From Cyathus striatus (taxonomy: Eukaryota > Basidiomycota > Agaricomycetes > Agaricales > Nidulariaceae): 64,000 bases of DNA. The first letter of the stretch is position 1. Each line of letters opens with the position of its first letter. The stretch lies in the NCBI GenBank assembly GCA_025738555.1, contig JAOVFP010000011.1, positions 1,984,001-2,048,000 of the forward strand, written 5' to 3'. The position numbers were made by a program, and so were the translations under genes. A model generated the notes under the pieces. It was not told the origin of the DNA, did not search any database, and saw only the letters and a program-made list of their open reading frames with translations. Below, piece by piece: positions 1-64,000 of the stretch.

Positions 1-593
1 GATGCTCATGCAAAATGTGACAAATGTGACATGTGACGCGCTTCCATAGCATGACAAATGGATTAAAGTGTGACAAATGTGACGAGTGTGATGCACGGGA
101 AATATGTGAAGCTCGGGAATGACATGACAAATGTGACACATGCAGATGCATGACAAATGTAATGCACAGGAAATATGTGGAGCGCGGGAATGATGTGACA
201 AGTGTGACATGTGTGATGCGCGAGAAATATATGGAGCGCGTGAATGATGTGACACATGTGACGCACACGGATGCGTGACAAATGTAATGTGCAGGAAATA
301 TGTGGAGTGCAGGAATGATGTGACAAGTGTGACACATGTGATGCACGAGAAATATATGGAGCACGTGAATGATGTGACACATGTGACGCACGCGGATGCG
401 TGACAAATATAATGCGCGGGAAATATGTGGAGCGTGGGAATGATGTGACAAACGTGACACGCGTGGATGCGTGACAAACGTAATGCGCAGGAAATATGTG
501 AAGTGCGGGAATGATGTGACAAATGTGACACGTGTGGATGTGTGACAAATGTAGTGTGTGGGAAGTATGTGGAGTGTGGGAATGATGTGACAA
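1..593. repeat. GTGAC minisatellite array
   Basis: Degenerate tandem array of GTGACAAATGTGAC-like words with GCGGGAATGATGTGACAAA-like spacers. Long ORFs on either strand are low-complexity (His/Ser/Thr/Cys-rich) products of the repeat, not genes. The same vocabulary recurs at 17950-18600 and, inverted, at 19530-20290, where it forms the arms of a fold-back element. This stretch is probably one arm of a related element cut off by the window edge. Confidence 0.85.
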
Positions 594-1055
594 ATCACCA
601 TTTATAATAGGCCTACAGTAGTAATATACACTTCAAACTAACCAATGATTGCATATGATCACCATTTATAATAGGTCTACAATAGTAATATACACTTCAA
701 ATTAACTAATGATTGCATATGATCACCATTTATAACAACCTACAATAGTAATATACACTTCAAATTAACCAATGATTGCATATGATCACCATTTATAATA
801 GGTCTATAGTAGTAATATACACTTCAAGTTAACCAATGATTGCATATGATCACCATTTTTAATAGCCTACAATAGTAATATACACTTCAAATTAACCAAT
901 GATTGCATATGATCACTATTTATAATAGGTCTATAGTAGTAATATACACTTCAAGTTAACCAATGATTGCATATGATCACCATTTATAATAGGTCTACAA
1001 TAGTAATATACACTTCAAACTAACCAATGATTGCATATGATCACCATTTATAATT
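594..1055. repeat. 64-bp tandem repeat, about 7 units
   Basis: Units begin ATCACCATTTATAATAGG and recur at 594, 658, 722, 785, 849, 911, 975 and 1039 (spacing 62-64 bp). Each contains TGCATATGATCACC. The array abuts the minisatellite at 1-593. This reproduces the order seen in the fold-back element at 17493-20808 (minisatellite inside, GATCA-bearing unit array outside), so it may be the outer arm of another copy. Confidence 0.9.
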
Positions 1056-1155
1056 GTAATAGGCATATAGTAGTTACATTAGAAACAGGCAATCATGAGA
1101 TAGATGATTGCCGCAATCATAAAACACTACACTTTTATGATCATTCTGGCTAATA

Positions 1156-2250
1156 CCACTCTCGTGTTCCTGAACTTATGAGGATAGAGTCACTATAACA
1201 TCTCATCAAACCAATAAATTAGACACCCTCTGATAAACCATCAGTATTTGAACTACTGACTGATTACACTATTTGTGCACAGGGCTGTTAGAATCTTAGA
1301 TATGGCTCTTTGCAACATTTTTGGCAAGTTATATCCTTCACTGACAAGTATAAAAGAAAAAGAAAACCTTAGCTGGAAAATACACTGATGGTGATTTGAA
1401 CCCCTAATTGATGCACTAGACTATTGAGGTGTCATACCCACTTCACTGATGGCACCATTAATTTCACTTATAACCAAGCATAGTTAACTAGTGAGAGGAA
1501 GTTATAATATTTCTTAAAGCTGACCTGACATAAGTTGACTGGAATAGTAGATAGTGGAATGTTCAAAGCACTACAACTTGGCTTCACAGTGTAAATTATC
1601 ATGGGAATGAAAGAAGAAACTTTTGATTGAAAGGGAATAAGCCTGTAGGGATTTGAGCCCCTACTTGATTTGTGCAGGAGGCTATCAAAGTGTGGTATCT
1701 GCTCTACCAACAGTGTTGATGATTTGTGTATAATAAAGTATAGATATCTAGTGAAAAGAAGTTACAATTTCACTTGATAAAGAAGATTGAAGACATTATA
1801 CTTTGAATGGCATAGTAGAGAGTGGAACATTCAACCCACTACGGCTTGCTTTGCAGTGTACACTGAGGAAGGCAAGCATGATCATATTAACCTCTACTCT
1901 TTTGCAGTGTTAGTACTTGCATGCATAATGGTGGAGTTGTACACATATGCCTTTTCACTCTTGGTTTAGCCTGATACATAATGGAATAGTAGAAAATGGA
2001 ACATTTGAACTACTACTGCTTGCTTCTTGGTGTAGCTGCACATTATTGTGGGCACAAAAATATAAAGCTTTTTTATGGAAAGCTGGACAACCATGCTCAA
2101 CTACATCAAAGTTTTTGAGCTCTGCCCTTCGGCTCTATGGCAGCACTCATATTTCATCTTCTCAAGGTTTAGTCATCAGTAGACTTCTCTCAAAAGTCCA
2201 GTATATTTTTTTTGCCTTTTCAAGCATTGTTGTACAATAAAGAGTATCAC
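1156..2250. repeat. Dispersed module with decayed tRNA-like units
   Basis: Closely related to 41520-42570: both start near a shared GAACTTATG(A/G)GGATAGAG block and carry the same succession of blocks. Inside, at about 1389-1452 and 1640-1716 (minus strand), are tRNA-like units with a B-box-like GGTTCAAATCACC or GGGGCTCAAATCC. Compared with the 41.5-kb copy, this one has replaced many CG by TG or CA. No gene is supported. Confidence 0.7.
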
Positions 2251-5200
2251 ATTGATTATTACTTATGTCTGGAGTTAATCTGAAGAATCATTATCCATTT
2301 GTGATATATGAATCGTTACTGAAACAAGGTGATGCTATGGAATTATCCTGGGATGCCATGTACAGGGTATACTGACAGTAGTCATGAATTGCAAGATACC
2401 TTGTCAGCCACCATCAGATTTCTGGCCCCATTCCATGAATCAGTATGTTTCGAGAAATGATGTGATGGCTGTTGTAAGTGCACAAGAGACACAGTACATT
2501 CAGAGTTGTTTTGTGGGAGCAAGAGACTAGCAATCAAGTTGGTCTTGATCCTTTGCCTACCATCCTTGTCACAACATCCTGTATCATCCCCTGCTTCTAG
2601 TCATCCTTGTGCATTCTTTGTAGTCCTGGGTTTTGTTCCATGCTTGGTACACCCTGAGTATGACGAGCACCAATTGAGCAAGTGTATCATATCAACATAA
2701 GTTGAGTGCCTATTTAGTGATTCTGATATGCAGTGATGGTTAATATGAGGGTAATGCAGTAATGAGACTGTATTCATGTTCTGTGTGGTATGGATGTAGG
2801 AAACATATATAACATGCTCCAGTGATTGATAAGCATCAATTCCTCCCCCACACAAAAGAGATAATGAAAGAAATGTGGATGAGGCAGAAGATCATATCCA
2901 CAAGAGAAATTTCAAAAGCCCACTAGACATGGGGAGCTCTGTCACATTTGCATTGTGGTGAAAGTTGCCACCTGTACTGCCACATAAAGTGGAGGAATAA
3001 GGTTGGAATTAGGAATGTGAGTGAGGGAGCACAGCCTCAGTATGTTTTCAAGAAATGTTATGATAGCTGTCAGTGCTGGCATCAAGTCCACAATGGTATG
3101 TGGTGCATGCAGAGTTGCCTGTCATAGCAGGAGCAAAGGCCCTAGTAATCATATTTGTCATGCTTATCTTCATCAATTGCCCCACCATCCCCATCACCAC
3201 AGTTGCCCTCAGCCACATATTGACACCATGTATCCCCCCCCCCACATTGTTTCCCTGTACATTCTTCATTATTCCTCAAGTCACTTGACACTTGCTCCAT
3301 CTGGCATGCATCCTTGACTATGAAGACTTGTTGAACAAGGAACTCAGATTGACAAAGTAGACCAGGTCTCTAATTTGGGGATTCTGATGGGCAGTAATGG
3401 TGAAGATCAGCATGGTACTGTGATATTGTGGGTTTATGTGCACTGACCTGTGGGATGCCTGAGTGAGAGAAGTGGCAAACATGCATAGGGTGGAAACTGT
3501 AAAAGGGATGGTATATGTGCTATTCATCATGTTCCATGTGGTAAGAAGAATGAAAAGGTAGAGTGTGGTGGCAGAGAAGCTGGTATTCACCTGCCTGTGC
3601 ATTACATGAAGCCAAAGGGACAAGTAGTGATGGCACAATGGCAGATGGTTGATGATTGATGAGATATCTAGCTTCACAGCCATTTTGGGCTAATGAACAA
3701 ATGTAAACTATCTGTAAGGTCAGAACTTCCAACATTGTCACAAAAAAAAAGGAAAATATACATCAAGCAAAACCTTGAACAGCCTGTCACTAGTCTTATC
3801 CACTGGTGAGCTGTTGATATTAAAGGATGGAGATAGTGAACTTTACCTCCCCTCATGAATCTTGATATGATCCATGGGCCATGATGTTATGTTGAAGGAG
3901 TATGGTCATACATATAACTGTGGATGGCTGGCTAGCCTACTAGAATACATCAATACCACCATGGTTCACCTATTCCTCTGATCAGCTCATGGCATCATGA
4001 ACAAGAAACAGAACAGTATGTACAATGCACAGTCCCACCATAAATTCACCTCCCTAAGCACATGCCAAAGTGCCCTTGACTTCAGATGCCATATAATACA
4101 AAGCACATTAATATTCTTAGTGTAAAAGGTGCCCTATTCCATTATTACAGCTTGTTGGAAGGCATGCTTTGAAGGATGACAAGTTTGAGTGAAGGTGTAG
4201 TAAGTATAGCTTGGTGGGGAAGATCATCAAGGCAGGAGCAGGGTTGGCTGCAATGGTTCAGATTTCATTTCAAGCTAGTCCAGAGAACAAAACATCTGGA
4301 TGCCAAGATGTAGCTAATAAGTAAACCACAGTGGTTGGAGTGGATGAATCTATGCCCACTGAGCACACATAGATCAATGAAGAGAGTCAAGTAACTCATC
4401 AACAACATTAATGCAAAATTCACATAGCAAAGGTGATAAGTGGCAATTACACTTTAGTGGTCCATGGCCAGGTGATCCCAACTCTGTCAAGACTCTGTGC
4501 CCTCTGGGATGACTAGACTCATTAACCAACTACACCAGGGCTGAGTTCATTTCCATACAATAACATGTTGCATTGCTCTGCCCCTTCTTGAACTGCATTT
4601 GGAACCAACACAGTGGCACTTTAAATTCACATATCCTTATTGCGAGCACACTGAGATTGCAAGCAATTGGTAACTAATTCAACTTGCATTTTCCATTTCA
4701 GGTCCTTATGTATAGGTTGAGGATTATGTGTATCCAAACATTATCAGATACTGTCCTAAAAATACCTTTTCTTCTAGTCAACTTCTGAGCTCTTGCTTTA
4801 GATTATGTGCTGATACAGTGTTGTTTTAACACACATGTGGGAAGTAAAACACATTCGAGAAAGGTGTAAAAATAACAGGCAAGACTGTACCTGTCAGGTG
4901 ATGGTTATGAATGAGACATCTAGTGTTCATTGATATACATGCAGATGTTGTGTGTTGAAAAATATAAGAACTGCCTATTTGATCCTATAGTGATCTTTCA
5001 CCCATCAACTTAAACCAGCACCCTGTCAACAGCAAGATATAATAGTCTAAACATGTTATTTTCAGATGCCCACAACTTTACAATGAAAAATACACAAATG
5101 ATTGAAACACAGGTATATAGAATAATTCCTCACATCCAATGTGAACTCTTTTATCAATGCAATGTTGTTTATAGAATATTTACCATCAGCTAAAAGATGA

Positions 5201-5260
5201 GCCACTTTCTCCACTTCAAACCAGTGCTCCTTGCACCTCTCAAAACTTTATTGGTCAAGA
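2251..5260. other. CpG-poor decayed sequence with an internal duplication, no gene
   Basis: No convincing coding region. A block near 2430-2660 recurs in diverged form at about 3035-3260 (shared start TCAGTATGTTT(C/T)(G/A)AGAAATG), roughly 600 bp apart. CG dinucleotides are rare while TG and CA are common, which fits methylated, deaminated old transposon sequence. The small ORFs on both strands have no recognisable domain. Confidence 0.6.
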
Positions 5261-5366
5261 AATGTACCTTAAGAGACTTCATGAGCATTTTTCACAAGTA
5301 AATACCACAGAGAAAAAGATGTTCCTTCTGTATGGAATAAGCAGTACTTTACGCTCCCCCTCCCAG

Positions 5367-5578
5367 TCCATCCGGACTCAATATAGTCCGGATAGTCTGG
5401 GTGGAGTCTGGCGGAGTCCTGATGGAATCTGGTGGAGTCCAGGTGGAGTCCAGTGGAGTCCGGCGGAGTCCAGGTGGAGTCTGGATGGAGTCCTGATGGA
5501 ATAGATATTGTCCTGATGACATCCTGTTGGAATATAAGAAGTCCTGATGAAGTCCTGGTGGAGTCCTGATGGACTTTG
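5367..5578. repeat. GGAGTCC minisatellite
   Basis: Tandem array of 12-15 bp units on the theme GGTGGAGTCCAG / CTGATGGAGTCC. Both strands stay open (minus-strand translation rich in TPPDSTG-like words), but this is expected from a short repeat free of stops and is not evidence of a gene. Confidence 0.9.
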
Positions 5579-5589
5579 TATTTTTTAAA

Positions 5590-5900
5590 GTTCTGTTTAA
5601 GACTCCAGGTGTATTTTCCCACACCTATTGATAACATACTATCTCACTACTACATCTTTGCTACTACTACTATTCTTTACTACATTTTCCCACACCCTTC
5701 AGTACTGATAGCATACTATCTCCCTACCACATCTTTCTATGCCTCTTCTACAATATTTTCCCACACCTATTATTCTTCTACCAGATATCTCTGTACTACA
5801 TTTGTACCACATTTTCTGACACATCTTCTACCATATTTCCCACACCTATTATTTCTGATGCCTCTTCTACCACATCTTCCAATGCTTCTACAACAGACCA
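5590..5900. repeat. Degenerate TTTTCCCACACC repeats
   Basis: Irregular repeats of TTTTCCCACACCTATT separated by 60-90 bp of TACTACTAC-rich filler. It borders the minisatellite and the KDZ-like relic. No coding support. Confidence 0.6.
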
Positions 5901-5936
5901 TCATCATGTTAAATCTTCACTAATAATACTAAAGTT

Positions 5937-6470
5937 TTGGCTGTTCTGCTGTTTTATTACATGTTGAAAGGAGAAAAAAATGTTGATGCAACTGCATGGA
6001 TTAGATTACTGGCTAGAGCTATTCAGGAAAAAATTGGCATAGACTCAGATGATCTCTTTGAAGATAATGAAATTGATGAACACACAACTCAAACAGGCAG
6101 ATCTATTTTGTTAGGCAGGCATGTAAACTTCTTCAAACAGCAGTTGCAAATGGAAGTTGGGTAGATTGGTTTAAAAGTAGCCACTTTGTAGTAGATGGCT
6201 ATCACTATACAAATCACTGCTCAGATGATTACCTTTGTATAAAGTGGTGTAATCCAGCACCACATGATGGTTCTTCACCAAATCTTGTTTATATTGCAGA
6301 AGACAGAAATGGTGAAAGATATCACAAACAAGCATTCAATACACAAGCCTGTGAGCAACTAAATTCATAGCTTGGTGGGTTTGAATCTATTATGAAACAT
6401 ATGACTCCAAGCAACTTTAATTGGTTCATACATTCTATGATCTTTTATCATACTCAAGGGTGTGAAATAG
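5937..6470 (+). pseudogene. C-terminal relic of a KDZ-type transposase
   Basis: After an open stretch of 75 codons (residues DATAWIRLLARAI) and a stop at about 6162, reading continues with blocks such as VVDGYHYTNH, KWCNPAPHDGS, FNTQACEQLN and GGFESIMKHMTPSNFNWFIH. From memory this ordered set (a Cys-Pro-rich CNPAP block, then AFNT-ACEQLN, then a FNWF-H block) is typical of proteins encoded by basidiomycete KDZ (Kyakuja/Dileera/Zisupton) transposons. It carries at least one further stop (about 6367) and lacks a start, so it is a fragment. The family name is recollection, not a search result. Confidence 0.45.
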
Positions 6471-7556
6471 GAAATGCGGGAAAGGGGGAATAGAGAACTG
6501 AAAGATGAAAATCAACAAAAGAGCGAGTTGCGAGAGATTATGTCCAGGTGGATGTGTGGTAGGGGGAATGGGAGAGATAATGTAGATATATGTATAAAAA
6601 ACTGTTGTTTATTGTGAAGATAGAATTTGGAGATAGAGTAAATTGTTGATGGAAAATGGGTAGGATAGTGTGAAGGAAGGGGAACGTGGATTAAAATGAG
6701 TGGTGAAAAATTGGTGTGAGTGTCCTGTGAGAGAACGACATTTATTAATAGATGAAAGTGAAATGAGCGAAGCAGTGATATTTGACAGCAGGTTGACAGC
6801 ATGGGTGTGGAATTAGGAAGTGCACGGAAAGGGGTATAGAGAACTGAAAAGTGAGAATGAAAGAGACAAGCGAGTTGTGAAATGTCAAGTCCAGGTGGAT
6901 GCATGGTAGGGGAAATTGGGGGGTCTTCATGGTCTTTCTGCAAGTGGTAACAAGTTCGTTGATTAGCGGCTTGGAGGTGAAAGGGTATTATAATAAAAAT
7001 AGAAAGGCTTGAAGTTGAATTGAAGTTGGCGAGTTTCTTGTGTGTAATCTTTGTGGCTTCTGCGGTGCATTCTAGTAGCGTGGTTTGAGATCTTGTAAGT
7101 TCTGTGTGGCTTCTGGCTTCGGTTAAACTTGTAAATAATGTAGTTATTGTAGAGACTTGATTGAGGTTGGAATTGACAGAGGGGGAAATAGAATTTGCAA
7201 GTTGATTAAGTCAGGGACTTGATTTTTTGGGTGTGATCGAAATGAAACCAGTGGAGACAAGTGGAGAGTTAATGTATAACGATGAGGATGAGGTTGTAGT
7301 GGGCTTGGAGGGTGATTGTGGCATATCTCGTCAAGTGGTTGCTGATTCATCGATAATTAAAAATCCAGATTTTGTGAAGTTCGGGCACATGTGGGGGTGG
7401 TAAATGCGACGTGGGTATTCAGATTGATGAGGCTAATTTGTTGGTCAACATTCAAAAAATCCTGAGTTGTCATTTGTGTGAGACAAGAGAATGGGCGGCC
7501 TAAAAGTAACTCATATGGTGCATTTCCAACAACTTGAGCTTGCAAATATAAGATCC
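6470..7556 (-). pseudogene. Gypsy gag-pol fragment (protease end)
   Basis: The minus-strand reading at 7357-7545 contains QAQVVGNAPYELLLGRPF followed by TTQDF and PTCARTSQN. It matches in order the retropepsin C-terminal part of the Gypsy element at 23100-23330 (QAQVVPKASYDMLLGLPF, then QARRRN). Downstream Pro/His-rich reading at 6512-7350 is typical linker. A block near 6455-6560 recurs at 6810-6920 (GGAAATGCGGGAAAGGGG versus GGAAGTGCACGGAAAGGGG). No catalytic aspartate, RT or LTR is present, so it is a truncated relic. Confidence 0.5.
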
Positions 7557-7880
7557 TATCTTACTACATTTACTGACTATTAGTTGAGCTTACATTATTA
7601 CTTATTGCACAATGTTCGCTCTTTCGTTGTTTTTATTTGTATTTGTTTATACTCTACCTAAATTGTCGTCCTCAGTAGTCATTCACCATTTTAAATTATG
7701 TACAACCTGGCAATAGCATAAATGTTACACTTAGTTAAATATATCCTATCTTAGTACATTTATAGACTATTAGTTAAACTTACATATAAGTCCATTATTA
7801 CTTATTGCACAATGTGTTTGCTCTGTTGTTGGTTTTATTTGCATTTGTTTATACTCTGCATAAATTGTCGTCCTTAGTAA
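7556..7880. repeat. Direct duplication of about 200 bp
   Basis: Two diverged tandem copies: ATCCTATCTTACTACATTTA near 7552 and ATCCTATCTTAGTACATTTA near 7742. Both run through TTATTGCACAATGT and end in AAATTGTCGTCCT(C/T)AGTA. The second copy is interrupted at its end by the inverted-repeat element that begins about 7881. Confidence 0.75.
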
Positions 7881-8462
7881 GGTACTCTTCACCGAAATCC
7901 AGCACCCTTATGTAATCATATTATGTAAGCGCCGAGAGCGGCCAAATCTGAGGTCAAGAAATTTTTTGAAATTTATTTTGTAAAAAATCTGTAACAAAAC
8001 ATGTTCCCATGAGCCAAAAAGCTTTAAATCCTCATTAAAACATATCTAAAAGTGTTGTGATACAACTATAGTAACTGACCAGCTTTCCCTCAGAGTGGAA
8101 AGGGTGTCTTCCATCTCCGAATGTCACGTGGTAATATGACAAAGCGTGACATGCATGTGACATATTGCATAATGTCATGTAGTGTGACAGCCAAATCTCT
8201 GATATTAAAATATAAAATGCCGCCATTCCAGCAGAAAAATGCTAAATATGCATTTTCTGCAATAAAAATAAATCATGTAACCGGCTCATGAAATTTAAGT
8301 CTATCAATATTTTTTTTACTGTTAATTGTAGTTTACATCTTAACAATTATATCCCAGAAGATAGAAATGAAAAAGGAGTATTTGTGGTGGAGTAGATAGC
8401 TGTTGATGTTGATGAAGGTAGTTGCTTATGTAAGGGGGTGCTGGATTCCGGTGAAGAGTACC
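7881..8462. mobile_element. MITE with inverted repeats of about 37 bp
   Basis: The left end reads GGTACTCTTCACCGAAATCC and the right end (8426-8462) is its near-perfect reverse complement. The element lies in the second copy of a local duplication, where the first copy continues uninterrupted (CAGTAGTCATTCACC near 7670 versus CTTAGTCATTCAC after 8462), so an insertion is visible. The flanks are TAA and TTA, compatible with a 3-bp TWA-type target as in PIF/Harbinger, but this could also be part of the inverted repeat. There is no coding capacity. Confidence 0.7.
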
Positions 8463-8898
8463 TTAGTCATTCACTACCTGTAAATATGTAACCCTGTATT
8501 TTAGCTTGTAATCTCAAGTGTGAATAACAGATCAGTGTCAATTCAGAGCACTGTTAAAAATGATGCAGGGACAAATGAATACATAAATTTGAAACTAAGA
8601 AATTGTATTTTTGCTTACACTTATTGTGATTGAATCAGAGACTTAATTCTTCTTTTATCCCAAGTAATTTTTGAATTAATAACATATCATAATGACAAAA
8701 GACCTATGTGCTGTGGCAGTCTGTTCTAATGTTTTACATTAGTACTTAGATATATGTACATTCTGATTAAGCCATTAACCAAAAACCTAGTCCGAACAGC
8801 AAGCGTCCTAAGTGAATATCTAAGCGAGCTGTTAAAGTGCCGAAGGTTGGAGCTCAAAGATTTTGATGTGATCGAGCGTGGTTGTCTGGCTTTCCATA
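8463..8898. other. No feature recognised
   Basis: AT-rich sequence between the MITE and the start of Vps10 homology. Nothing coding or repeated was recognised. Confidence 0.5.
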
Positions 8899-9002
8899 CT
8901 TATTCTTGGTGTATCATGCCATGCGTACTATGAGGGCAATGACGTAGTTGCAGACTATGGTATTAGAGTAGTCTATTCTATGGCTGGGGGAGGGATGGAG
9001 GA
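8899..9002 (+). pseudogene. Vps10 copy 1, part left of the hAT insertion
   Basis: Homologous to 61115-61217 of the second Vps10 locus (CTATTCTTGGTGTATCATGCCA, then GACGTAGTTGCAGACTATGG). In copy 2 this block lies in the large gap between Vps10 exons 2 and 3. Most differences are CG in copy 2 against TG or CA here (for example ACGCGTACTACG versus ATGCGTACTATG). The block ends exactly at the 8-bp target duplication of the hAT element; sequence further left is unrelated to copy 2. Confidence 0.7.
8995..9002. repeat. hAT target-site duplication, left copy
   Basis: ATGGAGGA, identical to 14135-14142. The uninterrupted site in Vps10 copy 2 reads GACGGAGGATGGTGCTTGG, so one copy is native and the other was made on insertion. 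Confidence 0.9.
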
Positions 9003-9208
9003 TAGTGATGAGCAGGGGTAACCCCAGGGTATTTTGGTTTGTACCCTTACCCCTACCCTCCAAATACCCCTACCCTCACTAAGGGTAGGGGTATTCATGA
9101 AGGGTTTAAGGGTACAGGTAGGGGTACAGACCCCCAGGGTATAGTCAAAGGGTACAGATGTAATTGTTTTATTTTCAAACATTACAATGTTCTACATATA
9201 ATAATAAA

Positions 9209-12200
9209 TTACTCCCAATCATTCTCCCAAGCTGGATTTATATCTTCCTGTGAGACATCTGGCAACTTCGACACCATAATGAGGTCTTTGTTGTCAACAT
9301 AGCCTAATTTACTCCATGCTCCCAGACATAGCAATGCCCTAGTAGAACGTGCAGAGAGTCGGTTATGAACATGCGAAAGCAATAGGCGTCCCTGGCTGAA
9401 TACACGCTCTACAGAAACAGATGTTGCTATAAATAAACATGGAAAGTAGTGAGAAATTTACTGGAAAAATGTGTGAATGAACTGACCAGGAATAAGTAGA
9501 TAATCACGAGCCATTAGCCAGAGACGAGGGTATGTATTCTTGTGTTCAATCCACCAAGCTAAAGCATCCTTAGTCTTAACCACTTTTTCATTGAGATAGC
9601 GGTCAAGTTCAGCAAGCAATGCCTCATTTTCGACTGTATCACCATCACAGCCATCACTATCCTCATCGGAAGAGTCAAATATATTTTTCTAGTAAAGTTT
9701 AATTATGTGAACGATCAATATACAAGTGAAATTTAATAAAACACTTGCCATCGAAAACTTTGATGAACTCGAATCTTGCTTATGCAGTTGTTGCTTACCT
9801 TTGTAGGTAGGGCGATAATAAGCATAATTGCATAAGAACTCGTTCTCTACTATTTTCTTTGCAGCCTGAATCCAATCTTCAGGCCATTCAGCCTTCTTGA
9901 AGTAAGACAGCTTTCGCCTAGGGTGTAGAACTACAATAAACCAGTGAGGATTAGTATACAGCTTCAATTATTATGTATAATAAACACACCTATTGCAATT
10001 CTGTACACATCAGATGTATCGCTCAATGAGTAATACTTATTGAGAAGCTTTTTACCAAGGGCAAAAGCGGCTTGCAAAGCAGGGGAATACTGGTCATCAA
10101 TAGCACAGCTTGCAAGATGATCATCTATGCGATCCATAGCAGGAATGACTGATGGAAGGGAAGGGTTATCACGAGAGAAAAACAGTGTTGCATCTTTAAA
10201 CAACTTGTTCCAATAATAAGTCTTGATTAAACATAAGAAGTTATAGACTTACTTTCAGTGTTTCACCCAAATGTGAAACTATACTCCACTCTTCAGCAGT
10301 CAATTCATAGTCTCTCAACTTCATGTCCCGATCTGCAGTGAGCTGATTAATAGCTGCGCGATACTTGTAAGAAAATGCAGCTAGATCATATGTAGAATTC
10401 CAGCGTGTAGCAACATCTCGTGGCATCATTCGCATGGTAAGCGCTTCATCAGAAGGTATTTTCTTGCCCTGCTTACTGATAATATCAGTTAAAATGGTGT
10501 TCCAACGAGGACGGACAATTGTAGGACTATTATTTATAGCCAAAGAAATTTTTCGTAGCTACAAAAATGTCAGTACATACAGTAATCAAAGTATAAAGAG
10601 AACACCAACCTTGAATAGGGCTTTGCATACAGGTTCTACCTTTGCCGATACAGCTTCCAGCTCATCTTCCATCGACTTCTCAAGATCTTCCATTCCAAGT
10701 TCTTCATCATCTTCCTGATCATCACCAACCTCTCCATCAGATTCATACTCTACCTCTTCATCCGATTTTGTAAGCTCAGTAGCAGCTGACTTTCCATTAT
10801 ATCGCCCATCAAACTGCCGAAGTATAATCATGACCACAAGGTTCAAGATATGTGCAAAGCAACAGGTACGATTAGCTTGACCCGGAAAAGCTACAATAAT
10901 ATTAGCAATTGCCTCAATCATTGCATCGTTTGCTGATGCATTATCACAGGTAATGCTGAGAATCTAAACGATAGTGGTAAGTTAACCTGCTATCTATTGT
11001 TCAACAATAAACAACACATACCTTTTCAGAAATACCAAATTCCTTGAGAATATCAGCGAATGCAGCTGCCAAATTAACCCCACTATGTGACTTTGCGACC
11101 TCAACAATATCAAGCAGGAGGGAGATAGGGTGACCATTGTGCTCTAAATGGACAGTGATAGCAATACAAGGATGATGGTTTGGCGATGTCCAACAATCAG
11201 TGCCAAAACTTAGTCGTCCATCATATTCCTGAGATGAAAAATGAACGTAAGTTTCAACTAATGTTATTGAATTCTATATGAATCTCACCTTAAGCATCTT
11301 CGAAATTCGCACTTTGGTACGCTTGAAAACCTCATGTACATCTCGTGCAACAGTGAACCGAGATGGGAGACGGTAGTGTGGGCGTCCAGTCTTCATAAGA
11401 AGCTTGAATCCTCGATCTTCTACTATGTTCAATGGACGCATACTTTCTGCAACCCATTTGACAATTTCAATTCTAAACATATGGTTGAGCATGTTTAGAG
11501 AAACACTATAGAATGTAGGGCGTACCTTGTTTCATTATATGTGAAGGCCCGGTTTGAATAGGTTATAGGGCCTCCCTTTCCTCCCTCAAGTTGCCGAGCA
11601 AACACTGCTTCAATACGTCCATCAATCCCTCTCTTATGGTTCTGCAATCCCTTTCGGATTGTAGCAATATTCACCCCTTCTGTACCATAGGCCTGCTCGA
11701 GTATGCTCTCTCCCCAACATTTGCGAGTATGTTTACGAAGATTACTTGTTGAGGTTTGATCACCTGTGTTGAAGAAGCGGCGCTGTGTTGGATTCTTGCA
11801 GCCATGGTTACTACAGGTGAAGACAACACATCGCTTCCCTTTGAAGAATTTGATCGAAGGCTTTGGCTCGTAGAATGCATAGACAGGTGCTGACCAGCCC
11901 TTCATAAATTTTTCTATTGGGAATGTACGTATATGGTATCATTAGTAAGTGTTCAAATCGTCATTCAAGAGTCAAATAGTAGAACTGACCTAGTTCCGCT
12001 TCATTATCTGTCTCTGGTGTATCACTCAACACCGTATCCTCTCCATTATCCACATCTACTTCATCATCCGACTCGATTATGCGCTGAGTGTTACGAGGTG
12101 GTTGATTTCTGGGTGCACCACCTGCTTCAGGATCATTGATTTCTTCGATTGAAGGGGATCGGGAGTGTCGTGCTTCATTTTCAGGGGCTGGTTCCTTCTC

Positions 12201-12362
12201 GGATGGACCAGTGGATAGCGATTGCTTTTGGGAAGCGTTGGGAAGTGGTTTCTTTCTCTTTGTAGGTTGCTTTTCAGGCTGATCTCGAAGTTTCTCTGCC
12301 AGTTTTCGCTTCCGGGGCTCAGTGGTAACGAGAGAAGGATCAACTTGATCTCGAGGTGCCAT
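9209..12362 (-). CDS. hAT-family transposase, ten exons, 875 aa
   Basis: Cut-and-paste transposase acting in the nucleus on its own ends. Exons (plus-strand coordinates, 5' to 3'): 12362-11990, 11913-11526, 11472-11289, 11228-11022, 10963-10610, 10558-10253, 10203-9990, 9930-9749, 9688-9487, 9426-9209. All phases join without a stop, giving 2628 nt. Introns are 50-75 nt with GT-AG ends, except the eighth (9689-9748), which must use a GC donor (ATG|GCAAGT) to keep frame. Domains: acidic, Lys-rich N-terminus; BED-like zinc finger around residues 130-175 (CSNHGC, then HTRKC); RNase-H-like core with FGTDCWTSPNHH and ITCDNASANDAM; acidic insertion of D/E runs; MMPRDVATRWNSTYD block; C-terminal hAT dimerisation region (LLIPATSVSVERVFS). 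ATG at 12362 is the first methionine of exon 1. No broken motif was seen. Confidence 0.9.
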
Positions 12363-12559
12363 TACTATGTGTATGCAAGAGGATAGTTTGTGGTTTGGAT
12401 GAGAGCACTGATATCGATGGCCTGTGGATCGCCAAGCTAGTGTTGAACCCCCCCACTAATCATGTCTTGGTTGCCGCAGCTGTGACCAATAACCATGAAT
12501 CTTGCATTTTCACCAATCCTCCACTAGTATCATGAGTTCAAGCTCTCTGCTCTTAAAAT

Positions 12560-13920
12560 TTGCGGTGAATATAGACCTTTAAGCAATGCATACACCACAC
12601 CAAAACTATAATGACTGGCTACCTAGTTCCAAGCTCTATCTACACCTACACCACCATCGCCTCCCCCCATTACACCTCAACACATTGCAGTCAGTTCGAG
12701 TTTGTTTCACTTGTAAACTTGGGTACTTATAACTCATTCATATATGTCCACAACGCTCCAATAATCACCATGATCGGACCATTAATTCTGGCACCATAAG
12801 CAATATAGCAGCTTCTCCTTTTTCAACCTACCTCCTCGCACACTTTGACTCTGTGTGGTCGTTTCACCCCCTCACATCTCATGAACTAGGTTAGTTATTG
12901 TCGTTCGTGATACGTTCATGATAAGCTAACAACCACCACATTCAGGCCACGCGTTCTTGCACTATAAGTAATATACCTACCTGGTCCTACATCACTCCCT
13001 CACAGCCACCTTCTGAACACAATTCGACTTTTCATAGTCATTTTGAGCCCTTTCACCTCGAAATCCTGGGTACGTATTACCCATCCAGATACTGTCGCAC
13101 TGCAAAAACAACCTTGACGATCGGACTCTTCGTTGCTTCGCAATTGGCATTATCACCAGCATCTCCTTCTCCAACCAACCTCTTTGCGCACTTTGGCTCT
13201 GTGTGGTCATTTCATGCCCTCGCATCTCATATACTAGGTTAGTTATTGTCGCTCGTGATACGTTTACGATAAGCTAACAACCACCACATTCAGGCCACGC
13301 GTTCTTGCACTATAAGTAATATACCTACCTGGTCCTACATCACTCCCTCACAGCCACCTTCTGAACACAATTCGACTTTTCATAGTCATTTCGAGCCCTT
13401 TCACCTCGAAATTCTGGGTATGTATTACCCATCTAGATACGTTCGCGCTTCAAAAACACCCTTGACGATCGGACTCTTCGTTGCTTCGCAATTAGCATTA
13501 TCACCAACATCTCCTTTTCCTAGGCACCTCCTAGCACACTTCAACTTTGTGTAATCATTTCAAGCCCTCTTCTCTCGTAAATTATGTTAGTTATCATCGT
13601 TCATCATACGTTCGCGAAGCGCTAACGATCACTATAATCTGACGATGCATTCTGGTGTTATACGCAATATATCTAGATCTCTCCTTCACAGCCACCTCAG
13701 AACACATTTCGACTTTCCATAGTCATTTCAAATCCTCTCCCCTTGAAAATATGGGTACGTATTACTCACCCAGATATATTCGTGCTGCACAAACACCCAT
13801 CATGGTAAGACTCTTCGTTGTTATGCAATTAACCTTATCACCAGTATCTCCTTCTCCCAGGCACGTCCTAACACACTTTGACTTTGTGTTATCGTTTAAA
13901 GCCTATTGTACATATTATTA
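12560..13920. repeat. Tandem repeats of about 350 bp inside the hAT element
   Basis: The block CTAGGTTAGTTATTGTCG recurs at about 12886 and 13233, with a diverged copy (TATGTTAGTTATCATCG) at about 13584 and a partial one before 12880. Each unit also carries CCACGCGTTCTTGCACTATA, CACAATTCGACTTTTCATAG and GACGATCGGACTCTTCGTTG. It lies between the transposase start and the right terminus, where promoter and transposase-binding repeats are expected. No ORF of interest. Confidence 0.85.
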
Positions 13921-14134
13921 ACTACTTTTACTATATATTATGCCTATATATTGTAATTTGCTATGGTACAACATCAACGAAGAAAGAATAAATGATTTTA
14001 GTAGGGAAGACCCCTGATACCCTTGGCAAGGGTACGGGTATTTTACATTTTGGAAAAGTTGGACCCGTACCCCTACCCCTCTTGGACCCTACCCATGGAC
14101 CCCGGGGGTACAGTGGACCCCTTGCTCATCACTA

Positions 14135-14142
14135 ATGGAGGA
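14135..14142. repeat. hAT target-site duplication, right copy
   Basis: ATGGAGGA, identical to 8995-9002. Confidence 0.9.
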
Positions 14143-16215
14143 TGGTGCTTGGCATCCCACTGTCCATGTTGTGTCAGTACGACAGCAACTATTGTGTCCT
14201 GCCACTGCTATACTAACTACATCCCGCTGTCTCTACTCGATAGCCCCCTCTCCCCTCCTCCCTCCCCCCCTCCCCTCTCATCTCCCTTTCCTTCTCTCTC
14301 CTACCCTTCAACCAAACTAACCCCCAACCCAGACATTCATCCTAACAGACAGCACAACCCACTACCACACTGAAGACTGTAGCAAAACATGGCGTGAATT
14401 CACAGTCTCCGCTCCCCCCGCCCTCGTAAGCAAACCCCTCTCCTTCCACTCCAACCCCAAGAACTACGGGTGGATAATATATCAAGGCACATTATGCGAA
14501 TGGAGAGGATGGAGTAGTGTATGCCATGATGAGGTCTGTCTTTCTTCCTTTCTTTCTAGAGTAGGGGGGCTGATGAGAGGGTGTAGACATATTACATCAA
14601 AGACACATTCTCCAGCCACGCCAAGAGCCTCTTATCAGAAACTTCAAGCTGTCAATTCGCCCATTCAAGCAAAGATTTCAAACCCTCCACACCCCAAGAA
14701 CTCATCTACTGTGTCGCATTCGATACATCATCAACAGGGAGCACACACTCCATCTCATCATCCATCCTCTACTCATCTACCGACTTCTTCAAAACCAAAC
14801 CCCCAAAAGTCGAAGACTTGGGCATAGGAACAAGGAATGCATGGGGCATAATCGCATTTTCAATCGTATCCAAATTCACCGTTGCAGTGCTCAAAGATCT
14901 CACTTGGGAAGGGCGCGGGGAGACGTTGCTCTATGTCACTGTTGACGGGGTTACATGGGCCCGTGCACATTTCCCTCACGTGAGTAACGTGCAACTTAAA
15001 GAGAATTCATATACCCTTGTAGAATCTACCATGCATTCATTGGGCGTTGACATGGTCTTGCATGAAAAAGCAACCATTGGCACCATTTTTGTGTCGAATT
15101 CCAACGGGATGTATTTTGTTGAGAGTTTGAAGGATACGAATAGGAATGATATGGGGTTTGTTGATTATGAGCAGGTGTATGGGGTTGAAGGGGTTGGAAC
15201 AGCCAATGTGGTTGATAATGCTGTTGAAGTTGAGAGTCGGGGGGCTAGGAAGAGGTTGAGGACAGTGATTATGTATGATGATGGGTCGTCTTGGGATTCT
15301 CTTGTGGGGCCTTCTGAGGATATTTCTGGAGCTAAGATTTGTGGGTTGATGGAGGAGTGTGCTTTGCATTTGCATAGTGTTACGGCGCCACATAATTTTG
15401 GGAGGATATTTTCAAATCCAACTCCAACGGAATGTACTTTGGCGTCTCCCTTGACTACGTGAACTGGAACAACTATGGGTTCATGGACTTTGAGCAGATG
15501 ATTGGGCTTGATGGAATAGCACTTGTTAATGTTGTGGGTAATCCGGATGATGCTGCTATTACTGGCCATAAGAGGTTGCAGAGCAGGATCACGAATAATG
15601 ATGGTGAGTTTCGGGTATGCATTGGGCTAGGGTTTGTGCCGATGTGATTTAGGTTCGAAGTGGAGGCCTCTTATTCCGCCTAGGAAGGATTTGCTGGGCC
15701 AGGAGTATGATTGCAAGACTACTGTGAGTTTCTGTGCGATGTACATAGTATGATGGCTAATGTGATATTGGTAGAAATGCGCACTTCATGTTCATGGGTA
15801 CACTGAGTGTTCTGATCCTAGGGCTACATACAGCACTCCATCCATCATTGGACTGCTCATGGCCATGGGCAATGTCGGCGAGTACCTCACTCCCTACACT
15901 GACAGTGACGCTTTCCTCAGCTGAGATGGAGGCCACACCTGGCAAGAAGTACACAAGGATCCTCACCTCTGGAAGTTCGGCAACTCTGGGTTGATCCTGA
16001 TCATGGCGAATGATGAGGGCCCAATGGACCATGTGATGTTTAGCATTGACGAGGGTAATTCGTGGTGTGAGTACAAGTTCACTGAGGACAAGATGTGGGT
16101 TCAGTCAATTGTTACTGTTCCTTCGGATACGATCTGCAAGTTTATCTTGTTTGGGTTCCTGGCTAGGGGCAATGGGGATGTTGCTAAGGGTGCATTTTTG
16201 ATTTGTGTTTGTTGC
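14143..16215 (+). pseudogene. Vps10 copy 1, main body, decayed and internally fused
   Basis: Continues homology to copy 2 (61218 onward) immediately after the hAT element. The exon equivalent to copy 2 exon 3 (about 14317-14532) and the long first VPS10 propeller part (about 14590-15405) are recognisable, for example [16 protein letters not shown] and [17 protein letters not shown]. At about 15410, after NFGRIFS, the sequence jumps into the second propeller domain ([20 protein letters not shown], then [19 protein letters not shown]), so some 500 codons present in normal Vps10 are missing. A nonsense codon TGA at about 15921 replaces an expected CGA arginine in SDAFLS-DGGHTW. Differences from copy 2 are largely CG to TG/CA. 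The product would be a nonfunctional sorting receptor. Confidence 0.85.
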
Positions 16216-16749
16216 ACAGGCTTTGAACTTACATTATATCTAGAACAATTCGCCTCCCCAAGGATGTTGTCTTATAAAATAATTGTAACTTACCTAGTCT
16301 TCGAAGGCTACGGGTACATATAAAGATCTTGTCTATGTAGCCATGTCAGTAGAAAACCACATTCCAGCTCGTCGCTTCCCTCCTACCTAGTGATTTTAAC
16401 ACTTTCGCCACCACCGCTCCTACCAGACTAAACATTCATTGTTTTTGTTAATTATAGGTATACTTAGTTTTGTTTCTTGCAAGCCCCATAGTTCGGTCAT
16501 AAAGGGCATGAACAAATTTGAACCATGTTGTGCACTAACATAGGCTTTGAACAGAACACTGAACCGAAATTTTTTGCTCACACCGGATAAGTCAGCGAAC
16601 AATTGGTCAAAATGATCCAGTATAGCCAATCCTTAAAGTTGCGAGTAACAGTGAATGAAATGAAATATTCGCATTTGCCAGGGAAAGGTTCAGAGCAGGT
16701 TTGTACTGGTAGATGAATTTCCCGTCACTGGTGACAGAAGAAGTGGGAT
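16216..16749. other. No gene recognised before the LTR
   Basis: Spacer between the Vps10 pseudogene and the Gypsy LTR. A 69-codon minus-strand ORF (16420-16629) has no recognisable feature and is probably chance. Confidence 0.5.
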
Positions 16750-17600
16750 TGTAGGGAACCCTACTGGCCTATGTACAAAAAACACCTAATATACATAGTC
16801 CATTAGTTCCTGTACTCACCAATTATAAATTACTCTATTTACCATACCCTGATCTCGGGACATTAACAATGTTCCACACCCTCCATTATCCCCAAGATCA
16901 CTACAAATTCCAATGAAGTCCGCAAATATTACTAATCAATCAATTATTATTCAGCAAGCGCTAAAGTTAATGTGCTAAGCTATACCCTAAAAACTGACAC
17001 ACCAAAGTAAACACCGTACTGAAAGGCACGTGACTTAGCGATGGCCAATCAAAACGCACAGCAAAGTGCTTGCATCAATATTACTTCATCCAATGCTGCC
17101 GCGCGCCTCTTATACATATTCCCCTCCTCTTTTCCTTATTCCTTCACCTTTATCTTAATTCCCTTTCTACAAATCACCATTACTTAGTATATTATTAATC
17201 ATGGTACATCCTTCTACCTAGGTAGTTCTAAAAAGTATATAAACCCCTCTCATGTAGCTACATCCCTAAGTAAAATTCCAGTTTGATTCACACTCAGTAC
17301 TCATCTGTTGTTCACACTAAGCTTCTAGCTGTAGAGACTTAGTGTACTTCTGTTCTTATCCAGTTAATACTCATTACTGCTCAAGTTTCACTACCAGTTA
17401 AAGCTCTTGCACAGGCAAGAACCTTAGCTAACTTCGCATTTTCTACCCATAATCCACTAAACTTGCCTTCACTACTCCTCTTAAAACCATGAGTGTCAGC
17501 CAATTTGATCATTGGTGATCACAGAAAGCCATGGCTTTTTATGATCACCTACTATTATATATTTACTAATGAATCTATGAGGTACTAGTGGATGTATATG

Positions 17601-17945
17601 TGATCATAGGTGATCATTAAGCATTTCAAGGGTGTATTGGCTTATTATTATTACTAGTGAATGTATAGATGATCATAGGTGATCATTAAGCATTTCAAGG
17701 GTGTATTGGCTTACTATTATAACTAGTGAATGTATAGGTGATCATAGGTGATCATTAAACATTTCAAGGGTATATTGGCCTATTATCAGTACTAATGAAT
17801 ATATAGGTGATCATAGGTGATCATTAGGTGTTTCAAGGGTATATTAGCTTATTATTAGTACCAATAAATGTATAGGTGATCATAGGTGATCATGCAGCAT
17901 TTTCAAGGGTGTACTAGCATAATATTGGCACTAATGAATGTAACT
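17601..17945. repeat. 69-bp repeat array, left arm
   Basis: Five units at exact 69-bp spacing, each with two GATCA boxes (GTGATCATAGGTGATCAT) followed by TTTCAAGGGT(G/A)TATT. The mirror array lies at about 20290-20700. Confidence 0.92.
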
Positions 17946-18600
17946 CTTCCTACATGTCACATCTGTCACACATATTCACGCGTTCCACAAATTTCCCACG
18001 CTTCACGTTTGTCACTTAAACTCGCACGCGTCACAGTTGTCACATACATTCACACGCGTCACAGTTGTCACATACATTCACACGCGTCACAGTTGTCACA
18101 CATATTCGCACGCGTCACAGTCGTCACACATATTCGCACCCATTACAATTGTCACACATATTCACATGCATCACAGTTGTCACATGTATTCCCGCGCTTC
18201 ACAGCTGTCACATATATTTGCACATGTCACAGTCATCATACATATTACCATGTGTCACATTTGTTACAATGTCACATACATCACACATGTGATACATATT
18301 CCTGCACATCACATTTGTCACGCTTTCCATGTATGTCACACATGTCACACAAATTCCCCATACATCACATTTATAAACCTGTGCATAATATATGTCACAC
18401 ATTTTACACACATCATATTCGTTACATATATTCCTGCACTTTACATTTGTCACAAAATCCATGTGGGTCACATCTATTTCTGCAAATGACATATGTCATG
18501 CTTTTCATGTATGTCACACTATTCACACATATTCTCAGACATGTTACATCTGTTACAAATTTCATGTATGTCATATTTGTCAATTGTTTCTTTACATTTT
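17946..18600. repeat. 28-bp minisatellite, left arm
   Basis: Near-perfect 28-bp units ACGCGTCACAGTTGTCACAT followed by ACATTCAC, most regular at 18025-18180 and degrading inward. Translations (HTRHSCHTYSHASQLS-like, period 28 residues) are repeat artefacts. There are no unique spacers, so it is not a CRISPR. Confidence 0.92.
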
Positions 18601-19529
18601 ATAGCCAAGGAATCAGAGCACTCTGTGACATTACAATTAACTACTGGTCCATTGTGTAGTAATGAAATTTGACCTTTGTCATCAATAATTTATTTAATTT
18701 TGAAAATTATGTTAAGAGCAGGAAACCCAGCAATAACAGGTGCATGAACCACTTCCTGATGTTGTCTTGTTAAATTGGATGGGGGGATTCTGAAATGTCT
18801 GTTGACTGCCAATCCTATATGGTGTCTGATCCTAGAAAAGTGAAAAGTAATAGCTACTGTGCAAGAAAGAATAGAGAAGTACAGGAGGCATTTTCATACT
18901 TAAGAATAGATACAAATACTAAAAGAACTATATAACATATTACACTCAAATAGTGAAATTAAATGTGACACAATATCACTAAGAGTGGAGATAGTGTCCA
19001 TTAATTCTTTGTATCAATAAAACAAAGAAACTGTTTTGTAGTGATATAGAGTAAGCAACTATGTGACTCAATAATGTGGATTGTTGAAGATATCAGTATA
19101 ACCAGTGGTTGATGCAAGAATCATGATAATAACTGAGATGCATAAGTTTGATGTGATGTGGAATCACATATTTCACCATTCTTTCACATATTTTATCCAT
19201 GAGTGGCTCTATCACTGTCCTTTTCAATAGCAAAATGTTCAATACCATCACACCTCTAGTTCTGATTGTAAAACATGTCATACCATTTCATTCCAAATTT
19301 ATCATACATTGTTAATGAACCTATGAATCTACATACACTCTATATTTTCCATTCTAGCTTCTTATTACTCTTACACTTCCTTAATTTTCTAATTATAATA
19401 TCACAAGGTATGACCTTCAATTCTATAAGAGCATATATGTTTCTTTGTTTTAATAATTTATTGTGCACTTTGGATACTTTGCTTCTGTAACAATTTGAAT
19501 AATAGTATACAGGTAACTATACTGCATGT

Positions 19530-20290
19530 TGCACATGACATATGTAAAAAGTGTCACATGACTACCACATGTGACAAATGTGACATGCTTAAAAAGCGTA
19601 ACAAAAGTCACACATGTGAATATATGTGACAAATATAGTGTGTAAAATGCGTGACATTTGTTATAAACAGGATTATAAATGTAATGCATGTGAAATTGTG
19701 ACATGTGTGACGTACATGGACAGCGTGACATATGTTGTGCACAGGATTATAAATGTGATGCATTGGAATTTGTATGACATGTGTGATGTATGTGACATCG
19801 TGACAAATGTGACACATGGTAATATATGTGACGATTGTGACACATGTGAATATGTGTGACAACTGTGGTGTGTGTGAATATGTGTGACAACTGTGAAGCG
19901 CGGGAATATGTGTGACAACTGTGACATGTGTAAATATGTGACAACTGTGGCACATGTAAATATGTGTGACAACTGTGATGTGTGTGAATATGTGTGACAA
20001 CTGTGACGCGTGCGAATATGTGTGACAATTGTGACGCATGTAAATATGTGTGACAATTGTGACACATGTGAATATGTGTGACGACTGTGACGCGTGCGAA
20101 TATGTGTGACAATTGTGACGCGTGTGAATATGTGTGACAATTGTGACGCGTGTAAATATGTGTGACAACTGTGACGCGTGTGAATGTATGTGACAACTGT
20201 GACGCGTGCGAGTTTAAGTGACAAACGTGAAGCGTGGGAAATTTGTGGAACGCGTGAATATGTGTGACAGATGTGACATGTAGGAAGAGT
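19530..20290. repeat. 28-bp minisatellite, right arm (inverted)
   Basis: Reverse complement of the left-arm array (GACGCGTGTGAATATGTGTG, then ACAACTGT). Units are homogeneous nearest the outer boundary and degenerate toward the centre, mirroring the left arm. Confidence 0.92.
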
Positions 20291-20700
20291 TACATTCATT
20301 AGTGCCAATATTATGCTAGTACACCCTTGAAAATGCTGCATGATCACCTATGATCACCTATACATTTATTGGTACTAATAATAAGCTAATATACCCTTGA
20401 AACACCTAATGATCACCTATGATCACCTATATATTCATTAGTACTGATAATAGGCCAATATACCCTTGAAATGTTTAATGATCACCTATGATCACCTATA
20501 CATTCACTAGTAATAATAATAAGCCAATACACCTTTGAAATGCTTAATGATCACCTATGATCACCTATACATTCATTAGTAGTAATAATAGACCAATGTG
20601 CAGTTGAAAACACTTAATGATCACCTATGATCACCTATACATTCATTAGTACCAATAATATGCTAATACTCTTGAAACACTATATGATTACCTATGATCA
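20291..20700. repeat. 69-bp repeat array, right arm (inverted)
   Basis: Units with TGATCACCTATGATCACCTA and ATACATTCATTAGTA, the reverse complement of the left-arm 69-bp units; about five to six copies, slightly more diverged. Confidence 0.9.
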
Positions 20701-20973
20701 CCTATGATCACATATACATCCACTAGTACCTCATAGATTCATTAGTAAATATATAATAGTAGGTGATCATAGAAAGCCATGGCTTTTTATGATCAAATTG
20801 GCTGACACCCCTCTTAAAACTCTATACAAGTCTTAATAATTCTATAAGACTTGTACCCTAATTTAACACCTTACAACAAACTCGACAACTTGTTTAGAAC
20901 AACAGTGACAGATTGGACACTGTCACTCTCTGTACTTTATTGTACACCTTCAGACAAGTAGTCACCATACAAC

Positions 20974-20993
20974 TTGGAGCCCACCATGAGGGG
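20974..20993 (+). other. Probable primer-binding site of the Gypsy element
   Basis: TTGGAGCCCACCATGAG begins two bases after the LTR end (ATACA). It starts with TTGG-like sequence complementary to a tRNA CCA tail, as expected for a minus-strand primer site. The tRNA was not identified. Confidence 0.45.
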
Positions 20994-21097
20994 CTTCTAA
21001 ATTCAGTTGTCTCCTCGCTTTCGACTCAACAACCAATTCAAAGATATTACAATCCAATTTCATCAAAAACATACAAGCAATCTGAAATACTTTCCCC

Positions 21098-22690
21098 ATG
21101 TCCCAACATAACATTGACCCATCACAAATTCAACTTCCCCGTTCACCCGTACATGACTTCGTTCCATATCCATTAGGTTACACACCTTCAAAATATCCAA
21201 ATAATGACCTGGCCCCACATGCAGCCACACGTACCACTTTACCTTCTCCACAACTGAGTTCTAAACCCCCCACTTTGCATCCTGCAGATTGGACAATGAA
21301 TTTGGCACTTTTAGAAGATCAACAAAGCATTAGAAACAGTAATGCATACCATCAGCGTGGAATGCCATCCCCAGGTGATAGAGGCGCACCTAAATTTAAT
21401 GGAAAGCCTTTGTCCCTGCAGCACTTCTTCAGAAACGTTGAGTGCCATGCAATTCTTTGTGAACTTGATGAAACTGAAGCCATAGAATGGACCTATTCTT
21501 ATGTATCCCAAGAAGAAGATACCTGGCATGAAAAAGTGGACAGTATAATCCACTGGGAAGAATTTAAAGAACTGATATCCGAATTATACCCCGGCACAGA
21601 TGGTGACAAGAAATACTTGATTGCTGACTTGGAAACACTAATAGCCCAGCAATCTACTAAGCCAATTTCTGGAAGATATCAGTTGGGCGAATATAACAGA
21701 AAATTCTACTGTATTTCCTCCTACCTGAAGCACTGAGACAAACTTACTGCTAGGGAAATCAGTATCTACTTCATGAACAGATTTACTCCTGAGTTCCGCA
21801 AAGAAATACAAGATCAGTTGCATATTCAGGAACCAAAACACGATCCCGAAGACCCATAGGACTATAAAGAAATCTATAAGGCAGCAATTATCCTCCCACC
21901 ACCAAACAATGGAGGACTTACCCTGGAAAACAATATGCGAAACCAAAGAAATCTGTTCCAGCCCAAAAAGACATACAATGCAACAGCTATGGAGAAACTG
22001 TATAATGATCAGCCCCCAGCCGAAACTTATACTAACAAATGGAAAAGTGGACCAAATACCTCATATACTGCACCATTGCCAGTAAATGATAGGCCTCTAC
22101 ATTGAACCTTCCAATGCTTTTTCTGCTCGGACACAAATCATATTATTTCCTTATGTCCAGTATTAAATGAATACGTACAAAAGGGACTGTGCAAGACAGG
22201 TGATAAAGGGCAAATTCTAATGCCAGACGGCTGCCTAGTCAATAACTCAGTAGCCCTGGGACCAGACCATAAGACGTGCATTGATAACTGGTATAAAGTC
22301 AACAAGCATCCAGAAGTAGCCTCAACCAATGTTATTGAAGCTACTCACATTCCCAGCTATAGCCAGAATGCCCCTACAGAAAGATCAGGTGCATTCATAG
22401 AAGAAGTAGTGGATCAGGAACCACCTGTAATGCAGGAAGAAATAGACCACCTTCCGGTACTTGAGACCCTCATGAATAACACAAAGCATGAACTGGAGTC
22501 CATCCAGAAGAAGATGAAGGAGAATGCCAATAACTGTAAACCAGATGGTTCAGTAACCTGTAGCAAAGCCAGAAACGACGTACAAGTTCCCAGTGCGACT
22601 CTGGTGGAAAATCAGAGCTACCAGAGTAATAGGGAACCACAATACAAGTACCAAGCACCAGTAGAGTCATTAGAACTCACCAAGTGAGTC
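21098..22690 (+). pseudogene. Gypsy gag (decayed)
   Basis: Capsid-type reading from about 21098 (KFNGKPLSLQHFFRNVE, then YPGTDGDKKYLIADLE) with stops at about 21735 and 21857. A zinc knuckle CFFCSDTNHIISLC (CX2CX4HX4C, about 22117-22160) follows, then a hydrophilic tail to about 22690. Gag would form the cytoplasmic particle that packages element RNA. Several in-frame stops make it nonfunctional. Confidence 0.85.
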
Positions 22691-22871
22691 ATCCATAAAG
22701 GGCTTGATAGTACTATCACACTAACATGTGAAGAACTATTTGCAATCGCCCCAAAATACAGACAACAGATGAAAGACCTTATTTCAAGCCGTAAAGTTAC
22801 TACATTTGGCTCAGAAAACAACTTGGCCACACAAAATGCATTAAATGTCACAGTTAAGTCTTACAGCAAAA

Positions 22872-25800
22872 GGTGCTTGACGATGGGAAAATTGTTGCCA
22901 ACTGCAAAGAGGACTTGCGACAAATTCCTGTCAAACTAAACAAATCCGTACCTGTCAACACAATAGTTGATAGTGGCTCACAAATTATCAGTGTATGAAA
23001 AGAAATCTGGGAAAAGTTAGGCCTTCCCCTGTGTTCAGACTATGTGATGGAGACCGAAGCTGCCAATGCTTCATGTGGATGCACCTTAGGAATGTTAACA
23101 AACCTTACTGTATCAATTGGGGACATGGACTTCTATGTCCAAGCCCAAGTAGTTCCCAAGGCATCCTATGATATGCTGCTAGGCCTCCCATTTTTAACAC
23201 TGACTCAGGGAAGCATCCACCATTTCACAATAGGAGACACACACCTTGTACTGCAAGATCCAAATACTCATGCAGTTATAATGGTACCAACCCAAGCGAG
23301 GCGCCGTAATCACTATATTGCCTCTCAGGATTTTTAGGTATCAATGATTTGGGAAATACCCAAGGAGATACCTCAACATGTTCAGTTCTTAACTGTGAAA
23401 CAAATAAAAGTGCTAATGACTCACTTATTCTCTTTTCTAATCCAAAACTCCAACAAAACTGCTTCATGACTTCACCTATTTGTTTCTCATCTACTACTTT
23501 CTCTCCACCCGCTAAAACCCTCGAGTCTTTTGAAATTTCTCTATATAATCTAGAGCACATCGCCTGCTCAAACGTATTATCAGAAGTCTTCACATACAAG
23601 AAAGTGGTGGACAGAATTAAACCTGTCACTACTACCTTACCAGAAAAATTTCATATAGTTCGACGCATTCCTTCTGATCCTTTGGCAGAAATGCCAAAGC
23701 TTTCTACCCATCCTCCAGACTTCGTCCCAGGAGAAAGATACACCCTTGAAAGAAAAGAAGAAAACAATGTAAATAAAGACAGCTTTCTTTGGCTAGAAGA
23801 AGAGAAACTGGTCCATGAACTAATAAGGCTTCAAGAATATGCCTTTGCCTGGAACAAAGAAGAAAAAGGGAAATTCTCAAGTGAATATTTCGACCCTGTA
23901 GTCATTCCTACAATAGAACATGTACCTTGGGTTCTCCATAATATTCCAATCCCACAGGGTATCTTTAATCAAGTTGTCCAGATTATCAAGGACAAAATAG
24001 CAGCAGGTGTCTATGAACCTTCAAGTGCATCCTATCAGTCCCACTGGTTCTGCGTACTAAAGAAAGATGGAAAATCCCTATGCTTAGTACATGATCTTCA
24101 ACCATTAAACGCAGTCACTATCAAAGACAGTGGAGTACTGCCAATTGTAGAAACTTATGCTGAATCATTTGGCGGACATGCATGCTACGGTGTTTTTGAC
24201 TTGTTTGTCGGCTTTGACCAATGTGAACTAGCAGTTGAATCAAAAGACTTAACCACCTTCCAGATGCCATTAGGAACATTCAGACTCATCTCTATTCCGA
24301 TGGGATACACAAACTCCATGCAAATACAGCATGGAGACTTAACATTTCTCCTACAAGATGAGACACCCCATGTTGCGGCACCCTTTGTCGACAATGTACC
24401 AGTTAAAGGACCTGTCACAAGGTATGAGAAAGAAGATGGATCATATGAAACCATACCTGAGAACCCAGGAATACGGCATTTCGTATGGGAACACCTCCAG
24501 AATGTTAACCATATAATACAACACATTAAGCATGCTGGAGGCACATTTTCAGCCAAGAAATCTCATTTCTGTGTGCCAGAAGCACTGATAGTTAGTCATA
24601 AGTGTACATATAATGGCCACTTACCAGATGATACACGCATCCAAAAGGTACTAGACTGGCCCACATGTCGAAACCTAACAGAAGTCCGTGGATTTCTAGG
24701 AACCTGGAACAGTACGTGTATTTGTCAAAGACTATGCTATTCACGCAAAACCACTCATTGCACTTACCAAGAAAAACAACGAGTTTTCCTTTGGGCCAGA
24801 AGAACAAAAAGCTATGGATACCCTGAAGCTATTAGTTAAAAACTGTCCAGCAATCCACACTATTGACTATCTCTGTGATAGAGAAGTTATTCTTGTGGTA
24901 GACTCGTCCTGGATAGGTGTTGGCTATGTTCTACTTCAGCTCAGCCTGGATAACAAGTGCTATCCATCATGCTATGAATTGATAACCTGGAACAAGCGCG
25001 AACAACACTATTCACAGGCTAAACTCGAATTATATGGCCTGTTTCGTGCATTAAAGGATGTCAGAATCTATATAATAGGAGTAAGGAACTTTACCATAGA
25101 AACTAACACCAAATATATCAAAGGCATGTTGAATAATCTGGATCTACAACCAAGTGCAACCATCAACAGATGGATTGCTGGGATATTGTTATTCTCACCA
25201 TTCAAACTTGTTCACATACCTGGTAAAGACCATGCTGTGGCAGATGGTCTATCACAAAGACCACAAGCTCCAGAAGATCCACCCAATGTAGAGGACTGGG
25301 AACAATGGATTGATGACACAAATGCCTTTGCAATCGAAGTCTTGAACTGGGAATGTACACCATGCTCCTCTGTCTATATGCAGACCGGCAAATGCATTAC
25401 AAGTCCAACATTGGCAGCACAGTTGTACATGTCATCTCATGATTGTGGGATTCGACCTTCTGAATTAGTACAGACGCTCCTGGGCACTTCTCTTGAAATA
25501 CCACATACTGACAAGGCAGAGAAGCGTGATCTCGAACTCTCCTGTGTCAAATCCTTTCTTGAGAACCCTGTCCGACCCTCCAACATGTCTGATACTCAAT
25601 ATACCAAGTTCATTCGACACTGTCTTCAGTTCTTCACAAAAGACGGCTGCCTTTGGAAGAAAGACCCTCATGGCAAACACAAGCTGGTCATTCCACCACC
25701 CAAGCGGCTTGGACTAATCATGGAAGCTCATGATGAGTTAGGACATAAAGGGATCTTTACAGTGCATATTTGACTTCTCGAGCGCTTTTGGTGGCCACAT

Positions 25801-26910
25801 TTGGAAGACGACATCAAGTGGTACATCAAGACCTGTCATGAATGTCAAGTCAGGCTTCTACACCATCTTCATATCCCACCCTCTGTCCCCACCCCATTCT
25901 CTCTCTTCTGAAAAGTCCATATTGATACTATGCTTATGCTGAAGTCCAATGGCTATAGATACATTGTACACACTCGCTGCTCTCTGTCTTCATACCTGGA
26001 ATGGCACATGTTATGCCATGAAAACACTTGCACACTTGCCACCTTTATCTTCGAAGAGATACTTTGCTGATGGGGTGCTATCGAAGAAATCGTTTCGGAC
26101 AATGCACCTCAATTTATCGAAGCCTGCCAATACTTAGTGGAAAAGTACCATATTCACCATATTTGCATCTCCCCTTACAACTTGCAAGCTAATGGCACAA
26201 TCGAATGTCGACACTTTGATGTATGCGAAGCTCTTATCAAAGCAGCAGATGGAAATGAAAACCATTGGACACAAGTTGCACCCTCCATTATCTGGGCAGA
26301 ACAAGTGAGTATCCAAAAATGTACTGGATACTCACCTTATTATATAGCACACAGTGTCGAACCTGTTATGCCATTCGATCTGGCTGAAGCCACCTACTTA
26401 GCTCCTAAACTCGATCATCTAGTGTCTACTCAAGAACTTATCACATACCAAGCCAAGCAACTTCAAAAGCAACTGGCTGACCTGGAGAAAATAAAAGAAC
26501 ACATACTTAAAGCTCATTACGAGTCAATCTGACAATTCGAGAAAGAAATGGCTCACAAGATCCATGACTATGACTTCAAGCCCAGATCCTTAGTTCTCAT
26601 TCAAAACTCATGATATGAGCATGATATCACATGGTTCAAAACTAGACCACATTATCTTGGACCAATGGTCATTCTTAAATGGACCACAGGCAGCTCATAT
26701 ATCTTAGCAGAACTTGATGGCTCAGTCTCTCGTCTTCGATTTGCCACATTCTGTCTAATACCATACCACCCATGCGATCCTACCAACATACCAGTTACAC
26801 AATTACCATCCATATCTGATGAAGAAGTAGCACATACTACTATTGCCGATGATGAAGACCCTCCTTCACTTCAAAACATCCTATCATTACCCACATATAT
26901 CTCATATTAA
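22872..26910 (+). pseudogene. Gypsy pol: protease, RT, RNase H, integrase (decayed)
   Basis: Protease: VDSGSQIISV (about 22966-22995, catalytic D-S-G) followed at once by a TGA stop (22996-22998), then the flap and C-terminal MLLGLPF block. RT: 23900-24700, with the LKKDGKSLCLVHDLQPLN block and the catalytic box changed to FVDN (24384-24395) where the family has (Y/F)xDD. A frameshift near 24710 moves the reading into RNase H (24814-25500; VDSSWIGVGYVL, and KLELYGLFRALKD). Integrase: zinc-finger part (HDELGHKGI, TCHECQ, about 25730-25850) broken by stops at 25771 and 25911; core and tail from about 25950 (GTIECRHFDVCEAL, GYSPYYIAHSVEP). The C-terminal linker ends about 26910. It cannot encode a working polyprotein. 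Confidence 0.9.
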
Positions 26911-27312
26911 TGTGCTTCTACCTACCATTATTAAATTCTACTCCCAATCTGCCCGAAATTTTTTCCAGTCCTTCAATAAAAAAAGCACACAGTGTGCTTG
27001 ATAGTTCCAGTCCTCGTTTTATGCACACACATGGTGTGTGTGCAAGTTATCACCAGTTCCATTATTTGAATACAGTGTATGAACACTTGATTCACATTCA
27101 CTATGTGCATGAGTGCACAATCTGTTCTGTTCTCCTATAACCAAGCATACGTGCATGAGTGCACTGCTTATCAAACAAGACATTCTGCACCAGCATTTTA
27201 TATCAACCACAAGACCATACAAACTACACCATGACTACATAGTCCAGACATCACAATATAAATACACATTACAATTACTTCTACCTACCTTTCCCCTTCC
27301 CATTCCCCCTTC
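26911..27312. other. Gypsy 3' region with CA/TG-rich words, no gene
   Basis: Between the pol end and the antisense ORF. It contains short repeats of GTGTGTGCAAG- and CATGAGTGCAC-like words (about 26990-27160). No protein was recognised. Confidence 0.4.
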
Positions 27313-27472
27313 TCATGTAAACCTTACAGATGCTTCCATTTTACTGCTACCTGTACAATAATTAAACACACTCTTTCCTCCATCCATCATACCACTCACG
27401 GAAGCTGACGAATCACTTACAGACATTAACCCTGGTACATCACTTGACGAGTCATTCTCCTCATCCACAGTA

Positions 27473-27934
27473 TCAGGTGCTTGAACACCCACTGACGGCT
27501 GCCCCTGTGCAGTGGAAGTGACTCTGTACGCCACTGTCAGCATGCCTACACTCGACGATGGTTATGAAACCTATGTACCCTCCAGCTACTGGAAGTGCAA
27601 ACAGTGCAGTATTAAAACCATCAGTAAATCTAGCAAGTCCGATGTGTGCCCCTGGAGTCGGTGGCAGTGTCAATCCAACAACTATATCATTAAGCACGGA
27701 ACACAACTGCCTCATCATGTTCTGAACATGACGAATACTCGAAACGAGTGCTATGTCATTAATATTGATAGCCCAGTGTGCCTGTTGTGTCTCGCTAAGC
27801 AGATGGGATGTGGCAGTGAGGCAGTCTTTAACAAATCCCCTTTCCTCAGCAAATGGTGCATTTACATATACTGCCCCAAGCACCTCATATACATCTCCCC
27901 AGTCTATTTCAGGGATAAAACGATCACGAAACAA
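27473..27934 (-). CDS. Antisense ORF of 153 aa downstream of integrase, unknown
   Basis: Longest open frame between integrase and the 3' LTR, on the opposite strand to gag-pol. It starts MFRDRFIPEIDWGDVYEVLG and contains FPVAGGYIGF-like small and aromatic runs near its end; no domain recognised. A second minus-strand frame (27313-27543, acidic/Ser-rich) follows. Another upstream at about 28244-28400 (SQYHDKDSGVDEISCV, then EPVGHRDRNDVVLYMVYK) reads like coding sequence too, so this may be exons of one decayed antisense gene captured by, or native to, the retroelement. Codon evidence is weak and no function is proposed. Confidence 0.35.
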   Translation of the reverse strand: MFRDRFIPEIDWGDVYEVLGAVYVNAPFAEERGFVKDCLTATSHLLSETQQAHWAININDIALVSSIRHVQNMMRQLCSVLNDIVVGLTLPPTPGAHIGLARFTDGFNTALFALPVAGGYIGFITIVECRHADSGVQSHFHCTGAAVSGCSST

Positions 27935-28393
27935 TAGCTCATGACAGATCAGGGCAGTCGATTTCTAAATTAATGACACATTAATAAACAAGAAAAAGAT
28001 GCCATAACTACTAGTCACTGTACCATGAGGCTTGTGTAAAATGCCAAAGATATCACCCCATCAGCGTCAACCGACTCTTGCTGATGGTTTCATGCAGCAT
28101 GAACCAAGTCTTGCACTATCTGAACATAACCTGTCATATTAAACCGTGCTCGGACAACGGGATTAATATCAAGAATAGGCCCTAGTTGGAACAGCATGTT
28201 GAAAGAAGAAAATGTATCAATAAATTTTCGAGCTGGCCTTCCATCATTCCTTATATACCATATACAACACTACATCATTTCGATCTCGATGACCTACTGG
28301 CTCTGACATGACACAACTTATTTCATCGACACCACTGTCTTTATCATGATATTGACTTAAGTAACAGTCAATATCACAAAAGTCCCCGGGTGG

Positions 28394-28631
28394 TGTAGGG
28401 AACCCTACTGGCCTATGTACAAAAAACACCTAATATACATAGTCCATTAGTTCCTGTACTCACCAATTATAAATTACTCTATTTACCATACCCTGATCTT
28501 GGGACATTAACAATGTTCCACACTCTCAATTATCCCCAAGATCACTACAAATTCCAATGAAGTCTGCAAATATTACTAATCGATCAATTATTATTCAGCA
28601 AGCACTAAAGTTAACGTGCTAAGCTATACCC
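28394..28631 (+). repeat. Truncated 3' LTR (first 238 bp)
   Basis: Near-identical to 16750-16987 up to CTAAGCTATACC, then diverges. About 660 bp of the LTR are missing, either by deletion or because a fragment was left by recombination. Confidence 0.85.
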
Positions 28632-28996
28632 CACTCTCCTCATTATGCCTTTGTCTAATTCAAAGAACATTCACTGCCTCAAGTTCGCTCAGTCGATCAC
28701 TACATTTATAACCAAGCTTAGTGACACCATTCCACTTCTACCATCCCCAGTCAAGGGAATTGCATCGACAACAGCCAAGATTTTAGAGGTTTCTTTGGTA
28801 AGCTAGATATTGTGTGTAGACACAATTGTGAGGTCTAACCTATTGCTTTTAAGACAGTTCTAAGAAACAAAGATGATGTAATGGGGCTTGCAATGTTCTC
28901 AATGGACATCATGGAGATGGTCATCGATAGGGCTCAATGGGTTCCGATTCTGACTTCACAATTGCAAAAGGATATTGTGAGAGTCGTGGCTATCAA
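28632..28996 (+). pseudogene. Host gene fragment left of the second fold-back element
   Basis: Frames such as NKDDVMGLAMFSMDIMEMVI and TSQLQKDIVRVVAI (about 28866-28990) resemble the helical N-terminal domains placed before NTPase domains in many basidiomycete NLR-like proteins. The reading appears to continue after the inserted element at 32148-32218 with SLDRTRRHLNEYI, ending at a GTAAG donor. The identification rests on general pattern only. Frame breaks and the 3.15-kb insertion make it nonfunctional. Confidence 0.35.
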
Positions 28997-29079
28997 TTTG
29001 ATCAATCCCTGTCACTAACTAGTGGGGGCGTGCACTAGATGGTCAGTGAGAGGTCATTGATTGTGTTCTATGTCTGAGC

Positions 29080-29690
29080 ACAATCAATGGTTAGTTTGGA
29101 ATCAATGGTTAGTATGGAATCAATAGTTAGTATGGAATCAATAGTAAACTCGAAATCATTGTAATATAAATCAATTAAAAATGAAATCAATGGAGATCAG
29201 TCCGAAATCAATCAATCTGCGAAATCATTAAAATTAAAAATCAATAGGTAGAAATCATTTGTACCTGGAAAATCAATCAGTGTAAGGTGAAATCAATCAA
29301 TGTAGAGTGAAATCAATGCTATGGACTTAGTAGAATTACACTCTATAGGTGGAATCAATCAATTTAAAGTGAAATCAATGTGGAGAAATCATTTGTATCT
29401 GGAAAATCAATCAATGTAAGGTGAAATCAATAGGGTGAAATCAATGCTATGGACTTAGTAGAATTACACTCTATAGGTGGAATCAATCAATTTAAAGTGA
29501 AATAAATGGATAGAAATCATTTGTACCTGGAAAATCAATCAATGTAAGGTGAAATCAATCAATGTAGTGTGAAATCAATGCTATGAACTTAGTAGAATTA
29601 CATTCTATATGTGGAATCATTAAGAAATCAATGAGAATAGATGATAAAATCATTGTGAAATCAGTGCTATATATTTAGTGAGTGCATATG
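29080..29690. repeat. AATCAAT array, left arm
   Basis: Irregular 25-110 bp units. The longer unit, GCTATGGACTTAGTAGAATT followed by ACACTCTATAGGTGGAATCA, occurs at about 29320, 29448 and 29579. Confidence 0.85.
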
Positions 29691-29999
29691 CCAGTGATTA
29701 GTCATCATTCTTTTATTTTATCATTATTATATCTGCTCTATTACAATTACAAAGTACCTAAGTACTTGTATGTTACATGTTACAGTCAATTCATTGAAAG
29801 AAAATACCGTGGGAATTATTCTCATAATGTCTCAACAATGTCCGTTAACATTATCTAGATGTATGCAAGATGGATGAGAAAATTATAACACATTTTAAGC
29901 AAATGTTTGTTTATTTATCCAATAGACTTGAATATATATCATATTTATAAATGATCCTTTAGTTAACTGGAAAGTATATATGTAATTACTGCTTTCCCA

Positions 30000-30185
30000 T
30001 TGATTCCACATGCATAACAGCATTGATTTCACCCTACATTGATTGATTTTCCAGATACAAATGATTTCTCCCCATTGATTTCACTTTAAATTGATTGATT
30101 CCACCTATAGAGTGTAATTCTACTAAGTCCATGGCATTGATTTCACTCTACATTGATTGATTTCACCCTACATTGATTGATAAAA
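30000..30185. repeat. ATTGATT array, right arm, inner part
   Basis: Reverse-complement units (TTTCACTTTAAATTGATTGA, ACTCTACATTGATTGATTTC). The same array resumes at 31620, so the 1.4 kb between looks like an insertion in the arm. Confidence 0.8.
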
Positions 30186-30499
30186 AATAGGGCCATCTAG
30201 CGGCAAAACCCACTACCTACCAAATAAACAATAGGGCCAGGTAAGAGAATTGAGAATGTTTATTAATAATATAAATTTAAAATACAGTAATTGATGCAAT
30301 AGATAAAAACTTGTATATTTTGTGGATATGAAGTTCATAAGTCTGGAAAGAAGCAGGTTATGATAGGTGAGATTAAAATAAGGCAAATGGAAATACCCTG
30401 GACAATTTGGACTTATTAAGCCACATAGTTATTTAACATGGAAGAAAGATATTTAGTAGAAAAGGTTGATAAGTTGTCTTCATTAATATTTTAGAGATT

Positions 30500-31251
30500 T
30501 TAAATAAGTATTAGTACTGAATGTGAATTAGTGGTATTGAGTATATTTTGTAATACATTTATTTTTAACTCTGACTGGGAAAGTATTTGTTGCAAAGATG
30601 CATAACATTCAGCTTTAAATTGGACACACTGAAATATATCAGATGCTGAACAAAAACCATTGCAAAGGTAATTCATAATTTGGCATTGAAGTTCATCAAC
30701 ATGCCATGAATCATATAGAATATCAATCACACGAGCTGAAACAATTAGTTGCAATTCTTTCTTTTCAGAATAGGAATGCTATTTATAAATGACAAAACTG
30801 ATTCATATGAAATAGCAGGTACAGACATATAGCAGTTTTTGTAAAGAGTGAGACTACAGATGAGTTGGATCTTTGTTGCATATAAGTAGTTTCAATAAAA
30901 TAGCAATTCAAATGATAAGAAGACAAGAATTGGGCAGAATATGATTTACAAAGTTCAGGTGTGTTATTGGAAAAACATTTTCCTGAGAAGATATGTTTTA
31001 GAAACTTATTAATATCAGGATAATTGCTAGCACTAGTGCTAATTCCATGGAGATTCATAACATATTTCAAACATTGCATAGACATAAATATATGTGATAA
31101 ATCTTTTAGGTTTTCAATAATGAATTGAAGCTATGATGATAAATGAGCAACATACAGATTACTAAGAATAATATAACATACATGGCTCAATTCAGGTGTT
31201 GCAAGTGGAGGAAGGTTGGAAGAAGTTATAACAGACAGTGAAGAAGACATG
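30500..31251 (-). pseudogene. Unrecognised decayed gene inside the second fold-back element
   Basis: The minus-strand reading from a possible ATG at 31251 (MSSSLSVITSSNLPPLATPE) meets one stop at about 31135, continues in frame through HGISTSASNYPDINKFLKHI to 30783, then shifts frame to ARVIDILYDSWHVDELQCQI, ending at 30500. Together this gives about 250 codons, Cys- and Leu-rich, with no motif that I recognise. It might be the remains of the element's own protein or of a nested insertion. Confidence 0.35.
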
Positions 31252-31619
31252 AAAGGGCTGTAGGTTATGAAAGTTAGTCAAGTTAAATAGCAAAAGGAAT
31301 GCAACACATATTGTGAAATGAGGATTGATTTTAGCTCATCAGAGATGAGGAAGGAGTAAAGATAACACACAGTTCAAGATAGAAGCAAGGAAGATGGGAA
31401 ATAAATACAACACAAGATTATATAGTAGTAGGATTTTCAATTGATAACATTTGATTGAAATAGTGGTCTAATTCATAAGTGTACTAAATACATTTTGAAT
31501 AGTTTTGGTTTCAATAGTGGTAGGAGCCAATCAGGTTGAGATCCCAAAGTCAGATCTCAAAATTGCCTTTTCAGGATGTCAAGAGTCCCCTAAGACCCAC
31601 TTACCTTAAAAGGTAGTGG

Positions 31620-32090
31620 GAATTTCACCTTACACTGATTGATTTTCCAGGTAAAAATGATTTCTACCTATTGATTTCACTTTAAATTGATTGATTCCAC
31701 CTATAGAGTGTAATTCTACTAAGTCCATAGCATTGATTTCGCTCTACATTGATTGATTTCACCTTACATTGATTGATTTTCAAGGTACAAATGATTTCTA
31801 CCTATGTATCAAGTATATTTGTGCAGATTAACTAGAAAAGGTACTATAGTACAGTGGTTATTACTACATGGTTATCTACCCTACTTGTATGTTGAGCTGT
31901 AATGGGGGACCGAAGGATTTGAATTAATTTCTGCATTGATTTCGTTCTGATTGATTTCGGACTGATCTCCATTGATTTCATTTTTAATTGATTTATATTA
32001 CAATGATTTCGAGTTTACTATTGATTCCATACTAACCATTGATTCCAAACTAACCATTGATTGCGCTCAACCTAGAACGCAATCAATGAC
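31620..32090. repeat. ATTGATT array, right arm, outer part
   Basis: Units TTGATTGATTCCACCTATAG and CATTGATTTCG(C/T)TCTACATTG. Interrupted by about 110 bp of unrelated sequence at 31803-31915, then the terminal block mirrored at 29040-29200. Confidence 0.8.
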
Positions 32091-32218
32091 CTCTCACTGA
32101 CCATCTAGTGCGCGCCCCCACTAGTTAGTGACAGGGATTGATCAAAATGAAAGCCACTGGTGGATGATGAAGGAGGGCTCGTTGGATAGGACCAGGAGGC
32201 ATCTGAACGAGTATATTG

Positions 32219-33072
32219 TAAGTTTTAATTTGTGTGTATGGAGAGGAAGGGGGCTAATGACTCATGAGGGCGCCAAGTAGACCAGCCAGGAATGATACGG
32301 CAAGCCAATGTACATTCACTTTGTCACAGCACAATAGCCTGTCTGAATCCTATCTATGCTATGCTCCTATCAGATCAATATCAGCTATTCTCTCGTTCCA
32401 AATCAACATAGTGATCTTTGGAATTGGTACTATAAATGGTTCAACACAGAACTTTTTCCCGAATGTGCTGTGCATGGAGCCGCTGGAGTGAAGTCTGCAT
32501 TGAATTATACCTTTAGGTTCGTCCTTGTCTATCATTTCTGCTTTCTGTAATTTTGAAACTGGCTGATGGGATTGGGGGTGATAGGACTGGGAAAGTATAC
32601 ATCAACTTGTCCAACTCGTTTGATGCTCTTGGGCAAGTCATAAACACACGCGCATGCTGTATGTGGCCCGGTGTTCCACTGGTCTATATGGCACTTGGTG
32701 GGGAATATGAGAGCCATGGATTCGAGTGCATATCCGCCGCTTGATTTTGCTTTTCATGTAATTCTCTATCTTTCTCTTTCCTCTCAATTTTGTTTTGGCT
32801 AGTTGATAATGGGAGAAACTTGCTGATATGATTTTGGTAGCTAGCGTCTGTGAAGTACAGACCAACCGACTCGCACGGCGTACAACTCCCGATTATGGTG
32901 TTGGCATTGTATGGTACGTCCACCGATGCTAGGACTTCGTCGGTTAGATTGGGTTACTTAGTACTTCTGTTCTTGAAGATATGTGATATAAGTTATACTA
33001 CGTATTAGATTGATTAAACACGAAAAAAGCTCATATAATTCTACTACTGCTCATCACCATTTCATGCGCTAT
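32219..33072. other. No gene recognised
   Basis: Downstream remainder of the disrupted host locus and spacer before the NACHT gene. ORFs of 60-80 codons occur on both strands without recognisable content. Confidence 0.45.
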
Positions 33073-35757
33073 TCACAGAGAACTCGCCTGATCTCCATGT
33101 TCGAGAGGGCGAGTTATTCTTCTTTTCTTCTTTTCGTAGTATTCCATCTCCTGCTGAACCTTAGCACGTTCCTTGCGAAACGACTCCAAGTTAAACATCC
33201 AGGTTGCGGCAGCACTGACTAACGGTTTTACCCAAAAAGCGGTTGAAACCGATGCTATCCACAGCTTTAAAATTTCGAATGGAAGCGGCATTACTATGAG
33301 AAGATGTGAAAATAAAATTGCAAGCGGTGTTAGGAATGTTGCCAAGTATAATACAGCAAGCATATTTGCTAGTATCCGGAGGGCTTTCCTGGGGAAAAGA
33401 GCAAACAAGCATAAAGCTGTTCCGCCAGGGGCAAGGTATATGACGACTAGTACGGCTTTAGACCAGGGGTGGATGAAATTGAAAAGCAAAGGAAGGATGC
33501 TTCGGATGCATAGCATGCCAATGATGGAACCAATGACTAGGCACCAAATCAGGCCCATCATAGTCAAGAGATATAAGTCACTGAACGTAGCGTCATCATA
33601 TAGGTTTATATAAACGACTACGATCGATAAAAACGCGAAGATTGTAAAAGTGTATATTGTTAGGATGACCTGTCCTATGGCGGAAAGAATAAAGTAAATG
33701 AGAGACATGGGGTTAGGCGGAAAATGATACCAACACCAGGACACGTTGATGAATTCCGTCCAAAAATGCGGTGTGGACTGCAAGGCTGTATGACATCCTA
33801 TCCAGATCTGGCGTGGTATGGACTGTATGGCTTGATAAAGTTCTACCCAGAGCCACTGTATATCTCCAAGAAATTCTGTCGACGTTATCTGTAGTATAAT
33901 ACACATGGAATGAAGCAGAGCCTTGAAACACCAACACAAGTGCAGCTTAATGGCTTCCATCCAAAACCATAGTACGGCACCATAAAATTCAGCTAAAATT
34001 ATCTGTCGTACGGTGTAAATGATGAAGTGGGGTGGAGACATGTTTTTAAGCAGAGTCTCCGTCGTGAACTGTTTAAATATGTCATCATCTTTGACTTTGC
34101 CTTTGGCTTCATCTTCGTCGTCTAACACAATAATAGGACATTCGGATCCGGGGGGCGTCATATATAGAGAAGTTATTCTCCTGATTAACATCATAGTGAG
34201 CATTTTTGAATATATATGAGGCAAATTGATGAAATATGTCCGAGATCTTGTAGCATCAGTCAAAAATTCTTCAAAAGATGCATGGAGGATTTGGACACTG
34301 GCTTTCTTAATAACCGATGCATCGGAATGAATCATGGCGATATCTGGTATTTGTAGAAGAGATTGCAAGGGTCGAAGTGCGGTAATACTGTCGCCATCTT
34401 GGAAGGAACACATCTGATCAAGTTTAGAAAGCGTAACGTTCCCGCCTGAAGCCAGTATGAATCCGAGTAAATGAGAAAGGGTGTGCGGATTCGAGCCGCT
34501 GTTCTCCAGAATATTGAAGTAAAGGGCATCAAGATTATGAAATGGGTTTGGGCCCGAAAAATGCACTGATGTCGCCTTTATGACATCATTTAGTTGCCGA
34601 CTTGGATTCCGCCGTTCGTCTCCCACATACTGCATTACAGTTGATGCAAATATGAATTTCCCGGATGACCGATCGAGGAGCTCAGAAATGGTTTGATCAT
34701 CATAGTGAAAAGTGGGTGTGTTCATGCGGATTTGCAATAATTCCTTTGCCAAATATTTTTGGATATCGCAGTCTGTTTCAAATGATCTTTTAAGATTAAT
34801 ACGTTCGAGATGATCGGCCATGGAGATTTTCTGCATTAACTCTCCGATCTTCCGTTCTGGACGACTCGTGATGAAGAACGTGATTTTGTGAGCAGTAGAG
34901 GTGGTGACCGTGTAGGAGGAAACAAGTTCAAGGAACTCTGCTTGTACTCGTTTGTTTCTACATTCATCGAGCGCGTCGATGAGGATAATTAAGGGCTCGG
35001 ATCTGGGAAGTAAATCATGCAGAGGATACAGAATGAGTTCATTAAATTATTTTCGCATCACTGCATCCAAGATAGATGGATCGCGCCGAATAGTTGACAA
35101 GAGGCGCTCTTCTATGTCGGGAATATTTCTCGCTAGTTGGTACGCAAGCGTCAGAACGAGAGGAATACGTTCTTTCGTCCTATCGGGGCGTCCAAACGGA
35201 TTTTCGTACCCAAAATATTCGAATAATTTATTACACATTATGCGAGACCGTAATGTCCATTTTGAGGGGACAGATTGCGAATCGACATGAGGCGAGAAAA
35301 AGAACGTGGCTATTGCTCTCTTCTGCCCTGCCCATTCTTCCGCCATCGTTTGTGCTATTGTGGTTTTCCCTGTTCCAATGGGCCCTGAGAGCCAAAGTAC
35401 CAGCGGTCCGTCAACATCATTGCTCCAGTTGCGAATCTTAGTTAAACTGGTTTGAGCAGTTCCTTCGAGACATGTTGATATCTGACCACGTTCTTCCGAG
35501 TCAAAAATTGCCGCAGGATTACAGTACTTGTATAATTCAGATACTACCGTAGGAGAAATATACACATCAGCTGGTTGTAATAATTTGAAGCAGACACGCT
35601 GTATAGTATCCTTACATCCTTCACTTGTGGGGACGGCCCCGTCCAGAAATACGCCATTGTTTATTTCGAAATGATGTGCGCCGGAAAAAGTACCACTTTC
35701 TTGAGGGTGCGTTTTAGAAAACAGTATTTGACGGTTCGGAAAAGACTTCGAGGGCAT
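33073..35757 (-). pseudogene. NACHT NTPase with multipass membrane C-terminus, one nonsense codon
   Basis: NLR-like protein; relatives act in fungal non-self recognition and programmed cell death. The reading is open from ATG at 35757 to 33073 in one frame except for a single TAA at 35047-35049, after residue 236, where relatives have Gln (DAVMRK-stop-FNEL). Seen: basidiomycete-style leader HHFEINNGVFLDG at residues 29-41; CLEGTAQTSLTKIRNW before the nucleotide site; Walker A GPIGTGKT at 125-132; Walker B-type LIILIDALDECR after the stop; FITSRPERKI (sensor 1 region). The C-terminal ~400 residues carry no repeats but six or more hydrophobic segments (for example LSIVVVYINLY, GLIWCLVIGSIIGMLCI, FLTPLAILFSHLLIVMPL), then a basic tail. 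The frame would total about 894 codons. Either a recent pseudogene or a truncated product. Confidence 0.8.
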
Positions 35758-36340
35758 TCAAGATTCTAAGAATAGGTGACAGAAGATGTAAAGCAGTAAG
35801 CCGCGAGGATAGATTCTGACAGAAACAAGAACGAGAGGGTTGTGAATGACACGTGTGGAGCGTTGACGTGTCATGGGGTCGAGCTTTGAGTCTGACTTTA
35901 AATTCCAACCATGTATCCTGTCATAGCGTCAGAGTAGTGTCAGTCAGCTATGTACAGGACCGGAACCGGGGACCTATCTCCGACAATCTCGGCCCGTACA
36001 AACAATTTAATAATTACTTATACTCACTACATGGATATATACAGATATGTGCTCAAGTATCAGTAGCATTAATTTGAGTAGTGAGGAGCGCTGCATAAAT
36101 TGTTTACTGTAAACGTACAGATAAAGTACTGCTGTGCATGCTACGGAAAGCAAACAATAACCTCGTTTAACCATACCAGTGCATACTTCTTTCCTAGTCA
36201 TCCTTTATTTCAGTGTCCCTGTCCAAAGTCTGGTGATTGTACTTGGATACCCGTTCATCCAGCGGGAAGGGGTGCAGAAGTCATAAATTTCTCCACTTAT
36301 ATTCTTCAGGAACACCAAAGAGAGAAAATCTTTTGAGGGG
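35758..36340. other. Upstream region of the NACHT gene, nothing recognised
   Basis: Divergent leader sequence. Part of it (about 35735-35850) recurs at 59720-59835 beside the NACHT fragment there. Confidence 0.5.
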
Positions 36341-36354
36341 AAGAAGTAGCCATG

Positions 36355-36433
36355 TGCGCCAAGGGGGAATTGAACCCCTACTTGCATTTCTGTACGGAGA
36401 GTTCAAGCATGGTATCTGTCTTACCAACGGCGC
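36355..36433 (-). tRNA. tRNA-like unit, best acceptor stem of its family
   Basis: Read on the minus strand: GCGCCGT pairs with TTGGCGC for the outer five to six pairs, plus discriminator A; D-stem TGGT/ACCA; possible anticodon stem GCTTG/CAAGT around a 19-nt loop with room for an intron; B-box GGTTCAATTCC. The loop lacks the usual T33, so the anticodon cannot be assigned and the unit is probably a tRNA-derived repeat or pseudo-tRNA. Confidence 0.4.
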
Positions 36434-37456
36434 GCTAATTATATTTGAATGAGTATGTCTTTCATGGAATAGTAAAGTTGAATTACTGCAGCGTTGTATC
36501 AAAATCCTTGTACGATTTGTGTAAATTGAAAGGAAACAGCACAAACTTACACCGATGGTATTGAAATCTAAGCACGGAGGTTACTGTAACAACATCTATA
36601 ATGGTATGTATATATCTATTGAAATAAAATTACGACGGTGAGTAAAGTTGAACCGTTGCCGTTTGCTATGACCAGAAACAAACTCCACGTAGCGTACACT
36701 ACAGAAGGCAAGCACGATGACCTCTACTCTGTTTTTGTGTAAGTAGTTGCGCGTAATATGATCACATGTAGTAGTTTTATGCCTTTCTTTCATTCTTGAT
36801 CAACTGGCATATACCTTGTAACCTTTTTAATAAACTAAGCAAATCTTCTATTCTTCAGGCTATCGAAGTATGGTACCCACTTCACCAACGGCACTGGTAA
36901 TTTACTAGCCCTGTAGCGACAAGAAGTTATGAATTTCTCCGTGTATATTCTTCACGAGCATCAAAGACAAAAATTACACTATATACACCCATCGATGTGC
37001 GCCAAGTGGGAATGGAACCCCTAGTTCCTTTTATATAAAGAGAATTTAAGCATGGTAGTATCTGCTTTACCAACGGCGCCGCTAATTGTTCGAAAAGGTG
37101 TATGTAGGCGATCGAAGTCCGGTATTAACTTTACCAATTGCACCGCTTATTTGGTACAATAAAAGTGTAGATATCTGCTAATATGCTAATGGTGGAGGAC
37201 AGCATGTACGCCTGTGGGGATTTGAACCCCTGATTAATTGCACGAAGGCGATCGAAGTGTGATATCCACTTCACCAATGGCGCTGCTGATTTAATTTATA
37301 ACCAATAATATATATCTACTAAAAGTACTAGCAACTCACATATAATAAGCCTTTAGGAACCTGTACTCTTACGGAAGTACTGTAAGAAAGCTGGCTTTCT
37401 ATTGACTTTCTATGCGCCAAGATAAAATAAAATAAGAGAAAGAGAAACCAGAGAGC

Positions 37457-37543
37457 TACGCCGAAGGGGAGTCGAACCTCTGTCGCTTGCTAATACAAGA
37501 AATAGGATTGCTTCTAGTGGAAGGCAAGCTTCACCATCGGCGT
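37457..37543 (-). pseudogene. tRNA-Gly(TCC)-like with intron, D-arm deleted
   Basis: The acceptor ACGCCGA pairs fully with TCGGCGT. Anticodon stem CTTGC/GCAAG encloses CTTCCA followed by an intron-like insert; TCC would be the anticodon. T-arm AGAGGTTCGACTCCCCT. About 12 nt of the D-arm present in the 59.3-kb relative (GTGGTTATCATG) are missing, so it should not fold normally. Confidence 0.5.
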
Positions 37544-37639
37544 GTCTTAGATGTTTTCACTATGCACCCTAACACAATCCCGCAGCACCCTCCGAGCTTC
37601 CCACAGCACACATATTCAAGCTCAACGGCAACTCAACGA

Positions 37640-37830
37640 CATGCAGTAATTCCACCTAAACTTGAAGTTCCTCCTCTTTCTTCTCCTTCGCTCAAGTGAC
37701 TGTCCTTGCCTCTCCATCGTCACATCTACCGCTGAAACGTAATGCATAACCCACCAATCTATCATAGGAATATATGGGTTACGTTCTCCCGTCTACCGAT
37801 TCAGTGGACAAAGAATCGGTGGGCTGTTCA
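37640..37830 (+). repeat. Dispersed module, copy 1 of 3
   Basis: Shares TCCTTCGCTCAAGTGAC, CACATCTACCGC(C/T)GAAACG and a following block with 40230-40350 and, more distantly, 45225-45330. It may be a duplicated gene start or promoter block. No protein was identified. Confidence 0.5.
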
Positions 37831-38922
37831 TGGTTATGGCTGCTGCGGGTATGGAATAGGACAAGTTCGACTGTATATGTTTCCATTTCCATCACCATCC
37901 TGTATACACAATCTTCAAAATACCATCAACATCTCGAACAGCTTGCATCAAGTTCTTCCCTAAATCTCTCGTGCCGCCAGAGTCCACGCTTAGAATCCGA
38001 CATAATCGTTTCGGCTACCCTTGATCCATATATAGGTTAACTCATTTTCTAGGCGCTCATGAGCGGTAGGCCACGCACCCCAAGTGACATTCTAATATAT
38101 AATCATTGTCTAAAAACTTATACTTATACATTCATTATATTTCACACAATCCATGCTGCACATATTTCAGTCCACTTGCACACGTTAGAGTACTTACTTT
38201 ATACATCAAAATCATCGCTAATCTTGCAATTTATTGAATTTATTAGGCAAAAACTCAGTTCGCCATGGTTACGTATAACGAAGTACATGAAACGATGTTA
38301 TGAGGAAGTTATCGCATCATAATATCATGTCTTGATCTTTAAATTGTTTTGACCGCTGTGTCTAACCAGGGTAAGAAAGCTTGCATAGCACTGTCGCGTA
38401 AAAATAAGGTGGCTGTTCCCCTTATCAGTATGCTGTTCTATTTACCCAGCTCTAGTAGGTGTATTATTGTCATATCCTCATAATTCTTACTAGGTTACCA
38501 TAATGTGCCCATCTAGTACCATGTCAACGAACCATCACTGACAAGTGCACACACAGTCTTGCTCAGCCTTCCCAATTACCTTCTTTATAAAAGCCATTGT
38601 ATTTTTGAATAATTCGATTCGAAAGACGTCTTGCCGTTATGTCTCATCTCTCCTGTCATAAGACACTCCTTCGAGTAAACTGTAACGCTGTTCTCGGTTC
38701 AATCATTGTACAGGCATTTTTAAGTGGTTTATCACTCTGAGTATTTTATATAGTAACTAGTGTTCTGATGCATATTCACTATTCTTAGGTTTCCACACGC
38801 TCATTATATACCGTACAGTTTACACTGCAGGTGAGATAGAAGAGCGTACTACTCGTATATGAGTATAAACTTACATTGCACCACTTTAAGTACTACGAAA
38901 TGGCCAGAGACACATATTCCTT
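37831..38922. other. No gene resolved
   Basis: AT-rich. A possible short upstream exon of the following membrane gene (38789-38831, reading FHTLIIYRTVYTA between an AG acceptor and a GTGAG donor) is the only coding hint. Confidence 0.4.
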
Positions 38923-39858
38923 ATGATCGTCTTGATATTTTTATATGTTTTAAACATGACCAATTTCGCAGCTTCTTGGGTAGCAGCAAGATCTGTTATA
39001 GTCACCTCCAATGACACACAAATGCTACCCCACATGATATTTGTTGAGGATCTTACGGGTATGGTTGCAGTATTGATCGCGGACACGTTGTTGGTGGGTA
39101 CTAATTTAATCACCGTCTCCAGTTACACCGTTCTTACTTCTTAATGTTGTACCATTGTTGTATCGTACAATGGGATATGCTAGGCCTGGAGATGCTACTT
39201 TCTGTGGCTTAAAAAGAAATGGCTTTCGGCATTATTCGCAGTTCCCCTCTTAGGAGAAGTTGGTAAGTCATTGGACGTATTATGAGGCAACTAGTGTTGA
39301 TACTGCTGTACCACTAGTCTTGATTCCAGTGCAACTTGTGCTTACCTGTCATTACGGAAACTCCTCATTTGCACAGGCTGCAATGTGTTTCTATTCCATA
39401 TCATTGGGTATTACAGTTATTGCAACACTGATGATTATTTATCGCATTGTAACTGTATCGAGAGAAGCAGTACCGGAAACAGCTAGAAAATATGGATACA
39501 TAATCAAAATTCTCGTTGAGTCGGGGATCATATATTCCATTTCACTGCTCATGACAGTTATCGTTGAGTCACGTCTGAGTGCGAGCTCTTTAGCAATGGA
39601 AGCAAGGTTCTATGCAGGTGCTATTCTAATTCCGGTTGCGGTGAGTGTGTTACATCGTTCATTCCAGTATTACCTACTTATGGTCAATCGGGTCTCACAC
39701 AGGGAATTGCACCCACATTGATATCTGAGCGTGTTATGGCCAGCCCGGAGCATGAAGAAGACAGATGTGCTCAGACGTCCTCCCTGAGGTTTAGACACTC
39801 AGCTCTAGTAGATGGTACCCATCAAGAGATTAACCTTAATGCCAACCCTTCTGGTTGA
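38923..39858 (+). CDS. Multipass membrane protein, basidiomycete 7TM-like family
   Basis: Exons 38923-39093, 39184-39262, 39318-39640 and 39703-39858 join in phase with GT-AG introns of 90, 55 and 62 nt, giving 242 aa. Hydrophobic segments: MIVLIFLYVLNM, FVEDLTGMVAVLIADTLL, WLSALFAVPLLGEVVLIPVQLVL, ISLGITVIATLMIIYRIV, ILVESGIIYSISLLMTVIV and YAGAILIPVAGIAPTLI. WRCYFLW after the second and ARKYGYIIKILVESG before the fifth are features I recall from a large basidiomycete family of seven-helix proteins of unknown role. The N-terminus probably lacks one helix encoded in an upstream exon; a CARDTYS-like reading just upstream (about 38895-38920) is one frame off. The tail after GIAPTLISERV is hydrophilic. 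Confidence 0.65.
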
Positions 39859-40159
39859 GGAGGCTTATCTCGGGCTTGTGATGAATCGGAGTGTATAACT
39901 TCAAGATAATACAGAGAGCTCATAAGTTTAAAGTAGTACATAAGCTTTTTAGTACTAATTTAATTGAATGGGATATGTAATTTGCAAAACTCCTTGAAAA
40001 CTCTCGCATAATTGCCTTCTCGTTTTTCGTGCTTCGGCCGTTTATCTGGAGGCAGACCGGGGCCGCCCGATCCCGACTTCTCAAGCAGATTAAGCGCGCG
40101 CCCGCACCTCTGTTATCATCTCTACCCAATAAGACCGTGAGAAGACATAGATCTCACTG
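39859..40159. other. No feature recognised
   Basis: Spacer. It contains a short GC-rich palindrome-like stretch near 40075-40105 (GCAGATTAAGCGCGCGCC). Confidence 0.4.
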
Positions 40160-40590
40160 ACGCACGCAATGCGTATCTTCCCTTACGACACATAGAGAAA
40201 CCAACGTCTATTCAAGCTCGAATGCAGTGACCCCACATAAACTCTTGACTCCTCCTCCTCTTTCTCTCCTTCGCTCAAGTGACCGTCCTCGACTCCCCAT
40301 CGCCACATCTACCGCCGAAACATAATGAATAACCCACCGGCCTCCCATCCTCTTACAGCTGGCCTTGCTTGACTTGTCATGGCTTCCCGATTGTCTGAAG
40401 ACATCGACAATGTGAGTGTGTTAGTTCCGGAAGCTGGTGCATTTGGATTCTGGGGACGAAGAACAAGGATGTATCGGTGTGTTTTTCTTCTCTGAGAGAT
40501 TTGAGTGGGCACTGATGAGCTATTGTGATTATTTTTATGATAGATACCTTTAGGTGCGTTTTATAAAAGTAGCAACGACGGCACGCAATG
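40160..40590 (+). repeat. Dispersed module, copy 2 of 3
   Basis: Related to 45150-45590 over its whole length (for example GCCTTGCTTGACTTGTCATG versus ACCTTGCTTGACTCATCATG, and TGTTAGTTCCGGAA in both). A possible first exon starts at 40379 (MASRLSEDIDNVSVLVPEAG), and the paralogous frame at 45390 is broken. The protein family is unknown. Confidence 0.55.
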
Positions 40591-41519
40591 TTATCAGACT
40601 GCTCCTCAGGTCAACCGGTCCAGACGAGTTAGATGGCCTACGTAGTACTAGGGAAGGTATGTGCCTTAATGTAGAACGTGTTCGAATTGTCGGTTCACTA
40701 AGAGCAACAGTACCGATATTGACAAATATCACGTAGGTTCCGGGAGGAATGATCGTCAGCGATCGACCGTGTGATGTACCTCGTTCGGCCTTCGACTGAG
40801 ATCAGTGTGGACTGAGTCGCTGAACAATTTGGAGAACGATGACTCTTTTCCCCAAAGCTGTAAGTCATTCCGTTGCATTCTTTATCTACTTGTTTTTATC
40901 CTTTTCGTTTCCCTATTCGTCTTTTCTCATACGTTATACTCATCATTCTTCTTTCTACCATTCTCCTCCTCGCCTCCGTCTTCCATCTCGTTTGTCTCAT
41001 AAGTCATTCAATTTCCGTTCTATCTTCTCGTCATTCAATCTCCCCTCATTGTTCTCCTTTCCTCTTCTCCCTTCATGCCCCTGCGCAATTCTGCCCCTCT
41101 TCCATCTTCATTCTTTTATTCATCCCGCCTTCCTTTTGGCTTTCTCTCTATATTGAAACTCACATAACGCTAAGCGTAAACGCATCAACGTAAAGCTAAC
41201 AAAACGCGCTCATCATCATGTGAACATTGAGATATCTCTGCCATCATACCTCAGGCGGATCCCTAATATCCACTACGACACGGTGAATTATGGGACAGAG
41301 GAGAGATGCATATCTTATATCGTGTCATGTACGTTCATCGTCCTATTGTATTCGTTTTCCAATTCCTACCCCTTCCTCGCTACTTCCTATTAGCACTTGC
41401 GGCTCCTTCAGTCTCATTGTCTTCCTTTCGTACTTATCACTCTACCCGCCTCACCGCTACTTTACACTTCCTTACCTTTCAATTTCACCTCTCATTCCAA
41501 CTAAACGGACACTAACCAT
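40591..41519. other. Pyrimidine-rich spacer, no gene
   Basis: Strong C/T bias on the plus strand at 40870-41160 and 41330-41510. The overlapping ORFs are Ser/Leu/Phe-rich and compositional. Confidence 0.5.
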
Positions 41520-42575
41520 CGGTGTTCCTGAACTTATGGGGATAGAGCTACTATAACCATCTCATCAATCCAATAAATTAAACACCCTCTGATAAACCGT
41601 CGGCATTTGAACTGCTGACTGATTACACTATTTGTGCACAGGGCTGTTAGAATCTTAGATATAGCTCTTCGCAACATTTTTAGCAAGTTATACCCTTCAA
41701 GCTTCATTGATGAGTATGAAAGAAAAAGGATACGGTAGCTAGAAAGTACGCTTATGGGGATTTGAACCCCTAATTGACGCACTAGGCTATCGAAGTGTCG
41801 TACCCACTTCACCGATGGCGCCGTTAATTTCACTTATAACCAAGCGTAGTTAACTAGTGAGAGGAAGTTATAATATTTCTTAAAGAAAAGCTGACCTGAC
41901 ATAAGTTGACTGGAATAATAAATAGTGGAATGTTCGAAGCACTACCACTTCAAACTTGGCTTTGCAGTTTAAATTATCACGGGAATGAAAGAAAAAACTT
42001 TTGATTAGACTATTTGATTTTGTGCAGGAGGCTATCGAAGTGTGGTAACCTCTCTACCAACGGCGTCGCTGATTTGCGTATAATAAAGTACAGATATCTA
42101 GTGAAAAGAAGTTACAATTTCACTTCATAAAAAAGATTGCAAAACATTATACTTCGAATGGCATAGAGAGAGTGGGGTGTTCGACTCACTATGGCTTCCT
42201 TTGCAGTACACTGAGGAAGGTAAGCATGATCATATTAACCTCTACTCTCTTGCGGTGTTAGTACTTGCATGCATAATGATGGAGTTGTACACATATGCCT
42301 TTTCACTCGAATTTGGTTTAGCCTGATACATAATGGAATAGTAGAAAGTGAAACGTTCGAACTGCTACTGCTTGTTTCTCGGTGTATGCTTCACAGCTGC
42401 ACATTATTTCGGGCACAAAAAATAGACAGCTGTTTTTACAGCACCACGCCATACGCCTGTGGGGATTTGAAACCCTACTTGATTTCATGCACGGAGGCTC
42501 TCAAGCTGTGGTATCTGGTTCACCAACGGCGCCGTTGATTTTGTTCATAATAAAACGTCGATATCTAGCTAAATA
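41520..42575 (-). repeat. tRNA-like module array, cluster 2 (CpG-rich sister of 1156-2250)
   Basis: Carries tRNA-like units at 41749-41822 and 42452-42533 and a partial one at about 42012-42065, with the spacer words GATACATAATGGAATAGTAGA and TTATAATAAAG. It is the less decayed sister of 1156-2250: many CG sites here are TG or CA there. Confidence 0.7.
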
Positions 42576-42601
42576 TACTAGAAATTCAGATGTAAATTGT
42601 A

Positions 42602-42713
42602 ATACGCCAATGAGGACTTGTACTCAACTCCTGTCGCTAGCACTGAGCTTATTGAAGTTAATCTTGTATTTATATGGAAGGCAAGCAAGATAACGGCTTC
42701 ACCGTTAGTGTAT
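42602..42713 (-). pseudogene. tRNA-Gly(TCC)-like with intron, mutated
   Basis: Minus strand: ACACTAACGGTGAAGCCGTT, then CTTGCCTTCCATATA followed by an insert and TAGCGACAGGAG; the 3' end CATTGGCGT is preserved. The 5' acceptor half (ACACTAA) no longer pairs well and the B-box is damaged (GTTGAGTAC). Confidence 0.4.
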
Positions 42714-42724
42714 TGTTCTAGTTG

Positions 42725-42994
42725 GGCCGTGTCACCCAAGATCATGAGAAAAGTATTCAAGCTGCAATTACCATGAAAAGGAATGGAACTTGCAAATTCT
42801 GGACAGATGCTGCTAAAGCAAATGGTGTAAGTCAACCATTACTTGAATTTTCTCTTTATTTTGTGCCGTAGCTCATTTATAAACGCTTAGGTTAATGTTA
42901 ATACCCTTCGACAACGTGCAAATCGGTTAGAAGTGCCATCAAAGCTATCAACGGAGTTCAAATACGAGGCAATGTCACAGCTGTGACAACACTA
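42725..42994 (+). pseudogene. Fragment of a pogo/CENP-B-type HTH N-terminus
   Basis: Reads SIQAAITMKRNGTCKFWTDA then AKANG, a GTAAGT donor, about 60 nt, a CTTAG acceptor, and VNVNTLRQRANRLEVPSK before a stop. The pattern (SIQAAI, then AA-x-x-x-GVN-TLRRR) is that of psq-type helix-turn-helix domains at the N-terminus of pogo/Tigger-like transposases. No catalytic DDE part follows. Confidence 0.4.
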
Positions 42995-43065
42995 AGTCCT
43001 GATGAACACTAAGTGCTGATTGACGATAGTATGCACCAAGATTAAAAAACTCCATCAGGGGTGGG

Positions 43066-43100
43066 GTATTGCATACGCCGAAGGGGCGTCGAACCGAAAG
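43066..43100 (-). repeat. Stub of a tRNA-Gly-like unit
   Basis: ACGCCGAAGGGGCGTCGAAC matches the 3' end of the tRNA-Gly-like units; the rest is absent. Confidence 0.4.
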
Positions 43101-43137
43101 CAAGTGGCAAGATGTATGAGGACCCTCGAAAGCCCCT

Positions 43138-43273
43138 TATAAGGTCGGAGGACGGATCACAAGGGTCCATATGCGGACACGTTGTCAGTCCAATACCAAT
43201 TCTATACGCGGATTGGTGATGATACCTCCAAAATTGCTGAGTTATACGCGGATTTTGTCCTCCGACCTTATTA
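43138..43273. repeat. Small inverted-repeat element with TACGCGGA motifs
   Basis: ATAAGGTCGGAGGAC (43138) and its reverse complement GTCCTCCGACCTTAT (to 43273) enclose two TATACGCGGATT words and one TATGCGGAC. The same words recur at 44760-44950. Possibly a MITE. Confidence 0.55.
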
Positions 43274-44755
43274 AGCGCTTGATAAGCGTCAAAAATCGCC
43301 GCAGGCGCTTAGGTGGTAAACTCTATGCGCGACGTAACATTTCTAATTCTTGTTACTCTATATAGCGGATGGAGCTGGTATCGTTTTTTATGTTGGAACA
43401 AATTTCATTATTTAGGATTTGGTTAACACATGAATGTTGCAGCTAAGTACAACAAGCTGACGACAAGACCAAGACAAGACCGCTGAAATTATATGAATTG
43501 TGTTTGATGAAAAATGTGGCCTGAGCACATTTTCTTAGAATCCTGTACCCTTTCGGGCATAAAACAGGGCCACTGTATTCGAATTTGGTGTAAATAATGG
43601 GAGGTATGACCAGAAACAGTGTCGGTGTTTCGCTTAGGACCCCCTGTGCATCAAGATTGAGTGGAGATCGTCCCAAACTAGGTAATAAGATCCTCCGTAT
43701 CTTGCTCCGCTCCCGTGTACTTTCCAGATCTTACGTATGTTGTGTGCGCCCTTCGAGCCCAATGTGACTCTGAGCGCGCCGTAGCACAGTGCTTTTGTTC
43801 CCACGCAATTACCATAAGCGCCTTGAGAGCGTCGCATCAGAGTCTTGTGCACAAGGAAGTATATATGTTAGACTTTGGTTAAGTAGTCTATAGATGCATT
43901 CTTATTTGAATTCATAATAGAATAATTTCCTAAAGTCTATGGTTTATCCCGTATAGGTACTACATGTTTGCATGTTAACAGTTATTCACCATTGTGCCCG
44001 TTAACCTGACTTCCGTCCTACTATGCGCTGTGTGACACTACCATTTACCAGTGAACAATAAAATAAATACTTCATTCTACATTTTATATCATACTATAAT
44101 TTTTTAATGTCACTCAGATAACTGCCAATAATAGTAAGCCTCTGCTCTGTGTCATTATTAAATGGGAAGTATTAAGTGAAGTGATAAAATGAGTAGTATT
44201 TTCCCGTAGCAAGTCATATAAGTAGTAATTATCTTATTTTGCAAGAAGTTAGAGTATTAAATGTGCACAATAAATTATGAAACACGAGAAAATCTCAAAG
44301 TTAGTTACATGAATGTACTTTCTACTTGCACAATTAATGTCTACAGTGATAGTGTACTACTTACAGCCACCTGCATTTGAACTTTCAAACTCCTCATACA
44401 TATAGTTAACATGGGAGTGGTGGGGACACATCGTGAATAGAAACCCACACTATATGCCACAACATGCCTGATGAATTGTACATGCCCTTTTTGTGAGGTT
44501 CTATGCGAGGTCAGCACCTTGATTTAGCAATCCCGCCGTGATGCGAAGGCGCGGGAACTGAGAAAGAGCCGAGGTCGGGTGAAAGTTACACGGCGAACTC
44601 CCAGAAATGGCACCTTCACTCCGGGAGATCAACCGGAGATATTGTTCGTAGGCGGGGCATCGGCACCGTTTTTCGTGTGCACTTGGACGGTGGGACGGTC
44701 CCGAGGACGTGATAATTCAGGCAAAATTCTAGTGATATCTCACCATGATCCCACC
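43274..44755. other. No gene recognised
   Basis: Mixed spacer. ORFs of 70-80 codons on the minus strand (43443-43852) have no recognisable domain. 43860-44400 is AT-rich. Confidence 0.4.
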
Positions 44756-44950
44756 CCTTACATCGGACTTCCGGCCGGACCAGTGCTATACGCGGACAGG
44801 TGTCCGACCTCCTCCAAAACGCCATCCATACGCGGATTTTCCATCATACCTCGCCGCCGAAAATCTGCCATCCATACGCGGACTGTCCTCCGACCTAGGT
44901 CGAAAATGCTCGAAATATACGCGGATTGGTATCCGACCTCTATGGGCGCT
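44756..44950. repeat. Array of ATACGCGGA...TCCGACCT motifs
   Basis: (C/T)ATACGCGGA occurs four times (about 44787, 44829, 44872, 44918), alternating with TCCGACCT at about 44808, 44892 and 44933. This shares the vocabulary of 43138-43273. It is open in several frames but looks like non-coding repeat. Confidence 0.6.
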
Positions 44951-45129
44951 TTCGGGGGTCCTGATGTATGTGCTCCAAGTTTTCCCACTGTGTACACGTG
45001 TACATGGTGAAGGCCGGATATGACCGTGGGGAGACACGTCTTACATACACTCACAGTGTGGCAGTCAAGTGGCAGTGCAGGCAATGCGCTTTCTCCTTAC
45101 CTTTTCCTTACCAACGTACAACAAAGAGT

Positions 45130-45590
45130 CTCCAGTATCACAACTGCGCACGGCGTGTCGTTCCTTAGCACGTTAATATTCTTGGCAAGACCTTACGACG
45201 TATACCGAAACTAACGTCTAACATGCAATGCACCCACATAAACTCTTCCTCCTCTTCCTCCTCTTCTCAACCGCCTTTACATGATGAATTACATCTCGTC
45301 GCCACACTTCTACCGCCGAAACATAATCATCTCAGTTTCCAACTGGCACCGACCTCCAATACTTTTACAACTGACCTTGCTTGACTCATCATGGCTTCCA
45401 TTTGTCTGAGGAATCCGACGTGAGCATGTTAGTTCCGGAAACTCGTGCGCTTGGAGGACGAGGAATAGGGACATATCAGTGTGTTTCTTGTTATCTGAGA
45501 AATGAGTGGGCATCGATGAGCTATTTTTATCATTGTTATGATAGATATAGTACACCCTCGTGTGCGTTTTAATAACAGTATCGTCTCCGC
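45130..45590 (+). repeat. Dispersed module, copy 3 of 3
   Basis: Diverged copy of 40160-40590 (TTAGTTCCGGAA, GAGTGGGCA(T/C)(C/T)GATGAGCTATT, TGATAGATA). It lies about 140 bp from the 3' end of the helicase gene. Confidence 0.55.
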
Positions 45591-45734
45591 GATACAAATT
45601 TATTTCTAATATCTAATTAATGAGAGGTGGTTCTTAACGTAAAGGGTATAATATTATAAATACAGAATAATCAACCGAATGTTTGACTCTGTAAAATAAA
45701 TGAGTGACTTTGAATTGACCTAAAACGCAAAAGA

Positions 45735-49063
<3,329 letters not shown>

Positions 49064-49084
49064 GGGTGTAGTGGTTTGGAGTGA

Positions 49085-50825
49085 AGCGGCTAAAGCCTCG
49101 GTACATAATATAACAAACACTTGTGACTAGTCATCAAGAGTCACGACATGAATAAATGAAAGCGCCTGACTCATTCTAAGTAGCTTCTGACTTCCGAATC
49201 CGGATGTACTGTACCATGTCTATCCACAAGTCCTAGTGAGGTTCATTAAGAAGTGAGAATGGGGGAGAAAGTAACCTCATATTCAACAAGTGTCAAGTAC
49301 TGTACTTAATAGGTACAGAATAACTAACACGAGGCCAATTCTATGGTACAGGCAAATTGCCTGCTCTACAGGGATCGCCTGCAATGTGCTTGAGGTGGCA
49401 GCAAAGGTGGCAGTCGATTAGAATACATCACGAATCACGATGGCATATTGGCGCTCTCAGTGCGTTAGGTAAGCATATGTTTGGCTGCCAAGTGCGGTGT
49501 TCCACTTCCTCGTCTGCATACCCACTTCCTCAGCTACCATCCTCGAACTCAACTATACCCTCGCCTACGAATGAGACGAATATGAATCTATAATCCCCCC
49601 CACAAGGAAAGTTAGCAGGCGTATACATCAGCAACATCCGCAAAACCTTGAAATTACCGCTACCTGTTCACGACAGTCCACCGCCAACTCTTCGCAACTG
49701 AGAAGAAACCTGGTACTCGTGAAGAAGGCTAGCGAAAGAATGGAACATTAAAAAGTTGACGAGAACGTATGTGGCGCTTGGATTGGGGGAGATTGGGAGG
49801 GTTGTTACTGATGACGGGGATGGGGGGTGGGGAAGGGGATAATAGAGGAGAGGAGGGGATGGGAGAGGAGGTTAGGGAGTTGATTTTGAGTATGGTCTGT
49901 GTCTCTTTCATTCTTCCCTCCCCTTTTTTCCTTATGCTCACTTCGTTGGGAGTTAGAACAAAGAATCCTCCACGCACAATTCACATATCCAAGTACCATG
50001 TCCTTCTCCTATCCCCTAGACGGCACCGATAGGCCACGTGCAATGGGTATCTGGACCTGGTGTGCTAAAGCACAGAAAAGCATCCTACGGGCCCTAGCTC
50101 GAGCCTCAAACCACCACTACGCTGACTCCTTCCTCTCCCTACCGGTATCGTACACCACCACCCCAAACCCCTTTTAAGGCGTTGGGCGTTGGGCGTTGGG
50201 TGCGGGGAGTGGGGGTACAAAGCTGGATGCTGGACGGCCTTGGTTCGTGGAGTTCTGGCTGGGCATTAGTCGTCCTGTTGACCACGTTGGCAGGTGCATC
50301 ATGACCGGTTCGGGAGGGGTCGGGTATGTGTTGTGTTGAGACCACCAGTGCTGCTCGTTCCTATCGTCCCATGTGTCGTACTCGCTCTCGTGTTCCTCCT
50401 CTTTCTCTATCTTTTCTCTCCTTCGTCGCAACGTGGCGTAGGGTTGAGTGTACGCGCCCGAGGTGTGCGATGTCTAGGCGCTTTGGGCGTTGGGGGGTGA
50501 GGTGGGCGGTGAGGTAGGGGATTGGTGCGCTCTGCGTCATCCAGTATAATTCAGGCTGTGGTGTACAATGCTGGTGTTGGCGTCGTGCTGGCTTTCGGCT
50601 CCTCTCATTCGTCCTACACGATTAAGTGGGTTGGGTTGGGAGTGGGGGGCTTGGGGATGTGAAAGGCTCTGGCTCTCAATAACTTGCTCCGGTCTCCCAA
50701 CTTCGCTCTTATGCGCACTTTGGGCTTTCGTTGGGACCGTGTGCTATCGCCCCGATTGCGATGCCATTGTCCTTACCCTCCTTTCGCTTCTTTCGCTACC
50801 CTTATAACCTCGCTAACTCGTACCA
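49085..50825. other. Decayed, low-complexity region without a recognised gene
   Basis: Includes CT/GA-rich blocks (49790-49890, 50390-50450), a GCGTTGGGCGTTGGG repeat (50180-50200) and a small open frame at 49998-50177 (MSFSYPLDGTDRPRAMGIWT) that I do not recognise. A CAGGCAAATTGCCTGCTCTACAGG word at 49350 resembles one at 57190. Confidence 0.45.
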
Positions 50826-51360
50826 CAGAATGAAGACGACCTCGCGGCACAGCTCGTCGGGTTCCTGCAGCAGTTCCTAGAAGTGTTCGGGGAGCTAAAG
50901 GGCAAGAAGCTGTTCCTTTCTGGAGAAAGTGTACGTCCTTTCCTTTCCTTCCTCCTCGCACTTTTTAGCTTTAACTTACATCCGTTTTTCTTTGCACAGT
51001 ATCCGGGGATGTACGTCCCTTGTTCCCTTCTTCAAGTCGAGGGAGATGAACTGATGGTACTACGAATAGATATCGCGAATTATATGTACACACACCCTGG
51101 GACCCTCAATTTGAGTCTGCAGGGTATTTGGATGAGATGTAGTGCGGGAACAGAGTCCAGCTGTTCACTTCTTGCACAAGTACGAACGTTTGCTTTCAAG
51201 TACGTTCTCCACCACTTCCCTTCTTATCTTATCAATCTGGCTGGTACCTAGATGACAGAGCCCTCAGCCGCGAAATGCAACTGTACGAATTACGTCTCTA
51301 TACACGCTACGTTCCCGCCTAAAGGGCCGTTGGGTCTGGGTCGATGGGCTTATGTGTTGT
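50826..51360 (+). pseudogene. Serine carboxypeptidase (S10) fragment
   Basis: S10 enzymes remove C-terminal residues from peptides in vacuole or secretory pathway. Seen: NEDDLAAQLVGFLQQFLEVF; the catalytic-serine block LFLSGES then, after an intron, YPGMYVP (family GESYAG.YVP); IANYMYTHPGTLNLSLQGIW; EQSPAVHFLHKYERL; and a TNYV--HATFPPKGPL block near 51290-51330. The blocks are in family order but in different frames with internal stops. The N-terminal half and the catalytic Asp and His regions are absent, so it is a remnant. Confidence 0.7.
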
Positions 51361-51527
51361 GTGCTGATGCATTTGTGCACTAGTCGGGGCAAGCTGCTCT
51401 TGTTGGCGTCATCACGCCTTCGCTCCTGTGTGCTTTGGGCTTAGTGCATTCGCGGAACTGCGAGTGTGGCTGCGGATCAATGGCTTCTGCGCCTGGCCGC
51501 CCGCATTGTGCGTTGTCTGCGGGAGGG
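51361..51527. other. Spacer before the third inverted-repeat element
   Basis: No homology was recognised beyond the carboxypeptidase remnant. Confidence 0.4.
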
Positions 51528-51765
51528 ACGAAAACTAACACCATACACGGTGTAAATTTCAGTTCGCGGATACAAAAAGCACTGGAAGAATGAACAGCCG
51601 CGTCAAAATTTATACCGTGTAGTTTTCGAACTAGAATAAATAAGTGTTTCTTTAATTATGTAACCAGATTATGTAACCAGACTTAACACATAACAGGTTT
51701 ATAATAATTTAAAAAAATGTAGTCCGGTACGAGGTAAAAGTTGTTACAAACGTGATGTTTACAAA

Positions 51766-51850
51766 GGCACATAGCCTAGCGGTAAGTGATTCAGATAGAT
51801 ATGTTCCTTTGTTCAATGGGTAGGGGTTTGATTCTCCCGGGGTACATTTT
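51766..51850 (+). tRNA. tRNA-like sequence with A and B boxes and a T-run
   Basis: TAGCCTAGCGGTAAG fits an A box and GGTTTGATTCT a weakened B box about 50 nt later, followed by a run of nine T (possible RNA polymerase III stop). No seven-pair acceptor stem forms around it, so it may be a pseudo-tRNA or SINE head within the inverted-repeat element. Confidence 0.3.
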
Positions 51851-51859
51851 TTTTTAATG

Positions 51860-53540
51860 TCTCTATTTTAAGAGTTGTATCCACTCATGTGAACATTGTG
51901 GCATGCCACGAACGCTCTCAGGAGACCGGTGCCGATTCATCCTGGAAGCACCTTAACGAGGAACTTGCGACTTTCGAACTCCCCGTCTCATCTAAGAGAC
52001 TTTTCTTCATTTCATGAGGGTTCTCGACTTCAGTTAGCGCCATGTTGGTGTCAGGTTATTCATGAGGAAGGCGAGAATGGTGTTGGAATCCAAGCCACCA
52101 CATTCACCCCACACCAGTGACATCTCTACACCTCTACCAACGTCTCTCCTCTTCATCGTCACCAAACACGATATACCTAGCCTCGTCATCTGGAATGGAG
52201 AATTTCCTCCTACAAGTAATGGGTCACGAAGGCGTCGCAGAGCCCAGGAACATATTCACTGGCTGTCTATGTTTCTGTTCTTGTAACACAGAAGAGGAGT
52301 ACGGGTTCATAGTGACACAGGAGTGCGATGGACACATCTCGTCAGGACCTTGTGTACATGCTGGTTATACTCCACTTTGGACGTTGGTCGTGCCGCCAGT
52401 TCTGCTGGGACTAAGACTCGGTTGATGCATTGAGGATTCGGGTTGGGACTGTGCCCTGTGTTGTGCTGAGACCTCCCTTTTCTCGTTGTCTATCCTGTCT
52501 AACTGCAGTCAACATTCGGTCAACATCGCAGTATTTCGTGGGATTTCAACGGCGTTCAATGGCAACATGACAGGATTGCGCTGGTTGGTTGGTGTGTGGT
52601 CGACTAGGGGCTCAGAAAGGATAGGTTTTGCAGATACGTACGTGCCAATACCCTCAATAGGTATCGCTTCGTCTTGCTAACACATATTTCTTAGGACGCA
52701 CTGCTCTATTCGTACATGAATTTGCTTGGAGCCTACCAGATCTTCGACTCCTAGTTCTCACCAACGCAAAACATCGAACGATATATGGGTACAGAAGGGT
52801 TGTCCGTGGGGAGTCCGGGACAGGGAGGTTGAACTTTCACCTCGAAGCCTTAACCAAGATGCTTGTGCTGAACGGGCTGCATCGTTTCCCCACCTACACG
52901 ACACCAAGAGTCATGCTCAGCTATCTAACCCCGCCTCGGAGTCCAACCACGATCATACACTCAAGGTCTCAATCCCTAGCTCTACATCGTCTTGCTTGGA
53001 CAACGCCGCATGCGTAACGCTGGTCTTGGTGCTGGAGGGGGCGGAGCGTTGCTGGCTTGAGAGGATGGTGGTCTCAGTGTATATGGAGGGGAGAATGGAA
53101 GGTAGCTTTGTATGTTTGATTTGTAGGTGTGGTTTTTTTTTGTTTTCCTATGAGCTGTCTTTTTTCGCTTCGTTGTCATTGCTCTCCACTCATTAGAGCA
53201 TATTGTATTTGTTTCGAATGAAATTGTCATTCCTTTATTGCGATGGCTTGGATTGGCATCGTTCTTCAAACATGATCATGTCGACATTCCCATATCATTG
53301 AATTTCATGAAAACACCTCATGTCGGATCTCTCTGAGTTCCAAAACTATAATCATGTTCGATTGTGATAACTGAAACACGATATTACTACTGACTCATTT
53401 CAGCTATTCCAAGCGCAAGAATACTACACATGTGCAGCTCTGTATCGCCTCCTCAACTTTGAATTCAAACACTATACTTATGAATATATGGCAACATAAT
53501 ATTGTTGAAGATAGATAGAAAGTAATACCATGTACTTTAC
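51860..53540. other. Interior of the third inverted-repeat element, no gene recognised
   Basis: Plus-strand ORFs of 60-150 codons occur (52117-52425, 52726-53196) but show no domain and no supporting splice structure. Confidence 0.4.
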
Positions 53541-53541
53541 A

Positions 53542-54332
53542 TCAAATTAATACATCCATTGGAATGAGATCTCCCTTCTCATCCCTTAAAGTGTACTTCT
53601 CATCACTTAGGTCTATGACATATGTGATCATATTGCGAGGAATAGGCCATGCCATTGGTAAGCCTTTTATATACTGGATACCTTCAACTTCAAGTATTTT
53701 TGATAGTGAGACCTTGCCTTCCTTGAAGCCAGTAGTCTCAACGTCATCGTCAAGCCAAGTTGTAGGGGAAATCGAGCTCAAAGGGTCAATATCGGGCTCG
53801 ATATCCATAGGCTCTTCAACTAATATAGTTCAAGAATCAGCACGTAACCGACGTAACGACAACTCACCTTCTTCCTCTGAGTCCGTGTCCTGTATTTCGA
53901 TAACTTCACAACCGTTCTCCTGAATGATATGTGTTCGAACATCAGCCGGCCTAGTAGAATCAGGAGGGGAACCACAGAGGTCAATGATGTCATTATCTTC
54001 AACCTTGATTCGATGCGTAAAATCAATGGACTCCTGCTTTACGCGTGCGTGTGAAGCTACATCAGGCACAGCTGATGCAGGTACATTTGATGGGAAAGTT
54101 GCATCATCACCCCGCTGTCTGATGAATTCCCGAAGGTGAGTTATGTCGACCCAATCATTTGTGAGGAACGCTTCAGGGTGATTAACCACAAAATCCTTCG
54201 ATAATACCTAAGTAAATGTACTCAAGCTTTTTCTTGGAAGATACAACTCATAACACTTACTTGGTCATGAAATTCACGTATGATGTCCTCAGAAACAGAG
54301 GCCAGAAAGGTGTTGTCGCGTTCAAATTGCAT
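53542..54332 (-). CDS. Intact 229-aa acidic protein of unknown function
   Basis: Exons 54332-54261, 54207-53868 and 53819-53542 join in phase (690 nt) through introns with GTAAGT-TTAG and GTGAGT-TTAG ends. The protein starts MQFERDNTFLASVSEDIIRE, has an acidic middle (residues about 85-145, with RIKVEDNDIIDLCG, then VIEIQDTDSEEE, like SUMO-interacting or acidic segments) and ends with WLDDDVETTGFKEGKV, LEVEGIQYIKGLPMAWPIPR and YVIDLSDEKYTLRDEKGDL. From memory this C-terminal pattern is widespread as a multi-copy family in Agaricomycetes, often followed by a Cys-rich segment that is absent here. It lies in a transposon-like element and may be its cargo or an accessory protein. Nuclear location is only a guess from composition. 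Confidence 0.65.
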
Positions 54333-54572
54333 TTTAGAAGACGTAGCTTAAAGTAGAATGATGGTGAAAGCGGGAAAGCGTTGGGGAAGCATCATCGTAC
54401 GTCGTCCTCGAAATTTTCATGTTTGTTTCTCATTATTTACCATATTTCATTATTTGCCTACACATTTTTAATTAAGTGTTATCTATGTAATCTTTTAAAT
54501 ACCGTGGGAAATTATATCTTGAGCTACACGGTGTAAAGTGAAATTTACACCGTGTATGGTGTTAGTTTTCGT

Positions 54573-55508
54573 ACCTACCCCATAGAACACTAGATTCAAG
54601 CTGGTGATGTAGATCCGATCACTATATCATATGGTGGATAATCGCAGAAGTCGTTGTAGAAATAGTAGAAGCAATATTTAAGCATCGGATGCAGTGGTCT
54701 CCCCACGAAGTGGCCCTGGAACCTGGCCCTGACTCTGATTGACCCACGCTGCCATCAATATTGTTGAAGGTACAGGCACACGGCAACTCCGCGCGCCATA
54801 CCGAGGTCGCTGACTGAGCATGCCGCAGGCAGCTCTGAGGATGAACGCGATAGAACATTGCCTCTATCGCACTCTCCGATATTCACTATAAAATACAAGT
54901 ATACATTATTAAAATAGTAGGTAACATTACATTCGTAGTATACATTGTAGAAAGGTATATAAGCCCCTCCAGCTTGGGTGTAGACTACCGATCAATTCAT
55001 TCGTATCACACATTCCCCTGTCTGCTCAATCAATATGGACGCGGATGTGTCAAGGGGTCTACCACCTGGGCTCCAACTGAGACTTTGTATCTATCCTACC
55101 AGCAACTCTTCTCAGAATATACGTACGTTCTGAACATATGCTTATCTCTCGCTACGGATGCTATTCCCTGGTAACATGACAATGATAAGTACATAACAGT
55201 TTAATTTACGGAGGAAAACGACAATTAAGCTAGAACCCTTTTTTGAAGGGTCTGACAACGGGACTATTCTTGGATGGCTCCGCTCCTGATGCGTAAGTAG
55301 GCATTGTTTCATCTCTCAGGCTTACTGATGTGCTATATATACCGCTTACGTTGGTCATTTCCACTATAGGTAAACGGTGTAGTGGGTAGAGGCGCGCATT
55401 CCTCAATGCGTACGTGATGATAAGGGGATGTCCGATGAAGGATCTTCTAGTCCTTCGGGTTTCGCACCCTCCCGAAACTCTTAAACAGGTTCGCACTTCA
55501 TATCACTG
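54573..55508. other. No gene resolved
   Basis: Upstream of the DUF6533 gene. A short frame at 55035 (MDADVSRGLPPGLQ) could be an alternative first exon, but no clean splice to 55600 was found. Confidence 0.4.
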
Positions 55509-56794
55509 ATGTTTCTTCCTTCCCCCCGTTTACTTATTGCTGACTGTGAGGACATGTATGGATGTCGGTGCAGGACATCCCCTTTTATATATCCTCCATT
55601 CGCACTCGCAATTACTCGTCCTGTACGTCTTGTTTCAGACTTGCTTACTCCTGAACATGTGATTAACGTATTCACTCCGACAGTGGCAGCACTAGTCGTT
55701 TTGACTTGGGAGTGGGTCTCAGCATTCCCTCATGAACTGGAATGGATATGGACGTGCGTATACTGTTTCCTTCTTCGTACCTCACAAAATTAAATGCTGT
55801 TTCCTCTAGACGACCTATAACTGTTGTTAAATGTATTTATATATATGCTCGATACGTCGGGTTGGTAGTGCAGATGTATGTTGCACCGTTTATTCTACTT
55901 CAGTCCGCATTTTACATTGGACATTCTCAGAGTGAACTGCTTTTACCTCTTCGAGCTGTTTTCGACAGTCCCCACACCTGAACATGCTTGCAGAGCATGG
56001 TATATTGTCTTAATGTCTATAGGGTTATCCCTGCTTCTGGCAATTGATTTTATTCTTATGCTTAGAGGTGCGCAGTTCTCCTTCTATAGTCATTAATATT
56101 CATGTCCATCTCTCAATAAAAGTGTACGCATTGTACAATAAATCGACAACAGTTGCGATCGTCATGGGGACTTTAGGTATATGTCAGATCATTCTAGAAA
56201 TTTTAGGCATTGTGCGTTCAATGCCTCATATACCATTCGATCCCATATGCAACTTAATGGATGAACCGCAAGAATTATACTATTTCGTGTTTGTTCATTA
56301 TCTAAAGACTATAATCTGAAGCAATAGCTCATTTTTTCTATGCAGCGCACTGGAGGGTCTCATCCAGTTGGTTATATGGACTATGATGTTCAGGCGGCGC
56401 GTGGTGTTAGGTTCAAGAAGCATTGGCAGAATCCCATTGGTGGAACTGCTTGTCAGGGATGGAACATGTGTTGCAGTTGTGACCTGTGGTAAGCTTTCCT
56501 CATGTGTTCTCTCCATTCGATCTGATCCTCACTCTTTTAAGCCATTTGCTTTTATAACCTGCCACGCACTTTACATACAGAGACGGCCGGGGTACATCTC
56601 ATATTCGTTTGGCCAATTACATTCTTCTCTGGAGCTGTATGCGCTCAATTTTCATATTATGCATAGTGCTTAACAATCACATCTAGGCATGTAGACTTGT
56701 GATGAACATGCATTGTTCTGAACTACGGCCTCATCCCACATCCACCGAGATCATTCTTACTTCTGTATTTGGGATTACAGTTGATGACCTGTAG
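55509..56794 (+). CDS. DUF6533-type multipass membrane protein, seven exons, 306 aa
   Basis: Exons 55509-55753, 55810-55875, 55931-56067, 56123-56288, 56346-56488, 56581-56636 and 56687-56794 join in phase without a stop; introns are 50-92 nt, GT-AG. The N-terminal part holds VAALVVLTWEWVSAFPHELEWIW and KCIYIYARYVGLVVQ, the hallmark of the basidiomycete DUF6533 family. Further membrane segments: YIVLMSIGLSLLLAIDFILM, then the VYALYNKS loop, VAIVMGTLGICQIILEILGIV, FVALEGLIQLVIWTMMF and GVHLIFVWPITFFSGA, followed by the family's ACRLVMNM tail motif. The start is uncertain: the first ATG of the open frame was taken, but an upstream exon is possible. Function is unknown; the seven-helix layout suggests a receptor-like role. 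Confidence 0.8.
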
Positions 56795-57170
56795 TTGTAA
56801 TAATTAAGCGTCATAATCCACACATATTTCTTTGCATTAATGATTTCTTTGAACTTAGGCTTCAGGGGTCAATATGAACATATTCCAGTAAAATTAGGCA
56901 TGAGCGTGATTATATATCTTATATTCACACTCACACTCAAGTTACTGGAAATATTCGTGAGCGTGAAATGAGAGTGCGTGTCGTAGTCCGTTGCTTCGCA
57001 GCTCATATTATAGTGCCTGAGGTATCTTTTATAGTGTTCGAGGTTCGAGAGCTGCGCGGATTGGGTCCGATGGTGAGAGCGTTGAGGTGTATTCCAGAGA
57101 AAGGTTGAACGGCAGACGTGTTGACGCGTTTGATGGAAAGATCACGTGATGATACGCGAACGCGTCAGAT
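56795..57170. other. Spacer, no gene recognised
   Basis: Short downstream region of the DUF6533 gene; contains a TTCACACTCACACTCAAGTT stretch. Confidence 0.4.
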
Positions 57171-58594
57171 TGCCAATTCTACAGTGCAGGCAAAAGGCCT
57201 GCTCTACACGGCATCACTGATTTTATTTATTACAAAGCGAAGATATTTAATGAAAATTTAACATGCAACGTACGTCGCTTAGCGATGCACGTTAAAGGGC
57301 AAGCTTGACCCTAGTTTTTAGTTCTATTCCTTTTGTACATACTAAATTAACTTGTTGCACCATATTTTAACTGCCACTATTCCAGCTTGAATTTTGTTTG
57401 AACAGAATTTAATTAGTATACTCAATTTTTTTTTAGCCTGGTACTTAATGGAATAGTAGAGTGCCGCTTGCTTTTCGTGTACGCTGTATATTACGGGCAC
57501 GAAAAATAAACTCCAACATATACAAGGCATGTGTGCCTGTGGGGAATTGAACCCCTACTTGATTTCCTGCATGAGGCATTAAAGCGTGGTATCTGCTTAC
57601 CAATGGTGCTACTGATTTTGTGTATAACAAAGCAAATGCTTATGTCTTGAGGAAAAGTTTATATTTTTACTTGAAAAAAGATGGGTTGGTATCTACATAA
57701 TGGAACAGCAGAGCATGGAACATTCGACCCACTACCTCTTGCTTCTCGGCATATATTATCATGGGCGCGAAAAGAAGACTTCAGTTAGAAGTTACGCACT
57801 TGTGGGGAATTGAACCCCTATTCTATTCCACGGAGTCTATTGTAGAGCAGGCATTCTGCCTGCATGGTAAAAATGCGATTTTCATCTCCGTTACCTCACT
57901 CCTTACACATTGTCGTTTACCTCGTGTCGCTTACATACATAAATGTCGTACATATGCTTCGAGAATATCAGCTTCGCATTCCCCCCTTTTCTCTCTCTCT
58001 CGCGAGCTCACTGGATCTGAAGGGTCGGACGGATGTGCCGCCCACTCGCACAATTCTTTGTCGAGAGGATACCCCCAAGCAAATATCCTCCTCCACACTA
58101 TCAAGATGTGAACTGTGATATCCGCTTTACCAGTGGTGCCGCTGATTTTGTTCATAATAAAGAGCAGATATCTACTACAAATATTCATGTCAACACATAG
58201 ATGTACGCCTGGGGAATTTATTTCTGCACGAGGCTCTCAATGCATGGTATCCTCTTTACAAATGGCATCACTGATTTTTTTCTATAATAAAGCTAAGATA
58301 TCCTTTTCAGTGTACATGTTCAGGGGCACAAAAGAAATAGAGTTCAAAGGGAATAGCATGGCACCTGTGAGGTTTTGAACCCCTACTTCATTTCGTGCAC
58401 GAGACTATCGAAGTGTGGTATCATCTTTACCAGTGGCGCTACTGATTTGGTTTATAATAAAGCAAAGATATCTAGTGAAAGAGGGCACATTTCAATCTTT
58501 AGCCTGGTACTTAATGGGATACTAGCAGAGAGTAGTAGAACGTTTTAAGTATATTACGGGCCCGAAAAAGAAATAGAACACCTAGAAAGGCACG

Positions 58595-58673
58595 TACGCC
58601 TGTGGGGAATTGAACCCCTACTTGATTTCGGCACGAGGCTGTCGAAGTGTGGTATCCGGTTTACCAACAGCGC
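58595..58673 (-). tRNA. tRNA-like unit, representative of cluster 3
   Basis: Minus strand: GCGCTGTTGGTAAACCGGAT, ACCACACTTCGACAGCC, then AAGTAGGGGTTCAATTCCCC and ACAGGCGTA. D-stem TGGT/ACCA and a B-box GGTTCAATTCC are present. The acceptor half pairs only in part (GCGCTGT against ACAGGCGT with one extra G). The 58359-58440 unit offers a perfect ACTTC/GAAGT anticodon stem. Isotype not assignable. Confidence 0.35.
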
Positions 58674-59282
58674 AGCTGATTTTGTAACATCTAATGAAAA
58701 GAAAATATAATTTCAGTCGAATTTTTGTTTCAGCATGGTACTACTGTACATTATTACGGGAACGAAAAACAAATTTAATTCTTACGGGACATGTACGCCG
58801 GTGGGGACCTGAACCCCTACTTGATCCTCCGATCGTGAAGTTATCGAAGTGCGGTATCTGGTGTACCAACGGCGCCGTTGATTTTTATAATTAAGCGTAC
58901 TGTATCTACCAAAAAAATGATTTGATCAACTTCCGGATGAATTGAACCCCTGATTGATCTTATGCACGGAGGCTATCAATGCATGGCATCCACTTTACCA
59001 ATGGCGCCGTTGATTTGGTTTATAATAAGGTGTAGATAATTACTAAAAATTAGAATATTGGATGTAATAAGTCGATGGGGACTTGCACTCAAACCCTGCC
59101 GCTTGCCAGCAAGCTTAACGATGGTTAAGTTATTTTCATAGCATTTATATTCCATGTCACGTATAATGCCGTTAATTATTTAGATTACTGAAGTACTGTA
59201 AGATAATAAAAAGGCCAATGATGCTGCAGGATCAAGGTACTTATTAAGTTAGTTTCTATGCGTCGAGATAAAAGACAATAAA

Positions 59283-59365
59283 TGGAGTCGAACCCCTGCC
59301 GCTTGCTAACACACCAATTTCTTATATATGGAAGGCAAGCATGATAACCACTTCACCATCGGCGT
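59283..59365 (-). pseudogene. tRNA-Gly(TCC)-like with intron, 3' acceptor lost
   Basis: Minus strand: ACGCCGATGGTGAAGTGGTT, ATCATG, anticodon stem CTTGC/GCAAG around CTTCCA with an insert, variable loop CGGC and T-arm AGGGGTTCGACTCC. The 3' acceptor half TCGGCGT, intact in the 37.5-kb copy, is replaced by unrelated sequence. The D-arm is intact here. Confidence 0.5.
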
Positions 59366-59429
59366 GTTCTAAAAAACTAATAAGACAGTGAGAAGACACG
59401 TCTAGTGAGTGGCAGTGCAGTGACGCGCC

Positions 59430-59850
59430 AAAAAGATGCATGGAGGATTTAGACACTGGTTTTGTCAATTACTGATGCGTCGGAATCAATCGTGGTGATA
59501 TCCGGTATTTTCAGAAAAGATTGCAAGAGTCGAAGTGCAGTAACTGTCACCTTCTTGGAAGGAACACATCTAGTAAAGTTGTGGAGAAAAGCCCCCCTAC
59601 CTGTTACCAATATGAATCTGAGGGGAAATGTGCTATCACGTATTTGGAAATCTTGTGCGCTGAAAAATGAACTGCTCCCTTGAGGAAGTGTTATAGCCAA
59701 CGGCGTTTGATGGTTTGGCATTCGAGAGCATTCAAGCTTCTAAGAATGTGTGACAGAAAATGTAAATCAGTAAGCAGCGAGGATAGATTCCGACGGAAAC
59801 AAGAACGAGAGAGTTGTGAATGGACTACGGACTCCTCGGAGTCCACTCTA
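59430..59850 (-). pseudogene. Fragment of a second NACHT-membrane gene
   Basis: 59437-59600 matches the region at 34275-34440 of the NACHT gene (LQSFLKIPDITTIDSDASVI versus LQSLLQIPDIAMIHSDASVI). 59720-59835 matches its upstream end at 35740-35850 (GCATTCAAG(C/A)TTCTAAGAAT). Everything between, including the NTPase core, is missing, so this is a deletion remnant of a duplicate. Confidence 0.7.
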
Positions 59851-59933
59851 ACGTACTCAGCCGCAAGTTCTCCTAAATTAAGAACGCGAAAATTAAAAGT
59901 AAGTTGAGATTTAATAGCCTGCCTATGAGCACC

Positions 59934-60260
59934 GTGATGCCTACAATAATGATATCACACGTAATAGTGATCAGCTCGATTGTTATCGCAGGCAGTACTC
60001 TACATCCCAGTGTCGTTGATGTAAATCACCAGTTCTCTCACCGCTTTTCGCGCTTACTAAATGTCTGTTGAACTCAGTCGATCAAACTTATCTCCGATTT
60101 AAACCAGGATGTCGCCGCCGTACTGTTGATAAACACACAACAAGATGCCTACAATAGAGATATCACACGTAATAGTGACCAACACGATTGTTATCGCAGG
60201 CAACTCTTTCTACATCTCAGCGTCGTTGATGTAAATCACCGGCTTCCCTCACGCATACAG
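59934..60260. repeat. Two-copy tandem duplication
   Basis: ATGCCTACAATA(A/G)(T/A)GATATCACACGTAATAGTGA and GATTGTTATCGCAGGCA occur at about 59937 and 60146, about 209 bp apart. It lies upstream of Vps10 copy 2; function unknown. Confidence 0.75.
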
Positions 60261-60470
60261 GTCAGTTAAATGTAAAAGAATCATTTCAAACTCGAGTTTG
60301 TAACAGATCACTGCCAAATTATACTAGCTTTAGACCATCATTATAGCTCCGTTGCATTCTCAGTACTGATTAATATTTATTTTCAGAGTTGGCTTGAACT
60401 GCCTCAGCATTTATTACTATAAGTATGTGATCAATCTATGTGTCCTAACGTTTCTTTCTCTCCAACCACC

Positions 60471-63400
60471 ATGATCCTCCGTCGCCCATCATGGGCCACA
60501 GGCTCATCTTCATCTTCATCCTCATTCCTCTCTGGCTTTCTCTCGTTCTCTGTTCTATGTATCTGCCTCGGCTTGTCGGGAGGAGTGGGGGCGGTAGACC
60601 CAAGACATTCCTTGACCTCATTCAAGAATCTGCCTGCTAATTTATTTTTCATCAATGGTACCGAGGTTTGTCCCCCTTCTCACTTTCCCATTAAGCAAAA
60701 ATGGAAGCTGACACGATGCAATTGGAAATAATCGGCAATCTACCACGACTCGGTAGAAGGCATCGTATACGTGTCCCAGAACGAGGGGAAGAGCTGGGAT
60801 GAGGCGGATTATATTCCAAAGGGGAAGGCTATGATGGTCATTGAGCATCCTTTTGATAACCATTATGTGAGTTTTGAGTGTTTCTGCTTTGGGTTGGGCG
60901 TGAGGGAGGGGACTATGCTGTTTCTGGTCTGATTTGTGCGGAGCCAGGGTTGGGGTTTCGGCGGGCTAGGGCAGGGCAGGGTACTGGGAGGGGGATGCTG
61001 GGACTGTGTACCCTGCTCCAGCTCCTCGAGTGCTGGATGGGAATGCCAGCAGGAGATGCTTTTCTGGACAGCAATGCAGGCGGCTATCACCGGCACGGCC
61101 AGCATCGGCGCACGGACAGCCTATTCTTGGTGTATCATGCCACGCGTACTACGAGGGCAACGACGTAGTTGCAGACTATGGTATTACGGTGGTCTATTCT
61201 ACGGCTGGGGGAGGGACGGAGGATGGTGCTTGGCGTCCCACTATCCATGTTGTGTCAGTACGACAGTAACTATCGTGTCCTGCCACTGCTATTCTAACCA
61301 CGTCCCGCTGTCTCTACTCGATAGCCCCCTCTCCCCTCCCCTCTCGTCTCCCTTTCCTTCTCTCTCCTACCTTTCAACCAAACTAACCCCCAATCCAGGC
61401 ATTTGTCCTAACAGACAGCACAACCCACTACCGCACCGAAGACTGCGGCAAAACATGGCGCGAATTCACAGTCCCCGCTCCCCCCACCCTCGTAAGCAAA
61501 CCCCTCTCTTTCCACTCCAACCCCAAGAACTACGGGTGGATCATGTATCAAGGCACAATATGCGAATGGAGAGGATGGGGTAGTGTATGTCATGATGAGG
61601 TCTGCCTTTCTTTTTCTTTTGGTGTTTGGAGGAAAGGGCTGATGGGTGGGATGTAGACGTATTACACCAAAGACGCATTCTCCAGCGACACAAAGAAACT
61701 CTTATCGGAAACTTCAAGTTGTCAATTCGCACACTCGAGTAAAGATTTCAAACCTTCCGCACCCAAAGAACTCATCTACTGCGTCGCATTCGATACATCC
61801 TCAACAGGGAGCACACACTCCGTCTCATCATCCGTCCTCTACTCCTCTACCGACTTCTTCGAAACTAAACCTCCAAAAGTCGAAGACTTAGGCATAGGAA
61901 CAAAGAACGCACGGGGCGTAATCGCATTTTCAATCGTATCCAAATTCGCCGTTGCAGCGCTCAAAGATCTCACTCGGGAAGGACGCGGGGAGATGCTGCT
62001 CTATGTCACCATTGACGGGGTTACATGGGCCCGTGCGCATTTCCCTCACGCGAGTAACGCGCAACTTAAAGAGAATGCGTATACCCTTGTGGAATCTACC
62101 ACGCATTCGTTGGGTGTAGACGTGGTCTTGCATGAAAAAGCAACCATTGGCACGCTTTTTGTGTCGAATTCCAATGGGACGTATTTTGTTGAGAGCTTGA
62201 AGGATACGAATAGGAATGAGATGGGGCTTGTTGATTATGAGCGGGTGTATGGTGTTGAAGGTGTTGGAATGGCCAATGTGGTTGATAATGCTGTTGAAGT
62301 TGAGAGTCGGGGGGCTAAGAAGAGGTTGAGGACGGTGATTACGTATGATGATGGGTCGTCTTGGGATTCTCTTGTGGGGCCTTCCGAGGATATTTCCGGA
62401 GCTAAGATTTGTGGGTTGACGGAGGAGTGTGCTTTGCATTTGCATAGTGTTGCGGCGCCGCATAATTTTGGGAGGATATTTTCATCACCTGCCCCAGGTA
62501 TTGTGATGGGTGTGGGGAATGTAGGGGCGTATTTGAAGCCTTCTGAGGAGTGTGATACGTTCCTTAGCGTTGATGCGGGTGTGAGCTGGAAGATGGTGAG
62601 GAAGGATGCGTACAAGTATGAGTTTGGGGATAGTGGGAGTGTATTGGTGGCTGTTGATGATGAGAAGACGGATGTTGTTAGATATAGTTTGGATTTGGGC
62701 AAGACTTGGTATGTCCTCTTTTATTTGATGGGTTGTTGCTGATGTGGTGGGAACAGGAAATCGTATGAACTGGACTTCAAGTTCCGCTCGAGAGCGCTTA
62801 CGGCGCTTCCGGATTCGACTTCGCAGAAGTTTGTTCTCCTGGCTCAGGTTGCTAAGGCCGATCGGAAGAAGGGTGTGGATGGAGTTGTCGTGATTCATTT
62901 GGACTTTTCACAGACTCGCACGAGGCAGTGCGGGGAAGATGATTTTGAGAGGTGGTTTGCGAAGCCGAAGGGTCAGGAGTGTTTAATGGGCCATAAGGTG
63001 TGTTTTTCTCTGTAATGGAGGGAAGGAGGGGCTGATTAGGAGGTGAACAGCAATGGTACAAGAGACGAAAGCAGGATTCGGATTGTTATGTTGGTGAGAA
63101 GTATAAGGATCCTGTTGAGCATGAGGAGAATTGTGAGTGTACGGATGCGGATTATGAGTGGTGAGTCTTTCTTTTTTTGTTTTTTGTTTTGGGTGTGTGC
63201 TGATTGGGATATAGTGATTATAACTATGTAAGGAACGGGGACAAGTGCGTTCCTGCGGGTCCTGAGCCCATTCCCGCTGGTGTCTGTCGGAATGCGGACG
63301 ATACGTATTTGGGGAGTAGTGGCTATCGGAAGATTCCTGGTAATACGTGCACTGGTGGTGTTGATAAGGCTGAGAAGGTTAACAAGAAGTGCTCTGAAGG

Positions 63401-64000
63401 TGTGTTTTCTTTGCGCTATCAAGTTGGTGGGTGCTGATGTGGATTGGGTAGCGCAACCTGAGGAAGGGAATGTTATTCATCAGACTTTCGAGTTTCCGGC
63501 TGCTATACAGCAGCATGCTTATTTCCCGGATTCTAAGGTGCGTTTTTTTGTCTAGGGAAATCTGATGTACTGATGGATTTATAGATGATCCTGGTTCTAT
63601 TGAAAGATCATTCGATCTGGCAATCGAGCAATGAAGGGTATACATGGGGTCAACCCGTCAAAGGACCCCGTTTCGTCGCGTTCTATCATAACAAGTACGC
63701 GAGCGACCGGGCGTATCTTATCACCGACACCGATGTATTCTATTATACGACTAATACAGGTCGGACGTGGATTAAGCAACAGGCCCCCTTACCTCCGAAT
63801 ATCTTCTCCCTCCCCATCCTGCGCTTCCATCCGAGGAGCGATTACCTCATTTGGACGGGAAGTAAAGATTGCTCGGGCAACGGGGCGTGTCATGCCGAAG
63901 CGTATTATACGACTCGCAATGGTCGTATATGGGATTTGGTCGATACGTATGTCAAGAACTGCGCTTGGGCCAAGGATGCTAGGCTTAATGCTGATCCAAA
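60471..64000 (+). CDS. Vps10/sortilin-type sorting receptor, copy 2 (5' part; runs off the window)
   Basis: Type I Golgi-endosome receptor that delivers vacuolar hydrolases. Exons read: 60471-60665 (Met, hydrophobic signal segment around residues 19-38, then [11 protein letters not shown]), about 60733-60866, 61399-61599, 61657-62708, 62757-62997, 63051-63160, 63215-63399, 63452-63537 and 63585 to the end. Repeated Asp-box motifs of the VPS10 propeller are seen: [55 protein letters not shown] and TNTGRTWIK; a Cys-rich 10CC-like module lies in exons 5-7. Oddities: the expected acceptor of exon 2 reads CGG instead of CAG (near 60732), with a TAA upstream in frame, and intron 2 is 532 nt long and carries an extra block shared with copy 1. 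The gene may therefore be impaired. The second propeller, membrane segment and tail lie beyond the window. Confidence 0.8.

What the first reader, a model, noticed from the sequence alone, without database searches (positions are those of the whole stretch)
17493..20808. Fold-back element whose arms are layered satellite arrays
The arms, about 1 kb each, are mirror images and consist almost wholly of two ordered tandem arrays: 69-bp units with paired GATCA boxes outside and a 28-bp CACA-rich minisatellite inside. The unit order is mirrored, and minisatellite homogeneity falls toward the centre in both arms. There is no transposase. Arrays of this kind could be multiplied binding sites for a trans-acting transposase, or a structure kept by hairpin-driven recombination. 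I know fold-back and MULE elements with long inverted repeats, but not this particular two-layer design.
Basis: partly seen in the sequence, partly recalled or inferred. Interest (0 to 1): 0.8.

Follow-up and report, generated by a model that had tools for sequence, protein, structure and literature searches.

The report
Fold-back transposon with layered satellite arms
A stretch of non-coding DNA that can fold back on itself is a jumping gene without its own enzyme; its ends match those of large transposons that carry a KDZ transposase, and in a related family the arms are stacked layers of the end-repeats of different transposon families, as if such elements had changed helper more than once.

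Summary
The fold-back is real and mobile. It spans 17488-20813 with a perfect 7-bp target duplication TTAAAAC. Its 19-bp terminal repeat (up to 3 mismatches) occurs 839 times in the 107-Mb genome against 7 for the reversed control. Of 37 selected end pairs, 27 have a 7-bp duplication at 6/7 or 7/7; shuffled pairs never exceed 1. All 27 carry one CATRA and one RAGDG outer pentamer.

The helper is not a MULE (0 matches). Five 18-20-kb elements with the same or closely related ends, duplicated 6/7 or 7/7, carry KDZ transposase genes; nine of their ten ends were read and hold about 10 to 32 tandem units.

All 8 arrays tested carry a TCAT doublet spaced 10 bp, the likely multiplied binding site. 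An inner TGTCAC layer and an ~840-bp core recur in many non-coding elements; neither was found in the nine KDZ-coding arms. In a related family the arm strata match, from outside in, arrays beside KDZ genes, arrays of other KDZ-coding elements, and the window's own 69-bp class: successive re-capping.

Verdict: new variant of a known kind. Binding and mobilisation are inferred.

The parts
17481..17487 (.). target site duplication, left copy, TTAAAAC
   Evidence: identical to 20814-20820; 22 of 37 end pairs have 7/7, shuffled partners at most 1
17488..17511 (+). left terminus: CATGA pentamer plus 19-bp terminal repeat GTGTCAGCCAATTTGATCA
17516..17547 (.). subterminal near-palindrome TGATCA...GCCATGGC...TGATCA
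   Evidence: read; its partner is at 20764-20795
17582..17942 (+). left outer layer: 69-bp units, 5.2 copies, consensus with two TCAT boxes 10 bp apart
17986..18600 (+). left inner layer: TGTCAC minisatellite, regular 28-bp units to 18268, decaying toward the centre (inner limit by eye)
18640..19480 (.). non-coding central core shared by elements with different ends
   Evidence: 45 genome matches, itself included, inside elements of several subfamilies; no Rfam match reaches its gathering score in 17400-20900
19520..20247 (-). right inner layer: TGTCAC minisatellite, 28-bp units 16.1 copies from 19800 (inner limit by eye)
20291..20705 (-). right outer layer: 69-bp units, 6.0 copies
20764..20795 (.). 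right subterminal near-palindrome
   Evidence: read
20790..20813 (-). right terminus: 19-bp terminal repeat plus pentamer (GAGGG read inward)
20814..20820 (.). target site duplication, right copy, TTAAAAC

Best explanation
It is a non-autonomous DNA transposon of the KDZ (Kyakuja-Dileera-Zisupton) kind, nearest to Kyakuja by its 7-bp target duplication. A transposase made by 18-20-kb KDZ elements recognises the shared 19-bp terminal repeat and, cooperatively, the TCAT-N6-TCAT doublets repeated in the outer arrays, pairs the two ends and moves the fold-back to a staggered 7-bp target cut. The outer array is the currently used cap; the TGTCAC layer and core are an older chassis on which caps of different KDZ subfamilies have been placed. 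Shown: mobility scars, shared ends, KDZ genes inside elements with such ends, related arrays in coding and non-coding elements, stacked arrays in one family. Inferred: that the doublets are bound by the transposase, that it acts in trans on this copy, and that the outermost layer is the one in use.
For: Ends: 839 places with up to 3 mismatches against 7 in the control. Duplications: 22 of 37 pairs 7/7 and 27 of 37 at 6/7 or better, shuffled maximum 1; two further pairs match 8/8 in an 8-bp register. KDZ-coding elements: C8 7/7, C3 7/7, C2 6/7 with this 19-mer at 0-2 mismatches, C7 7/7, C12 6/7 with it at 2-3 mismatches; in C8 separate frames hit CxC2 (131.7 bits) and KDZ (141 bits). KDZ loci followed within 6 kb by a closing end: 12 of 84, wrong-facing 2, random mean 0.84 and maximum 6 in 2000; hAT control 0 of 90. 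Outer arrays in 9 of 9 KDZ-coding arms scored. Unit consensus outside the doublet: non-coding 69B against KDZ 69B 46/49, non-coding 114 against KDZ 61 33/41. TCAT-TCAT spacing of 10 is the commonest in 8 of 8 arrays.
Against: No KDZ-coding element with the window's own 69A unit was found: 69A and KDZ 69B agree 19/20 in the doublet but only 34/49 outside it, and the end beside the C13 KDZ gene, which resembles some 69A fold-backs at its tip, carries 69B-type units. The doublet is clearly better conserved than the rest of the unit in one of four sets (1 of 69 circular shifts reach it), weaker in the window (5 of 69), not in KDZ 69B (16 of 69) or the 102-bp set (35 of 102). Eight of 37 pairs lack a convincing duplication in either register. 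72 of 84 KDZ loci had no closing end among the 277 places entered. Kyakuja as published has CA..TG termini and no TIRs (PMC12730594); here one end is RAGDG and there is a 19-bp TIR. No binding or transposition was measured.
Confidence: 0.82

Rival explanations
1. A MULE-type Foldback element as in Drosophila: MULE transposase acting on long tandem-repeat arms.
For: Overall shape: long inverted arms made of tandem repeats, no gene.
Against: No PF10551 match in the genome, control rings in 3 of 14 genomes; 7-bp duplication where MULEs make about 9 (recalled); KDZ genes sit inside elements with such ends.
Confidence: 0.02
2. The arms are kept by hairpin-driven recombination or gene conversion between the two arms, and the arrays have no binding role.
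For: Arms 92% complementary over 645 nt; within-element arms slightly more alike than between elements in 69-bp fold-backs, 0.884 (4 comparisons) against 0.872 (27 and 24); outer arms of P5 and P6 100% identical.
Against: In KDZ-coding elements same-end arrays of different elements are as alike as or more alike than the two arms of one element (0.904 against 0.871; 0.906 against 0.899; 2 to 4 comparisons each); the outer pentamers differ between the two ends in all 27 pairs with a duplication.
Confidence: 0.12
3. The 69-bp and 28-bp arrays are ordinary satellite expansions by replication slippage with no function; the ends alone suffice for transposition (compatible with a KDZ helper).
For: Copy number varies widely, some ends with perfect 19-mers have neither array (5 of 28), the inner layer decays inward with CpG loss.
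Against: Units of different sequence and length (57, 60-61, 64, 69, 102 bp) keep the same 10-bp spaced TCAT doublet; all 9 KDZ-coding arms have the arrays.
Confidence: 0.2
4. A hAT7 or P/Galileo-type transposase, which also make 7-bp duplications, moves the family.
For: 7-bp duplications are reported for hAT7 in rusts (PMC12730594, passage) and for Galileo (recalled); hAT matches are common here (151).
Against: 0 of 90 hAT loci have a closing end within 6 kb against 12 of 84 KDZ loci. A P-type transposase was not searched for.
Confidence: 0.04

Closest known systems
Kyakuja transposons of mushrooms (KDZ; Kojima 2025, PMC12730594; abstract, passages and sections 3.1.1 and 3.2.1 seen)
   Same: KDZ transposase, 7-bp target duplication, one end begins CA
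   Different: Published Kyakuja have CA..TG termini and no TIRs; here the other end is RAGDG, there is a 19-bp TIR, long array arms, and many non-coding members
KDZ1-KDZ3 of Cryptococcus (PMC12810828, passages seen)
   Same: Mobile KDZ elements with TIRs and a cysteine-cluster domain
   Different: 9.2-11 kb, TIRs of 139-241 bp, 8-bp (KDZ1) or 4-8-bp duplications, CxC1 rather than CxC2; satellite arms are not described in the passages seen
Galileo of Drosophila (P superfamily; PMC3688188, abstract seen)
   Same: Foldback-like long TIRs whose tandem repeats hold extra transposase-binding sites: the nearest tested mechanism
   Different: Other superfamily; binding there was measured, here it is inferred
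Tetris of Drosophila virilis (PMC4079207, abstract and passages seen)
   Same: Non-autonomous foldback, arms of outer domain plus tandem repeats, shares ends with another element
   Different: Helper unknown, three complete copies, one named repeat type; no layers matching different helpers in the passages seen
FB elements of D. melanogaster (recalled)
   Same: Arms of ordered tandem repeats, fold-back shape
   Different: MULE-related helper, about 9-bp duplication

Membership tests
KDZ superfamily, non-autonomous member | KDZ transposase in elements with the same or closely related ends and duplications | tested here: met
   C8, C2, C3 and C7, C12
KDZ superfamily, non-autonomous member | this copy itself codes for a KDZ transposase | tested here: not met
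   two of five long frames without Pfam hit; no KDZ place within it among the rows listed
Kyakuja | 7-bp target duplication | tested here: met
   22 of 37 pairs 7/7
Kyakuja | termini CA..TG | tested here: not met
   34 of 37 pairs have one CATRA and one RAGDG end; the two CATRA/CATRA pairs lack duplications
Kyakuja | no TIRs (as published) | tested here: not met
   19-bp TIR
Kyakuja | transposase branches with Kyakuja rather than Zisupton or Dileera | not tested
   no named reference sequences were at hand; CxC2 domain present
MULE / Foldback | MULE transposase | tested here: not met
   0 matches
MULE / Foldback | about 9-bp duplication (recalled) | tested here: not met
   7 bp
hAT7 | hAT transposase inside the ends | tested here: not met
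   0 of 90 hAT loci entered have a closing end within 6 kb
P/Galileo | P-type transposase inside the ends | not tested

The most novel reading that the evidence does not exclude
The arms are a stratigraphic record of helper switching. A gene-less chassis (core plus TGTCAC arms) has been re-capped in succession with the ends and doublet arrays of different KDZ families, so each older cap lies fossilised one layer further in. The doublet grammar, two TCAT boxes one helical turn apart in units of otherwise different sequence, is a common recognition code of these transposases, and the TGTCAC layer is the cap of a helper not yet seen.
Probability: 0.5. Interest if true: 0.78.

Novelty: new variant of a known kind. 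Interest (0 to 1): 0.64.

Why it matters
Most fold-backs are assigned to the Mutator superfamily (PMC4079207, passage), and helpers can be missing, as for Tetris. Here helper candidates are at hand in the same genome, beside at least three related end families, each with its own array sequence but one shared 10-bp doublet. That makes two open questions testable: whether subterminal arrays decide which transposase moves an element, and whether non-coding elements outlive their helpers by exchanging ends. If the strata are real, arm order gives the relative age of transposase families within one genome. The asymmetry of the outer pentamers in elements whose ends are otherwise inverted repeats is a further point that a mechanism must explain.

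Tried and rejected
MULE helper: rejected. hAT helper: rejected as the general helper. TET/JBP cargo: PF12851 gave no match but rang in no control either, so nothing follows. One-off inversion: rejected. C10:3230801-3264203 as one 33-kb element: rejected, the left end pairs with 3234519 with a 7/7 duplication. C5:825499-853482 as one element: no duplication and an odd right pentamer. Symmetric CATAA pairs P38 and P39: no duplication, probably ends of different elements. Relict terminal repeats at layer junctions: best 7-8 mismatches of 19, as in scrambled sequence. Two Rfam matches in the right arm are far below gathering scores and taken as repeat artefacts. The core has no frame above 69 codons. 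The 28986-32157 fold-back: related-looking ends but no duplication found by eye; left open.

Limits of the counts. The 37 pairs were chosen from the listed perfect places plus some one- or two-mismatch partners, not at random. The 28 ends are the first 30 perfect places in contig order less two that belong to KDZ-coding elements. The 12 arms of 69-bp fold-backs were picked; left out of that set were C6L, which matches the others over about 40 bp only, C17L, and L011, an arm without arrays that is among the 28. The conservation of the doublet between array classes is biased in its first eight bases by the anchor used for rotation. Counts said to be by reading come from comparing printed lists by eye.

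Full report
WHAT IS THERE. The window lies in contig C11 (1984001-2048000) of a 107-Mb genome of 24 contigs with no name. The abundance of KDZ genes, a NACHT/NPHP3_N gene and a retroelement RNase H suggests a basidiomycete-like fungus; this is inference. In detail: two mirrored arms, 69-bp arrays outside and 28-bp TGTCAC arrays inside, around a core. The true limits are 17488-20813, with TTAAAAC on both sides.

IT HAS MOVED. The 19-bp end GTGTCAGCCAATTTGATCA occurs 413 plus 426 times with up to 3 mismatches, against 4 plus 3 for the reversed pattern. For 37 selected pairs of facing ends I compared the flanks: 22 match 7 of 7 and 27 at least 6 of 7 directly outside the pentamers; with shuffled partners the maximum in 2000 trials is 1. 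Two more pairs (P5, P9) match 8 of 8 one base longer. The other eight (P2, P3, P6, P25, P27, P31, P38, P39) do not.

TWO KINDS OF END. The five bases outside the 19-mer are CATRA at one end and RAGDG at the other in 34 of 37 pairs, and in all 27 with a duplication. Genome-wide, 363 places fit CATRA plus the 19-mer and 461 fit RAGKG plus the 19-mer, both with up to 3 mismatches and 0 in the control. In a sister subfamily at least 20 facing pairs listed show GCCATTTTGATCA at one end and GCCATTCTGATCA at the other (by reading; a few, such as C1:1854406/1856681, are alike). So the ends keep separate identities although they are inverted repeats.

THE HELPER. The genome has 159 KDZ (PF18758) matches, exon pieces counted apart. 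Three elements of about 18-20 kb (C8:2527481-2546998, C2:4272055-4292479, C3:694360-712028) have these ends, duplications of 7/7, 6/7 and 7/7 and a KDZ match 2.8-3.4 kb from the CATGA end. In C8 separate frames hit CxC2 and KDZ, and one KDZ frame finds 217 relatives, five of the 120 listed being named KDZ transposase by their source. A second subfamily, C7 about 3656083-3675290 and C12 about 3170999-3189164, has CATAA and GAGGG ends with the 19-mer at 2-3 mismatches, duplications of 7/7 and 6/7 and a KDZ match inside. Over 84 KDZ loci, 12 have an inward-facing end within 6 kb downstream, 2 a wrong-facing one; random positions give 0.84 on average and 6 at most. The same test on 90 hAT loci gives 0 and 0. 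A third end family (GTGTCAGCCAAAATTATCA or its AAATTT relative) lies 2.9-4.6 kb behind five more KDZ loci, by reading: C1:7655391, C14:2149078, C7:4358842, C7:4985408, C21:449017. MULE: none.

ARRAYS. The KDZ-coding arms carry 69-bp units (9.9 to 25.3 copies in the stretches read) or 61-bp units (22.1 to 32.0 copies). Nine of nine such arms scored have the outer type only, no TGTCAC; the tenth end (CATGA end of C3) was fetched for 71 bases only. Four more ends beside KDZ genes, whose partner ends were not tested, carry 4.0 and 13.1 copies of 69-bp units (C13, C6) and 11.3 and 18.4 copies of 57-bp ACTCAT units (C14, C1); TGTCAC is absent in three and occurs twice in the C13 stretch. Of 12 picked arms of 69-bp fold-backs, 12 have both layers with the outer nearer the end. 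Of the first 30 perfect ends less two KDZ-coding ones, 16 of 28 have both layers (15 in that order; the exception is a 1.3-kb element whose opposite arm comes into view), 3 outer only, 4 inner only, 5 neither. The array classes hold TCAT boxes 10 bp apart: GGTGATCATAGGTGATCATT, GGTGATCATAGACAATCATT, GGTGATCATATGCAATCATT, GGTGATCATTGGCACTCATT, GAGCACTCATAAGTACTCATT. Ten is the commonest TCAT-TCAT distance in 8 of 8 arrays tested. Within arrays the boxes are clearly better conserved than the rest in one of four sets only.

STRATA. The 841-bp core has 45 genome matches, itself included, the others at 73-96%; by coordinates they lie inside elements with 69A and 69B ends and, as fragments, in 102- and 114-bp subfamilies. 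It has no match in the C8 element, which was fetched whole, nor in the fetched ends of the other KDZ-coding elements. A related group of fold-backs has arms with four layers. In C14:2813800-2819000 and C10:1597300-1602000 the strata score best, from outside in, against the 57-bp arrays beside KDZ genes (126 in both, next class 37), the 61-bp arrays of KDZ-coding elements (284 and 265, next class 85 and 59) and the 69-bp class (156 and 169 for the window's non-coding 69A, 92 and 102 for KDZ-coding 69B); shuffled layers reach 31 at most. TGTCAC and the core follow. At least nine core matches lie within 4 kb of ends of this family, by reading the lists. No relict terminal repeat remains at the junctions, so the joins would lie inside arrays.

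MECHANISM. Galileo gives the tested precedent: tandem repeats in long TIRs hold extra transposase-binding sites (PMC3688188, abstract). Here I infer that the KDZ protein binds the doublets, the arrays raise its local concentration and choose the partner transposase, and a 7-bp staggered insertion follows. Re-capping could arise when an old fold-back sits inside a KDZ element that then loses its interior, or by exchange within arrays; neither was tested. In the window element only one doublet class is present, so there the reading of TGTCAC as an older cap rests on analogy.

ON PRINT. Searches for Kyakuja with Dileera and Zisupton, with transpos, with nonautonomous/MITE/inverted repeat (1,176 papers, 8 listed), and with tandem repeat, for KDZ with foldback (0 papers), for KDZ transposons with basidiomycetes and terminal inverted repeats, for foldback with transposase binding, and for subterminal repeats showed no description of such stacked arms in the listings, abstracts and passages seen; subscription papers are mostly not held.

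Noticed in passing
window 1-1161: One arm of another two-layer element, cut by the window edge: end GAGTG+GTATTAGCCAGAATGATCA, 64-bp GATCA units (594-1054) outside, TGTCAC minisatellite of 71/125 bp (69-595) inside.
   Followed up: partly
window 28986-32157: Another fold-back with a long related-looking terminal repeat (GTGGCTATCAATTTGATCA, 4 mismatches) and AATCAATG-rich arrays; no duplication found by eye.
   Followed up: partly
window 9488-9610: A hAT dimerisation-domain match (C11:1993488-1993610, minus strand).
   Followed up: no
window 12809-13903: Tandem array of a 348-bp unit, 3.2 copies.
   Followed up: no
window 21086-26532: Gypsy-like retroelement pieces right of the fold-back; one of three frames tested hits RNase H domains, the rest by eye.
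   Followed up: partly
window 16750-16987 and 28394-28631: Direct repeat, 97% over 238 bp, 11.6 kb apart, bracketing the fold-back and the retroelement.
   Followed up: no
window 14587-15462 and 61657-62742: Two Vps10/sortilin-like frames in one window; the second hits PF15902 at 367 bits, the first resembles it by eye and was not tested.
   Followed up: partly
window 33073-35757: NACHT/NPHP3_N gene on the minus strand, in two frames.
   Followed up: partly
L070 1832-3195: Between two pieces of a KDZ match 1.4 kb apart lie mirrored 11-bp and 19-bp arrays, which looks like a nested fold-back.
   Followed up: no
genome, one search list: In the 114-bp subfamily one end often reads GCCATTTTGATCA and the other GCCATTCTGATCA: end-specific identity beyond the pentamer.
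   Followed up: partly
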